From: a virus
Virus record (IMG/VR): IMGVR_UViG_3300022827_000018
Location: 1-40,962 of that record
Strand: one strand, 5' to 3'
DNA: 40,962 nt
The position numbers were made by a program, and so were the translations under genes. The notes beneath the pieces were generated by a model, which saw only the letters and a list, made by a program, of their open reading frames with translations, did no database searches and was not told the origin of the DNA. Shown here in pieces: positions 1 through 40,962 of the stretch. Numbering within the stretch: position 1 is the stretch's first letter; every line of letters starts with the position of its first letter.

Positions 1-1118
1 TCTGTGTAATATAGATTAGTTAAACCTTCGGATATTTCATCAGTATTATCCTTTGCCGCAACAGCAGATGTTACAAAGGACTCTGTTGCATAATCGTTAG
101 TTGTTAAGTATGTACCAACTCGCGCATCTGTGTAATATAGATTAGTTAAACCTTCACTCAGATCGTCAGTATCGCTAGAAGCAAGGTCAGTATTAAAATC
201 AGAAGTTTTGTAAGTAGTAACACCCAACTCACCAGTAGCAGAGTTGTATGTTAGATCACCAGTTGCGCTGATAGCACCTCTTGAGCGTGCTGCTGTGTAG
301 TATAGGTTTGTAGTACCTTCACTTAGATCGTCAGTATCTTTAGTACCAATCCAAGTATCAGCAGTTGATGTAAAATCAGCAGTCGATAACTTAGTAGCAA
401 TGGAGTTGGTAATTGTTGTGCTAAAGTTAGCATCATCACCAAGTGCCTGAGCAAGTTCGTTCAATGTATCTAATGCAGCAGGAGCACTAGAAACTAGGTT
501 AGACACTGCTGTGCTAACTGTAGTGTCTACATATGTTTCAGTTGCAAGGTCAAGCGCGGTTACTCTTGCATCCACTCGTGCATCTGTATAGTATAGGTTT
601 GTAGTACCTTCACTCAGGTCGTCAGTATCTTTAAAGGTAAACGCAGAGTCGAAATCTGTTTGACTAAAACTATCACCTGGAATCCAAGTAGAAGTTGCGT
701 TATCCCAGATAAGTGCCTGACCATCTGTCGGGGGTGTGGTGGTTAAGTCTACGTCGGTTAAGTCGTTCAACTCTGTAGCAACAGCGGCAATTGCAGTACT
801 AATTAAAGTATTGACTTCAACTCGAGTTGGTGAGTTTACAAGTGCAGACTCAATTTCAGTAAAAATTACAACTTCTACGCCGCTTGCAACACCAGTATCT
901 AATACGACTGAAGTAGAACCTACTGTGTATGAATTTGGTTCTAATAGAAGTCCATTCAAGTATACCAATACTTGTGAACGCTCTAGGGATACAAATAGTT
1001 TAGAATCATTATCAGTACCAGAAAATACGGTCTGCCCAGATGTAGATGTATAAGTGTAAGTATCTCTCTTAGTTTTTAAGAGAATTGTTTCTGGTGAATT
1101 ACCAATATACTGTGCCAT
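1..1118 (-). CDS. Repeat-rich tail fibre protein (C-terminus outside the window)
   Basis: The frame is open from an ATG at 1118 down to the window edge, so about 372 N-terminal residues are visible and the C-terminus is missing. The start MAQYIGNSPETILLKT is of a kind seen at the N-terminus of fibre proteins in marine T4-like phages. The rest carries at least four copies of a DDLSEGTTNLYYTDAR motif (near 3-44, 126-170, 288-335 and 578-633), a common spacer repeat in such fibres, separated by Thr/Ser/Asp-rich beta-type sequence. Role: virion surface, probably receptor binding or a fibre shaft. It is the last visible gene of the leftward fibre operon and begins 1 base after the preceding stop. 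Which fibre it is cannot be decided because the receptor-binding end is not visible. Confidence 0.85.
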   Translation of the reverse strand, partial: MAQYIGNSPETILLKTKRDTYTYTSTSGQTVFSGTDNDSKLFVSLERSQVLVYLNGLLLEPNSYTVGSTSVVLDTGVASGVEVVIFTEIESALVNSPTRVEVNTLISTAIAAVATELNDLTDVDLTTTPPTDGQALIWDNATSTWIPGDSFSQTDFDSAFTFKDTDDLSEGTTNLYYTDARVDARVTALDLATETYVDTTVSTAVSNLVSSAPAALDTLNELAQALGDDANFSTTITNSIATKLSTADFTSTADTWIGTKDTDDLSEGTTNLYYTAARSRGAISATGDLTYNSATGELGVTTYKTSDFNTDLASSDTDDLSEGLTNLYYTDARVGTYLTTNDYATESFVTSAVAAKDNTDEISEGLTNLYYT

Positions 1119-1119
1119 A

Positions 1120-1455
1120 TTATGAATGCTCCATTACACTAACGATTGTATCTACTGAGTTTGCATTGTTTGAATACACTTCTATTGCATCACCTGTCTC
1201 TAGGACGATTTTATTACCATTCATAATCTCAATGGATCCACCCTGAGGGATAGGAGCATTCTTTACTAGAAATGCATTATCACCGTCTGCGTTATTTATC
1301 TTAACATTGATAAAAACCAATGTAGACAAAGTGTTACTTATAGTTAAACCAATAATAACGGCACTAGTGCTTGCGGGAGAAGTGTATACTGTCATCGCAG
1401 TATCTGATGCAGAAGATGATCCGTCGAATGTTTTTAATTTAAATGTATTTGCCAT
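1120..1455 (-). CDS. Small structural protein of the fibre operon, function unknown
   Basis: A 111-aa protein starting MANTFKLKTFDG. It is Ser/Thr/Asn/Val-rich with alternating hydrophobic residues, suggesting a beta-sandwich, and has no signal peptide or membrane segment. A GGGAT Shine-Dalgarno-like sequence lies just upstream of the ATG, and the gene is packed 3 bases from the preceding gene and 1 base from the following fibre gene. Position between fibre genes suggests a minor virion component or fibre accessory protein. This is inferred from context; I do not recognise a named family. Confidence 0.75.
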   Translation of the reverse strand: MANTFKLKTFDGSSSASDTAMTVYTSPASTSAVIIGLTISNTLSTLVFINVKINNADGDNAFLVKNAPIPQGGSIEIMNGNKIVLETGDAIEVYSNNANSVDTIVSVMEHS

Positions 1456-1458
1456 GAT

Positions 1459-1956
1459 TTATCCCAATGCAATTGATAATGCAATAATGTCGGACAAGGT
1501 AGCACCTTCCAACTGACTAGCTGAAAAAGATGCACCGTTGATAGTGCCATTTACTTGTAGATTATTGACTTCAATGTCCCTTGTCGTAACATTACCGCCT
1601 GCCAGGACGGAATCTAGTGTTACTGTGAATGGGGTTGCGACTGTGCCTGCGCCCAGAATGGTGTTTGGATTAACATTAACCCCACCAGTAGTTGCTGAAG
1701 TGATAGCAGAGTCTAGGTCTCCTAAGACCTCTGCCAGTGTGGAACCTAACGAGTTCGAAAATCCGGTGGTGTCAATTTCTAGAGTATCTTCAGATACTGG
1801 AGCAATTGTAATTAATTCATCATCAACGCCTTGATTGCGTTTAAGATAAATTACACCATCGTATGTGTTAAGCGCCAACTCACCATAATCGAGTTGGCCT
1901 GCAAGAGGAGCCTTTCCAGAGACGGAAGACTTCTTGTGTATAATTTTCGTTGTCAT
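1459..1956 (-). CDS. Short tail-fibre-like protein with MTD-type N-terminus
   Basis: A 165-aa protein. Residues about 1-45 (KIIHKKSSVSGKAP then QLDYGELALNTYDGVIYLK) have the GELAxNxxDGxxYxK pattern found at the N-terminus of major-tropism-determinant-type fibre proteins and many other phage fibres, usually the virion-attachment part. The remainder is low-complexity Thr/Val/Gly-rich with a VNNLQVNGTINGASF turn typical of fibre shafts. Its N-terminus resembles that of the 878-aa-class fibre encoded just upstream (KLKSSPQSGG...). An AAGG Shine-Dalgarno sequence lies about 10 bases before the ATG. It may be a truncated paralogue that occupies the same docking site, or a fibre connector. The role is inferred. 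Confidence 0.75.
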   Translation of the reverse strand: MTTKIIHKKSSVSGKAPLAGQLDYGELALNTYDGVIYLKRNQGVDDELITIAPVSEDTLEIDTTGFSNSLGSTLAEVLGDLDSAITSATTGGVNVNPNTILGAGTVATPFTVTLDSVLAGGNVTTRDIEVNNLQVNGTINGASFSASQLEGATLSDIIALSIALG

Positions 1957-1979
1957 TAGGTAAAGACCTTTGGTTGTTA

Positions 1980-2001
1980 AACTCCCCTAAAGAGGGGAGT
2001 T
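1980..2001 (-). terminator. Hairpin between fibre genes, possible terminator or processing site
   Basis: A perfect 9-bp inverted repeat (AACTCCCCT / AGGGGAGTT) with a 4-base loop lies in the 87-base gap between the 872-aa fibre gene and the next gene downstream. On the transcribed (minus) strand it is followed only by GTTTAACAAC, with no real U-run, so it may be a weak terminator, an attenuator or an mRNA-stabilising 3' hairpin. Confidence 0.55.
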
Positions 2002-2043
2002 ATATTTTAACATTACATAATATATATAAGATTTAAAATAACT

Positions 2044-4662
2044 TTAGAATGTTCCTCCATCGATAACCGTGATAGTAACTACACCAGAAGTTACTGCAAA
2101 GTTATCAACACTGAAAGAAGCAACACCCTTAACAGAAGTTGTTGCGACTGGAACAGATGCATTGATAACATTACTCGCGTCGTCGTATGTGATAGTAATG
2201 TTAGTGTGTGTGCCATTGGTGAACAATGCACCCGCAGCATCTTGAACACCTTCAACAAACAAACTATCTGTTACATCTAGTTCGATTGTAACACCAGCAG
2301 TTTCTGATCCAGAACCAGTTACTATTAGACCACCGTTTGCACTTGCTAGAGTTGCAACATAGTTACCAGTAGTATCAGTACCCAGAGCAACAGAGTTGGC
2401 CTGGATAGTTGCAGTCATACTAACATCGGCACTACCATCAAATGTCAGCGTACCAACGACATCACCAGTTAACGATATTGATCTTGTGGTTAGAAGTTTA
2501 GTAGCAGTCTCAGCAGTACCAATCAAAGCACCTATGACGTTTGCCTGCAAAGAAGCAATATTTAACGATGCATGATTTATGTCAAGTATGTTACCGTCGA
2601 CATCAATGTCAGGAGTATATCCATCAAATAGGTAGTATACACCATCTGCAGCATGACGAACCAAACCAGTGTGTGCATATGTACCATCATTGTAGTTACC
2701 TACAAAACCAATGTCTACAGCATTGCCTGCGGCGGCACTAGATAGGTAAATGATGGGATCTTCAACAACTAGTTGTTGAACATTAATTGTAGTAGTTTGA
2801 CCATTGACAGTAAAGTCACCAGCAATTACGACATTGCCTGTGATGTTGGTTTCTGCCGTAATTTCGACAATACCCGTGCCATTAGGTGAGATCTGAATGT
2901 TTTCGTTAGTAACAGTACTAGAAATTACATTACCATTGATATTAATATTATCAACTTGTAATTCGTTCAGTGTTGCTTTATTAGCAGCAAAGTCACCAGA
3001 ACCGTCACGAGCAACTAGAGTACTTACTGTATTAGCAGCAGTCGCGTTTGTGCCGATTGTGATATCACCAGTTGATGCATCAACCGTGATGTATGTACCA
3101 GCTGTGGCACTAGTAACACCAGTGTTATTGAAGCGAATTGCATCTGATGTAGAATCAACGTCGACGTTTACACCATATCCAGATACGAATGTTAGAGTCG
3201 CGGCATTAGCAGACGAGACAGCAGTGCCGTTATCAGACCAACTAAATCCAGAGTCTGCATCGATTACAGAAACAGTTCCGAATGAGTTTGCGTTAATCGC
3301 AACAGTTCCAGCAGCAGTAATACGACCTTGTGCGTCAACTGTGAACTGAGGAATTGTAGTTGCAGAACCATACGCACCAGCAGTTACAGCAGTATCATCT
3401 AGTGTTACAGTAACAGTACCCGCAGAGAATACTGAGGTTAAAGCTGTTCCACCCGCAACGGTTAGTGTAGCTCCGGTTGCAATATTACCAGTTCCAGTAT
3501 CACCAGCAACAGTTACATTAGTAGAAACTGTTTGTGTGGTTGCACCTGTAATACGACCTTGCGCGTCAACAGTTAGTACTGGAATAACTGTAGCAGAACC
3601 GTATGAACCAGCGGTTACAGCAGTGTTGTCAAGTACAATTGTAACTTCGTTATCAGTTACAGCAGTTGTTATGCCAGTGCCACCTGAAATGGTGAAAGTA
3701 TCGTCTAGTAGGTTGACTGAGTCTGTTCCACTATCACCTGCAATGTCAAGTACTGTAGCAATGCTAACTGTAGATGCACCAGTAATACGACCCTGTGCGT
3801 CAACTGTGAATTGTGGAATAGAAGAAGTTGACCCGTATGTTCCCGCTGTTACCGCAGTATTATCAAGGTTGAAAGTAATTCTATTACTAGTTGTTACTGA
3901 AGTTAATCCAGTTCCACCAGTTAAGGTTAATGTCTCGTTTAATAGATCAATACCCTGCGTTATTGCATCATCGCCAGTTACAATTAAAGTTGTAGCAATG
4001 TTAGTTGTACCAGCAGTTGTGATACGGCCGTCAGCGGCAATTGTGATGGTAGGAACCGCAGTTGCAGAACCATATGTACCAGCACTAACACCAGATGCAC
4101 TGATATCAGCAACACCAGATGCGTTAATAGTGATATCACCGCTTAGTGCGCGGTTGATCCACTCGGAGGTAGCTGCGTTGTATACTAGAATGTTACCAGC
4201 AGCAAGTGTACCAAATGTTACATCGCTAATATCACCCAATTCAATGTTTGAAGCAGAGTTATCGACATAGTTCTTAACTGCAAGAGCAGTCGGAATTTGA
4301 TTATTTGCAGAGGCACCATCAATTGCAGTTGATACCGAGTTTAATATCTGACCAGCACCACCTGATGTAGTTAACTGTAGTGCTCCAGTGATAACCTTAT
4401 CGATATGACTGTTAGAGTCAACCAATAGAGCAGAACTTGCTGTCAGTACACCAAGGTTGTGATCTAGTCTAGAAGTAAAGTAAGAACCACCGATCTGAAC
4501 AGCGGTTGTTCCGCCAAGACCAGCGCCGTCGTCTTTACCTAACCATAAAATACCATTGGAGAACGTATACGCCGGTTCTGCTACCTCGAGTGTATTGTCT
4601 AATGGTGCTGATGAGCCACCCGATTGGGGACTACTCTTTAGTTTGATTATTGTTCCGGCCAT
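2044..4662 (-). CDS. Large tail fibre protein with tandem QGRIT repeats
   Basis: An 872-aa fibre starting MAGTIIKLKSSPQSGG at 4662. An ATG six codons upstream is also in frame, but GGAGGT lies about 10 bases before the 4662 start and overlaps the upstream ATG, so 4662 is preferred. After a docking-like N-terminus come four tandem copies of an AGTYGSxxxIPxxTVDAQGRIT unit (period 77-79 residues). Next is a segment with DFTVNGQTTTINVQQLVVEDPIIYLSS-type wording, shared by many marine phage fibres, then SISLTGDVVGTLTFDGSADV-type repeats also present in the 971-aa fibre. It ends VITVIDGGTF. It is a virion surface fibre. A hairpin follows it. Confidence 0.9.
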   Translation of the reverse strand: MAGTIIKLKSSPQSGGSSAPLDNTLEVAEPAYTFSNGILWLGKDDGAGLGGTTAVQIGGSYFTSRLDHNLGVLTASSALLVDSNSHIDKVITGALQLTTSGGAGQILNSVSTAIDGASANNQIPTALAVKNYVDNSASNIELGDISDVTFGTLAAGNILVYNAATSEWINRALSGDITINASGVADISASGVSAGTYGSATAVPTITIAADGRITTAGTTNIATTLIVTGDDAITQGIDLLNETLTLTGGTGLTSVTTSNRITFNLDNTAVTAGTYGSTSSIPQFTVDAQGRITGASTVSIATVLDIAGDSGTDSVNLLDDTFTISGGTGITTAVTDNEVTIVLDNTAVTAGSYGSATVIPVLTVDAQGRITGATTQTVSTNVTVAGDTGTGNIATGATLTVAGGTALTSVFSAGTVTVTLDDTAVTAGAYGSATTIPQFTVDAQGRITAAGTVAINANSFGTVSVIDADSGFSWSDNGTAVSSANAATLTFVSGYGVNVDVDSTSDAIRFNNTGVTSATAGTYITVDASTGDITIGTNATAANTVSTLVARDGSGDFAANKATLNELQVDNININGNVISSTVTNENIQISPNGTGIVEITAETNITGNVVIAGDFTVNGQTTTINVQQLVVEDPIIYLSSAAAGNAVDIGFVGNYNDGTYAHTGLVRHAADGVYYLFDGYTPDIDVDGNILDINHASLNIASLQANVIGALIGTAETATKLLTTRSISLTGDVVGTLTFDGSADVSMTATIQANSVALGTDTTGNYVATLASANGGLIVTGSGSETAGVTIELDVTDSLFVEGVQDAAGALFTNGTHTNITITYDDASNVINASVPVATTSVKGVASFSVDNFAVTSGVVTITVIDGGTF
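3317..4090 (-). repeat. Four tandem fibre repeats of about 231-237 bp
   Basis: The segment beginning g(t/t)aatacgacc on the plus strand recurs near 3317, 3548, 3782 and 4019, giving spacings of 231, 234 and 237 bases. Each copy encodes AVTAGxYGSxxxIPxxTVDAQGRIT on the minus strand; the copy nearest the N-terminus (4019) is the most diverged (TIAADGRIT). This is a modular fibre shaft repeat that could expand or contract by recombination. Confidence 0.85.
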
Positions 4663-4663
4663 T

Positions 4664-4918
4664 TTACAATGAACCTCCATTTAGTTTTAAGTTAGGGCTT
4701 GCTAGTTCTGATAACACAACAAATCCACCTCTTTCAGCATCATATGTCATCAATGCTCCGGTAACCTTCTGTGTTTCTGGGATAAACACATCAGACAAAT
4801 CTGCCATGGCGATACCGCCACTAATTCCGATACTTGTTGCTTGAATATTTCTTGCAACAAATGTAGTAGCAGTTACGCTAGGGTTCGTTATAATTTTAGC
4901 GACAATTCTATCTGCCAT
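4664..4918 (-). CDS. Small conserved fibre-operon protein, function unknown
   Basis: An 84-aa protein (MADRIVAKIITNPSVTATTFVARNI...) with no membrane segment or signal peptide. Its start has a GAGGA Shine-Dalgarno sequence and a TATAAATA late-promoter box about 15 bases upstream, which supports late structural expression. It ends one base before the start of the large fibre gene. The C-terminus LKLNGGSL resembles the GG(S/T) tails of its two neighbours (IDGGTF and LDGGSSE). It could be a fibre trimerisation or attachment protein, but that is inferred from position alone. Confidence 0.7.
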   Translation of the reverse strand: MADRIVAKIITNPSVTATTFVARNIQATSIGISGGIAMADLSDVFIPETQKVTGALMTYDAERGGFVVLSELASPNLKLNGGSL

Positions 4919-4932
4919 GTATATCCTCTTTA

Positions 4933-4940
4933 TATTTATA
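4933..4940 (-). promoter_or_regulatory. T4-type late promoter box
   Basis: A perfect TATAAATA on the minus strand lies about 15 bases before the ATG of the 84-aa gene, with GAGGA between them. Phage T4 late promoters consist of this single -10-like box. By composition a few such octamers are expected by chance in the window, but the placement in a gap, just before a gene start, favours function. Confidence 0.65.
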
Positions 4941-4957
4941 CTTTATTTTCTATTAGA

Positions 4958-5392
4958 TTATTCTGAAGACCCACCGTCTAGAACATTAACTAAGTTTCTA
5001 TATTCTGTATTAGATGCACCGCCATCTAGCACTAGTGCAGTACTAACTGGAGCAGTAGTTGGGCGAGTAACCCCAGGAGAAACTTCTATCTGACCTTCTA
5101 CCACACGATATACAACCGTATCAGGAGATATTACTTCTACATCGTACACATACCTTCCAGGTTTGATTGTAGAAGTAGTGGCAGCAGATAATTCAATCTG
5201 GGCGATACCATTAGTAGCATCAATTATGTTTGCAACAAAATCAATTGCTTTGGTAGAAGAATAACTTTTTCTCATCTGAGCACGGATTTCAAAATCAGCA
5301 ATGCTGAATGCCGCGCCAGTGCCGCCCTCCAAATTAATGGTAGACATGAAGTCGGTGCCTTGATCTACAAAGAGATTTGCGTATACAGCCAT
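4958..5392 (-). CDS. Baseplate/fibre adaptor-like protein (BppU-N-like fold suspected)
   Basis: A 144-aa protein: MAVYANLFVDQGTDFMSTI, then an Ig-like beta pattern with an AQMRKSYSS..AIDF segment, IKPGRYVYDVEVISPD and VYRVVEGQIEVSPGVTRP. This alternation (inactive, IRAQ, GRYVYD, V.EG.v.v.pgvT) is typical of the upper-baseplate BppU N-terminal-like domain that anchors adhesins in many tailed phages; the family assignment is from memory of the pattern. The C-terminus carries two copies of LDGG(A/S)S (VLDGGASNTEYRN, NVLDGGSSE). An AGGAA Shine-Dalgarno sequence and an upstream TATAAATA box support the start. It is the first structural gene downstream of the radical SAM island. Confidence 0.7.
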   Translation of the reverse strand: MAVYANLFVDQGTDFMSTINLEGGTGAAFSIADFEIRAQMRKSYSSTKAIDFVANIIDATNGIAQIELSAATTSTIKPGRYVYDVEVISPDTVVYRVVEGQIEVSPGVTRPTTAPVSTALVLDGGASNTEYRNLVNVLDGGSSE

Positions 5393-5426
5393 CTAAAAAG
5401 GTTCCTAATTATTGTTCGATATGTAG

Positions 5427-5434
5427 TATTTATA
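5427..5434 (-). promoter_or_regulatory. T4-type late promoter box
   Basis: TATAAATA on the minus strand lies about 35 bases before the ATG of the 144-aa adaptor-like gene, in the 50-base gap after the last island gene. It would let the distal fibre genes be transcribed independently of the upstream island. Confidence 0.65.
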
Positions 5435-5442
5435 CATTTTAA

Positions 5443-5847
5443 TTATTCAATCATGAACTCTTCTAAAAAATACTCTCTAACATCTGGAACCATACCGGAG
5501 GTCATATCAAACTGATAATTTCCAATTTTTTCAAGAATTTCATCATAAATCTCCGGTGTATCATTATAACAAGTATAATATGGATCATTTCCAAACAAAA
5601 GATCCGGGTCACTTAAATACTCCAAAGGGTCTCCACCAAATTCTTCAGATATCCACTTAGCATAACATATACCTACCATATAACTTTTACTAGGATATAT
5701 CCACCCAATGTCCCTTTCAAAGAAATATCGTACCGCATCATCAACAATGTTTTTAGTTATAACAACTTCTTTATCATTTAAGTCATCAGAGTGTTCTTTA
5801 TTGAGTCTATGATATATTTCTTGTCTAATTTTCCATTCAGCAATCAT
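5443..5847 (-). CDS. Unknown acidic protein at the end of the radical SAM island
   Basis: A 134-aa acidic protein starting MIAEWKIRQEIYHRL. An in-frame ATG at 5856 is also possible, but an AAGGA Shine-Dalgarno sequence overlaps that codon and sits about 10 bases before 5847, so 5847 is preferred. It contains many aromatic and acidic residues (YFFERDIGWIYPSKSYM, DPLEYLSDPDLLFGNDPYYT) and no recognised motif, signal peptide or membrane helix. It overlaps the end of the 2OG-oxygenase gene by 11 bases, so it is probably translationally coupled to it, and it is the last gene before a late promoter box. Function unknown; it could belong to the island or be an unrelated small phage protein. Confidence 0.7.
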   Translation of the reverse strand: MIAEWKIRQEIYHRLNKEHSDDLNDKEVVITKNIVDDAVRYFFERDIGWIYPSKSYMVGICYAKWISEEFGGDPLEYLSDPDLLFGNDPYYTCYNDTPEIYDEILEKIGNYQFDMTSGMVPDVREYFLEEFMIE

Positions 5848-6424
5848 CGCTATCATCCTTATTATAAATTATCAAGTCTACCGGAATCGCAACTCTTAAC
5901 TGGCCAGATGAAAATGGATTCACAGAGTGGTATACATACCCTGGAAATACTACTACATCACCTGTCTTTGGTTTATAATGCAATGAATTAAACGGTTCTT
6001 GAAAATCCTGCATATAGCCCCTATTCGCATTTGATCTTGGATCATTTAATACTAACTCCCCACCTTCATCGTCACACCTTGCAAAAATATAAAATACTGA
6101 TACAAATGGGGCTCCAGAGTGATTATGTGTAGTTAGACCCTGATTAGGATTACCGTTTATCCAACCCTTATATGATATACTATAATCATTTAAATTTTTA
6201 TTCAATGCTTGATCAAAGTATTGAGAGAATATCGCATGGACCTCTTGTTTAAATTCTTTTATTACCAACTCATCAGAATTAAAAAGATTATCATTACCAT
6301 TAGTAAACTTATGTAAACTACCATTCTCTAATAATAAATTTAAAATCTTATCACATAATTCTTCACTTATTGAAGTTTTATATAATGGGGTAGGATATAA
6401 ATTGTTGATCCCTTGTTTTATCAT
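5837..6424 (-). CDS. 2OG-Fe(II) dioxygenase, prolyl-4-hydroxylase type
   Basis: A 195-aa protein with the layout of the 2OG-FeII_Oxy_5 group common in marine phages. It starts NLYPTPLYK, has an H100-N-H102 triplet in LTTHNHSGAPFVSVFYIF, then GGELVLNDPR, then GDVVVFPGYVYHSVNPF (H166) and R177 in QLRVAIPVDL. H100 or H102 and H166 would bind iron and R177 the 2-oxoglutarate; these are positional readings. Such enzymes hydroxylate protein or small-molecule substrates. It ends DDSDDC. The gene overlaps the downstream unknown gene and lies 63 bases after the last radical SAM gene, so it is plausibly part of the same modification pathway. Oxygenases of this type are also frequent in T4-like phages without such islands. 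Confidence 0.85.
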   Translation of the reverse strand: MIKQGINNLYPTPLYKTSISEELCDKILNLLLENGSLHKFTNGNDNLFNSDELVIKEFKQEVHAIFSQYFDQALNKNLNDYSISYKGWINGNPNQGLTTHNHSGAPFVSVFYIFARCDDEGGELVLNDPRSNANRGYMQDFQEPFNSLHYKPKTGDVVVFPGYVYHSVNPFSSGQLRVAIPVDLIIYNKDDSDDC

Positions 6425-6487
6425 AATGTAAATATTTTTTTTAAATTATTGTAATTGTTCAGTTCTATATAACAAAGTAGTATATCA

Positions 6488-7399
6488 TTATTTGTTTTTA
6501 TACCACTCTATCAGATTAAAATATCCATTACACCCGTTGCTCATATCGTTCACATATCGGTAATGTTCAGTTAAACACTTCCCATAGTATTTACAACTTT
6601 TACATATTTCGCTTACATTAGAACGCTTTTCTTTATTAGTCCATTCAATATATTCGTTAAATGAATCTAGTTCTAAGAAATATTCATTGTCGTTTAAGTC
6701 GAATTCTAATACTGCAAACTTTCCATTTGGGGTTATGTAAATATGGTCATCGCTAAATGCGTTCCTACTACCATCTAATACATCTTCAATGTAATATTCG
6801 TTGATAAACTCAAAGTTTTTATGTACTTCAGAAGATATCCATTTCTTAACAAATTCTTCATATTCGATATGAGTTACATTAAACGAGTTCGCCTGATTTG
6901 GTGAATATGGTTTAATTTCAACACTTTGTACACTAGAACACATGTTCATTGACATTATGAGTTCATCAACATTCATGGCAATAACTTTTGGGCTTGCAAG
7001 AACTAAAACTGCTACAGGAACTGGTGATAATAATAGGTTTTGATAAACTTTATCACTCTTTTCCCTCGCATCCCAATCATAACTGACTGAAAGATAAAAG
7101 TCGTCTTCATAGAAACCATCATGTAACATGGAATAGTTAGTTACTATGTTGATTTTATCAGAGTAATATTTTTTTATAGAGCGTTTGATCTCATAGAAAT
7201 AATCTTTCCTCAGGGCACCAATTTCACCACCATATAGGTCTATATGATTAATACTTGGTATCTGTGATAATAGTTCTTCTAGTTTACTCAGTTCAATCTT
7301 TTCTTGATTTGCAAGTTGTTCTTCAGTAAGATAACAGAAGTCGCATCTAAAATTACAAAAATATGTAGGGTTTATTGATACTGTAATAGGGTTATGCAT
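6488..7399 (-). CDS. Radical SAM enzyme G, short C-terminal Cys cluster
   Basis: A 303-aa radical SAM protein. C15-x3-C19-x2-C22 (FCNFRCDFCY) would hold the SAM-binding 4Fe-4S cluster, and GGE at 57-59 (DLYGGEI) is the SAM-methionine binding motif. SVSYDWDAREK near 104-114 matches the S-x-D segment seen in the sister enzymes. The C-terminus has C266-x2-C269-x5-C275 and C290, a shorter cluster set than full SPASM, probably holding one auxiliary cluster. Between them is a TPNGKFAVLEF strand typical of SPASM-family enzymes. The start codon overlaps the end of the upstream 229-aa gene by 8 bases. It is the last radical SAM gene of the island. Substrate unknown; the 172-aa Cys-His repeat protein is the best candidate. 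Confidence 0.9.
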   Translation of the reverse strand: MHNPITVSINPTYFCNFRCDFCYLTEEQLANQEKIELSKLEELLSQIPSINHIDLYGGEIGALRKDYFYEIKRSIKKYYSDKINIVTNYSMLHDGFYEDDFYLSVSYDWDAREKSDKVYQNLLLSPVPVAVLVLASPKVIAMNVDELIMSMNMCSSVQSVEIKPYSPNQANSFNVTHIEYEEFVKKWISSEVHKNFEFINEYYIEDVLDGSRNAFSDDHIYITPNGKFAVLEFDLNDNEYFLELDSFNEYIEWTNKEKRSNVSEICKSCKYYGKCLTEHYRYVNDMSNGCNGYFNLIEWYKNK

Positions 7400-8081
7400 A
7401 AAAATATGGGAACTCTTCAGATTGTATATGTTCTATTATATTAGATTTCCACTCATTAAACTTACTGATCTCTTTCTTATGGAAGAACCGCCCAGCAAGC
7501 ATATCAAATGGGTTGAACCTAAGTTCATATTTAGAATAGTCAAATGATATCTTTGCATAATAGTATTTCTTATATTCTCGCATCAATATCATATCTAAGT
7601 CACGGTATTCTAGATCCAACTCAGTATTTATTTCATCAAATTCTCTTCTACTATATTTCATGGAACCGTTATTCTGAACAGATAGTTTTATATTTGCCAT
7701 ACTTTCAAAATATTCTACCTTGGAATCTTTTGACAATTCCAATGTAAGATCAATCAACTCCGGTATAGCGATGGTTACATAATACTCTCGCCAATGATCT
7801 GTATGCCCAGCACATGAACTAACCGGAAAATACCCCTTACCTAGTAGTGCTGATACTAATGGAAATACTCCAGACTCGATCTGACTTTCAAACCTACTAT
7901 GATACGGACTAACCGTTACCGCAACATATGGTTCATTTATATTACTTGCATATATCTTACCATTAACATGTTCATAGTTTGGACATCTATTGAGTAATAT
8001 ATCCCTATAGTCAGACTCTGATATAGTGTCTTTCTGTTGTCTATATTCTACAACTTGTTTAATTGTAGTGTTCGTTAACAT
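7392..8081 (-). CDS. Unknown island protein with SSCAGH motif
   Basis: A 229-aa soluble protein I do not recognise. The most distinctive segment is VFPLVSALLGKGYFPVSSCAGHTDHWREYYVTI, with SSCAGH at 88-93 and further His at 96, suggesting a metal or substrate site; the SSCxG wording recalls the TYW3 tRNA-modification family (SSCSGR) but the rest does not obviously match. The C-terminal half is charged and aromatic (MREYKKYYYAKISFDYSKYELRFNPFD). It overlaps the radical SAM gene before it by 23 bases and the one after it by 8, so all three are almost certainly co-translated. It may act as a partner or substrate-binding protein of one of those enzymes; that is inference from context. Confidence 0.8.
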   Translation of the reverse strand: MLTNTTIKQVVEYRQQKDTISESDYRDILLNRCPNYEHVNGKIYASNINEPYVAVTVSPYHSRFESQIESGVFPLVSALLGKGYFPVSSCAGHTDHWREYYVTIAIPELIDLTLELSKDSKVEYFESMANIKLSVQNNGSMKYSRREFDEINTELDLEYRDLDMILMREYKKYYYAKISFDYSKYELRFNPFDMLAGRFFHKKEISKFNEWKSNIIEHIQSEEFPYFYA

Positions 8082-9132
8082 ACTCAGTTACCATTAGTTG
8101 ATCAGTCATTCCATTTGCGTCGATAATATCTTGTGCAATCGATTTCATACGAACACAATGTTCTTCAACCATCTGATGTTCTTTTAAGTCAGTAATTGTT
8201 TTCTTACATCCATTACATATATCAAACATTGGACAAGAGAAACAACTTTGCTTTAGATTATTAAGTTCGGCCGCAAACTTTAAAGGAAATACCTTTGCAC
8301 CCTGCATCTCTGAATCAAAATCTATACTATACTTACGATCATCACCAAATGCGCCGCATGAATAGTAGTCACCAGAAGGTTGTAGTGTACGAATACCAGA
8401 GTCACAATTTCTGTTCTGTGGGCATGTTGTATCACCTTTGGATAAGCGGCGCATCATTTGAGTTGTATTATATTCCCACTCGCTCAAACCCGCTTTCCAT
8501 ATTTTGACATATATCTCGTAAATCTTGGACAACATATAGGGCCTGCCTTCTTGACCCATTATGATGTTCTTAAACTTAACCGGAGGGCCAGAACTCAATG
8601 CATAGTTTAATTTACATACAACACCCATCTTCTTAGCGAGTTCCACATTCTTAATCGCAAGGTGTTCATTCTCCTCAGTGACAACTGCAATGAAGTCTGG
8701 GCGGTATCCGACTTTTTCTAACATCATATCACTGACGTTCCAGAAATCTTCCTCGCTGAATTCGCTAAGATCACCTTTTAACCTACCACCACCATATTGA
8801 AAAGATGTCGTGATACCCAATCTAGGGTGATTAAATAAGTCTACCCATTTATCCGGATTCTTATAGAAAGGCCATAAGTTAGAAGTGAAAGATATACTTG
8901 CACTAGAACCTATTTTATCCAAGTGTTTTATTAATTGCCAATAGTAATCTGGTTTCATCATCAGAGGGTCTCCCCCATTAACGATGATCGTAGCAGTCTC
9001 GGGGAACCTCTCTAGAAACTTGTAAATATAATCTAGGTCTAGTTCTAATGTCTTATCTTCAGTAATATGTGTACTAGAGCAAAATGTACATTTAAAATTA
9101 CATCGCTCTGTTGGTTTAATTATCAGGTCCAT
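8059..9132 (-). CDS. Radical SAM/SPASM enzyme F
   Basis: A 357-aa protein. C11-x3-C15-x2-C18 (RCNFKCTFCSS) is the radical SAM signature, and TIIVNGGDPLM at about 48-58 carries GGDP in the SAM-binding position. Cysteines 237, 243 and 259 (TTCPQNRNCDSG, YYSCGAFGD) and C297-x2-C300-x5-C306-x2-C309 with C326 form a SPASM-like domain able to bind two auxiliary Fe-S clusters. The segment LQPSGDYYSCGAFGD is the usual SPASM strand-turn. SPASM enzymes mostly modify ribosomal peptides (thioether, C-C or epimerisation chemistry). The start overlaps the end of enzyme E by 17 bases and the C-terminus overlaps the next gene by 23, placing it firmly in the operon. The substrate is not shown by the sequence. 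Confidence 0.92.
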   Translation of the reverse strand: MDLIIKPTERCNFKCTFCSSTHITEDKTLELDLDYIYKFLERFPETATIIVNGGDPLMMKPDYYWQLIKHLDKIGSSASISFTSNLWPFYKNPDKWVDLFNHPRLGITTSFQYGGGRLKGDLSEFSEEDFWNVSDMMLEKVGYRPDFIAVVTEENEHLAIKNVELAKKMGVVCKLNYALSSGPPVKFKNIIMGQEGRPYMLSKIYEIYVKIWKAGLSEWEYNTTQMMRRLSKGDTTCPQNRNCDSGIRTLQPSGDYYSCGAFGDDRKYSIDFDSEMQGAKVFPLKFAAELNNLKQSCFSCPMFDICNGCKKTITDLKEHQMVEEHCVRMKSIAQDIIDANGMTDQLMVTEYVNEHYN

Positions 9133-10180
9133 AATGTAATATATTCTCAGATTCCATTCTATTAAAATATTCTCTAAACAAGCACTCTTGTGTTCTCTCT
9201 AACTTCGCCCAATCTGCTTGAACAAAACATCTAAATCCACAACGGTCAAACCACTTGCAACTTAGACAGTCATTTCTTTCTAAATGAGCTTCTATTATAT
9301 TATCATTAGAGTTATAGTCGACTTCAGTTTCAAATACATCTTCTTCATAATCCATATACCTACAAGTAACTTCTCTACCGCTTGGTAGAATCGTTGTCTT
9401 ATTCATAGAATAGCAAGTCATACGATTATGTTCATTTTCTATCAGGTCTTTGATAGGATATATCTCAGGATAATTCTTAGAGATGTACATCATACAGTCT
9501 AACATTTCTGTCTCAGAAGGCATCATCTTTTCGGCAGATAATTCTGGAACATAATAATCAAAATATAGAGTATAGTTTTTATACAGTACATCTTTAAAGA
9601 ACTTATCTTTGTTTAACAAGATTTTTCGTATAGCGGGGCGGGTCAATACAAAACCAATTACAGTTATATATTCACCAAATATCTTAAGGTTATGTTCATA
9701 TTGTAGAGTTCTATTTAGATCAAACCCACGCCCAGCAAAGTCATATGAAGTTGATATAAACGCATTATCATTACCATAACTACGCATCTTCATTAATAAG
9801 GAAACTGCCCTATCCGACTGATTAAAGATAAGGTTAGTTACCCAATTAAAACGCACAGTTTGTGCATTAGAATTACACCAATCGGTTATTCGTTTATAGA
9901 AATCCCAATATTGCGTAAATACTTCATCGGGAACTAAATCATTAAAGATCTCACCACCCATGACATTAACTATGTGGCTTTCCATAGTAGAAGTTTTCAT
10001 GAATTCAATTACTTGATCAGATTTTTCTACGATCGTATTCATACCCTCTTCAGAGTCGTGATCTTGCCCACAAAAAGCACAACTTAAATTGCAGAACTCA
10101 AATAAGTGAAGTTCTATCTCGCTTGAGTTTGGAATCTTATCTCGAAGTACGTGTTTTAAATATTCGCTGTTGCTACTCAT
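9116..10180 (-). CDS. Radical SAM/SPASM enzyme E
   Basis: A 354-aa protein starting MSSNSEYLKHVL at 10180. An upstream in-frame ATG at 10216 would overlap the previous gene by 44 bases; a GGAAA sequence before 10180 and the 8-base overlap there favour this start. C30-x3-C34-x2-C37 (FCNLSCAFCGQD) and GGE at 75-77 (VNVMGGEIF) mark the radical SAM core. FISTSYDFAGRGFD near 141-153 parallels the S-x-D segments of its sisters. C256, C273 (VTCRYMDYE), C305-x2-C308-x5-C314-x3-C318 and C333 match a full SPASM domain with two auxiliary clusters. It is closest in style to enzymes F and G downstream. Confidence 0.92.
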   Translation of the reverse strand: MSSNSEYLKHVLRDKIPNSSEIELHLFEFCNLSCAFCGQDHDSEEGMNTIVEKSDQVIEFMKTSTMESHIVNVMGGEIFNDLVPDEVFTQYWDFYKRITDWCNSNAQTVRFNWVTNLIFNQSDRAVSLLMKMRSYGNDNAFISTSYDFAGRGFDLNRTLQYEHNLKIFGEYITVIGFVLTRPAIRKILLNKDKFFKDVLYKNYTLYFDYYVPELSAEKMMPSETEMLDCMMYISKNYPEIYPIKDLIENEHNRMTCYSMNKTTILPSGREVTCRYMDYEEDVFETEVDYNSNDNIIEAHLERNDCLSCKWFDRCGFRCFVQADWAKLERTQECLFREYFNRMESENILHYGPDN

Positions 10181-10592
10181 AAATTTCCATATAGTCGGAC
10201 ATGTCACCAATAACAAATGTATTTGGTAGTTTATGACAATACTTAGGTTCGTTTCGGGTGTGGATTATTACTAATTTAAAAACGTTAGACCACTTTTCCT
10301 CTTTCAACATAGAAGATACCAATATATCGAATACTTCTTTTATAGAAGTTAACCCTAACTCATCAGTAAGATAAAGTATATTGTTATCTATTAACCTAAA
10401 CTCCATAGAGATAGGATAGTAGAGATGATCACCATGTTTGTAAAATACTATGGTCGATATATCAAACAATGCCTGCTTGAATTTAGAATATTCTACTTTA
10501 GCAATTCCATCTTCTTGCACAGATGTAATCGTACAAGACAATATTTCTGTTCCGGGATTTCGTATGAGGTGATCACTTTTACCTTGTATCAT
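10173..10592 (-). CDS. Unknown island protein, 139 aa
   Basis: A 139-aa protein (MIQGKSDHLIRNPGTEIL...) with an N-terminal beta-rich half (ILSCTITSVQEDGIAKVEYSK) and a mixed C-terminal half ending FVIGDMSDYMEIYE. No motif, signal peptide or membrane segment is visible. It overlaps the 249-aa gene upstream by 4 bases (ATGA) and radical SAM gene E downstream by 8, so it is embedded in the island transcript. Small proteins tightly coupled to radical SAM genes are often leader-binding or chaperone partners, but there is no RRE-type sequence pattern I can point to here. Confidence 0.75.
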   Translation of the reverse strand: MIQGKSDHLIRNPGTEILSCTITSVQEDGIAKVEYSKFKQALFDISTIVFYKHGDHLYYPISMEFRLIDNNILYLTDELGLTSIKEVFDILVSSMLKEEKWSNVFKLVIIHTRNEPKYCHKLPNTFVIGDMSDYMEIYE

Positions 10593-11338
10593 AAGCAGTC
10601 TACCTCAGAAAGTAAAATATCCTTTGCCCAGCGGATTGGTAACTTAGATGAAACGTCTCGATTAGATGATATCAAAACAGAATTGGGTTCTGCTGTAATA
10701 ACTGTCTGTAATGACGCGTCTGTCATATGCAAAGTGCCAATATCAGATTCATCAAAACTTAAAGATGCTACAACGTTAGAATATAAGAACAGTTTGGATA
10801 TTTCATCTGAAGTGTATATTGATTCTATATACGACTTACAAAATTCGTAAGAACATTGTAACTCCATAACGCTTGTTTCTAATAGGTCATCGTACCCTAA
10901 TAATAATGCATCCTTGGTGAACCTAATCAACGACCCCATAAAAAAATAAGTGGTGTCTTGTTGCAGCGCGGTAACTAAACTGTCTATCTGCATCAGACAT
11001 ATATCATAATACTGCGCTTGGGTCATCCAATTGCGATACTTCTTATCCAATAATTCATAAACTGCGTAATCTGATCTAGATTTATTTCTATCATCTAACG
11101 AGTTGTGCTTACGGTTTGTATATGATGTCCATTCTGTACGAGTATATTTTTCTTCTATAGATATTTGAGACAAGAATATACGAACCAGCCCATTCATGCT
11201 GAGTTGTCCTTGCTCATAGTTCCTAGTGCCAAGTGTGAACCTATAGAACCCAGGAAATAGGTCTCCTGAAGAAAGAATCGTTTTTACAAATTCTTCTTCA
11301 GTTAATTCTGTGCCTAATTTTAGTAAATCAACTGCCAT
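10589..11338 (-). CDS. Unknown island protein, 249 aa
   Basis: A 249-aa mostly helical-looking protein starting MAVDLLKLGTELTEEEF. It contains SRSDYAVYELLDKKYRNWM and MELQCSYEFCKSYIESIY segments and ends LLSEVDCL. No catalytic motif is recognisable, and no signal peptide or membrane helix is seen. It overlaps radical SAM gene D by 11 bases and the 139-aa gene by 4, so it is translated together with them. It probably serves the same pathway, for example as a scaffold or substrate carrier; that is based on context only. Confidence 0.78.
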   Translation of the reverse strand: MAVDLLKLGTELTEEEFVKTILSSGDLFPGFYRFTLGTRNYEQGQLSMNGLVRIFLSQISIEEKYTRTEWTSYTNRKHNSLDDRNKSRSDYAVYELLDKKYRNWMTQAQYYDICLMQIDSLVTALQQDTTYFFMGSLIRFTKDALLLGYDDLLETSVMELQCSYEFCKSYIESIYTSDEISKLFLYSNVVASLSFDESDIGTLHMTDASLQTVITAEPNSVLISSNRDVSSKLPIRWAKDILLSEVDCL

Positions 11339-12431
11339 ATGGGAGAGTCCCCATAGCGTTTACAACGTGCATCGCGTCTTTTGCAACCAAACAGTCTTTA
11401 ATACCATGTATGTCCATAAGATGTAGAATGCCTCTATCAACACAAGACCCTAATAATGGACAATCACCACATTCGGTTTTATCGCCGACGTTCATATATT
11501 GATCAAGTTGAATTTTTTCTTCATACTGTTCAAACTCTTTTGCATCATATTCTACAATCGGCATTTTCAATTCTGGTATGAATGATACATAACGCTCATA
11601 CAGTAGGGGAGAATAATAAAACTCACCATTCTTCCAGTTATATTGTTTTTCAATTAAGGAGTCATTCAATCTACCAAAGGAGAATCGTAGGTACTCACCC
11701 TTTTCTTCAGAAACAATCGATCCGTTAAAAATGCGTTTGATACGCTCTGCCGCTTCTTTAAATTCTTCAGATTGCAGACCTTCATCTTTTCTACCCAAAG
11801 AGAAGTTAAAATCGATAGTTGTTTCAAACAAATGTTCGACTTTCTTATGCATGTAATCATAATCTTTAAGCATTTCTGCTAATTTAGTATCGTCGTAATT
11901 AAATACGTTCATGATACCAAACCTACGAACAGGCGTTGGCCAGTCTAACATTTTGATAAACTGCTCTTGATGTTTCTGTAATACACTAAGGTACTTTGCG
12001 TTATCGATCTTCTCAGGTTCGATAATAATATTAACCTCTAACTCCATTTCAGAATAGTCATCTTTTAGTATTGAAGCAACTAGTTCCGCCTTACCTAAGT
12101 CTAAGTAAGTGGTCTGAAATGATATTCTCTTAAACTTATTGAGGATTTTCTTAACCCTGTTGTCTGTCAATACCGAGTATGTGTTATTTGCAGATAGAAA
12201 ATCTGTCGGTGCAATGAATGCTATGAAAGGTTTGTATGAATTTTCTTCACTAAAAGAATTCATGATCTTCTCCAATTGATCAAATGTATGATCATTCATT
12301 GGTTCAGAACCTTCTTTATTAACGTGACAACCTTTACACTTAAATTGACATCCGTTTAGAAGTTCAAAATTTAAGTTGAAATAGAATCCATCGGATTGGT
12401 TCAAGTTACCTGATGCTAGATACGCGTCCAT
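11328..12431 (-). CDS. Radical SAM enzyme D, PTD-type (no GGE)
   Basis: A 367-aa protein. C28-x3-C32-x2-C35 (GCQFKCKGCHV) is a canonical radical SAM cluster motif. The usual GGE/P position after beta-strand 2 is instead FIAFIAPTDFLSANN (PTD at 75-77), the same replacement seen in enzyme B (LLPTDIF), so D and B form a subfamily of their own. The C-terminus has only C321-x2-C324-x5-C330 and C347, suggesting a single auxiliary cluster or a structural metal. It lies between the unknown 243-aa gene (6 bases upstream) and the 249-aa gene (11-base overlap). The chemistry cannot be predicted; the altered SAM-binding loop is unusual. Confidence 0.88.
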   Translation of the reverse strand: MDAYLASGNLNQSDGFYFNLNFELLNGCQFKCKGCHVNKEGSEPMNDHTFDQLEKIMNSFSEENSYKPFIAFIAPTDFLSANNTYSVLTDNRVKKILNKFKRISFQTTYLDLGKAELVASILKDDYSEMELEVNIIIEPEKIDNAKYLSVLQKHQEQFIKMLDWPTPVRRFGIMNVFNYDDTKLAEMLKDYDYMHKKVEHLFETTIDFNFSLGRKDEGLQSEEFKEAAERIKRIFNGSIVSEEKGEYLRFSFGRLNDSLIEKQYNWKNGEFYYSPLLYERYVSFIPELKMPIVEYDAKEFEQYEEKIQLDQYMNVGDKTECGDCPLLGSCVDRGILHLMDIHGIKDCLVAKDAMHVVNAMGTLPYGS

Positions 12432-12437
12432 TAAGAG

Positions 12438-13169
12438 TTACCCCTTGACTGAATTTAGTAGTTCATTAATGTCTAGAGGAATTTTCCCATCAAACATTAG
12501 TTGAATAATTGTTGGAAATGTGTTTTCTTCAACGTTATAGTAATGGAACAACGAGTGACCCTTAAACATATGACCATCAAACTGATGTTCAAAGAAAGAA
12601 ACTTTAGACTCTTGGTCTGAATTGAAATACAACCCTAAGAAGTTGGGAATCTTAAACATGTTAACGACATTAAGACCAACATAGTTGGGATCTGAAATAG
12701 GTTCAAACTGTTCTTTTAATTTCAACTCTTTATTAATATCTTCAAAACAATACAACAAATACAGCATAGTAGAATCGATAAAATGTGTCCACCTATCAAC
12801 CATTTCTTTCCGAGTATTAATATATTCTTCCACTAATTCTTCTGAGAGATATGCATTCTTCATAATAGATGCGGTATCTAACCCCTTTGCCTTCAATAAA
12901 ATATGAGCGACAATTGTATTTAGAAAATGAATATCAGAAATTGCTTTAATTTCCATATAAGAGTCTATCAAAGAAAATATTTTCTCTTTGTCGAATCCCT
13001 TAGCGATGTACACATCTGATGGGACATCTAGATTAGAAAGATATGTCAAGAACACTTTACCAGCAAGTTTACTATTTTCATAATCAACTTCAAAGAAAAT
13101 AGTTTTATCTTGGAAATATTCTTTAATACTATCGATAGAAATGGGAACAATGGTTTTACGGATGTTCAT
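12438..13169 (-). CDS. Unknown island protein, 243 aa
   Basis: A 243-aa soluble protein (MNIRKTIVPISIDSIKEYF...) with a helical middle (KNAYLSEELVEEYINTRKEMVDRW) and an aromatic, His-rich stretch FFEHQFDGHMFKGHSLFHYYNVEE around 196-219 that could bind metal or form a beta-hairpin. No known family recognised. It overlaps radical SAM gene C by 14 bases and ends 6 bases before radical SAM gene D, so it is bracketed by a C/D enzyme pair and likely works with them. Confidence 0.78.
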   Translation of the reverse strand: MNIRKTIVPISIDSIKEYFQDKTIFFEVDYENSKLAGKVFLTYLSNLDVPSDVYIAKGFDKEKIFSLIDSYMEIKAISDIHFLNTIVAHILLKAKGLDTASIMKNAYLSEELVEEYINTRKEMVDRWTHFIDSTMLYLLYCFEDINKELKLKEQFEPISDPNYVGLNVVNMFKIPNFLGLYFNSDQESKVSFFEHQFDGHMFKGHSLFHYYNVEENTFPTIIQLMFDGKIPLDINELLNSVKG

Positions 13170-14286
13170 TATAATTTTCTCTCAATTCAGTTAGGTTCGG
13201 TTTTGCTTTATTCAAGTATATTGGTATGAACACATCTAGTTCATTTCGTATTCTACTTATAACAGATTTCGAAAGAGGGCACTCGTCAGTATCATCGAAT
13301 AAACTCGCATCACAGTTGCCTCCACAGATATCATAGTGTTCACATTCAAAGCACATTGTATGGTGCTCCATCTCAGCAAGTTTCTTTATAATAATCTCTA
13401 GAGACTTTTCTTCAAATTTCGCCCAGTCATTACGCATTTCATGTACTGTTGAAAATGGTTCAATGTAAGTTTTATCTGGACATAATCCAACCGTTCCATT
13501 TGGATTCATCGTGAATGTTCGCTTATCACAGCAATTACATTTACACTCAAATAAGTTACCCGACATTAGGGTTTTAGTGAATAAGTCGATTTGAGGTAAA
13601 CACCAACTAGTTTCATTAGTAGTGTAGTAATCAACAAGTTTGTTTAACCATGCAGCCCACTTTTTATTATTGGGTCTTAAGTTACTTGTCTTTGCATCAA
13701 AAGTTGTTAGGAGTTCAAAGTCAATAGAATCTACTCCGGGAAACTTTTCTACAATTTCAATTGGATCGTAATTTAATAAGTTCTTCTGTGCAGTAATAGC
13801 AATGTGGACATTAACTCCGGCGTCGATTAATTTATGCAAGTTTTTAAAAAACAAGTCCTCTTGTTGAGTTTTCTTGTTAATTGCAATTGATCCAAACCTA
13901 ATATCTGCGTCCCAACTTACGCCGATAGTATTTCTATACTCGGTTTTTATAAAATCTATAAACCTATCATCAACTTTATATACTAGGTTAGTCTGTGGAA
14001 CAATATCGATTTTTGCATAGCCAAAGTATTTCCTTATCAAGTCGTTCACAGACTTCAAATATGAAAGAGGGGCTAGGAAAGTTTCTCCGCCGTGGATATA
14101 GAATGTAACCTTCTCTGGGTTAACATTGTCTTTTATTGAAGACAGATAATCTTCGATTAAATGTAACTCAGTAAGCGCAATTTTGTCCTTGTTACCTAAT
14201 GTAAAACAATGATCACAGTTTAGGTTACATCCCTGAACAACTCTAATATATACTACATTAAATTCACTTGAAAATATACTACTCAT
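13156..14286 (-). CDS. Radical SAM/SPASM enzyme C
   Basis: A 376-aa anaerobic-sulfatase-maturase-like enzyme. C20-x3-C24-x2-C27 (GCNLNCDHCFT) is the radical SAM motif, followed by TFYIHGGETFLAP (GGE 66-68) and GVSWDADIRF at about 122-131. The C-terminal SPASM region has C248, C250, C252, C253, C269 (NPNGTVGLCPD), C312-x2-C315-x5-C321-x3-C325 and C336. The HGGExFLAP and G(T/V)SWDxxIRF wording is nearly the same as in enzyme A, so A and C are clear paralogues. The gene starts 17 bases after the 345-aa gene and overlaps the 243-aa gene by 14. Enzymes of this type usually modify Cys, Ser or Thr side chains of peptides; all three residues fill the repeat of the 172-aa protein. Confidence 0.93.
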   Translation of the reverse strand: MSSIFSSEFNVVYIRVVQGCNLNCDHCFTLGNKDKIALTELHLIEDYLSSIKDNVNPEKVTFYIHGGETFLAPLSYLKSVNDLIRKYFGYAKIDIVPQTNLVYKVDDRFIDFIKTEYRNTIGVSWDADIRFGSIAINKKTQQEDLFFKNLHKLIDAGVNVHIAITAQKNLLNYDPIEIVEKFPGVDSIDFELLTTFDAKTSNLRPNNKKWAAWLNKLVDYYTTNETSWCLPQIDLFTKTLMSGNLFECKCNCCDKRTFTMNPNGTVGLCPDKTYIEPFSTVHEMRNDWAKFEEKSLEIIIKKLAEMEHHTMCFECEHYDICGGNCDASLFDDTDECPLSKSVISRIRNELDVFIPIYLNKAKPNLTELRENYNEHP

Positions 14287-14303
14287 AACAAATTCATTTT
14301 CAG

Positions 14304-15341
14304 TTATTTCCTTAGAATAAATTTAGACAAGTCCTTTGTCGAACCTTTTCTATGCCTATCATAACAGTATGTAGCAAAAACTTGATTACACTTATCCATA
14401 AAGCGCGTTCTAGTATACGAGCATCCATAGTTTCTAGCAATGTCTCGTAGCAACAGACCAGGATAATCATCATGATTGATCATATAATTAACCTCGCTCA
14501 TATCATCATACTCATGACCCCAAACTTCTGCTAACTTTACCCAACATGGATCAAAGGTAGTATATGGGTAAGTTGCGCGAATATACTCAGTACCTTCTTT
14601 AAATCTAGGGTCAACTGTCCAACTAAGGAATTTACTTTTCTTGAGGCCTCCTTCAACGCCGCCCAATGGGGTTTTAATAGTAGGGTCTAGTTTTTCAGCA
14701 TCGATATTACCTGACAATATCTCATACTTCAAGTGCTCAAGTTCGTCTACCCAATTATCCCAAGTTAAGAATTCAATCTTTTTAAATAACTCAGTCTTAT
14801 ATTTAGAACGGTTGTTCGCCATGTAATCTGCAAGCAAATATTCAAAACTAACAGTACTCTTATCAATTGCAAGTAATGTTACACTGTCTTCAACATTATT
14901 AAATAGTTGAGATATCTCATACTCATTTTTAAACTCTGCTTGTTCTAGTAAGTTCTTATTCCGGTAAGATTCCATATAAGAATATAACCGTACAGTCTCG
15001 ACCCAACTCGTATGAAGTTTAAATACAGATGCTGCGTCGATAGAATCGCTAAAAATATGCTTCCAATATTGAACTTGCAATTGGGTCATAATGTCCGGAG
15101 AAACAAATACAACTAATTTAGAATTCCCCTGATATCCATATAGATACGCCCAAAATGATTCTACTGAACTTTCAAACTTTTCATCTAACATAGATTCAAA
15201 ACTTCTATATTGGCCAAGTACTTCGTTTGAAGAAACCTGCATTGGATACTCGTTCAATCTAGAAGATGCGGTTATAAAGTCGCCCTTGTGTTCGAACTTA
15301 TAATCATATTCCAAATAAACTTTTTTAAATATGTGAAACAT
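14304..15341 (-). CDS. Unknown island protein immediately after the Cys-repeat gene
   Basis: A 345-aa protein (MFHIFKKVYLEYDYKFE...) I do not recognise. The first part has alternating strands and helices (KLVVFVSPDIMTQLQVQYWKH near 96-115). The middle contains LGGVEGGLKKSKFL, and the C-terminal third is aromatic and Cys-containing (FDPCWVKLAEVWGHEYDDM, ARNYGCSYTRTRFMDKC, TYCYDRHRKG). No membrane segments or signal peptide are seen. It starts 3 bases after the stop of the Cys-His repeat gene, with GAAGAAG from that gene's RGRR codons serving as its ribosome binding site, so the two are tightly coupled. It is a candidate for a partner, carrier or acceptor of the Cys-His repeat protein. The role is inferred. 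Confidence 0.8.
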   Translation of the reverse strand: MFHIFKKVYLEYDYKFEHKGDFITASSRLNEYPMQVSSNEVLGQYRSFESMLDEKFESSVESFWAYLYGYQGNSKLVVFVSPDIMTQLQVQYWKHIFSDSIDAASVFKLHTSWVETVRLYSYMESYRNKNLLEQAEFKNEYEISQLFNNVEDSVTLLAIDKSTVSFEYLLADYMANNRSKYKTELFKKIEFLTWDNWVDELEHLKYEILSGNIDAEKLDPTIKTPLGGVEGGLKKSKFLSWTVDPRFKEGTEYIRATYPYTTFDPCWVKLAEVWGHEYDDMSEVNYMINHDDYPGLLLRDIARNYGCSYTRTRFMDKCNQVFATYCYDRHRKGSTKDLSKFILRK

Positions 15342-15344
15342 ATA

Positions 15345-15863
15345 TTATCTTCTTCCTCTTGAACCGTGACATGAACTATGACATGAACTATGACATACTC
15401 TTAAATCTATTACGGGCGCATTATACTGGGCATCGTCGAATACTGTTCTGACCGATGACATAAAAGCATCCATTCCACTACTAGTAATTATTCCATCTAC
15501 TTTAGCACCGCTAACATAACTAATCAGATGACCATTATTAACTATATATGCATCATTTAGTCTACACACGTCAGTTCTATCTTCAGAAGTTCCTCCTGCA
15601 TCAAGTATCAATCCAGATCTTGCTCTGCGGAATGACGTAGTTAGTAACGCATATGCCTTGACTTGTGCCATAATAGTAGATGCTGTGATCAACGATTCAG
15701 ACAAAACACTAGCAGGCATCGTTGTGACATCCCTTGGGCCTAATGCAGCAACATTAATATTAGTGGGCCTGTTAGCATCCCAGAATACAGCAGTATTATA
15801 CGCTGGAGTTTTTACCAAAGTCCAGTATTTATCTGCAACAGATTGTTTAGTTATATTTCCCAT
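15345..15863 (-). CDS. Putative radical-SAM-modified precursor with C-terminal Cys-His-x-Ser repeat
   Basis: A 172-aa protein with a strong ribosome binding site (AGGA, 7 bases before the ATG). Residues 1-156 form an ordinary-looking folded region (FWDANRPTNINVAALGPRDV, SLITASTIMAQVKAYALL, VCRLNDAYIVNNG). The last 16 residues are CHSSCHSSCHGSRGRR, that is C157-H-S-S, C161-H-S-S, C165-H-G-S, then RGRR. Only one other Cys exists (C100). Short Cys/Ser/His repeats at the C-terminus of a protein encoded between radical SAM genes are typical of RiPP precursors, and HxS repeats recall the HxsA/HxsB/HxsC systems, though the leader is unlike any I know. It could instead be a virion protein whose tail is modified, or a metal-binding tail. 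The reading as substrate is inference. Confidence 0.8.
   Translation of the reverse strand: MGNITKQSVADKYWTLVKTPAYNTAVFWDANRPTNINVAALGPRDVTTMPASVLSESLITASTIMAQVKAYALLTTSFRRARSGLILDAGGTSEDRTDVCRLNDAYIVNNGHLISYVSGAKVDGIITSSGMDAFMSSVRTVFDDAQYNAPVIDLRVCHSSCHSSCHGSRGRR
15360..15395 (-). repeat. Three 12-bp tandem repeats encoding Cys-His-x-Ser
   Basis: Minus-strand units TGTCATAGTTCA, TGTCATAGTTCA and TGTCACGGTTCA lie head to tail at the 3' end of the 172-aa gene. Two are identical and the third differs by two bases (Ser to Gly and a silent His change). The identical copies suggest recent duplication, so repeat number may vary between relatives. Confidence 0.95.
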
Positions 15864-15871
15864 AATTTATC

Positions 15872-16900
15872 CTATAGTTCTTTATAAAGTTTGTGACATC
15901 CTAGGTCGAATTCTTCTGCTATTGCAAAATAATACTTACCCATACAATGCTGTAAATTATCACACTCAGCACATTCTTCTATTATAGGTATATTTATATC
16001 AGTTATTTCACCGTAACAATCCAAGAATCCATTGTACGAAGGTTCTTGTAGCAAGTAGATAGGTTTTTCTATGTGTGTATATTCATCAAACGGTACTATG
16101 GGATTGGTATATATCCTATTCGGAGAACCAATAAACGTGAAAGAAGGTTTACGCATAAAGGTTCTGTCGTTATATTGTTTTACGAATGACGCGTCACTTT
16201 GATAATAGTTTCCAAAGGTATTAACTGTCGCTATACTTTTTGCCATCATGGATTTTTTCTTATCTTCTGAGATATCAGTGTTGTATAAAAAAGTAAAGTT
16301 TAGTTCCACAATGCCGTCCTCTGATATCTCAGATAACATACTTTTCAATTTAGTAACTTCTCGTTCAGTCAGAGCAAACCCTGTATTGATAGCAAGATTG
16401 ATAACAATTCGATCACCATATTTCTCATTCAGTATGTTTATATTTCTTCTTATTAACATTTGATAGTTGATGTCAAATAATCGGTTTATCACCAAATTAA
16501 CTTGAAGTTCTACTCGTATATCAGAGTTTACACTATACACTATATCAAACAGTTTATCATCATGGCCGTTCTCTAGAGTTGAAGCAATGCCTGCATATGA
16601 AAACCGAGATAACATTTCAACAAATTCTGGTATATCAAATAAGTTATAATTGTCGGGGTTGTCGAATATATCGGTTGGTAATAAGTAACAAGTTTCCATC
16701 TTATACCCGTTACTAATCATATCTAGACATAGGTCTCGAGCCGAAGACCAATCATCATAAGTGTTGTTATTTTTTTTATAAAAACAGCCCTTACAGTCCA
16801 TGGAGCAATGATTAAGTGACATTACCCTAAACTCTACAAGTTTGTCTGGGTCTCCATATAAGTCATATGCAGTTGAGTAAGGATTTTCTCTAGTACTCAT
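15872..16900 (-). CDS. Radical SAM enzyme B, PTD-type (no GGE)
   Basis: A 342-aa protein. C32-x3-C36-x2-C39 (HCSMDCKGCFY) is a radical SAM motif, preceded by the usual beta-strand (VEFRVMSLN). The SAM-binding loop reads CYLLPTDIFDNPDN (PTD 75-77) rather than GGE, as in enzyme D. The C-terminus carries C310-x2-C313-x5-C319 and C335, one auxiliary cluster at most. Its ATG overlaps the end of enzyme A by 4 bases and its stop is 8 bases before the Cys-His repeat gene, so A, B and the putative substrate are consecutive in one transcript. It contains a TATAAATA box near its 3' end that could serve the next gene. Chemistry not predictable. Confidence 0.88.
   Translation of the reverse strand: MSTRENPYSTAYDLYGDPDKLVEFRVMSLNHCSMDCKGCFYKKNNNTYDDWSSARDLCLDMISNGYKMETCYLLPTDIFDNPDNYNLFDIPEFVEMLSRFSYAGIASTLENGHDDKLFDIVYSVNSDIRVELQVNLVINRLFDINYQMLIRRNINILNEKYGDRIVINLAINTGFALTEREVTKLKSMLSEISEDGIVELNFTFLYNTDISEDKKKSMMAKSIATVNTFGNYYQSDASFVKQYNDRTFMRKPSFTFIGSPNRIYTNPIVPFDEYTHIEKPIYLLQEPSYNGFLDCYGEITDINIPIIEECAECDNLQHCMGKYYFAIAEEFDLGCHKLYKEL
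15991..15998 (-). promoter_or_regulatory. Possible late promoter box inside radical SAM gene B
   Basis: TATAAATA on the minus strand, about 130 bases before the ATG of the Cys-His repeat protein. It could give that gene extra late transcription. It lies in coding sequence, and some octamers of this composition are expected by chance, so support is weak. Confidence 0.3.
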
Positions 16901-17949
16901 AATTGCTTAATCATCAGGGTTGGATATTTTTTAACAGTAGTAGAAAGACCAGCAAGGTGCCTCATTAAAGTCTTAGGAGCACCACATATATCACCCTGCC
17001 ATTCTAGTTGATGACAGTCACTGTTACAGTATTGAAAAACTTCGCAGGTATAACAACGCGGATCTCGAGACCTCTCACACGCAATATTATTGATTCGTAT
17101 TGGTGAATCAAATAACTCTTGCATGGTATGCTCGATTCTACCAAAGTGGTCTTCAGGCGCACTATTTGGGCAACCTGATATAGAACCATCTGCGTTGAGT
17201 GTAAGTAATTTCTCCTCACAGTCACGACAGAAAGTTCCTTCAGAAGTAGAACCACTTTCAAATTTAGAATAAACAGTCTCTAGAAAGTCATTATCTAACC
17301 AACCTCTTGCATCATGTTCTATCATCTGTTCATGCATTAACATAAACCACGCATCTTGCTCGATATTAGACGGAAATATTTCGGGAAACAGTTTAGCATT
17401 TCCATTGTTGGTTAAACGCTCTAAACTCATTTCCTTTATACCTAATGACTTTACATATTCTAATAAATCAATAGGTTCTATGTCTAGTGTATCTTTGGTG
17501 ACGCTTACAAACAGCTTGATATCTACCCCAAGAGATAACAGTTTACGCACATTCTTTTCCCAAAGTAGGCGCTGTTTCTCGTTAGCAAACCTAATGTTTG
17601 GGTCCCAACTTGTTCCAATTCTGCTATTGAGTGGGCCTTGTATAAACTCAATGATCTCATCAGTTAGTTTAAATACTAGATTAGAAGTTACACCCCAGCT
17701 CATATTTTCCCATAATTTATCACAGGCAGAATGAACTTTCCAGAATTCTTCGATAGGCGCGAGGAAAGGTTCACCCCCGTGAAATTCAAAGTGTATATTT
17801 GGTAACTCGGGTTTATATTCATGTAGCCGAGTTATCCAGTCTATGGTTTCGTCAGTATTCCAATATATCTTGGCACCCTTTGAACCACTCGTAAAACAGT
17901 GTTTACAATTAAGGTTACAAGTTTCTGTAGTCTTCAAATATATTAACAT
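16897..17949 (-). CDS. Radical SAM/SPASM enzyme A
   Basis: A 350-aa enzyme of anaerobic-sulfatase-maturase style. C11-x3-C15-x2-C18 (TCNLNCKHCFT) is the SAM cluster motif; FEFHGGEPFLAP has GGEP at 58-61, and GTSWDPNIRF lies at 112-121. SPASM cysteines are C241-x2-C244, C260 (NADGSISGCPN), C299-x2-C302-x5-C308-x3-C312 and C322, enough for two auxiliary 4Fe-4S clusters. It is the first radical SAM gene of the island, 14 bases after the JmjC-like gene, and its stop overlaps the start of enzyme B (ATGA). It is paralogous to enzyme C. Substrate unknown, but the putative precursor is two genes downstream. Confidence 0.93.
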   Translation of the reverse strand: MLIYLKTTETCNLNCKHCFTSGSKGAKIYWNTDETIDWITRLHEYKPELPNIHFEFHGGEPFLAPIEEFWKVHSACDKLWENMSWGVTSNLVFKLTDEIIEFIQGPLNSRIGTSWDPNIRFANEKQRLLWEKNVRKLLSLGVDIKLFVSVTKDTLDIEPIDLLEYVKSLGIKEMSLERLTNNGNAKLFPEIFPSNIEQDAWFMLMHEQMIEHDARGWLDNDFLETVYSKFESGSTSEGTFCRDCEEKLLTLNADGSISGCPNSAPEDHFGRIEHTMQELFDSPIRINNIACERSRDPRCYTCEVFQYCNSDCHQLEWQGDICGAPKTLMRHLAGLSTTVKKYPTLMIKQL

Positions 17950-17963
17950 AATATCGCTTATAA

Positions 17964-18446
17964 TTATCTTTCGGAAAGAAACATCTCTAATCCAAAACTC
18001 AGTATCAATGATTCTTCTTTATTCAATGCTTGATGCATAGTTCCCTTTGAAATCATAATTGATTCCCCCTCTGGTATACAAGATTCTCCAGTATATTCGA
18101 TCATCATATATTTTTTACCATACACTGTATGTATAATCACATCCTCGGTGTCCATATGCATAGGGAAACTTATAGCACCCTTTGGAGACATAAACGCATG
18201 ACATGTTACTATACCCTTGCCTATGTGATTATTCTCCACAGCGATCCGAATACACTCGTTGTGAAGGGCCCTGTCATACTTCTCCATTGACTCAACCTTT
18301 ATGGTTTTGTCTAAGTTAGAATGTAATTCGCCAAGGGAGTCAATGTATATCTGACGCCCTCGGCGATCTATGTAAGAAATTATATGTTGGTCAAATACTA
18401 CCTGAGATTGTATAAATGTATCAAATTCGTATTTGTTTAATAACAT
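17964..18446 (-). CDS. JmjC/cupin-like Fe(II) oxygenase
   Basis: A 160-aa protein whose second half has the JmjC/cupin layout: SFPMHMDTEDVIIHTVYGKK, with H97-x-D99 as two metal ligands and the typical (q)v.GkKy.m(i)E strand after it, then GESIMISKGTMHQA with H138 as the third ligand. This arrangement is that of small 2OG-Fe(II) hydroxylases that act on proteins or amino acids. It is shorter than most JmjC hydroxylases, so it may be a minimal version or a non-catalytic metal-binding cupin. Its ATG overlaps the stop of the 971-aa fibre gene by one base, placing it first in the island and co-translated with the fibre, which makes the fibre another possible substrate. Confidence 0.75.
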   Translation of the reverse strand: MLLNKYEFDTFIQSQVVFDQHIISYIDRRGRQIYIDSLGELHSNLDKTIKVESMEKYDRALHNECIRIAVENNHIGKGIVTCHAFMSPKGAISFPMHMDTEDVIIHTVYGKKYMMIEYTGESCIPEGESIMISKGTMHQALNKEESLILSFGLEMFLSER

Positions 18447-21361
18447 TACAATATAACTGCTTCTACAACTTTCTTTCCAGTGTCTTCGTTGGTTTCTAGT
18501 GCAAGTGCAAACACATCACACTTATCGCCTATGGTTGAAGCATAACCGCCATCAGTTGCAAACAGTCTTTCTCCTTTTTTAACTGGTCCAATAACTTTAA
18601 CGGGAACACGCCCCTTCAATGCTATGTATACTCCACCTTCAAGGTCTCTGTTCATCATGAATGCGGGATTCTCGGAAACAACCCCAAGCGCTCTGACACC
18701 AGAAGTTGCCAATGTGATTTCTTTTTCACCACCTACCATAACAACCGTTCCAACTTCATATTCAGCATCAGGTAAATACTTTTCTGCCAAGTCAGCATAG
18801 TTTGCAGAGGAAGCAGTTCCATTAAATACGTTCGCATACATAACATTATATCTACCATTCGCATGACCGATATCGTATGCACTAGTAGACCTAGGATATA
18901 TACTTGAACTAGTTAGGTTACCTGTCATAGTATCACCCGTCTTGATAAGGTATCGACCATCAAGAGATGAAGTGGAGGTGTTAATAGAAATATTAGCAGA
19001 GCCATCGAATGACGCACTACCTGTCACGGAACCTGTTAAAGATATAGTTCTAGCAGTAGTCAATCTGCTAGCGACACCTGCCGAAGAAGAGCTACCACTA
19101 ATAGAAACTGGCCATGTGCCAGATGCTCCAGAACCATTTTTCCTGGGGTATAAACTATCAGACTCTGTTTCGGTATAATATCTATCGTCATGGGTGTGGC
19201 TACCATTGATAACCGCAGTCTGAATAGTTACACTACCTAAGTTATTCACAATGGCTGATCCAGTGACGTCGCCTGCTAATGTGATACTAAAGTCGTTTAC
19301 ATCCGACTGTATTTTTCCATTAACATCGTCATAGTATATACTGATACCATTTTCGATATTAGGAGAAGAAACCATACTACCGACGATGTCTTGAATTTCT
19401 TCAACAAAATTAGAAATACCAGAGGCAGTAATATTACTAGTGGTATTTAAAGTGACGTTTGAAGAACCGTCAAAAATAACACTACCAGATAAATCCCCAG
19501 TCAAAGATATAGTTCGACCCGTTGCTAACTTAGTAGCATTGCTTGCAGTTGCTGCGTTACCATTAATAGACACTGACCAAGTACCAGATGCTCCAGAACC
19601 ATTTTTCCTGGGGTATAAACTATCAGACTCTGTTTCGGTATAATATCTAGTATCTAAGTTTAACGAATTGATTGCGGTGATGTGGCCGAAAGTATCTAGA
19701 GTAATATCCTGAATGACTGTACCAGCAGAATTATTTACAGATGCTTGTGTACTTGTATCCAAGTGAGATATGGTCACAGAAGGTCCCTGACCCCCGCCAA
19801 CCATACCAGCACCAGCAAGTACTTGTCCAATTAAACTATATGTTGCAGATGTGTCTGAAATAGACCACATGTCAACAGACTCATTCCAGAATAGGCTTAC
19901 ATTAGATTGACCACCGCGTTCAATTTCAATCCCTCCATTTTCACTTGGAGTGTTTCCAGTATAGTTTGAATTCAATGTGATAATGTTATCTGCAATATTA
20001 ACAGTTTCAGTATTAACAGTTGTTACAGTACCAAGAACACTAAAATTACCATTGACGGTTAAATCATTAGTGACAGAAAGAGAATTAATAGTAGATGTTG
20101 AATTAACAGTTATACCACCGCTGAATACTGGTTTAGATGAGAAGGTTTTTACACCTGAGATTGATTGAGCCCCAGATGTTCTAACTACAGTGCCATCAAC
20201 ACCTATGGTAACATCAGCACTCTCACCCGAGTTACCAGTTAAAGTAATGCCGCTGCTGACAACCGACGTCAATGTAGAAAGGTAATCGCCTTGAGTATCA
20301 GCACCCAATACGACCCTGTTAGCAGGAATAGTAGTTACGATAGAAACATTGCCCAAGTCAGTAACAGTAGCAGTTCCAGTAACATCGCCCGTCAATGAAA
20401 TTGTGAAATCATTCACATCAAAATTTAACTTATTAGTGTTCTGATTGTAACTAACAACAATCCCGTTCTCTGTATTACTTTCTACAAGATTCTTTATATT
20501 TTGTGAATCTATCAAGAATGGGGTAATGACAGAAACTCCATCCGAATCCAAGCGTTTTACGGACCAGTTCTTTGTAGACTCATCCCAATACACACGGACA
20601 TCTGGGCGAGAATTTCCTCCGAAAGTACCGCGCTCAATAATAATTCCACCAGAAGTCGCAATTGAAGAAGTTGTATCACCAAGAGATAAGAAAGTCGCTT
20701 TGATGTCTAGAGTTCCACCAGCACCACCTATGATCAAGGTTCCATCAGATATATCTAAAGTTCCATCAATTGTAAATGTCTTGCCAGAAGGCATGGACAT
20801 ATTCGATAAAACTGCTTGAGTTGAGTTATTGTTACCACCAACGGTTGCGTTGGTCAAGTCCAATTTTAATGTATTGTTGTAACGAGAAGTTTCCAGTACC
20901 AACAGACTATTTACAGACCCGACTAAAGTGCCTTTATCAGTAGTATTTAATGTACTCAACACACCCAGTTCACTATCTAACTCGTTGATAGAACTAACAA
21001 TTGTTGATTTTGTCGTCGTTGTTAGTGAACTGAGAACACCTAGTTCACTATCTAACTCGTTGATAGAAGAAACTAGGTTTGCCTTGTTGGTAGTCGTAAG
21101 AGTATTAATGACACCAATTTCAATGTCATGTTCATTAACTGCACCTACCAAACTAGATGAGTTTGTAGTTAGACTACCAATATTACCTATTTCATATTCT
21201 ACTTTATTCAGTAGTTCTAATAAGCCACCAGTCAGGTCATCAGAACTTAATGTAGTATTCGCTACTAGTAGTGAGTTATCGCCTATTTGTAAACCGATTT
21301 CGTTAGTTGCGACACGCCATGCGTCGAAAGTATCGGTTTTTGTTACATTAATTATTGCCAT
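18446..21361 (-). CDS. Large tail fibre protein with conserved C-terminal domain
   Basis: A 971-aa fibre. The N-terminal 150 residues contain four coiled-coil-like repeats (SSINELDSELGVLS, SLTTT(T/N)K). The shaft includes NLTVNGNFSVLGTVTTVN and IADNIITLNSNYTG wording and two copies of RYYTETESDSLYPRKNGSG followed by ARTISLTG-type units. The last 130 residues (AYDIGHANGRYNVMYANVFNG, then SANYADLAEKYLPDAEYEVG) form a globular C-terminal domain widespread in marine T4-like fibres, perhaps an autocleaving chaperone or peptidase_G2-like domain; that comparison is from memory. The next gene downstream begins at its stop codon. It is a virion surface protein, probably receptor-binding. Confidence 0.9.
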   Translation of the reverse strand: MAIINVTKTDTFDAWRVATNEIGLQIGDNSLLVANTTLSSDDLTGGLLELLNKVEYEIGNIGSLTTNSSSLVGAVNEHDIEIGVINTLTTTNKANLVSSINELDSELGVLSSLTTTTKSTIVSSINELDSELGVLSTLNTTDKGTLVGSVNSLLVLETSRYNNTLKLDLTNATVGGNNNSTQAVLSNMSMPSGKTFTIDGTLDISDGTLIIGGAGGTLDIKATFLSLGDTTSSIATSGGIIIERGTFGGNSRPDVRVYWDESTKNWSVKRLDSDGVSVITPFLIDSQNIKNLVESNTENGIVVSYNQNTNKLNFDVNDFTISLTGDVTGTATVTDLGNVSIVTTIPANRVVLGADTQGDYLSTLTSVVSSGITLTGNSGESADVTIGVDGTVVRTSGAQSISGVKTFSSKPVFSGGITVNSTSTINSLSVTNDLTVNGNFSVLGTVTTVNTETVNIADNIITLNSNYTGNTPSENGGIEIERGGQSNVSLFWNESVDMWSISDTSATYSLIGQVLAGAGMVGGGQGPSVTISHLDTSTQASVNNSAGTVIQDITLDTFGHITAINSLNLDTRYYTETESDSLYPRKNGSGASGTWSVSINGNAATASNATKLATGRTISLTGDLSGSVIFDGSSNVTLNTTSNITASGISNFVEEIQDIVGSMVSSPNIENGISIYYDDVNGKIQSDVNDFSITLAGDVTGSAIVNNLGSVTIQTAVINGSHTHDDRYYTETESDSLYPRKNGSGASGTWPVSISGSSSSAGVASRLTTARTISLTGSVTGSASFDGSANISINTSTSSLDGRYLIKTGDTMTGNLTSSSIYPRSTSAYDIGHANGRYNVMYANVFNGTASSANYADLAEKYLPDAEYEVGTVVMVGGEKEITLATSGVRALGVVSENPAFMMNRDLEGGVYIALKGRVPVKVIGPVKKGERLFATDGGYASTIGDKCDVFALALETNEDTGKKVVEAVIL
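19119..19184 (-). repeat. 66-bp exact repeat in fibre gene, copy 1
   Basis: This 66-base segment is identical to 19584-19649. On the minus strand both encode RYYTETESDSLYPRKNGSGASG followed by TW, with identical codons, which points to recent duplication or gene conversion inside the fibre gene. Confidence 0.95.
19584..19649 (-). repeat. 66-bp exact repeat in fibre gene, copy 2
   Basis: Identical to 19119-19184, 465 bases apart (155 codons), in the same reading frame of the fibre gene. Recombination between the copies would remove exactly one 155-residue module in frame. Confidence 0.95.
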
Positions 21362-21608
21362 CTGATGATCCTAATGTTTTTAAAATGTCTGAAAGTAACT
21401 TCTTTACTTCAGCTAGTTCATTCCGAATCTGGTCTATATCAGATTCGCTTTCTTTACGCTTTTTCTTATCTGCAACTGCTTTTAAGTATGCCTTCTTATT
21501 AGTATTTATTACAGCTTTAGAGTGGAGGTCTCTAGAAAGGTCTCTAGAATCCTCCACTTTTATCAGTTCAGAAACACTAATCCCTTCAGATTTGTTTTTC
21601 TTACTCAT
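21348..21608 (-). CDS. Small coiled-coil protein before the tail fibre
   Basis: An 86-aa highly charged protein starting MSKKNKSEGISVSEL at 21608, four bases after the stop of the 1753-aa gene. A longer reading from a TTG at 21629 is possible but overlaps that gene. The C-terminal half (ESESDIDQIRNELAEVKKLLSDILKTL) has a heptad pattern fitting a coiled coil, suggesting an oligomerising fibre connector or chaperone. It overlaps the fibre start by 14 bases, so it is translationally coupled to the fibre. Function inferred. Confidence 0.7.
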   Translation of the reverse strand: MSKKNKSEGISVSELIKVEDSRDLSRDLHSKAVINTNKKAYLKAVADKKKRKESESDIDQIRNELAEVKKLLSDILKTLGSSDGNN

Positions 21609-21612
21609 TATA

Positions 21613-24600
21613 TTAACCGTAGATAGCAATTGCTCTGAAGTCTTTACAAGTTGGTACGAAAGAACTATTAGAAGATTTCAGCACAATTTTAAACGCCATA
21701 CTGTTAAATTCCACACCACCTAATTCGGAGTCGATAGTAAATTCAACTTCTTCATAGTAATTAGGGTCTTCGCTGAATTCAATGACTGTATCGGGTTGTT
21801 GAGCAATCCAAGGCAGACCATCAAAATTAGCATCAGATGCTGATTGTACTTTATAGTAAAGTTCTATATCTGTGTTTGAAGGGCGGTTTGTAGAAAGAAT
21901 GACCTTGATTTGGTTAGCATCCTCAGCAAGTGAAACTCTTCTAGTAACATATTTAGACTGAGCAGATCCACCAGTTGCACTAGTTTCTTCAACAAAGTTA
22001 TCTACAAAGTTAAAACCTTCAACAACAGTGTCTGACGGATTGTCGATTAAGTTAGCGACCGCAAACACCGATACTCTATCCAAATCAATCACTGGAGACA
22101 ATGTCGACTTATTAGTATTTACAACACCTCTCGCTTTAAATCCAGGCACACCACCAACTTGATTTACAGTGCTAGGTACACATTGCAATCTATTGAATAG
22201 AGTGTTCTGGTTAGAAATAATTGGGAAATAGTTTGAAACACTATAAGGGAGTTCACTACCTGCAAATGATTTTCCAGTAGTAACCTTTGCGAACCAATCT
22301 ATATTAGTACCAGGAATAACCAATTCTTGAACAGAAAACTGAGCAAGGTTCATCAAACGATTTCCAGTTGCAAATATAGAGTTTCCACCAGCACGCCCTG
22401 TTGAAGTTGCACCTGTAACAGTTTCAACTTCATAGTACTCTTTTTCAACTCGTGTGATAGTATGTTCTTTGTTCAGTTCGTTCAAAGGTATACCATTCAT
22501 GAAAGTTGTGGCAGTCGGTTGAACACCAGATACGACAACTTTTGAGTTTACAAACAAACCATGATTCTTATGTGTTATTCTAACTGTATTTGAACCGCTA
22601 GTTGTTAACAAGGAATCATTACCTAATTTAGTTGACTGTAAATCAGTATTTTCCATATAAACTTCACCCGAAGTTTCAAAGTCAGCACGATTTAAGTTAA
22701 ACTTTAGATCTTTCTCCTGCTCCGGTGTCCATGTAGAAGCATTCTGAGACTTAAAGAACACGCCCATGTATGGTTGTTTTGAAATTCTGTATGTTGGATT
22801 AGTAACGTCAAAACCACCCATTTCGCCTACCCATGCTCTTGGCTTGTCCGACATAGATATAATCACAATAGCATACTCAACACCTTGCTGCAGGTGTACT
22901 GGAGCTTCGAATGTGAATCTAGTCGCAACTGAAGCGTCTTCGGAAACATCATCGCTAGTAAGTGTGCGAGTGACCCTAGAGAATGGGATGATACGTGAAG
23001 TAGGTAGACCGACTTCGGTAGGAACCAAGTGAACTGTCACTGGAATATTCTCATCAAAGTGTGAGAAGAATAAGTCGATCGAAGTTGCAAAGATACCACC
23101 CGGCTCGTCAACCATAATAGTTTGCGCGAGCGGATCACGCCATGTTACTCTAACAGAAGTACTTGTTCTACTAGTAGTAGATGTCAACACTCGCGCATCG
23201 TTCAGATTAGACCTCTCGATTCTAGGAACTCGTGTAGAAAGGATAACGTTTTCTTTAGACTCTAATAAACCAGAGGCTTCATATATCGCTTCTGCTGTAG
23301 TAGTTGTATTTGAAACTATATTATCAGCACTATCTGTCAAACGGAATACCCGTTGTCCAGTTTTAAATCTAATAGATTCGTTATTTGGTATAATGAAGAA
23401 ACCTGTTATAGAACCAGTAGAGTCAGTTTCTAAGTCTGTCTTAGTTGCAACATCACCTGGCCAAGTGTAAAATCCATTAAAAGTGTGACCAGAAGTGTAC
23501 TGTGGATTTGCCTCAACAAAGTCGTTGAATGTAAAGAACTCATCAGTCGTTGTTGCATAGTTAGTGATATCTTTGCCATCAAAGTAAGCGTATATCTTGG
23601 TGTCTGGTTTCATGCGTTCTGCTTTGAAGGAAACAATCCTAGAACGAATAAAAGGAATAAAGTTAACCTCAACAACACGATCCCCCAATGAAGTAGTAAC
23701 AGTGTCAGGAACAACTTCTGTTCTCAGTCCTGTTCTAGATTGGTTTGTTTGTGTAGTTGATGTAGTAGTGACAGAAGTAGTGATACCTCTAGTGGAAGAA
23801 GTCGTGTTACTTGCAGTAACACCACTCCAGTTTACTTGCCATTCGTTCCATACTGTACCAGCTACACCAGTTGCATCAGCAAGGTCTTTGAATGAATCGT
23901 AAATACCTTCTTGGTCAATAACAACTTCAGGTCTGCTATCGGTATCTTTCCAGTTATCAGACTCTGGCGACAATGTAATTTCACCATCCCATGAGAATAT
24001 ATTATATGGATTAACAAACTCAGAGTAGGAAGCATATGGTTGACTAATGTACGAAACTTCATCGTAGTCTAGTGTCAACAATGGACCCGTTAGGCGCATA
24101 CCAGTTGTGTTGATAGAATCTAATTTTAATCTAACTTCAGTTTCAGTAAACTGTGGTCGCAAAGTTCCTGTAGATTTATCAATGGAAACTGAGTAATCTG
24201 GGTGCGATGGGTTTCCCACGTTGTGCCCATAGAAACTATCTACGATGAAGCCATTCTTAAATGACCCAGATGATACTTGGTAGTCAGCAGTTTCTTTTTC
24301 AAGTAAAGACAAACTAGTGTAGTATTCTAGGTTTTTAACTCTTCGTTCGATCTTACCGATGTCGCGCATTGTGTATCGCTTGTTATCGATCATCTTAGGC
24401 AATATCGAATCAACTCCGAAGGTGTACGCACCTACGAATAATTCATACAATATCATAGAATCTTGCACTTCACGTGCAGACTCAGGATTTAGTGCAGGAA
24501 CGCCTTCTGAAATACCGAATTTACCGTACTTATCGACATACACCTTGTCTGAACGATTTAAGTAATATGTAATATCAGACTTAATTAAAGATCCAGGTTT

Positions 24601-26874
24601 TACAATGTCAACTGAAGAAGACGCAGTTCCACTGAAGTTCTCTCCAGTGTTATTTTTAGTCGGTCTAAAGTCAATTGCATCACGCAATTGGATCAACCCT
24701 TTTGATGAGTTAAACGAAGGGATATTTTCGTATGCAGTATTTGTGTACGAATCAACTGAGAAGTAATCTCCGCTGCTGTGTTGATAATAATCAAGAACAA
24801 TTTCTAGATCACCAGATGGAGCAATAGAACCAGACTTTAGGCGGATTCTGCCAATATCGTAAAAGTTATCACGTTGGCCGTTCTCAACTTCATACCTATC
24901 AGTTATGTCAAGGTAACTATCCCCTAGTGGGATAGAATTATCCTTAATACTCTTTACAGCAAATACATCAGTGACACTAAGGCTATCATATCCGCCAGGA
25001 GTTGTATTTGGACTAGTTACATTAATCTCATGGTTACTCACTAAGTTCTTAGTTTTTCTCGTAAGATTCTTTTCAATTGGATACTGAATGTTCACGTTAC
25101 CAGTAGTGATAACACCAGAGTCGAAAGTCACGGTTGCAGTAGAAACGCCAGTTGAGTTGTTGTAATCTAAAGAAACATTTGTGATAGGAGCTTTAACACC
25201 AGTAGTTGTGATTGTAGCCAACCAATCTGCCGAGCTGTTTGGTAAATGTACACCATCAGTCGCAGTTATACTTGCAGTGCTAGAGCTAACTGCTACGTTA
25301 TATGTACTGCGTTTTGAAGTGTATATAGTATCGTTCTGGCCGCCAGCCAACAAACTTTGTACAGTATTGAATGGTAGTTGATAAACCAAAGAGTTTTTAT
25401 CAGTTTCGTACAACTTAGCACCGAATACTGTATCAAAAGTTGCTTGGAACTGTGCGCCACCAGTAATAGTTTGAGCAATTTCCGCAACATCGTCAAAATT
25501 CTTATTCGGGTTCATATCAACGTCAAATAAATATAATTTGTACATTGTACCAGAACTAAATTCAAATGACCTTGCACGAGCTGTACCGATAACAGAATCA
25601 CCAGAATCTAATAAATTCAGTGTTTTAAATGTATCTACATCAGGAAGCGACTGTACTAGGTTTACATATACATAGTTTCCTAGGTTTGCTACGATAGATG
25701 CATTATTAAAGAATGCTGTCTCTCTAGACTTTAATAGGTCAATGTATTTTACATCTTCCAGTTCAATACGATATCCGTTAACATATGCAACTGACTTTTC
25801 CAAGCCAATTGCTAGTCTATTCTGACCATATGCAATGACTTGATTATCAGTTTCAGAAATCAAATTATACATGTCACGCAACTGAAGAATTGTGAGTAGC
25901 CCGTTGTTAGAACCATCATTGTACAATTCACGCATGTTCAATAGGAAAGGACGAAGTGCGTAGTTACCAGACTCTTCGTATGTTCTTTGTGCAAGGGTAT
26001 TGCCTAATTCAGAGTATACCGTCCTGGCTCTTTCTTTAACAGCACCTGATTGAATTAACATCAACTGAATAAAGTTATTATCACGAACTTCATCAAAGTT
26101 AAATGGTTGTGTCTTTAATACTAATTCAATTTGATATCTGTGTGCACCCGGCGCTGCTTCGTTAGGACTGCCCAGCGCATTGTCACCTAAAGATGCATCT
26201 TCAGCAATGGTTACAACTCGCTCGAAAATTTCGTAAACAATACGAGTACTCGGGGTTGACGAGTACTTAGATAACACCAAAGTGTCTGAAGGAGTATATA
26301 CAAAATTTCCGTTTACGAAGAATACCGCTGTATCGATAGAAAACAGAGTTCCCTTGCCAACCGGAGTCTCAGCACTAGTTTTAATTTTACCTTTGCGTTG
26401 AACACTTGCGTTGGAAACAATTTCTTCTAAAGCAGAAAATGTCTTAGTTACTTTGTCAGTACCAGAGTTTATGTACTTGAGGTATAGAGTTACCGAATCA
26501 CTATCCTCGGAAGGTATTGTATAGATAACCTTGGCTTTAATTCCAGTGGTAGAACCAGTTATCTCCGTGTCCAAGAACTCTTCATAGTAGTTGTCCGTGA
26601 TTAGAGTTGCACCGCCTGATGCAGGAATAAACGAAGACTCTAACTTGATGTAGTCAGTATCTGTCTCTATTGACATATTACCACCCAAGACAGGAGAACC
26701 TTCTTGGAATGTATGTCTGCCATGGCGGTCAATCTGTGCCTGTAGAGCAGTTTGCATCTGAGTGAGTTCTCGCGCCTGGACAGAATGTCCAGGCCTAAAG
26801 AGGATTCTTACATAATTTTTACTCTCGTCAAAATCATCATAGTATGGTGGATTATTGTAAAACTTTAATGACAT
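21613..26874 (-). CDS. Very large baseplate/virion structural protein (DUF4815-type)
   Basis: A 1753-aa protein. The N-terminus (NPPYYDDFDESKNYVRILF, RPGHSVQARELTQMQTALQA) matches the DUF4815-type start I know from large structural proteins of marine T4-like phages. Later parts are beta-rich, with a short low-complexity Ser/Thr stretch (STRGITTSVTTTSTTQTNQS) near residue 1020. It follows gp8, where T4 has gp9 and gp10, so it may replace the T4 wedge pin and fibre-attachment proteins; that functional link is inference. No signal peptide or membrane segment is evident. It lies 12 bases downstream of the gp8 gene. Confidence 0.85.
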   Translation of the reverse strand: MSLKFYNNPPYYDDFDESKNYVRILFRPGHSVQARELTQMQTALQAQIDRHGRHTFQEGSPVLGGNMSIETDTDYIKLESSFIPASGGATLITDNYYEEFLDTEITGSTTGIKAKVIYTIPSEDSDSVTLYLKYINSGTDKVTKTFSALEEIVSNASVQRKGKIKTSAETPVGKGTLFSIDTAVFFVNGNFVYTPSDTLVLSKYSSTPSTRIVYEIFERVVTIAEDASLGDNALGSPNEAAPGAHRYQIELVLKTQPFNFDEVRDNNFIQLMLIQSGAVKERARTVYSELGNTLAQRTYEESGNYALRPFLLNMRELYNDGSNNGLLTILQLRDMYNLISETDNQVIAYGQNRLAIGLEKSVAYVNGYRIELEDVKYIDLLKSRETAFFNNASIVANLGNYVYVNLVQSLPDVDTFKTLNLLDSGDSVIGTARARSFEFSSGTMYKLYLFDVDMNPNKNFDDVAEIAQTITGGAQFQATFDTVFGAKLYETDKNSLVYQLPFNTVQSLLAGGQNDTIYTSKRSTYNVAVSSSTASITATDGVHLPNSSADWLATITTTGVKAPITNVSLDYNNSTGVSTATVTFDSGVITTGNVNIQYPIEKNLTRKTKNLVSNHEINVTSPNTTPGGYDSLSVTDVFAVKSIKDNSIPLGDSYLDITDRYEVENGQRDNFYDIGRIRLKSGSIAPSGDLEIVLDYYQHSSGDYFSVDSYTNTAYENIPSFNSSKGLIQLRDAIDFRPTKNNTGENFSGTASSSVDIVKPGSLIKSDITYYLNRSDKVYVDKYGKFGISEGVPALNPESAREVQDSMILYELFVGAYTFGVDSILPKMIDNKRYTMRDIGKIERRVKNLEYYTSLSLLEKETADYQVSSGSFKNGFIVDSFYGHNVGNPSHPDYSVSIDKSTGTLRPQFTETEVRLKLDSINTTGMRLTGPLLTLDYDEVSYISQPYASYSEFVNPYNIFSWDGEITLSPESDNWKDTDSRPEVVIDQEGIYDSFKDLADATGVAGTVWNEWQVNWSGVTASNTTSSTRGITTSVTTTSTTQTNQSRTGLRTEVVPDTVTTSLGDRVVEVNFIPFIRSRIVSFKAERMKPDTKIYAYFDGKDITNYATTTDEFFTFNDFVEANPQYTSGHTFNGFYTWPGDVATKTDLETDSTGSITGFFIIPNNESIRFKTGQRVFRLTDSADNIVSNTTTTAEAIYEASGLLESKENVILSTRVPRIERSNLNDARVLTSTTSRTSTSVRVTWRDPLAQTIMVDEPGGIFATSIDLFFSHFDENIPVTVHLVPTEVGLPTSRIIPFSRVTRTLTSDDVSEDASVATRFTFEAPVHLQQGVEYAIVIISMSDKPRAWVGEMGGFDVTNPTYRISKQPYMGVFFKSQNASTWTPEQEKDLKFNLNRADFETSGEVYMENTDLQSTKLGNDSLLTTSGSNTVRITHKNHGLFVNSKVVVSGVQPTATTFMNGIPLNELNKEHTITRVEKEYYEVETVTGATSTGRAGGNSIFATGNRLMNLAQFSVQELVIPGTNIDWFAKVTTGKSFAGSELPYSVSNYFPIISNQNTLFNRLQCVPSTVNQVGGVPGFKARGVVNTNKSTLSPVIDLDRVSVFAVANLIDNPSDTVVEGFNFVDNFVEETSATGGSAQSKYVTRRVSLAEDANQIKVILSTNRPSNTDIELYYKVQSASDANFDGLPWIAQQPDTVIEFSEDPNYYEEVEFTIDSELGGVEFNSMAFKIVLKSSNSSFVPTCKDFRAIAIYG

Positions 26875-26886
26875 ATTAGTCCCTCT

Positions 26887-28245
26887 TTAGAATTCGATAA
26901 TTATTTTAACATCTTCGATTTGAGATGCAGATCTATTGATAGGTTCTCTATTCTCTAGGAATAATACCTCCCCACTTTGTGGAGTGTATTCTGGTCCAAC
27001 GATACCATTAGATCCCAATATAGTTCCCGAGCCAGAATTTGAACCAGTTATATTTTCGCCCGGCTGAAATGTTCCATATCCTGTTTTATTGTTCTGGTGG
27101 AATTTGATAATTAGTTCACCTGCATCAAAACTATCAACATATCCAATCGCATCTGAAGTAGTACCTGTTATATAGTCACCCACAACAAATCCTGTTCCTG
27201 CAGATAAGTGTAACTCGTACAATGCGCTAAATGTAGTCGCAGTGTTTATATCACCAGCGACGTTTAATGGATTCTTGATCAAACCAATTTGCCTAAACTC
27301 ATTGTTTACGATGAAGTCACCTGATCCATCTTCGTACTCTAGTCGAACATTAATTCCAATAAAGTATCCTCCAAGCTCGGCAACTGGATCTGCGCCGTGA
27401 CCTTTGCCAGGAGACATGATAGGATATGCAGCAGCACCAGTTCCACCACCATTGGAAAATACTATTTTTGCGATCGTGTATGCAGAACCAGAGTTTGTAA
27501 TCGTGATACCAGTAACTCCACCACCTGTAATAGTTGCAGTTGCAGTTGCGCCATATCCATCACCAACAATGGTAACTGTAGGTGCAACGGTATAACCAGA
27601 ACCTCCTGTCTGAACCTTAGCATTATATATCTTACCTCCAATAGTTGCAATTGCAGACTCTTGGTTTAAGTATTGTGCTCTGTCAGATTCAGAAAGATCA
27701 TCTACATCACCAGAAGCTGGTAACAGAACTGTCTTGACTGGGGAGTAGAAATTTGTTAGAAACTTTTCAGAATCGGTAACTCCAAGCGTGAACATATACT
27801 TCCAAGTGTATCCATCACCAACCACTGTAGGAGTAATTTCAGTTAATGTTGGTTTAACAGTTGAAGCACCAGGGCCAACTTTAATACACTTGAATACTTT
27901 ACGCTCATCAGTGATAACATAAAATGCCTTAGTAAAAATATCTGGGTCTTGGTCATCCCATGCGACATAAGAATTACCTGAGGTCCAATCAAACCGTGGC
28001 ATTACATGACTTATGTTCGAAGAATTGATAATCTTCGCAGCGGCCATGTTCTTGTAAGTTTCTACAACATCTTTTCGATTATCTAATGGTGTAGGAGGAT
28101 ATGTATCCTGTAATTCTGATATAGAAGAAGACCACGGATCAGATTTACCAATGAATACATATACACTATTATCAGTGTCTGATATATCTTGTCTAAAATT
28201 TTCAGCGTTTGTTACGCGAAAACGATTTGTTACGATTGCTGCCAT
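26887..28245 (-). CDS. 8: Baseplate wedge protein gp8
   Basis: A 452-aa protein that follows T4 gp8 (334 aa) at several points: AIVTNRFRVTNAENFRQD with YVFIGKSDPWSS near the N-terminus, DGYTWKYMFTL (T4 GYVWEYLFEI), FRQIGLIKNPLN (T4 FRQISIITNPL), and a C-terminus VLFLENREPINRSASQIED (T4 YMENRPPIIMAMDQTEE). It is longer because of a Gly-rich insertion of TVAPTVTIVGDGYGATATAT type around residues 215-280, resembling fibre-like beta repeats. gp8 forms part of each baseplate wedge with gp6, gp7 and gp10. Gene order 25-6-(7)-8 is as in T4. Confidence 0.9.
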   Translation of the reverse strand: MAAIVTNRFRVTNAENFRQDISDTDNSVYVFIGKSDPWSSSISELQDTYPPTPLDNRKDVVETYKNMAAAKIINSSNISHVMPRFDWTSGNSYVAWDDQDPDIFTKAFYVITDERKVFKCIKVGPGASTVKPTLTEITPTVVGDGYTWKYMFTLGVTDSEKFLTNFYSPVKTVLLPASGDVDDLSESDRAQYLNQESAIATIGGKIYNAKVQTGGSGYTVAPTVTIVGDGYGATATATITGGGVTGITITNSGSAYTIAKIVFSNGGGTGAAAYPIMSPGKGHGADPVAELGGYFIGINVRLEYEDGSGDFIVNNEFRQIGLIKNPLNVAGDINTATTFSALYELHLSAGTGFVVGDYITGTTSDAIGYVDSFDAGELIIKFHQNNKTGYGTFQPGENITGSNSGSGTILGSNGIVGPEYTPQSGEVLFLENREPINRSASQIEDVKIIIEF

Positions 28246-28258
28246 TTAATAATACCTC

Positions 28259-29191
28259 TTATGTGGACGCTGGTGGCTGAATAGAACTTGTAGTATTCGA
28301 CCTATTTATTGAATTATTTATACCGTCTTGAATGGTTATATTCTCGAACGCATATATTGGTGTCTCATCAAAGAACTTCAGGAATACTGAATATTCTTTT
28401 CTCTTACGCGCTTCTAGTTGCTCGGTGTAGTTAATATGTAGGAGTATCGTAATTAGAGACTCCATAATTTCTACTGGAACAGAATCTGCTATCATAGAAA
28501 CTATCAAAGGTATGTCTTCGGCAGAGATTAATCCAGGTTGATTCGCTGGCATCTTTGATTGCTGATCTATTGCAAGCAACAATAGGAAAATTTCGCCGAA
28601 GAAAATAAATCCGCTTGGGTGTTGCAATTTATTAAAAGCATCTCGCCATACATCAACGTTGTTACCTGTTCTAATAACATAAGAGAACTTTTGATAGAAA
28701 TATGAATCCTGTAGTTTCTTTCTATCTGATAAGAACCCATCATTATCAATGTATCTACCTTCTAGTGCGCTCCAATTACCTGAAGAAGGGATAAGCATAT
28801 CATCTTTTGGATAATATATCTCAACTTCATCTTCTAATAAAATATTAAAAAATGTCTCGATTGATTCTGTAGAACCTCTAATATTATAGTACTTAACTAG
28901 GTTCTTATATAATTTGACCTTATCTGACTGTAGGTTTCTTGGTATAGTAGCAGCAATCTGACGCTGAATATTATCCAAATAATGCTCAGAAGTGTCGATA
29001 TCACGCTCTTCAGAAATATTATTTATTTCATACGATGGGTTAAACCCCTTGTTCATGAACTTATAGTAATCTTCAAGTAGTCCAATGAGTTTTGATGAAT
29101 TCTCTCGCAAGTCCTCAGGAAGTAAGGATTCTACTCTAATAGACTCCTTAGTTTTTCTTTTAGAGCTCGCAGTCGCTTCTATAGATGCCAT
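28259..29191 (-). CDS. Baseplate protein at the gp7 position
   Basis: A 310-aa protein lying between gp6 and gp8, where T4 has gp7 (1032 aa), so it is much shorter than T4 gp7. Features: a basic N-terminus (ASSKRKTKESIRVES), a helical region LLEDYYKFMNKGFN, and YKNLVKYYNIRGSTESIETFF, wording I associate with conserved baseplate proteins of marine T4-like phages. It starts 5 bases after gp6 stops and ends 13 bases before gp8 starts. It likely links wedge parts as gp7 does, but homology to T4 gp7 cannot be shown by eye. Confidence 0.75.
   Translation of the reverse strand: MASIEATASSKRKTKESIRVESLLPEDLRENSSKLIGLLEDYYKFMNKGFNPSYEINNISEERDIDTSEHYLDNIQRQIAATIPRNLQSDKVKLYKNLVKYYNIRGSTESIETFFNILLEDEVEIYYPKDDMLIPSSGNWSALEGRYIDNDGFLSDRKKLQDSYFYQKFSYVIRTGNNVDVWRDAFNKLQHPSGFIFFGEIFLLLLAIDQQSKMPANQPGLISAEDIPLIVSMIADSVPVEIMESLITILLHINYTEQLEARKRKEYSVFLKFFDETPIYAFENITIQDGINNSINRSNTTSSIQPPAST
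28315..28322 (-). promoter_or_regulatory. Possible late promoter box before gp8
   Basis: TATAAATA on the minus strand near the 3' end of the gp7-position gene, about 70 bases before the gp8 ATG. It may boost gp8 and the following genes late in infection; it sits in coding sequence, so support is moderate. Confidence 0.45.
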
Positions 29192-29196
29192 AATAA

Positions 29197-31041
29197 TTAC
29201 TTGTGTCTCGAAGTTGTGGTATAGTTAACCGTACCAGATGATCCAGAAACTGCAATAGTATCAATCTCACCAGAGAAGAAACTATCCACCATAGAAATAG
29301 ACAACAATTGGTTTCTCTTAGGAGCTAGGTCATTCGAGTTAGGAATGAGAGTTAACTTAATTTGATCAGTTGTATCAGGCTTAAAATTATTAATCACAAC
29401 TCTACCTGTAGTAGTATATATCATACCTGCATCTGCAATTACGATTGTGCGTTTACCGTCAACGAGTTTGTACATGATCATTTGTCTATTGTTAGATTCT
29501 GAAATAGCAACATCTGAGAAGTAATGGTATATACCATTGATTAAGAACCCATTAGACTCCATAACTGGTTCGTTAGATGTTGTAGTGTATATTGGAGAAG
29601 CAAATGAAAGATCGTAAAAGTTCATCGCAGTGTTTGAAGGTGTAATAACCTTAAACATATAGACACGGGCATATGAGTTTAGAATAGATGGGTCTGCAGA
29701 GTCAATATTTCTTAGAAGTTTAGAATATCTAAAAACCCCATCAAACCTCTTTAATTCATTGTCATTATAAGCTTCGACAATGTTTGCGATTAAAGAACTT
29801 AGTTCAGCGAGTTTTCTATCCGTTAAGTTGGGGTTGTACTTAAAGAAAGTTTCTAACTTGATATAAGTGTACTCTGGATCAACCATAACTGGAGTTATAG
29901 AAATAACATTTTTACCAGATAAGATATTGTCTACAATGAAGTCTTTCTCAACTGCATTAAGTACTTCTCCAGTCTTGGGTTTAATTGCGATGTACACCTT
30001 ACCGTAGTCTGGGGGACTAGCATCTTCTCCGCCCCACACTGAGATGGCATCAATATCACCATATTCTCTTTGAATAATTGATTTATAGTCGTCAGCAGTT
30101 ACTGCCCGATTTTGTGTGATATATGTCAGTGGAGAGTTAAACCTAATAGACTCAATTGATTCTCTGGCGCTGCCTCCCGCTGATGCAGAAATAGTTTCTA
30201 GTTCAATGTCACTATTACCACCAATTTCAGAAACGATGTTAAAGTTTCTTGCTCCATTTGATGCTTCGCCAGAAGTATATACGTACTGAACTTCTACAAT
30301 ATTATTTGAACTCGGTTTGCTACCGATGATCCCGTCACCAAAATAAATTTCATACTTGGCTGCAGAATTTTCTTGAATAAAGTATACATTGGAATTAGAA
30401 CCTATATTTACTAGAGATGAAAATTTTGTGTATATTTGATATGCAGTAGAGTTATCATTTGCTTTGATCCTAACACGCATTGTCGAAGTGTCTACATCTT
30501 CGTCAGTAATCTCAAACTTCTGAGCTTCGTCATATTCGTCAATTCGGTATGTTATAGTTTTTAATATACCCTGTTTGATAGCGACATTTTCAAACCTGTA
30601 CGTATTTGTAGAAACTTTGTAATACGATGTTTGTGAATCTACAACTACAAACGGAAATTCTTCACCATCAATCACACTGATAAATTTAGTACCACGCTCT
30701 AGCGTAATAGAAGAGGGAGGGGGTGTTCCTACTGGGTTATCAACGGTAATGTTCAACCTAGCAGTAGAAGCAGTAGTTGACCTAGGAACATATCCCAACA
30801 ACTTACCATGTGATACTACATTACCACGGATCTGAGCAGAATCTAAAAACGCTTCGTTCAACGCAAAGTGCGCAGTCATCGCGTTATAATGTGTATTATA
30901 TGCAAGGATGTCTAACAGTATAGATAATCCAGAACCTTCAAAATCATAGTCGTTATATTTCGACTGAGCCCTTAGATAATCTTTTAAGTTAGATTTTATT
31001 AAGTCAAAATCTAATTCTGTTACATTTAAGTTGACTGCCAT
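29197..31041 (-). CDS. 6: Baseplate wedge protein gp6
   Basis: A 614-aa protein (T4 gp6 is 660 aa) with the gp6/J-family N-terminus: YLRAQSKYNDYDFEGSGLSI, then LDILAYNTHYNAMTAHFALN and EAFLDSAQIRGNVVSHGKLL. The middle RESIESIRFNSPLTYITQNR and AVTADDYKSIIQREYGDIDA are the J-family motif shared by baseplate proteins of contractile tails. gp6 forms the wedge dimers that knit the baseplate together. It begins one base after gp25 stops, and the pair 25-6 matches T4 and other contractile machines. Confidence 0.95.
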   Translation of the reverse strand: MAVNLNVTELDFDLIKSNLKDYLRAQSKYNDYDFEGSGLSILLDILAYNTHYNAMTAHFALNEAFLDSAQIRGNVVSHGKLLGYVPRSTTASTARLNITVDNPVGTPPPSSITLERGTKFISVIDGEEFPFVVVDSQTSYYKVSTNTYRFENVAIKQGILKTITYRIDEYDEAQKFEITDEDVDTSTMRVRIKANDNSTAYQIYTKFSSLVNIGSNSNVYFIQENSAAKYEIYFGDGIIGSKPSSNNIVEVQYVYTSGEASNGARNFNIVSEIGGNSDIELETISASAGGSARESIESIRFNSPLTYITQNRAVTADDYKSIIQREYGDIDAISVWGGEDASPPDYGKVYIAIKPKTGEVLNAVEKDFIVDNILSGKNVISITPVMVDPEYTYIKLETFFKYNPNLTDRKLAELSSLIANIVEAYNDNELKRFDGVFRYSKLLRNIDSADPSILNSYARVYMFKVITPSNTAMNFYDLSFASPIYTTTSNEPVMESNGFLINGIYHYFSDVAISESNNRQMIMYKLVDGKRTIVIADAGMIYTTTGRVVINNFKPDTTDQIKLTLIPNSNDLAPKRNQLLSISMVDSFFSGEIDTIAVSGSSGTVNYTTTSRHK

Positions 31042-31042
31042 G

Positions 31043-31486
31043 TTATCTGGTTCTCTCTAAAAATATTTGAATATCGGATTCTGTATTAACTGATATAACA
31101 TTAAACGCAATTGTTATATTATATCCGTTGTTGTTTGAATCGTCTTGCACTATAACATTAACTTCACTTACTCTAGGTTCGTAAGTATCTATAACTTCTA
31201 TTATATAAGTTCTGATAAGGTACATTGTGTGCGAATCAGAGTTTTCAAATAACAATTGCTTTAGACCAGAACTTAACTCTGGGTTAAATAGTCGTTCATA
31301 TCTATTCGTCATAACTAGGTTCTTAACCGAATTACGAACAGCATCAACGTCTGTTAAAGGAATGATATCCTTTTTATTAGGGTGTGGTATCAAAGATAAG
31401 TCTAAGTCTGCGTATTGTTTACCTCTAGAAACAATTGCTGATCTCTGTCCTGATACGTTAAAGTCTGATAGTATTTCTGTGCTCAT
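31043..31486 (-). CDS. 25: Baseplate wedge protein gp25
   Basis: A 147-aa protein (T4 gp25 is 132 aa) with the gp25/W family core: DLSLIPHPNKKDIIPLTDVD, VRNSVKNLVMTNRYERLFNP and ELSSGLKQLLFE, then a C-terminal beta region typical of the family. gp25 contacts the hub and sheath and is the most conserved wedge protein of contractile injection systems. A TATAAATA box ends only 5 bases before the ATG, so either the mRNA from it is nearly leaderless or transcripts from upstream are used. Confidence 0.93.
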   Translation of the reverse strand: MSTEILSDFNVSGQRSAIVSRGKQYADLDLSLIPHPNKKDIIPLTDVDAVRNSVKNLVMTNRYERLFNPELSSGLKQLLFENSDSHTMYLIRTYIIEVIDTYEPRVSEVNVIVQDDSNNNGYNITIAFNVISVNTESDIQIFLERTR

Positions 31487-31491
31487 ACTAT

Positions 31492-31499
31492 TATTTATA
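31492..31499 (-). promoter_or_regulatory. Late promoter box directly in front of gp25
   Basis: TATAAATA on the minus strand in the 83-base gap between the PAAR and gp25 genes. Its distance to the gp25 ATG (5 bases) leaves almost no leader, so its use for gp25 itself is uncertain. The rest of the gap shows no terminator. Confidence 0.45.
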
Positions 31500-31569
31500 T
31501 GTTATATTGTAGCTACTACCCTGCTGGACCAATGAATATTATACACTATTTTTGGAATATTGGCAAGGT

Positions 31570-31866
31570 TTAATTTGCAAACACATTAGGAGACCCAGCA
31601 GTGATAGCACCTCCGTCGGTGGAGTCACCAACTCTTGCAGTAGGAATACCATTGGTAAAGACATTAGGAGACCCCACGTTGATTACAGCGCCGTGGGGTA
31701 CGCATACACTACCCGCAAGGATCGTATGCGGCGCTGTAGGGTCTCCTTGACGCTCTACTCCGATCCCATTAGCAAACACATTCCCCGAACCACCTATCAC
31801 CGTAGTGGTGGCATCACATCCATGTCCTGTTGTGGTAGGATCACCTATTCTTGCTACTGCTGGCAT
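31570..31866 (-). CDS. 5.4: PAAR-repeat spike tip protein (gp5.4-like)
   Basis: A 98-aa PAAR protein: MPAVARIGDPTTTGHGCDAT with later GVERQGDPTAPH and IPTARVGDSTDGG repeats, each followed by NVFxNG turns. Its His and Cys residues would bind the single metal ion that sharpens the spike apex. It sits between the gp5-like hub and gp25, where T4 carries gp5.4. It caps the central spike that pierces the outer membrane. Confidence 0.93.
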   Translation of the reverse strand: MPAVARIGDPTTTGHGCDATTTVIGGSGNVFANGIGVERQGDPTAPHTILAGSVCVPHGAVINVGSPNVFTNGIPTARVGDSTDGGAITAGSPNVFAN

Positions 31867-31878
31867 TGTATTATATAG

Positions 31879-33414
31879 TTATGCATAATATAATGTAATT
31901 CCAGGTTTGTATTTAGGAGATACCTTTGGATAATATGTTAAAGAACGATTGCGTTGAGAAGTATTCTGAATTACGCGATTTCTATCGTAACTTAAATGTA
32001 ACCAGATAGAGTTACCATGTTCAAATATAAGCTGATCAAATGTGACATTTGATTTAATCCATTGCGCACGAGCAAGATATTCTTTATTACTAATACCTGC
32101 CCATTGTATGTCAACTGCCATACCGCGTTCATGTTGACTAGTTCCGCCTGTGGATGTTCTGAATCCAGAATTAATTCTAAACCCTGGATACTTTGCATTA
32201 ACTTTTTCTAACACATTCTCGGATAATGCTTTCATGTTACACACAATGTCTACTACAGATAATCCGTGTTGAGCAACTACTTTGTGTTTAAATAGAGCAT
32301 TTGTAGAAATTGCACTGACGGTAAAGTTAGAAGATAACTTGAAATTATCTAATGCATCTCCACTAATATCATCAGGGACACCTTCACAAGAAGTAATTTC
32401 AACTGGTTTGTTTATAACTTCTGGAGTTGTGTCTCTTATTATCGTTAGTGGTTGTGGAATATCTTTAGAAACCAGCCTTTCAGCTACAGTTTCTTCGAAG
32501 TCATCATCGAATGCCGCGTTAGAACCGGCAAGAGCTAATATTAATCGTTGTGCTTCTGGAGAGAATGGGTTTGCTGCGTCGGTATTCATATTAATAGTAG
32601 AAGCAGATTCCGAGTAACCACCTGCTGCGTCAAATGATATATTACCACCACATTTGAATGACATATTCCCCGCTGAAAATATATCTAGTTCACCGCGCAC
32701 ATACCAATCAACATCAGAGTCTACAATTAAATTGACTTTACCCTGTACATGACACTGGTCATCTGCAAGAATAACATCATACTTATTAAGTTGTCGATGG
32801 ACTACATCACCATTAGGGTGCATCTCTGTAAATGACCCAGACTTGTGTACGACACGAATTCGTTCCGCGCCTGGAGTATCATCCAATTCTATCTTATGAC
32901 CAGACTCGGTTTCAATAACCTTGTTCATAGGATACTGTGCTGCGTATGGAGAAGCAGGCTCTCCGATAGAAACATCTGCGGTATATGCCACCGTATTCTG
33001 TCCACGAGCGAGTTTATTCACATCAGGTTCGTTTGCATACTTTGGAAACACCCCATTTGGGTCGGTAAATCCCCGACTGCTAGGGTTCTTCTGTACTGGG
33101 TATCCTAATATAGACCCTAGTATGATAGGGTCTTGTGCTGATGGGCCGTCACGGAAGAAACCAACAACCCATGACCCCTCAACTAACCCGTGTGGTGATG
33201 AACCAATACCAGAAACTCCAGAAGAAGTATTCGGCATCAATACCGTCGCCCATGGAAGTGATTCTGTAGGGATCAAACCCTTTGAGTCTGTGTGAAAACC
33301 AAAGCAACGGACTCTCGCCCTACCCATCTGTTCTGGGTCTTTTCTGTCCTCGATTACTCCGGTGAACCAAGTAAATTGTCCACCGATATATTGGTCTGCT
33401 GAAAATGATGACAT
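31879..33414 (-). CDS. 5: Baseplate hub spike gp5 with C-terminal M15-type peptidase
   Basis: A 511-aa central spike protein. Residues 1-110 form the gp5 OB domain (QFTWFTGVIEDRKDPEQMGR, ARVRCFGFHTDSKGLIPTES). Residues about 170-270 have the VgrG-like beta-helix pattern (VIETESGHKIELDDTPGAER, IDVILADDQ.HVQGK, NISFDAAGG). T4 gp5 carries a lysozyme between OB and helix; here that is absent, and the C-terminus instead has a metallopeptidase-like domain: SGFRTSTGGTSQHERGMAVDIQW with H428 and D435, E465 in FDQLIFEHG, and H473 in WLHLSY. This fits the zinc site of M15 peptidases (peptidoglycan stem cleavage). It precedes the PAAR gene by 12 bases. Confidence 0.9.
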   Translation of the reverse strand: MSSFSADQYIGGQFTWFTGVIEDRKDPEQMGRARVRCFGFHTDSKGLIPTESLPWATVLMPNTSSGVSGIGSSPHGLVEGSWVVGFFRDGPSAQDPIILGSILGYPVQKNPSSRGFTDPNGVFPKYANEPDVNKLARGQNTVAYTADVSIGEPASPYAAQYPMNKVIETESGHKIELDDTPGAERIRVVHKSGSFTEMHPNGDVVHRQLNKYDVILADDQCHVQGKVNLIVDSDVDWYVRGELDIFSAGNMSFKCGGNISFDAAGGYSESASTINMNTDAANPFSPEAQRLILALAGSNAAFDDDFEETVAERLVSKDIPQPLTIIRDTTPEVINKPVEITSCEGVPDDISGDALDNFKLSSNFTVSAISTNALFKHKVVAQHGLSVVDIVCNMKALSENVLEKVNAKYPGFRINSGFRTSTGGTSQHERGMAVDIQWAGISNKEYLARAQWIKSNVTFDQLIFEHGNSIWLHLSYDRNRVIQNTSQRNRSLTYYPKVSPKYKPGITLYYA

Positions 33415-33420
33415 ACTGTA

Positions 33421-34776
33421 TTAATCCGCTGAGTCTAAATTATAATTACTAAAGTCGCGTTTGATATTCAATTCGCAAATGTATTTATTGCTAAAAGTAT
33501 GACTAACACTTGTGATCAAATAATCCCCAGATATCATCATGTCGTTGATATGTGATTTCTTAGAATCTTTTTCTTTAATTTTTTTATACACTTGTGGATC
33601 AATTGACTTAGGGGCTTGAATAGAAATTTTACTACCAGCTGACAACTCTAAATCACCATTTAGTGTAATAGTATGTTTAATACTGTCTAAGTTCTCAAGC
33701 ATAGATTGATGATGCGCGACCGAGTATACTGAAGGTTGATGGTAGTTGCCATATTGGTTGCCCATTGCCATAGAGTTTTCGTTGATGAATATATTCAAAG
33801 AGTCGTGTAAAAGGTTCAAGGGCTGATCTTTAACTTTAAACTCTTTCGATATCAATTGATTTGACATACTACCGTTAGAAACTTTGGGGGTGTTTCTAAA
33901 TTGTGAAGAATAGTCAAATGGTACTTCGTAGTATTTTTTAGTCGAAATATCAATAACTTTTGTCAGAGAAGAATATGCACCTCTGTTAGATTGAATATAT
34001 TTGGAACTGTTTAAGTTACTTGCCATGTTAAGTATTTTATACTTCTGCTCACCAAAACCTTCGACTGTATATGGGTTATCCTCTTGCATAAAAGAAAACT
34101 TATATGTACCCAAACTAATTTGCTCTGTTAATTTTTCATAAGCAACTATTTTAAACCCATCCATAGTATCATATGCAAATATGGGCGCGCCAGAGTCAGA
34201 ATATGCATGACGCAATAACCAACTCATTGCAGTGAACGGTTTCATATTAGGAATTATCAACTTAACATTACCCTTACTAGGAGCAGTATTTTCGACAACT
34301 CCGTTGTAGTCAAGATCTCCCGAAACTATGCGTTGTAGCTGCTTGCTTAATGACCCAGAAAACGCTCTTGAAATATTTGTAACATGATTAGCGAACGCAT
34401 GCCGTGCCACGCAAGATAAAGTATAACCTTGTATTGCGTCTTTTATCTTACCATAGACAGGAATCTCTGCGACGTAGAAAGAAAGTTTAACCTTAACAGT
34501 TTCTTTCTTACCCTTATCGCGTTTCTGTATAATAATATCTATCTTCTCTTGCCCAGAAATTCGTATTTCTTCAAACAAGTTTACCGTGTCTCTTATATCT
34601 AAAGAAGCGGTTAACGCAAATGAATATATGCTCTCAACGATAGTAGTCTTAGTCACTAGTGCTTTAATATCAAACTGTTTACCATAGCAGTTTGTGATTA
34701 AAATTTCTGATATAGTAAACGAGGAAGGTATAACACCTTCTGCACTGTTCCCGTTCTTTAAACCTGAATTTATCAT
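33421..34776 (-). CDS. 27: Baseplate hub protein, gp27-like
   Basis: A 451-aa protein (T4 gp27 is 391 aa). The N-terminal part (FTISEILITNCYGKQFDIKA, then SIYSFALTASLDIRDTVNLF and GQEKIDIIIQKRDKGKK) and the middle GYTLSCVARHAFANHVTNIS, KPFTAMSWLLRHAYSDSGAP and FAYDTMDGFKIV fit the gp27/GpD hub family, which forms the trimeric ring under gp5. It overlaps the gp53 stop by ATGA and lies just before the gp5 gene, so hub ring and spike are co-translated. In T4 gene 27 is not next to gene 5, so the layout differs here. Confidence 0.8.
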   Translation of the reverse strand: MINSGLKNGNSAEGVIPSSFTISEILITNCYGKQFDIKALVTKTTIVESIYSFALTASLDIRDTVNLFEEIRISGQEKIDIIIQKRDKGKKETVKVKLSFYVAEIPVYGKIKDAIQGYTLSCVARHAFANHVTNISRAFSGSLSKQLQRIVSGDLDYNGVVENTAPSKGNVKLIIPNMKPFTAMSWLLRHAYSDSGAPIFAYDTMDGFKIVAYEKLTEQISLGTYKFSFMQEDNPYTVEGFGEQKYKILNMASNLNSSKYIQSNRGAYSSLTKVIDISTKKYYEVPFDYSSQFRNTPKVSNGSMSNQLISKEFKVKDQPLNLLHDSLNIFINENSMAMGNQYGNYHQPSVYSVAHHQSMLENLDSIKHTITLNGDLELSAGSKISIQAPKSIDPQVYKKIKEKDSKKSHINDMMISGDYLITSVSHTFSNKYICELNIKRDFSNYNLDSAD

Positions 34777-35552
34777 CTGTTAAGCAATTCTTGATATCTA
34801 TCAGCAAATTCGAAAATGAACTCTTCACGAATAACCCGTATCTTTGACCGTTGATTATTTAATTCTTCTTCAAATTCTCTGTTTGTTATTAGGTTCAGCT
34901 GTTGTGGTGGAGTACCTCCTGATATATGTATAGAACTATTTACAATTCTACCTTTATCATCTTCATAATGGCGCGGTGCAAGTTGTCTATCATAAACTTC
35001 GTATGATTCTATACTGTCTTCCGTGGAGTTTCCTCGTATAAGTTCTTCTTTTCTGAATACACCTTGAACATCACGAATCACAAGTTGTTGCGAAGTTGCA
35101 TCCTTGCTTTCTATAAAACCAGTAGCGCCGCTTAGGAATCCCACGACCTGCTCCCCTATTCTGAATTTACCTGCAACTGAATTCTCAATCGATTGTAATA
35201 ACCCATCGCCATCATAGTTATATTGAGGCCTGCATGTTATAACAATTCCAGAATATTCTTCGTCAATGAATTTATTAAACTCATCAGAAGACAATGGCCA
35301 TGCACTAATACCATTTCTCAGATGTTCGTTGACCAGAAAAAATGTCCAGTAATATTCTGGTGTATTGTATAACTTTTGTGAAACTACATCAGGTCTATCA
35401 CCTTCTTGTACTTCATAAAAACTATATGCACCTAGTTCGTCCTTAAAATCCTTTGCGGGTTGTACAAACCTGAAGATGTCAATAACTTTACTTTGAACTC
35501 CATTACCGAAATAGTCGTAATTAACCTTTGGAAAATTTCTGAAGAAAGACAT
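34773..35552 (-). CDS. 53: Baseplate wedge protein gp53
   Basis: A 259-aa protein (T4 gp53 is 196 aa). The N-terminus MSFFRNFPKVNYDYFGNG is of the gp53 type, and the core EVQEGDRPDVVSQKLYNTPE then YYWTFFLVNEHLRNGISAWP is the LysM-like gp53 signature. The middle adds a CRPQYNYDGDGLLQS-type extension. gp53 joins adjacent wedges around the hub. It overlaps the gp48 stop by one base and the gp27 start by four. Confidence 0.9.
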   Translation of the reverse strand: MSFFRNFPKVNYDYFGNGVQSKVIDIFRFVQPAKDFKDELGAYSFYEVQEGDRPDVVSQKLYNTPEYYWTFFLVNEHLRNGISAWPLSSDEFNKFIDEEYSGIVITCRPQYNYDGDGLLQSIENSVAGKFRIGEQVVGFLSGATGFIESKDATSQQLVIRDVQGVFRKEELIRGNSTEDSIESYEVYDRQLAPRHYEDDKGRIVNSSIHISGGTPPQQLNLITNREFEEELNNQRSKIRVIREEFIFEFADRYQELLNR

Positions 35553-36385
35553 TATATACCACCCTTATTAGATTCTACACTATTTTGTAATCTTATAATA
35601 TCATCTCTAGTGAGAGCTTTGGTTTCTTGGAAGGTTAGAGACAAAGAAACATCCAGAGGAGCGCCATCATCATAGTAACTATTACCAATCGTATTGTATG
35701 CAGTACTAATATTCATCAAGAAACAATTATCAATTGCCCCGTAATATCTGTTTCGCTCGCCGTTTTTGTCTAAAACATGAATCATGAATTCTGGAGGATA
35801 TGATAATATAACTTGATTTCCCTTAGGATATGCATTTAATCGCAAACGTTCGATTATATTCCTGATCATCAGAGATTCTTCCTCTGAAATGGATACGAAC
35901 TTAAACTCGAATGAAAATGACCTAACATTGGTTCCGCTAAATGTTGTTACTTGGTTAGGATTCAACAGTGATCTTTTATTATACATAACTGCATCCGCAA
36001 TAGACTTTGCAGTGCTTCCCGCAAGCCCAGCAGAATTTGCAATCTGTGTCAATGCTGCCGCTGTAGTAGTTGAACTTTGTCCACTCAGATTATTTTTCAT
36101 GTTATCAATGGTTTTGCTGCCTACATCTAACATACTTGCCCCGCTGCCAAGTCCGCTCATTGCATCTTGTGCCGCTGCGCCAACTTGATTTAAGTTAGTA
36201 CTGCTGTATGAAATTCCATCTTGTATCGGCAATCCTTGTGGAATAGGTAGTATCAGTTCCATAGGGTATTCACTTCTCCGATCCAATACGATGATGCTAA
36301 TCCTTGGGTGAGACCGTATGGTTCCTATTGGGAATTCATAAGATGCTTTACTCTTTTTCTTATAATCCGCTATTTTATTTGACAT
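35552..36385 (-). CDS. 48: Baseplate tail tube cap, gp48-like
   Basis: A 277-aa protein with the gp48-type pattern. Residues 130-180 and on read TTFSGTNVRSFSFEFKFVSI, then IIERLRLNAYPKG, LSYPPEFMIHVLDKNGE, NRYYGAIDNCFLMNISTAYN and DGAPLDVSLSLTFQETKALT, a sequence family I know from gp48/gp54-like tube-cap proteins. A Gly/Ala/Ser-rich linker (about 70-135) replaces part of T4 gp48 (364 aa). The N-terminus SKASYEFPIGTIRSHPRISI is basic. It begins the leftward baseplate operon, 44 bases from a TATAAATA box. Confidence 0.75.
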   Translation of the reverse strand: MSNKIADYKKKSKASYEFPIGTIRSHPRISIIVLDRRSEYPMELILPIPQGLPIQDGISYSSTNLNQVGAAAQDAMSGLGSGASMLDVGSKTIDNMKNNLSGQSSTTTAAALTQIANSAGLAGSTAKSIADAVMYNKRSLLNPNQVTTFSGTNVRSFSFEFKFVSISEEESLMIRNIIERLRLNAYPKGNQVILSYPPEFMIHVLDKNGERNRYYGAIDNCFLMNISTAYNTIGNSYYDDGAPLDVSLSLTFQETKALTRDDIIRLQNSVESNKGGI

Positions 36386-36395
36386 GAATTTCTCT

Positions 36396-36403
36396 TATAA
36401 ATA
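36396..36403 (+). promoter_or_regulatory. Late promoter box for the rightward operon
   Basis: TATAAATA on the plus strand, 33 bases before the gp4 ATG. It faces the leftward box at 36429-36436; transcripts from the two would overlap at their 5' ends by roughly ten bases. Confidence 0.7.
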
Positions 36404-36428
36404 TTACTAAGTGAACAACCTTATTAAG

Positions 36429-36436
36429 TATTTATA
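36429..36436 (-). promoter_or_regulatory. Late promoter box for the leftward baseplate operon
   Basis: TATAAATA on the minus strand, 44 bases before the gp48-like ATG. Its last base is the first base of the gp4 start codon, and it converges with the rightward box at 36396. Confidence 0.7.
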
Positions 36437-36882
36437 TGGCATATTCGGGTAGATATCCAGTTAAAAATCCTGGAAAATATGAAGGTGATTATACAAAGGT
36501 GTATTACCGCTCTCTTTGGGAACTACAAGTTTTCAAGTGGTGCGAGTCTAACGAACAAGTAATAAAGTGGAACTCTGAAGAAACCGTAATACCCTATAGA
36601 TGTAAGACTGATAACAAGATTCATAGATATTTTGTAGATGTTAAGGTTAAACTTACCAATGGGACTACTTACTTAATAGAGATAAAACCTAAAAAAGAAA
36701 CTACTCCGCCAAAGCAACCTTCTAAGAAAACAAAGAAGTATATTACTGAGGTTATGACATATGTCAAGAATCAATCTAAGTGGGATGCTGCTGAAGAATA
36801 TTGTATGACCAGAGGGTGGAAGTTTGTTGTGTGGACAGAAGATACCTTAAGAGGTATGGGAATAAAAATACTAGGAAAATAA
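36436..36882 (+). CDS. 4: Head completion nuclease gp4
   Basis: A 148-aa protein (T4 gp4/50 is about 150 aa) that follows T4 gp4 along its length: MAYSGRYPVKNPGKYEGDYT, VYYRSLWELQVFKWCESNE, VIPYRCKTDN..HRYFVDV and YLIEIKPKKET. The residues E29, D68, E82 and K84 (EIK) give a PD-(D/E)xK nuclease-like site. gp4 trims or protects DNA ends during head-tail joining. It is the first gene rightward of the divergent promoter pair. Confidence 0.93.
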   Translation: MAYSGRYPVKNPGKYEGDYTKVYYRSLWELQVFKWCESNEQVIKWNSEETVIPYRCKTDNKIHRYFVDVKVKLTNGTTYLIEIKPKKETTPPKQPSKKTKKYITEVMTYVKNQSKWDAAEEYCMTRGWKFVVWTEDTLRGMGIKILGK

Positions 36883-36883
36883 A

Positions 36884-37477
36884 TTGGCATCATTATTTAA
36901 CAAATTAGAGCAAGAGGCATTCAGGTCTGGTATCCAAGCTAGAACTGATGACGCGCGAGTATGGTTTAAGAACAAAGTTAAAGAACTTGGTCAGGTTAAT
37001 AGAACTCAACTACTGCAAGACGAAGCACTCATAAGGAAGAGCCGTGCTGTGTGGGGTAATATGTACATGTATTTCTATGACCCAAAACACAGAGAAAAAT
37101 TGCCATACTACGATATGTTTCCGTTAACAATTATGGTCGACAAAGCTCCAGGAGGTTTCTACGGACTGAATCTCCATTACCTAAAACCAACAACTCGTGC
37201 AGCATTTCTGGATAAATTAGGTGATACACTAACCAACACAAAATTCGATGATACAACTAGGTTCAGGATGCGATACGACTTATTAAGTTCTGTTAGAAAG
37301 TATAGAGAGTTCCAACCTTGTTTTAAACATTACTTAACAAGTCAGATAGATTCTAAGATAGTAATGGTACAACCACCTGAGTGGGAAATTGCTATCTTCC
37401 TACCTACAGAACAGTTTGCTAAGGCTAATAAACGAGATGTCTGGAAAGACTCTACGAAACAAATAAGAGGAAACTAA
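36884..37477 (+). CDS. Conserved T4-like protein of unknown function, TTG start
   Basis: A 197-aa protein. The start is a TTG at 36884 (ASLFNKLEQEAFRSGI follows), one base after the gp4 stop and downstream of AGGAAA; the first internal ATG would discard the conserved-looking N-terminus. The core RAVWGNMYMYFYDPKHREK, LPYYDMFPLTIMVDKAPGGF and YGLNLHYLKPTTRAAFLDKL is familiar from marine T4-like phages as a structural-region protein without assigned function. It lies between gp4 and the gp54-like tube gene, so a role in head-tail joining or tail assembly is possible. Confidence 0.8.
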   Translation: MASLFNKLEQEAFRSGIQARTDDARVWFKNKVKELGQVNRTQLLQDEALIRKSRAVWGNMYMYFYDPKHREKLPYYDMFPLTIMVDKAPGGFYGLNLHYLKPTTRAAFLDKLGDTLTNTKFDDTTRFRMRYDLLSSVRKYREFQPCFKHYLTSQIDSKIVMVQPPEWEIAIFLPTEQFAKANKRDVWKDSTKQIRGN

Positions 37478-37478
37478 T

Positions 37479-38162
37479 ATGTCAATATTGGGAAGTGGGA
37501 TCGATGATCTTAAAGGCGTGTTTAATAAAAGGCAAGGTATTGCGCAAACAAATAGGTTTGCTGTTTTCATGCAACCTCCTCAAGGGAGTTTATTAAACCT
37601 TGACGCTGGTGCATTAATAACTGGTGCATTGAGTGGTAACCTGAGTCTAGGTGCATTTATTAACGACCCTCGAGATATCTCCCTACTGTGTGAAAGTTGC
37701 ACTCTACCAGGAAGAGGAATCGTAACTACAGAATACCAAAACGTTAAACAGTCTATTAAGATACCATACTCTTTCATCAATGAGGATATTACCTTTACAT
37801 ACATTTTGACTGGTGATTATTATATGCGCAAGATATTTGATAAGTGGTTGGGTCTTGCATTCGATACAACCAACTACACGATGCGTTACAAAGATAGTTA
37901 TACAACTGATGTTAGAATTGCTCAACTAAACAAACAGAACATACCTATATACACCGTTAAACTTGAAAAAGCGTATCCAATTAATATAAATGCTGTATCA
38001 TTAGATAATACTGCGGAGAATTCCGTACAGAAAGTTACTGTCACCATGACCTATGAAAACTTTGAAGTTGAAAGTCTTGTTGACTCTGTTACTGGTGTGC
38101 TTGGTGGAATCGGAAAAACTATCGGAGCAACTACTAGTCAAATCAAGTCTCTTATAGGATAA
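37479..38162 (+). CDS. 54: Tail-tube initiator, gp54-like
   Basis: A 227-aa protein with a tail-tube-type fold pattern: NRFAVFMQPPQG at the start, a Gly/Ala/Leu-rich insertion (42-58), SLLCESCTLPGRGIVTTEY then KIPYSFINEDITFTYIL and YYMRKIFDKWLGL, ending in an NSVQKVTVTMTYENFEVES strand. This order (CE..xlPG, then d..FtFi...Yy.r..fd.W) is that of gp19/gp54 tube proteins; length and position just before gp26, gp51 and gp29 suit gp54 (T4 320 aa), which starts tube growth on the baseplate. It could also be another tube-fold protein. Confidence 0.65.
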   Translation: MSILGSGIDDLKGVFNKRQGIAQTNRFAVFMQPPQGSLLNLDAGALITGALSGNLSLGAFINDPRDISLLCESCTLPGRGIVTTEYQNVKQSIKIPYSFINEDITFTYILTGDYYMRKIFDKWLGLAFDTTNYTMRYKDSYTTDVRIAQLNKQNIPIYTVKLEKAYPININAVSLDNTAENSVQKVTVTMTYENFEVESLVDSVTGVLGGIGKTIGATTSQIKSLIG

Positions 38163-38165
38163 CGA

Positions 38166-38173
38166 TATAAATA
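38166..38173 (+). promoter_or_regulatory. Late promoter box before gp26
   Basis: TATAAATA on the plus strand, 38 bases before the gene 26 ATG, in the 49-base gap after the gp54-like gene. TTGGAGAA gives the ribosome binding site. Confidence 0.7.
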
Positions 38174-38211
38174 CTATTGATTGAATTACATAACCCATTG
38201 GAGAAAATATA

Positions 38212-38910
38212 ATGGCATTACCAATTATTGAAACGCCGAAGTACTCGGTAAAAATCCCTTCTACTGGAGAGTCTGTAGTATACAGACCTTACCTAGTTAA
38301 AGAAGAAAAAGTGTTGATGATCGCTATGGAAAGCGAGAACCAAGAACAAATTTTACGCGCTGTGCAAGATGTCATAGAAGCATGTACCTTTGGTAAAATT
38401 GATATTAAAAAACTTGCTACATTCGACCTTGAATATATTTTCTTAAAATTAAGAGCAAAGTCGGTCGGTGAGGTTTCTAAAATCGGTTTGAAGTGTTCCA
38501 ATTGTTCTACAAGTAATGAGTATGAACTTAATCTAGATACACTAGAAGTTACTGCTGGTGATGTAAACAGTAAGATTATGTTAACAGACAAAGTTGGCAT
38601 CAAGATGAAGTATCCCTCAGTAGCAGACGCTCAAAAGATAGGATCACTTGAAGGCGTAGAAGCAATTATGAAAACGATTATCATGTCAATTGAAATGATT
38701 TTCGACGAAGACAACGTATATCCCGCTAAAGATTCGAGTACTCAAGAACTACAAGCATTTATTGACTCTTTGAGTAGTGAACAGTTTAAGAAAATTGAAG
38801 TATTCTTTAGAAACATGCCTGCTCTTAAACATGACGTTAAATACACTTGCGAAAGTTGCGGAACTGTTAATGAATTTGAGATAAAGGGCCTTGCGAATTT
38901 TTTCGGATAA
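38212..38910 (+). CDS. 26: Baseplate hub assembly protein gp26 with zinc-ribbon-like Cys pairs
   Basis: A 232-aa protein of the gp26 type (T4 gp26 is 208 aa): VYRPYLVKEEKVLMIAMESE, QDVIEACTFGKIDIKKLATF and DLEYIFLKLRAKSVGE are the familiar core. Two Cys pairs, C95-x2-C98 (CSNCSTSNEYEL) and C213-x2-C216 (CESCGTVNEFEI), could bind one zinc. The C-terminus GLANFFG is encoded over a U UUU UUC heptamer, which would allow a -1 shift into the gp51-like frame. The T4 order 26-51 is kept, and the tape measure gene follows. By position and frameshift it resembles the GpG tail chaperones of other phages; this is an inference. Confidence 0.88.
   Translation: MALPIIETPKYSVKIPSTGESVVYRPYLVKEEKVLMIAMESENQEQILRAVQDVIEACTFGKIDIKKLATFDLEYIFLKLRAKSVGEVSKIGLKCSNCSTSNEYELNLDTLEVTAGDVNSKIMLTDKVGIKMKYPSVADAQKIGSLEGVEAIMKTIIMSIEMIFDEDNVYPAKDSSTQELQAFIDSLSSEQFKKIEVFFRNMPALKHDVKYTCESCGTVNEFEIKGLANFFG
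38898..38904 (+). promoter_or_regulatory. Slippery heptamer U UUU UUC, candidate -1 frameshift site
   Basis: In the gene 26 frame the sequence reads AAT TTT TTC GGA TAA, giving T TTT TTC at this position, a canonical X XXY YYZ heptamer. A -1 shift bypasses the stop at 38908 and reads 65 codons to the stop at 39099. The product would be 296 residues (231 of gp26 plus 65). Confidence 0.6.
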
Positions 38911-39101
38911 GTCTCTCTCATGATTCTCTTGTAAACTACTACAAGACGAATTTTGCAATGATGCAGCATCATAATTATTCACTAAGTGAACTTGATACCA
39001 TGATGCCTTGGGAGAGAGAAATATATGTTATGCAACTAGTTGAGTTCGTCAAGCAAGAAGAAGAACGCGCAAAAATAAGACAACAGTCTTGGGGAAGATA
39101 A
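38904..39101 (+). CDS. 51: gp51-like tail/hub assembly protein, likely made by frameshift
   Basis: This frame is open through the end of gene 26 and encodes RISLSHDSLVNYYKTNFA, then (from ATG 38958) MMQHHNYSLSELDTMMPWER and EIYVMQLVEFVKQEEERA, ending RQQSWGR. The MPWEREIYVxxL wording is typical of the distal part of tail assembly chaperones. Starting alone at 38958 would give only 47 residues, with no Shine-Dalgarno sequence visible; the seemingly conserved residues before that ATG argue for expression as a gp26 fusion. T4 has a separate gene 51 (hub assembly catalyst) at this place but much longer, so the gp51 label rests on position. The next gene starts 3 bases downstream, with GGGGAAG as its binding site. 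Confidence 0.7.
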   Translation, partial: RISLSHDSLVNYYKTNFAMMQHHNYSLSELDTMMPWEREIYVMQLVEFVKQEEERAKIRQQSWGR

Positions 39102-39104
39102 CAT

Positions 39105-40808
39105 ATGGAAAATGAACAAACTCGATTATTAGAAGATGTGGTATTAGAGATGATGGAGTTCAACCAGAACATTGTTAAGGTTGATAGTAGAATCTCTATG
39201 TCTAACGACTACTTGAATAACATCGACGCGAACTCGTTCGTGATGAACGATCAACTACAGTATATTGCAGAAATATTGACTGGTAATAATTTAGCTGCGC
39301 TTGAAAAAGCAAAGGAAGATGGAGTATTGCAGGAGAGGACTCTTAACGCACTAGACCAAATTGCAAACAACACTACTCCTGAAAAGAAATCTGCAAATAA
39401 TCTAGAAATTGGGTTAGGTGGTCTTGGACTACTTGCGCCGTTTGCTTTCCTTAGTGGGTTTATTGTTGGGTTTGTTAAATCTCAAGTTAAAATACTCGCG
39501 ATGTTCGGAAAAGCGTTTCTAAAGGGTATTTCTTTATTCGCTACAGGTATTTCTGCTATATTCGCTGGAGCTATTAAGTTTTTACGCAGAAGTAAATTAA
39601 TAAACTCAATTTTTAATTTATTTGACAACATTGCTGGGATATTTAAAGTATCGTTTGAAATTGTTAAGGATATATTAAAAAGAAATCCTATTACTAATGC
39701 AATATCTGCTGGATGGTCTTCTCTTAAGAAGTCTTTCATAACACAGATAGATGGATGGAAAAAAGAATTCAAACTATTCAAAGATTTCTTTAGTTCTATC
39801 GGTAAGTCTATAGGTTCTGCCACTGCCAAATTCTTAAACCTTGGTAAAGATGGCGCAAGAGTCGCAGATGTTTTTAGTGACCTAGGAAAATTCTTCAGTG
39901 GTTGGGTTAGTAAAATTACTGGAGTTTTCAAAGGTGTGGGATCTAATCCACTGCTCACTAAAATATTTTCTTTCGGAAAAGTTTTCGGTAAACTACTTGG
40001 CCCCATCATCACCATATGGAATACTATAACAGGTGCGTTTAAGGGATTTCAAGAGGACGGTATCATAGGCGGATTACTCGGTGCAGTAAAAGGATTCTTC
40101 TTGAGTTTCGGTGAAATCGGTAACATGATAAAAGATGTGGTATCTTGGATATCTGAGAAACTTGGGTTTACCGACTTTGCAGCAATGTTAGATGGGTTTG
40201 ACTTTGTCGCCCTTATAAACAATACAATAGATGGTGTAGTTGACTGGGTTAAAACTCTCTTTACAGATCCTACAGCGGCTCTCAGCGAGCTTTGGAATAA
40301 CCTAGTAGGTGAAGGTGGTCTGATGGACTTAATATTCAAACCATTCGACATGCTTATCGACTGGGTGACTAAGAAATTCGGGTTCCGCGATGAAGATGCT
40401 CCAGAATTTAGTATCGGGAACATAATTCGCGGTATGTGGAATAGTATTATCGAATGGTTTGCACGCCAAACCGACGATAAACTTGGTTTCGGAGGTGATA
40501 CTATCCGAGGGCTTAAAGCTGAAAGTGCTACAATAGATATTAAGAAAATGGCAACACCACCTCCAGCAACGGCAACAAGCGGAGAAGTTTTAAATAACTC
40601 AAATGCAGAAAAGAAAAATGCTGATACTGTAACTGAGGTTGCAAGAGATTCTGCCTCCGCTGCAAGTAACGCCCAACCCAAAGTTATGGGTGGAGGAGGT
40701 AGTTCTAGTATGACTACTAACGCAAACACATACAACATATCACACGGCAACCTACCTGATAGAACTTCTATGTCGGTGTTGTCTGGTTCCTTCGGATTAT
40801 CTCCATAA
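39105..40808 (+). CDS. 29: Tail tape measure / hub protein, gp29-like
   Basis: A 567-aa protein (T4 gp29 is 590 aa). Residues 1-90 are helical and acidic (DVVLEMMEFNQNIVKVDSRI). A strongly hydrophobic stretch follows at about 103-125 (GLGGLGLLAPFAFLSGFIVG), then many amphipathic Phe/Lys helices with W-S-x-L-K and LFxDPTAALSELWNNL-type repeats, as in tape measure proteins that line the tail tube and insert into the inner membrane. The C-terminal 90 residues are Ala/Ser/Asn-rich and low complexity (PPPATATSGEVLNNS). Position after the gp26/gp51 pair matches both T4 order and the usual chaperone-then-tape-measure layout. It ends at a two-way terminator. Confidence 0.8.
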   Translation: MENEQTRLLEDVVLEMMEFNQNIVKVDSRISMSNDYLNNIDANSFVMNDQLQYIAEILTGNNLAALEKAKEDGVLQERTLNALDQIANNTTPEKKSANNLEIGLGGLGLLAPFAFLSGFIVGFVKSQVKILAMFGKAFLKGISLFATGISAIFAGAIKFLRRSKLINSIFNLFDNIAGIFKVSFEIVKDILKRNPITNAISAGWSSLKKSFITQIDGWKKEFKLFKDFFSSIGKSIGSATAKFLNLGKDGARVADVFSDLGKFFSGWVSKITGVFKGVGSNPLLTKIFSFGKVFGKLLGPIITIWNTITGAFKGFQEDGIIGGLLGAVKGFFLSFGEIGNMIKDVVSWISEKLGFTDFAAMLDGFDFVALINNTIDGVVDWVKTLFTDPTAALSELWNNLVGEGGLMDLIFKPFDMLIDWVTKKFGFRDEDAPEFSIGNIIRGMWNSIIEWFARQTDDKLGFGGDTIRGLKAESATIDIKKMATPPPATATSGEVLNNSNAEKKNADTVTEVARDSASAASNAQPKVMGGGGSSSMTTNANTYNISHGNLPDRTSMSVLSGSFGLSP

Positions 40809-40834
40809 AAAAAGGACCCCGAAGGGCCCTTTTT
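40809..40834. terminator. Bidirectional intrinsic terminator
   Basis: The sequence AAAAAGG-A-CCC, CGAA loop, GGG-C-CCTTTTT forms an 11-bp stem with one A-C mismatch. It has a T-run on the plus strand and, by symmetry, one on the minus strand. It separates the rightward tape-measure gene from the leftward gene at 40853 and can stop transcription from both sides. Confidence 0.8.
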
Positions 40835-40852
40835 CTTTGGCATATTGAACTG

Positions 40853-40962
40853 TTATGCGTCAGCAGCTAACTTACTGAAGAAACTCATCGCATCTTCATC
40901 GTCGTCTTCCATGGAGGTAACTGGTTTTGCGCCAGCACTCTTTGGAGCAGCAGCACTTTCAG
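40853..40962 (-). CDS. 32: C-terminus of single-stranded DNA-binding protein gp32 (partial)
   Basis: The last 36 codons of a gene that enters from the right edge. The residues ESAAAPKSAGAKPVTSMEDD then DEDAMSFFSKLAADA make an Ala/Pro/Lys linker followed by an acidic, aromatic tail. That is the style of gp32 C-termini, where the acidic tail binds replication proteins; the core OB domain lies outside the window, so the name is tentative. Confidence 0.55.
   Translation of the reverse strand, partial: ESAAAPKSAGAKPVTSMEDDDEDAMSFFSKLAADA

Follow-up and report, generated by a model that had tools for sequence, protein, structure and literature searches.

Why would a virus maintain seven radical SAM enzymes side by side amid the genes for its tail fibres? 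The window considered here (the whole analysed stretch, all 40,962 nucleotides of IMG/VR record IMGVR_UViG_3300022827_000018) is from a T4-like virus, and among its tail-fibre genes the minus strand carries an island in which seven genes with a radical SAM motif, spanning 6488–17949, keep company with a 2OG-Fe(II) oxygenase, a cupin/JmjC protein, six unrecognised proteins and a 172-residue protein here termed TAIL (Table 1). A first-pass annotation, made from the letters alone, had proposed a virus-encoded RiPP-like or protein-modification pathway. Its inventory stands up well: the seven CxxxCxxC proteins are where it placed them, both oxygenases match their profiles above cutoff (PF08007 and PF13759), and the 172-residue protein does end in CHSSCHSSCHGSRGRR, though the unrecognised proteins it counted as five are actually six (at 5443, 7392, 10173, 10589, 12438 and 14304). 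Gene spacing suggests a single shared transcript, and the gene at 9116–10216 probably begins at an ATG 12 codons past the listed TTG.

Table 1. Genes of the operon and its immediate flanks, in window coordinates and in order of transcription
Gene	Description	Position	Strand	Supporting detail
	Tail-fibre gene, directly upstream of operon	18446..21361	-	PHROG tail-fibre families, best E 2e-29
cup	Cupin/JmjC-like oxygenase, operon gene no. 1	17964..18446	-	PF08007 JmjC_2, E 1.5e-5, above cutoff
A	Radical SAM/SPASM enzyme, core	16897..17949	-	CX3CX2C + 7 SPASM cysteines
Z2	Divergent radical SAM protein, one auxiliary 4-Cys cluster, rare	15872..16900	-	C310/313/319/335
TAIL	172 aa, predicted folded domain 1-155 + C-terminal tip CHSSCHSSCHGSRGRR, proposed substrate	15345..15863	-	Tip at 15348-15395
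P14	Conserved protein	14304..15341	-	phrog_36207 E 5e-11
B	Radical SAM/SPASM enzyme, rare	13156..14286	-	Full SPASM cysteine set
P12	Most constant TAIL partner	12438..13169	-	phrog_20767 E 6.5e-63
Z1	Divergent radical SAM protein, one auxiliary cluster	11328..12431	-	phrog_31457 E 5e-93; PF04055 E 2e-4, below cutoff
P105		10589..11338	-	28-31% identity to Bdellovibrionota loci L166, L169
P101		10173..10592	-	32-38% identity to Bdellovibrionota loci L166, L168
C	Radical SAM/SPASM enzyme, core	9116..10216	-	SPASM cysteines; true start likely near 10180
D	Radical SAM/SPASM enzyme, core	8059..9132	-	PF04055 E 3e-8, above cutoff
P73	Accessory protein	7392..8081	-	Family member in 8 loci
E	Radical SAM enzyme, one auxiliary cluster, core	6488..7399	-	PF04055 E 4e-7, above cutoff
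OX	2OG-Fe(II) oxygenase	5837..6424	-	PF13759 2OG-FeII_Oxy_5, E 1.7e-12, above cutoff
P54	Small conserved protein, operon's last gene	5443..5856	-	phrog_20737 E 5e-55
	Tail-fibre assembly-like gene, directly downstream	4958..5392	-	phrog_3304 'L-shaped tail fiber protein assembly', E 3e-23

Are all seven truly radical SAM enzymes? The Pfam profile search that had been recommended gives a divided answer, with PF04055 above its curated cutoff for two of the seven (6488 and 8059), below it yet at E<0.003 for four (9116, 11328, 13156 and 16897), and no Pfam match, PF04055 included, for 15872. PHROG 1802 ('radical SAM') matches five of the seven at E values from 9e-34 to 6e-67, and 15872 converges with 11328 on one iterated family, each reaching 111 matches in 49 loci. 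Aligned clade by clade, none of the seven families departs from the CX3CX2C cysteines; since the motif, anywhere in the protein, was required for entering a clade, the evidence is its aligned position and not its presence. Such conservation across clades rejects the notion of chance CxxxCxxC motifs.

The auxiliary cysteines tell a similar tale. A, B, C and D have the SPASM-type set of seven, in accord with the four SPASM-like enzymes initially annotated, D having a one-residue variation (CX2C in place of CX3C). An auxiliary cluster is present in each of E, Z1 and Z2 as well, in their case a single one of four cysteines that is half of the SPASM set. Invariance extends to CX3CX2C and all seven SPASM cysteines in 77 relatives of A (77 sequences, 76 loci), to the SPASM cysteines in 65 relatives of C (65 sequences, 64 loci) with the last kept in 64/65, and to 11 of 12 cysteines among 49 relatives of D; in the Z1 clade (89 sequences, 43 loci) those of the auxiliary cluster are kept in 87/89. 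The E clade comprises 40 sequences in 40 loci, and the rarer B (complete SPASM set) and Z2 (CX3CX2C and C310/313/319/335) show invariance in clades of only 6 and 4, respectively. A, C, D and E form the core: their four clades recur, are nearly single-copy and keep their cluster cysteines. Relatives have three to eight radical SAM genes per locus, and the eight found at most in one locus exceed what had been thought singular for one operon. The nearest NCBIfam profiles are mostly those of peptide or protein maturases: TIGR04085 is just under its cutoff for A, B and D and weak for C, B matches TIGR03942 at E 1.4e-18, below that family's cutoff, and A has distant similarity to the anaerobic sulfatase-maturase structures 4k36-4k39.

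What might such enzymes act on? At least 119 viral contigs encode proteins ending exactly CHxxCHxxCHxxRGRR-stop, and the consensus of this 16-residue tip, always abutting the stop codon, is CHxSCHxSCHxSRGRR. The three CH pairs and the three Arg (R-x-R-R) are invariant in 127 unique C-termini, Ser at position four of the three repeats is present in 121/127, 104/127 and 114/127, and mean identity, 82% over the last 16 residues, is 16% in the 40 residues upstream of the tip. The peptide stays constant under free exchange of synonymous codons (Cys is about 50:50, Arg uses up to six codons and Ser comes from both codon families), so selection is on the tip peptide and not on the DNA; the same ground rejects a 3'-terminal nucleic-acid element, be it DNA or RNA. 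An iterated profile built without the last 18 amino acids joins 99 tails. In the AF2 model of TAIL (pLDDT 84.7) the N-terminal 155 or so residues are a well-predicted folded domain and not a leader, and the tip is of low confidence and flexible. TAIL has no NCBIfam match; a fold search brought up neither a relative of solved structure nor any fibre fold already known, and among viral structure models it matched its own family and a handful of unnamed phage proteins, nothing more. When the 172-residue protein and two other tails were used in tblastn there was no match in cultured phages, because pairwise conservation is limited to the tip; the cultured relatives were recovered via enzyme and P12 searches instead. 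Several loci encode two tandem tails.

Tip and enzymes travel together. A radical SAM gene of these families is present in the retrieved stretch of 116 of 122 loci chosen for TAIL, the other six being cut off near it, and in 80 loci chosen for enzyme A alone, TAIL is present in all 76 not ended by a contig edge; among these testable loci the situation that the first-pass annotation had said would count against its proposal, the enzymes without a Cys protein, did not arise. TAIL directly adjoins enzyme A, 3–69 bp downstream, in 68/80 loci. Relatives of A are rare (7 of 50,697 phage records), with TAIL in 4/4 of those examined. This co-occurrence and the conservation of the tip argue strongly that TAIL is the substrate. 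Its most constant partner is P12, a family member of which is found in 122 loci; its AF2 model has pLDDT 94, a fold search found no PDB relative, and, there being no relative among solved folds, no RRE is recognisable in it. Family members of P14 are in 79 loci, of cup in 72, usually just upstream of enzyme A, of OX in 39 and of P54 in 29; relatives of P101 and P105 were seen in Bdellovibrionota loci only.

Where is the operon found? Six cultured jumbo phages have it, and phages whose hosts differ greatly share almost the same tip. It also occurs sporadically on Bdellovibrionota chromosomes amid housekeeping genes, flanks that reject a 'phage only' distribution and with it the virus-only scope of the pathway first proposed. 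Genome-scan matches in Frankia, Pseudoalteromonas and Bordetella (3 of 19) lie outside a suitable reading frame and are discarded as chance. In the window and several relatives the neighbours of the TAIL operon are tail-fibre, baseplate or virion genes, and in three Bdellovibrionota loci (L163, L164 and L171) they are fibre genes with an S74 chaperone, two having a pilin N-methylation signal. For the Agrobacterium phage Atu_ph07 the virion-protein cluster established by mass spectrometry is CDS 170-215 (PMC6102473); with the numbering anchored by gp215, the major head protein, it starts exactly at TAIL, gp170, with enzymes gp165 and gp168 outside, a boundary that would place gp170 in the particles. 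In some jumbo phages (FLC6 and DT01) it is doubtful whether the structural genes closest by encode fibres. It is reasonable to suppose that TAIL is displayed on the virion or cell surface.

Taken as a whole, it is probable that the operon is a dedicated pathway modifying the TAIL tip for surface attachment or entry. The folded N-terminal domain would carry or anchor the tip, CHxSCHxSCHxSRGRR, on whose Cys/His/Ser repeat the radical SAM set (core A, C, D and E; accessory B, Z1 and Z2) would act, perhaps with P12 presenting the substrate. Here one enters more speculative territory: the products would probably be cross-links (thioethers or carbon-carbon bonds, for example), OX and cup may further hydroxylate the tip, and the finished tip, plausibly borne on the particle exterior with the tail-fibre apparatus in phages, or outside the predatory cell together with a fibre protein of pilin or S74 type, may there assist in binding or penetrating the bacterium under attack.

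Could TAIL instead be a sacrificial C-terminal peptide scaffold for a released cofactor, metallophore or toxin, as are the precursors of PQQ and mycofactocin? Three to eight radical SAM enzymes plus oxygenases are many for decorating 16 residues, and a tip flexible in the AF2 model would suit such a role, but the scaffold would then be a conserved folded 155-residue domain, profile searches of the window operon, six of whose proteins are without assignment, recognised no protease or exporter, and the gene context is one of tail and virion genes, the Atu_ph07 virion-protein cluster beginning at TAIL itself; we regard it as rather unlikely. Phage spikes and fibres with a metal-capped tip are known. 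Cys and His being good metal ligands, and the tip containing overlapping CX3CH, the repeat might be a plain metal- or heme-binding tip, with the enzymes modifying something else, e.g. neighbouring tail fibres; that Bdellovibrionota tip variants retain His better than Cys (L172, CHSSHSSHSSHSSRGRR) fits. A dedicated radical enzyme set is, however, needless for metal tips, the direct adjacency to enzyme A goes unexplained by them, and invariance is no less strict in the terminal R-x-R-R than in the ligands, which leaves this alternative unlikely. Radical SAM-modified peptides are often antimicrobial, and the tandem pairs of tails would be in keeping with a diffusible modified peptide made in infection, e.g. 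as an agent against competing bacteria or phages; its near-identical tip across such different hosts, its tail-module position and the lack of a recognised leader, protease or transporter make this quite improbable. Viral Fe-S or auxiliary metabolism, which is how T4-like marine viruses rich in radical SAM genes have been read in print, or else nucleic-acid hypermodification, can point to a described T4-like genome in which 12 such genes are accompanied by others for Fe-S carriers (PMC5332604). It is very improbable, as it leaves both the invariant tip and its near-obligate adjacency to enzyme A unexplained and the nearest profiles are mostly those of peptide or protein maturases.

If tip modification is indeed the operon's business, viruses put radical-made, non-natural chemistry on a part of the infecting particle, and host recognition or entry has a component to which sequence-based receptor-binding studies are blind. 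PHROG families marked unknown (31457, 20767, 20737, 36207 and 35144) would acquire a function, the many radical SAM genes of some marine and jumbo phages would be easier to explain, phages and predatory bacteria would be tied together by one common device, and a small set of new peptide-modifying enzymes would be open to testing. More tentatively, and perhaps somewhat short of an even chance, this is a new type of surface device, a radical-rebuilt tip on diverse virions and on predatory bacteria, linking the two by a shared means to grip or breach.

How does this compare with what is known? A search of open-access literature, most subscription papers being outside its scope, found no description of the operon. 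The initial remark that no described phage had so many radical SAM genes does not survive the T4-like marine virus TARA_ERS488813_N000010, that of the 12 genes, which, in the available part of its description, are read as Fe-S metabolism with no substrate proposed (PMC5332604); its likeness to the operon is by that description only. Annotations of the Burkholderia phages FLC6 and S13 list a cluster of like make-up, with a cupin, an Fe-S oxidoreductase or radical SAM protein, and a 2OG-Fe(II) oxygenase (PMC8066314, PMC11898562), and those of the Ralstonia phages RP12/RP31 show consecutive genes labelled radical SAM, Fe-S oxidoreductase and MoaA-like (PMC5468394); these papers treat the cluster as accessory genes, leave the tail protein unnamed and propose no function. 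The mosaic adhesive trimer (MAT) fibres of Bdellovibrio, S74-chaperoned and phage-tail-fibre-like on a predatory bacterium, invite comparison, as S74-domain genes flank several Bdellovibrionota copies of the operon, but the available part of their account reports neither a CH-tail protein nor radical SAM enzymes (PMC10769870), and the predicted fold of TAIL differs.

Closer in chemistry is the His-Xaa-Ser system (HxsA/B/C/D), with His-x-Ser repeats in the target, to which the Bdellovibrionota variant tip can be likened, and more than one radical SAM enzyme. The resemblance is weak at the level of profiles, D matching HxsC at E 7e-8 (31.7 of 267.9 bits) and A matching HxsB at E 1e-10 (40.5 of 370 bits), both below the NCBIfam cutoffs, with no HxsA match for TAIL; to our knowledge an invariant Cys and a terminal RGRR like those of TAIL are not part of that system. 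As in RiPPs, a gene-encoded candidate precursor with a conserved core lies beside modifying enzymes (76/76 co-location; tip logo). Of the RiPP-like pathway first proposed, modification of the 172-residue protein is thus strongly supported by co-occurrence, whereas a classical RiPP, with its short unstructured leader and RRE domain, is not what is seen: the 155 N-terminal residues are predicted to be folded, P12 is without a solved relative, and the context is one of virion or surface display. The best NCBIfam and PDB similarity of the operon enzymes is to radical SAM/SPASM maturases (anaerobic sulfatase maturase, dynobactin DynA, PapB and GrrM/OscB, among others), with which they share CX3CX2C, SPASM auxiliary cysteines and a putative substrate gene that adjoins them. 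Yet the matches are far under the family cutoffs, and, unlike those maturases, the operon is virus-encoded, combines three to eight enzymes and would direct them at a folded 155-residue domain with a C-terminal tip.

The window, a complete IMG/VR virus record of 40,962 bases, carries T4-like baseplate, tail and neck genes and, between two tail-fibre-related genes, 16 closely spaced minus-strand genes; six of their products are unrecognised, and one is the 172-aa tail protein treated below. G+C of the island (2-kb segments, 6001 to 18000) is 0.31-0.36, less than in most flanking segments. The first-pass annotation had seven radical SAM enzymes here, four with SPASM-like clusters, and both statements are borne out. 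Pfam is lukewarm (two enzymes above cutoff, four below, one without a match); five of the seven match PHROG 1802 'radical SAM' at E 9e-34 to 6e-67, and the CX3CX2C cysteines are invariant in the alignments of all clades. A, B and C have the complete SPASM pattern CX15-16C...CX2CX5CX3C...C, and D has it except for CX2C, which makes four correct; E, Z1 and Z2 each have one auxiliary cluster, CX2CX5CX14-16C. Among named families the closest are for the most part maturases of peptides or proteins, with every score far below family cutoff. In a tree of 330 relatives A, C, D and E are near single-copy clades (77 sequences in 76 loci, 65 in 64, 49 in 48 and 40 in 40), B and Z2 are rare (6 and 4 loci) and Z1 is multi-copy (89 sequences in 43 loci).

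Features of the operon and its flanks in the window
Feature	Position	Strand	Remark
Tail-fibre gene, 971 aa	18446-21361		operon flank
Cupin/JmjC protein	17964	minus	Fe(II) oxygenase-like
A	16897	minus	radical SAM
Z2	15872	minus	radical SAM
B	13156	minus	radical SAM
Z1	11328	minus	radical SAM
C	9116	minus	radical SAM
D	8059	minus	radical SAM
E	6488	minus	radical SAM
2OG-Fe(II) protein	5837	minus	Fe(II) oxygenase-like
Tail-fibre-assembly-like gene	4958-5392		operon flank, other side

The product of 7392-8081 contains a Cys/His stretch, SSCAGHTDHW, and has no confident family match; family members are present in eight loci of the same operon type. Elsewhere in the window a PAAR-type protein (31570-31866; phrog_281, E 1e-22) makes it probable that a conventional metal-binding cap already sits on the central spike.

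Enzymes and tail protein (TAIL, 172 aa, and its relatives) occur together from whichever side the search is begun. Within the fetched stretches a radical SAM gene of the family is present in 116 of 122 tail-first loci, and the other six (L022, L024, L065, L090, L096, L100) end near the tail gene. Searching with enzyme A gave relatives in 376 viral loci; of the closest 80, several of them contigs common to the tail-first set, 76 have the tail protein, in 68 of these 3-69 bp downstream of A on the same strand, and in the other four the sequence stops 127-281 bases past the enzyme. The first-pass annotation had named relatives with these enzymes but no Cys-repeat protein as what would refute the proposed pathway; among these 80 the only loci without the protein are the four cut short, and the idea was not refuted. 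Seven of 50,697 phage records, representing six distinct phages, have an enzyme A relative, and in all four examined the next gene is that of the tail protein.

Where a locus extends 8 kb or more past the tail (29 loci), P12, an unrecognised protein, is always present, C occurs in 25 and D and E in 22, and the radical SAM genes number three to eight. One architecture is cup-A-TAIL-P12-P14-C-D-E(-P54, OX), where cup and OX are the oxygenase-like genes; the other has two short tails in tandem and enzymes mostly of Z1 type. The window has the former plus B, Z1 and Z2, an arrangement partly common to L083 and the Bdellovibrionota loci L166 and L168. Two tandem tails of ~127 aa with mainly Z1-type enzymes are found in L001, L019, L024, L025, L028 and other two-tail loci, and the two-tail architecture also in three contigs of one Rhodobacteraceae MAG (L132, L136, L141). 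In Burkholderia phage FLC6 two genes annotated dihydrofolate reductase (gp77-gp78; L122:16307-17520) are inside the operon.

TAIL ends in CHSSCHSSCHGSRGRR, as does the tail of L032, a 222,888-base contig. Scanning IMG/VR with a degenerate DNA pattern for CHxxCHxxCHxxRGRR gave at least 119 stretches, and in each translated match among those listed the motif is the exact C-terminus. The three CH pairs and the R-x-R-R residues never vary in 127 unique C-termini, though for most of these the pattern had already fixed Cys, His and the arginines, and Ser dominates the fourth position of each repeat; independent evidence therefore comes from the placement of the motif at the very C-terminus, from the Ser positions and from the loci found through enzyme A. 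Over 171 distinct genes mean identity is 82% in the last 16 residues versus 16% in the preceding 40, and the codons for Cys, His, Arg and Ser vary freely, including switches between both serine codon families, which places selection on the peptide. An iterated profile leaving out the last 18 residues joined 99 tails, those of Bdellovibrionota and Agrobacterium phage Atu_ph07 included. The AlphaFold2 model of TAIL (pLDDT 84.7, pTM 0.76) has a folded domain that ends near residue 155, and its tip is modelled with low confidence (pLDDT about 53). No resemblance was found among solved structures; clear matches among viral models include the Atu_ph07 protein. Three proteins of 504-660 aa from one phage, Myoviridae sp. 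ctijX18 (BFVD A0A8S5USJ8, A0A8S5USJ7, A0A8S5USV2), resemble the fold (E about 1e-3, probability 1.00), and the domain may occur within larger proteins too. In a subgroup of tails (L005, L010, L077, L090, L091, L102) the third repeat contains one more cysteine (CHCARGRR or CHCNRGRR); in L005 and L077, the fuller loci of this subgroup, E is followed by two Z1 genes.

Common to these loci are the enzyme families and their conserved clusters, a recurring gene set and a C-terminal peptide conserved by selection on the protein; by strong inference this peptide is the enzymes' substrate. SPASM enzymes form thioether or carbon-carbon cross-links, and either would fit the regular CHxS repeat with its three residues each of Cys, His and Ser. 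The model of P12, the partner most regularly present, is confident (pLDDT 94); no relative was found among solved structures and so P12 cannot be called a recognition element.

The system is not confined to viral records. Of 19 matches in a scan of 84,980 species genomes, 16 are real, about nine being in Bdellovibrionota or relatives; in a denser search the strict motif was in 9 of 369 Bdellovibrionota genomes, where a reversed control pattern gave zero. P12 is in 8 of 192 Bdellovibrionota genomes and in none of 14 control genomes. Housekeeping genes flank these copies, among them genes for cytochrome oxidase, acyl-CoA enzymes and pyruvate kinase, so the copies are not just phage contigs. Adjoining each of the L163 and L171 copies is a gene with both a pilin N-terminal methylation signal and a Peptidase_S74 fibre chaperone, the L163 product matching PHROG tail-fibre families; a neighbour of the L164 copy has S74 alone. 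In Bdellovibrio, MAT proteins, which resemble tail fibres and are S74-chaperoned, serve as surface adhesins (PMC10769870). Tips vary: YCHSNHCSHSNHGSRGRR in L171, WCHSSHSSHSSHSSRGRR in L172 and CHSNCYTPPPKSRSRR in L170. Upstream of P12 in L170 (10293-10607) is a short protein ending in CNSNFICHSNCYTPPPKSRSRR, a tip either strongly degenerate or differently processed. Copies also encode a ~570-aa protein (L164:16571-18310, L165:3568-5280), for which weak matches in L165 to radical SAM and B12-binding domains hint at a possible methylation step.

Where does the product reside? Tail-fibre, baseplate or virion structural proteins are upstream neighbours in several viral loci, and a very large gene directly adjoins the tail gene in L022, L074, L096 and L105, that of L105 having no match in a PHROG search. 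Mass spectrometry of Atu_ph07 gave 131 virion proteins, mostly in CDS 31-76, 170-215 and 284-329 (PMC6102473). Both numberings give gp215 as the major head protein, which makes CDS 170 the tail protein; of the enzymes, gp165 and gp168 are outside the CDS 170-215 cluster and A (gp171) is inside its range. From this boundary the particle would seem to contain the tail protein, and a product on the particle or cell surface is reasonably likely. Phages and predatory bacteria alike have to fasten onto another bacterium or get into it, and the function of the product may lie there.

The literature has met parts of this system before. In one T4-like marine virus the many radical SAM genes were interpreted as Fe-S metabolism (PMC5332604), and operon genes are listed, without explanation, for phages FLC6, S13 and RP12/RP31 (PMC8066314, PMC11898562, PMC5468394); in open-access literature we found no paper that connects these enzymes with the CH-tail protein or with predatory bacteria. 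The His-x-Ser repeats of the tip recall HxsABC, for membership of which the operon did not qualify when tested. RiPPs usually have an unstructured leader and a recognisable RRE; tests of the TAIL system revealed neither. In manner of working the operon is like radical SAM/SPASM peptide maturation, and there is a substantial chance that the system is something categorically new.

Follow-up and report, generated by a model that had tools for sequence, protein, structure and literature searches.

The window analysed here is a stretch of 40,962 nucleotides of viral DNA, positions 1 to 40,962 of the IMG/VR record IMGVR_UViG_3300022827_000018. It carries an island of radical SAM genes (Table 1), whose order after the tail-fibre gene is C, R1, a radical SAM gene of the diverged 'd' subfamily, T, Q, rSAM C, K and rSAM D; two unknown genes separate these from rSAM E and rSAM F, and beyond a further unknown gene lies rSAM G. 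The last of these is a seventh radical SAM gene that was absent from the initial annotation of this DNA. The T module adjoins baseplate and tail-fibre genes that lie upstream of it in the same orientation, the baseplate set coding for a DUF4815 protein, gp8, a baseplate wedge protein, gp6, gp25, the gp5 hub/lysozyme and a tail protein. As annotated initially, T lies between the radical SAM pair A/B and the radical SAMs C and D, and two genes of other kinds (Q and K) are interspersed in the stretch that it shares with rSAM C and D.

Table 1. Features of the T island and its surroundings in the window
Feature	Position	Strand	Basis
T, protein of 172 amino acids, ATG start	15345..15863	-	ORF call; family of 197 distinct frames
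T, N-terminal domain	residues 1-156
T, C-terminal tail CHSSCHSSCHGSRGRR	residues 157-172
R1 (rSAM A), SPASM radical SAM enzyme, proposed T maturase	16897..17949	-	Cys motifs and clade membership
C, cupin/JmjC-like putative Fe(II) oxygenase, upstream of R1	17964..18446	-	PF08007 and HxD...H
rSAM B, 'd' subfamily, between R1 and T here and in a few other loci	15872..16900	-	CSMDCKGC motif
Q, conserved partner protein, phrog_36207	14304..15341	-	PHROG; homologues in 72 loci
rSAM/SPASM C	13156..14286	-	Pfam, NCBIfam, tree
K, conserved partner protein, phrog_20767	12438..13169	-	PHROG; 109 loci
rSAM D ('d' subfamily)	11328..12431	-	Pfam
rSAM E, TTG start	9116..10216	-	phrog_1802, 1.2e-45
rSAM F	8059..9132	-	PF04055 above cut-off
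rSAM G	6488..7399	-	PF04055 3.7e-07; phrog_1802 9e-34
Tail-fibre protein directly upstream of island	18446..21361	-	phrog_11011 long tail fibre distal subunit, 2.2e-29
T4-type baseplate genes	21613..34776	-	Pfam and PHROG matches

T is coded on the minus strand; the plus strand over the gene is dense with stop codons. The coordinates and letters given initially are correct, residues 157 to 168 reading CHSSCHSSCHGS and the protein ending in RGRR, and only the strand had been omitted; in the translation of the window, the C-terminal end reads VCHSSCHSSCHGSRGRR. The same annotation credited T with the best ribosome binding site of the island. The site is a fair one (AGGA, 6 nt upstream of the ATG), but the superlative is arguable, as other genes of the island have AGGGG or GAGG. 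No Pfam or NCBIfam family matched T, comparison with PADLOC and with PDB sequences returned nothing useful, and the PHROG match, phrog_35144, covers the last 23 residues only. Literature searches retrieved no paper describing the protein, the tail string used as a query matching unrelated words only.

Conservation of the T tail

The T-type ending occurs far above chance. Searching the viral contigs with the T of the window alone gave no relative, because the N-terminal domain diverges fast, and it was the tail pattern that recovered the relatives. A DNA pattern scan detected the 16-residue ending in at least 119 stretches of the viral contigs, and 19 matches were obtained in genome contigs, 16 of them real; the three bacterial matches in Frankia, Pseudoalteromonas and Bordetella are due to chance and are not genes. 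The distinct reading frames that end exactly in CHxxCHxxCHxxRxRR-stop number 197.

Because the DNA pattern itself fixes the Cys, His and Arg residues, we used searches that are blind to the tail, either by the partner protein K or by the N-terminal domain of T, and these gave sets that partly overlap with each other and with the pattern-fetched one. At the loci fetched with the K profile, every T gene in view ends exactly in CHxxCHxxCHxxRxRR-stop (78/78; two of them lie where a contig ends). Among these 78 proteins, 35 were new. With the N-terminal domain as the query, all 69 complete genes keep the tail, and three contigs stop within the gene. Homologues with the N-terminal part and no Cys-His tail, which the initial annotation had named as the finding that would speak against its proposal, were thus not encountered among these 69. 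In the logo of the K-fetched proteins, nine Cys, His and Arg positions are invariant and the fourth residue of the repeat is Ser (Asn). The tail stays fixed while the N-terminal domain diverges, most homologues being 17-32% identical to the T of the window. Synonymous codons vary freely at the conserved tail positions, and selection therefore acts on the protein.

The number of repeats and the layout of the locus are not always the same. One phage locus (L035) has four repeats (CHSNCHSNCHSNCHTNRSRR), and its T and K are followed by an unbroken run of seven radical SAM-like genes. In a second layout (L006, L036, L056, L078 and others), two tandem T genes of about 127 amino acids are followed by 'd'-subfamily radical SAM genes and K.

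Linkage to one clade of radical SAM enzymes

The co-occurrence of such tails with radical SAM genes had been put forward as a check on the initial annotation. A radical SAM gene was found near all of the 75 T genes with full flanks, that is, at least 1.5 kb upstream and at least 4 kb downstream of T. When any usable flank was accepted the count was 169 of 176, and for the seven T genes that make up the difference the sequence ends close to the gene on at least one side. In a tree of 273 radical SAM proteins, the deep joins of which are unsure because FastTree was used, 60 of the 65 enzymes adjacent to T fall in a single clade that includes R1, and the five outside it come from loci where a 'd' radical SAM is the immediate neighbour. 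A radical SAM gene other than R1 directly adjoins T at L097, L127, L131 and L139 as well as in the window. Gene order is largely kept: at the 119 loci that have a gene upstream, R precedes T in 80 and C precedes R in 54, and K directly follows T in 85, with Q next in 61. The linkage also holds in the opposite direction. By tblastn, only seven of 50,697 phage records contain an R1 homologue, namely those of Sinorhizobium phage Phosso, Agrobacterium phage Atu_ph07 (two records), Burkholderia phages S13, FLC6 and FLC8, and Pseudomonas phage DT01; all seven also hold K and T, and in each the gene with the T-type ending lies just after R1.

R1 has the sequence features of a SPASM radical SAM enzyme. 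The cysteines of the CxxxCxxC cluster motif (C11, C15 and C18) are invariant in 29 sequences. As judged by the auxiliary-cluster pattern CX9-15GX4C-gap-CX2CX5CX3C-gap-C, R1 reads CX10GX4C-CX2CX5CX3C-C, and its eight Cys/Gly positions (C244, G255, C260, C299, C302, C308, C312 and C322) are all invariant. It matches phrog_1802 at 6.1e-67, and the neighbouring radical SAM proteins match the Radical_SAM family of Pfam. The nearest NCBIfam models of R1 are those of the sulfatase maturase, a methanogen peptide-modifying radical SAM enzyme, DynA, PapB and HxsB. It scores far below the cut-off of each, and therefore thioether or C-C bonds as well as Cys/Ser oxidation are all possible products. Islands contain up to nine radical SAM genes in the stretches read, and with several of them per island some or all could act on targets other than T. 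A viperin-like defence function was also considered and set aside, only weak superfamily-level matches being obtained.

Predicted fold of T and its partner proteins

The initial annotation described the N-terminal part of T as more like a folded domain than a leader, and structure prediction agrees. The AlphaFold model, built on 69 sequences, has a pLDDT of 84.5, with a confidently predicted N-terminal domain and a tail at 55-58. Fold searches gave no PDB match at E<=0.001 and no VIA-align match at Z>=2; among viral models a few uncharacterised proteins matched, including the T of Atu_ph07. Three larger proteins of a single phage, Myoviridae sp. ctijX18, match the T fold (BFVD A0A8S5USV2, A0A8S5USJ8 and A0A8S5USJ7).

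The C protein of the window matches PF08007 (JmjC_2) with 25.0 bits for a cut-off of 22, and the HxD...H metal triad (H97, D99 and H138) is invariant in 30 sequences. The alignment also contains a nearly invariant Lys, as is known from JmjC enzymes. Cupin dioxygenases are among the matches of the C profile, as is MINA at a weak level. C is thus a putative 2OG-Fe(II) JmjC/cupin oxygenase, which might act as a hydroxylase. Genes annotated as 2OG-Fe(II) oxygenases are found in the islands of Burkholderia and Pseudomonas jumbo phages (L003, L004 and L226), and those of the Burkholderia jumbo phages contain genes annotated as dihydrofolate reductases too. K is predicted with a pLDDT of 95.7; its fold search gave no PDB match at E<=0.001, a best Z of 4.4 and marginal HTH-type matches only. 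We considered K as a winged-helix RRE and dropped the idea, the predicted model being unlike one. Among the island proteins scanned, neither a leader peptide nor an RRE-type recognition domain was found, and Pfam and NCBIfam gave no PqqD-type match.

Probable virion location of T and its occurrence in Bdellovibrio-like predators

According to Attai et al. (PMC6102473), mass spectrometry identified 131 proteins in Atu_ph07 particles, and the virion cluster is named there as CDS 170-215. The numbering of the Atu_ph07 record agrees with that of the paper for gp215 (major capsid protein), gp198 (portal) and gp181 (baseplate); gp170 is therefore T, the first gene of the cluster as delimited in that text. 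T is thus probably a virion protein, the detection of gp170 itself being inferred from its place at the stated boundary of the cluster. In pelagimyophages, radical SAM cassettes lie in the host-recognition cluster, as stated in PMC7029224.

T homologues are also present in 15 of 368 Bdellovibrionota genomes, mostly MAGs, and in none of 397 comparison genomes sampled from the phylum of a Rickettsiales MAG (G004, locus L130) that served as the seed and was excluded (Fisher p 1.5e-5). The predator islands (L301, L302, L323, L324, L325 and L326 among them) contain the genes C, R, T and K, and most have Q as well. When longer flanks were read, the genes on either side proved to code for an ABC transporter, an acyl-CoA dehydrogenase or cytochrome oxidase; these borders are free of recognisable phage structural genes, and the islands therefore look chromosomal. 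A gene with the tail-fibre chaperone domain Peptidase_S74 adjoins four predator islands, and two of the four proteins have a prepilin-type N-terminus. Variant tails occur as well (L311, L312 and L314-L317), reading CHSSHSSHSSHSSRGRR, CHSNHCSHSNHGSRGRR or CHGNFPPPCHGSRGRR; the variants retain the initial CH and the final HxSRGRR. Of these, CHSSHSSHSSHSSRGRR is a genuine HxS repeat and scores 23.9 bits against the HxsA2 model, whose cut-off is 48. In one predator variant, CHSSHSSHSSHSS, His stands in place of Cys.

Comparison with described repeat systems

Haft and Basu reportedly described HxsA and HxsA2, proteins with His-Xaa-Ser repeats that accompany the radical SAM proteins HxsB and HxsC. 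The initial annotation invoked HxsA as an analogy, which gains support. T likewise has His/Ser-rich C-terminal repeats with SPASM radical SAM genes alongside, and the predator homologue ending in CHSSHSSHSSHSSRGRR resembles the HxsA repeats and weakly matches HxsA2. However, T itself falls outside the Hxs family: the T of the window has no NCBIfam match and the best variant is the one just cited, R1 scores 40.5 against 370 for HxsB, and rSAM F 31.7 against 267.9 for HxsC. Unlike in HxsA, the usual T repeat has four residues with Cys and is followed by RGRR, and the protein that bears it has a large folded domain and belongs to phage tail modules. Two HxsA2-like loci (L327 and L328) have HxS-repeat ends without RGRR, unlike T. 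By analogy, the T system may work like those of the HxsA type, from which it differs in failing their family definitions.

The CXXX-repeat peptide systems (TIGR04115/TIGR04119) share with T a four-residue Cys period and a SPASM radical SAM enzyme. The matches are weak, with 24.1 of 350 bits for rSAM_Cxxx_rpt and 20.6 of 150 for CXXX_matur, and, in contrast to T, the family name carries no His/Ser/RGRR code and these systems have no known link to tail modules. The anaerobic sulfatase-maturase model anSME (TIGR03942) is the top NCBIfam match of both R1 (51.1 bits) and rSAM C (67.1 bits), far from its cut-off of 349.45, and Pfam scans of the island found no sulfatase. The last T repeat, C-H-G-S-R, recalls the sulfatase motif CxPSR; unlike in the anSME system, the T repeats are C-terminal. 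R1 reaches 42.9 bits for a cut-off of 340 with PapB. The abstract of PMC9413430 presents PapB-type ranthipeptide maturases as SPASM radical SAM enzymes making thioether cross-links from Cys to Asp/Glu; unlike their substrates, the T tail contains no Asp/Glu acceptors. As in T islands, several radical SAM genes occur together in one phage in Campylobacter phages CP220 and CPt10 and in the pelagimyophages, but the available parts of the two papers (PMC2853527 and PMC7029224) propose no protein substrate for them. No R1 homologue was found in the Campylobacter phages at E<=1e-5.

A proposed model for T as a radical SAM substrate

A near-constant 16-residue end with radical SAM neighbours in a tail-fibre cluster suggests an undescribed modification of a host-contacting fibre part. 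The initial idea of T as a radical SAM precursor gains support from the linkage in all full-flank cases and from the single orthologous clade that adjoins it. We therefore propose, with a probability of roughly 0.6, that T is a folded accessory protein of the fibre or baseplate, that the dedicated enzyme R1 modifies its disordered C-terminus, and that T acts at the host surface. T would belong to the tail-fibre/baseplate host-recognition module, its folded N-terminal domain presenting the disordered (C-H-x-S)3-R-G-R-R tail as the substrate of the SPASM enzyme R1, and the RGRR end may serve as a recognition element. C, K, Q and the further radical SAM proteins could either assist or introduce additional modifications. 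As to the chemistry, the likeliest outcome would be bonds formed by a radical route inside the repeats, such as thioethers from the three Cys residues to their neighbours, with Cys/Ser oxidation as the alternative. Mature T would then be assembled into the particle and act at the Gram-negative cell surface, and the predators would have a chromosomal copy of the module, beside proteins with the tail-fibre chaperone domain. Several points count against this proposal: the uneasy pairing of radical SAM Fe-S chemistry with a possibly O2-dependent cupin, the number of radical SAM genes per island, the loci where T adjoins a radical SAM gene other than R1, the scores of R1 far below all model cut-offs, and the failure to find a leader peptide or an RRE-type domain among the proteins scanned.

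We speculate further, at slightly less than even odds, that phage tails and predator surface fibres share a (Cys-His-x-Ser)n tip installed by radical SAM enzymes. Such a tip would represent a new class of modified structure for adhesion or penetration, incorporated into particles, with its own maturase, a cupin-type enzyme and helpers, and directed against Gram-negative surfaces.

Alternatively, the tail could remain unmodified, its Cys and His residues holding a metal at the tip of an oligomeric fibre, with the radical SAM enzymes modifying something else. T4 gp37 and P2 gpV coordinate iron through HxH motifs, the regular spacing of Cys and His would provide ideal ligands, the gene has a tail-fibre location, and the exchange of Cys for His in the predator tail CHSSHSSHSSHSS is allowed at a metal site. 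We nevertheless consider this unlikely, since it leaves unexplained the strict linkage of T with one orthologous radical SAM enzyme, the invariant RGRR and the Ser/Asn at repeat position 4 are not features of metal ligands, and known fibre metal sites require no maturase. A product resembling RiPPs, in which the modified C-terminus of T is cut off to act as a cofactor, toxin or signal, would account for the C-terminal repeat core, the SPASM radical SAM enzymes and the other tailoring enzymes, all of which are reminiscent of RiPP clusters. It is a little less likely still, as none of the genes that recur in the module was recognised as coding for a protease or an exporter, the invariant residues reach the very last residue of T, and T is large and folded and is found at the edge of the Atu_ph07 virion-protein cluster.

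Phage radical SAM clusters have previously been interpreted in terms of auxiliary metabolism; Timms et al. (PMC2853527) proposed that the radical SAM proteins of Campylobacter phages boost host metabolism in the course of infection. Applied here, T would be unrelated cargo, and the dihydrofolate reductase annotations in the Burkholderia phage islands fit such a function. It is improbable, because cargo would keep neither an invariant 16-residue end nor a fixed order beside one radical SAM gene in several lineages of myophages as well as on bacterial chromosomes. That T carries covalent heme like a c-type cytochrome, as the CX3CH pattern of CHSSCH and the cytochrome oxidase genes next to one predator island might suggest, can practically be dismissed, given that c-heme attachment is extracytoplasmic and inspection of T revealed no obvious signal peptide, that no cytochrome maturation genes were recognised, and that HxS variants without Cys pairs exist.

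With T as the likely target, phage radical SAM clusters so far read as auxiliary metabolism gain a probable protein substrate with a searchable signature, one that is present in the cultured phages Atu_ph07, Phosso, FLC6, FLC8, S13 and DT01. If the tail is modified, virion proteins that depend on radical SAM enzymes for their maturation would constitute a new theme, and the chromosomal T of predators, beside genes with the tail-fibre chaperone domain, would link the cell-contact machineries of phages and predators. The HxS variant of the tail also provides a fresh approach to the HxsA system, which is still unsolved.
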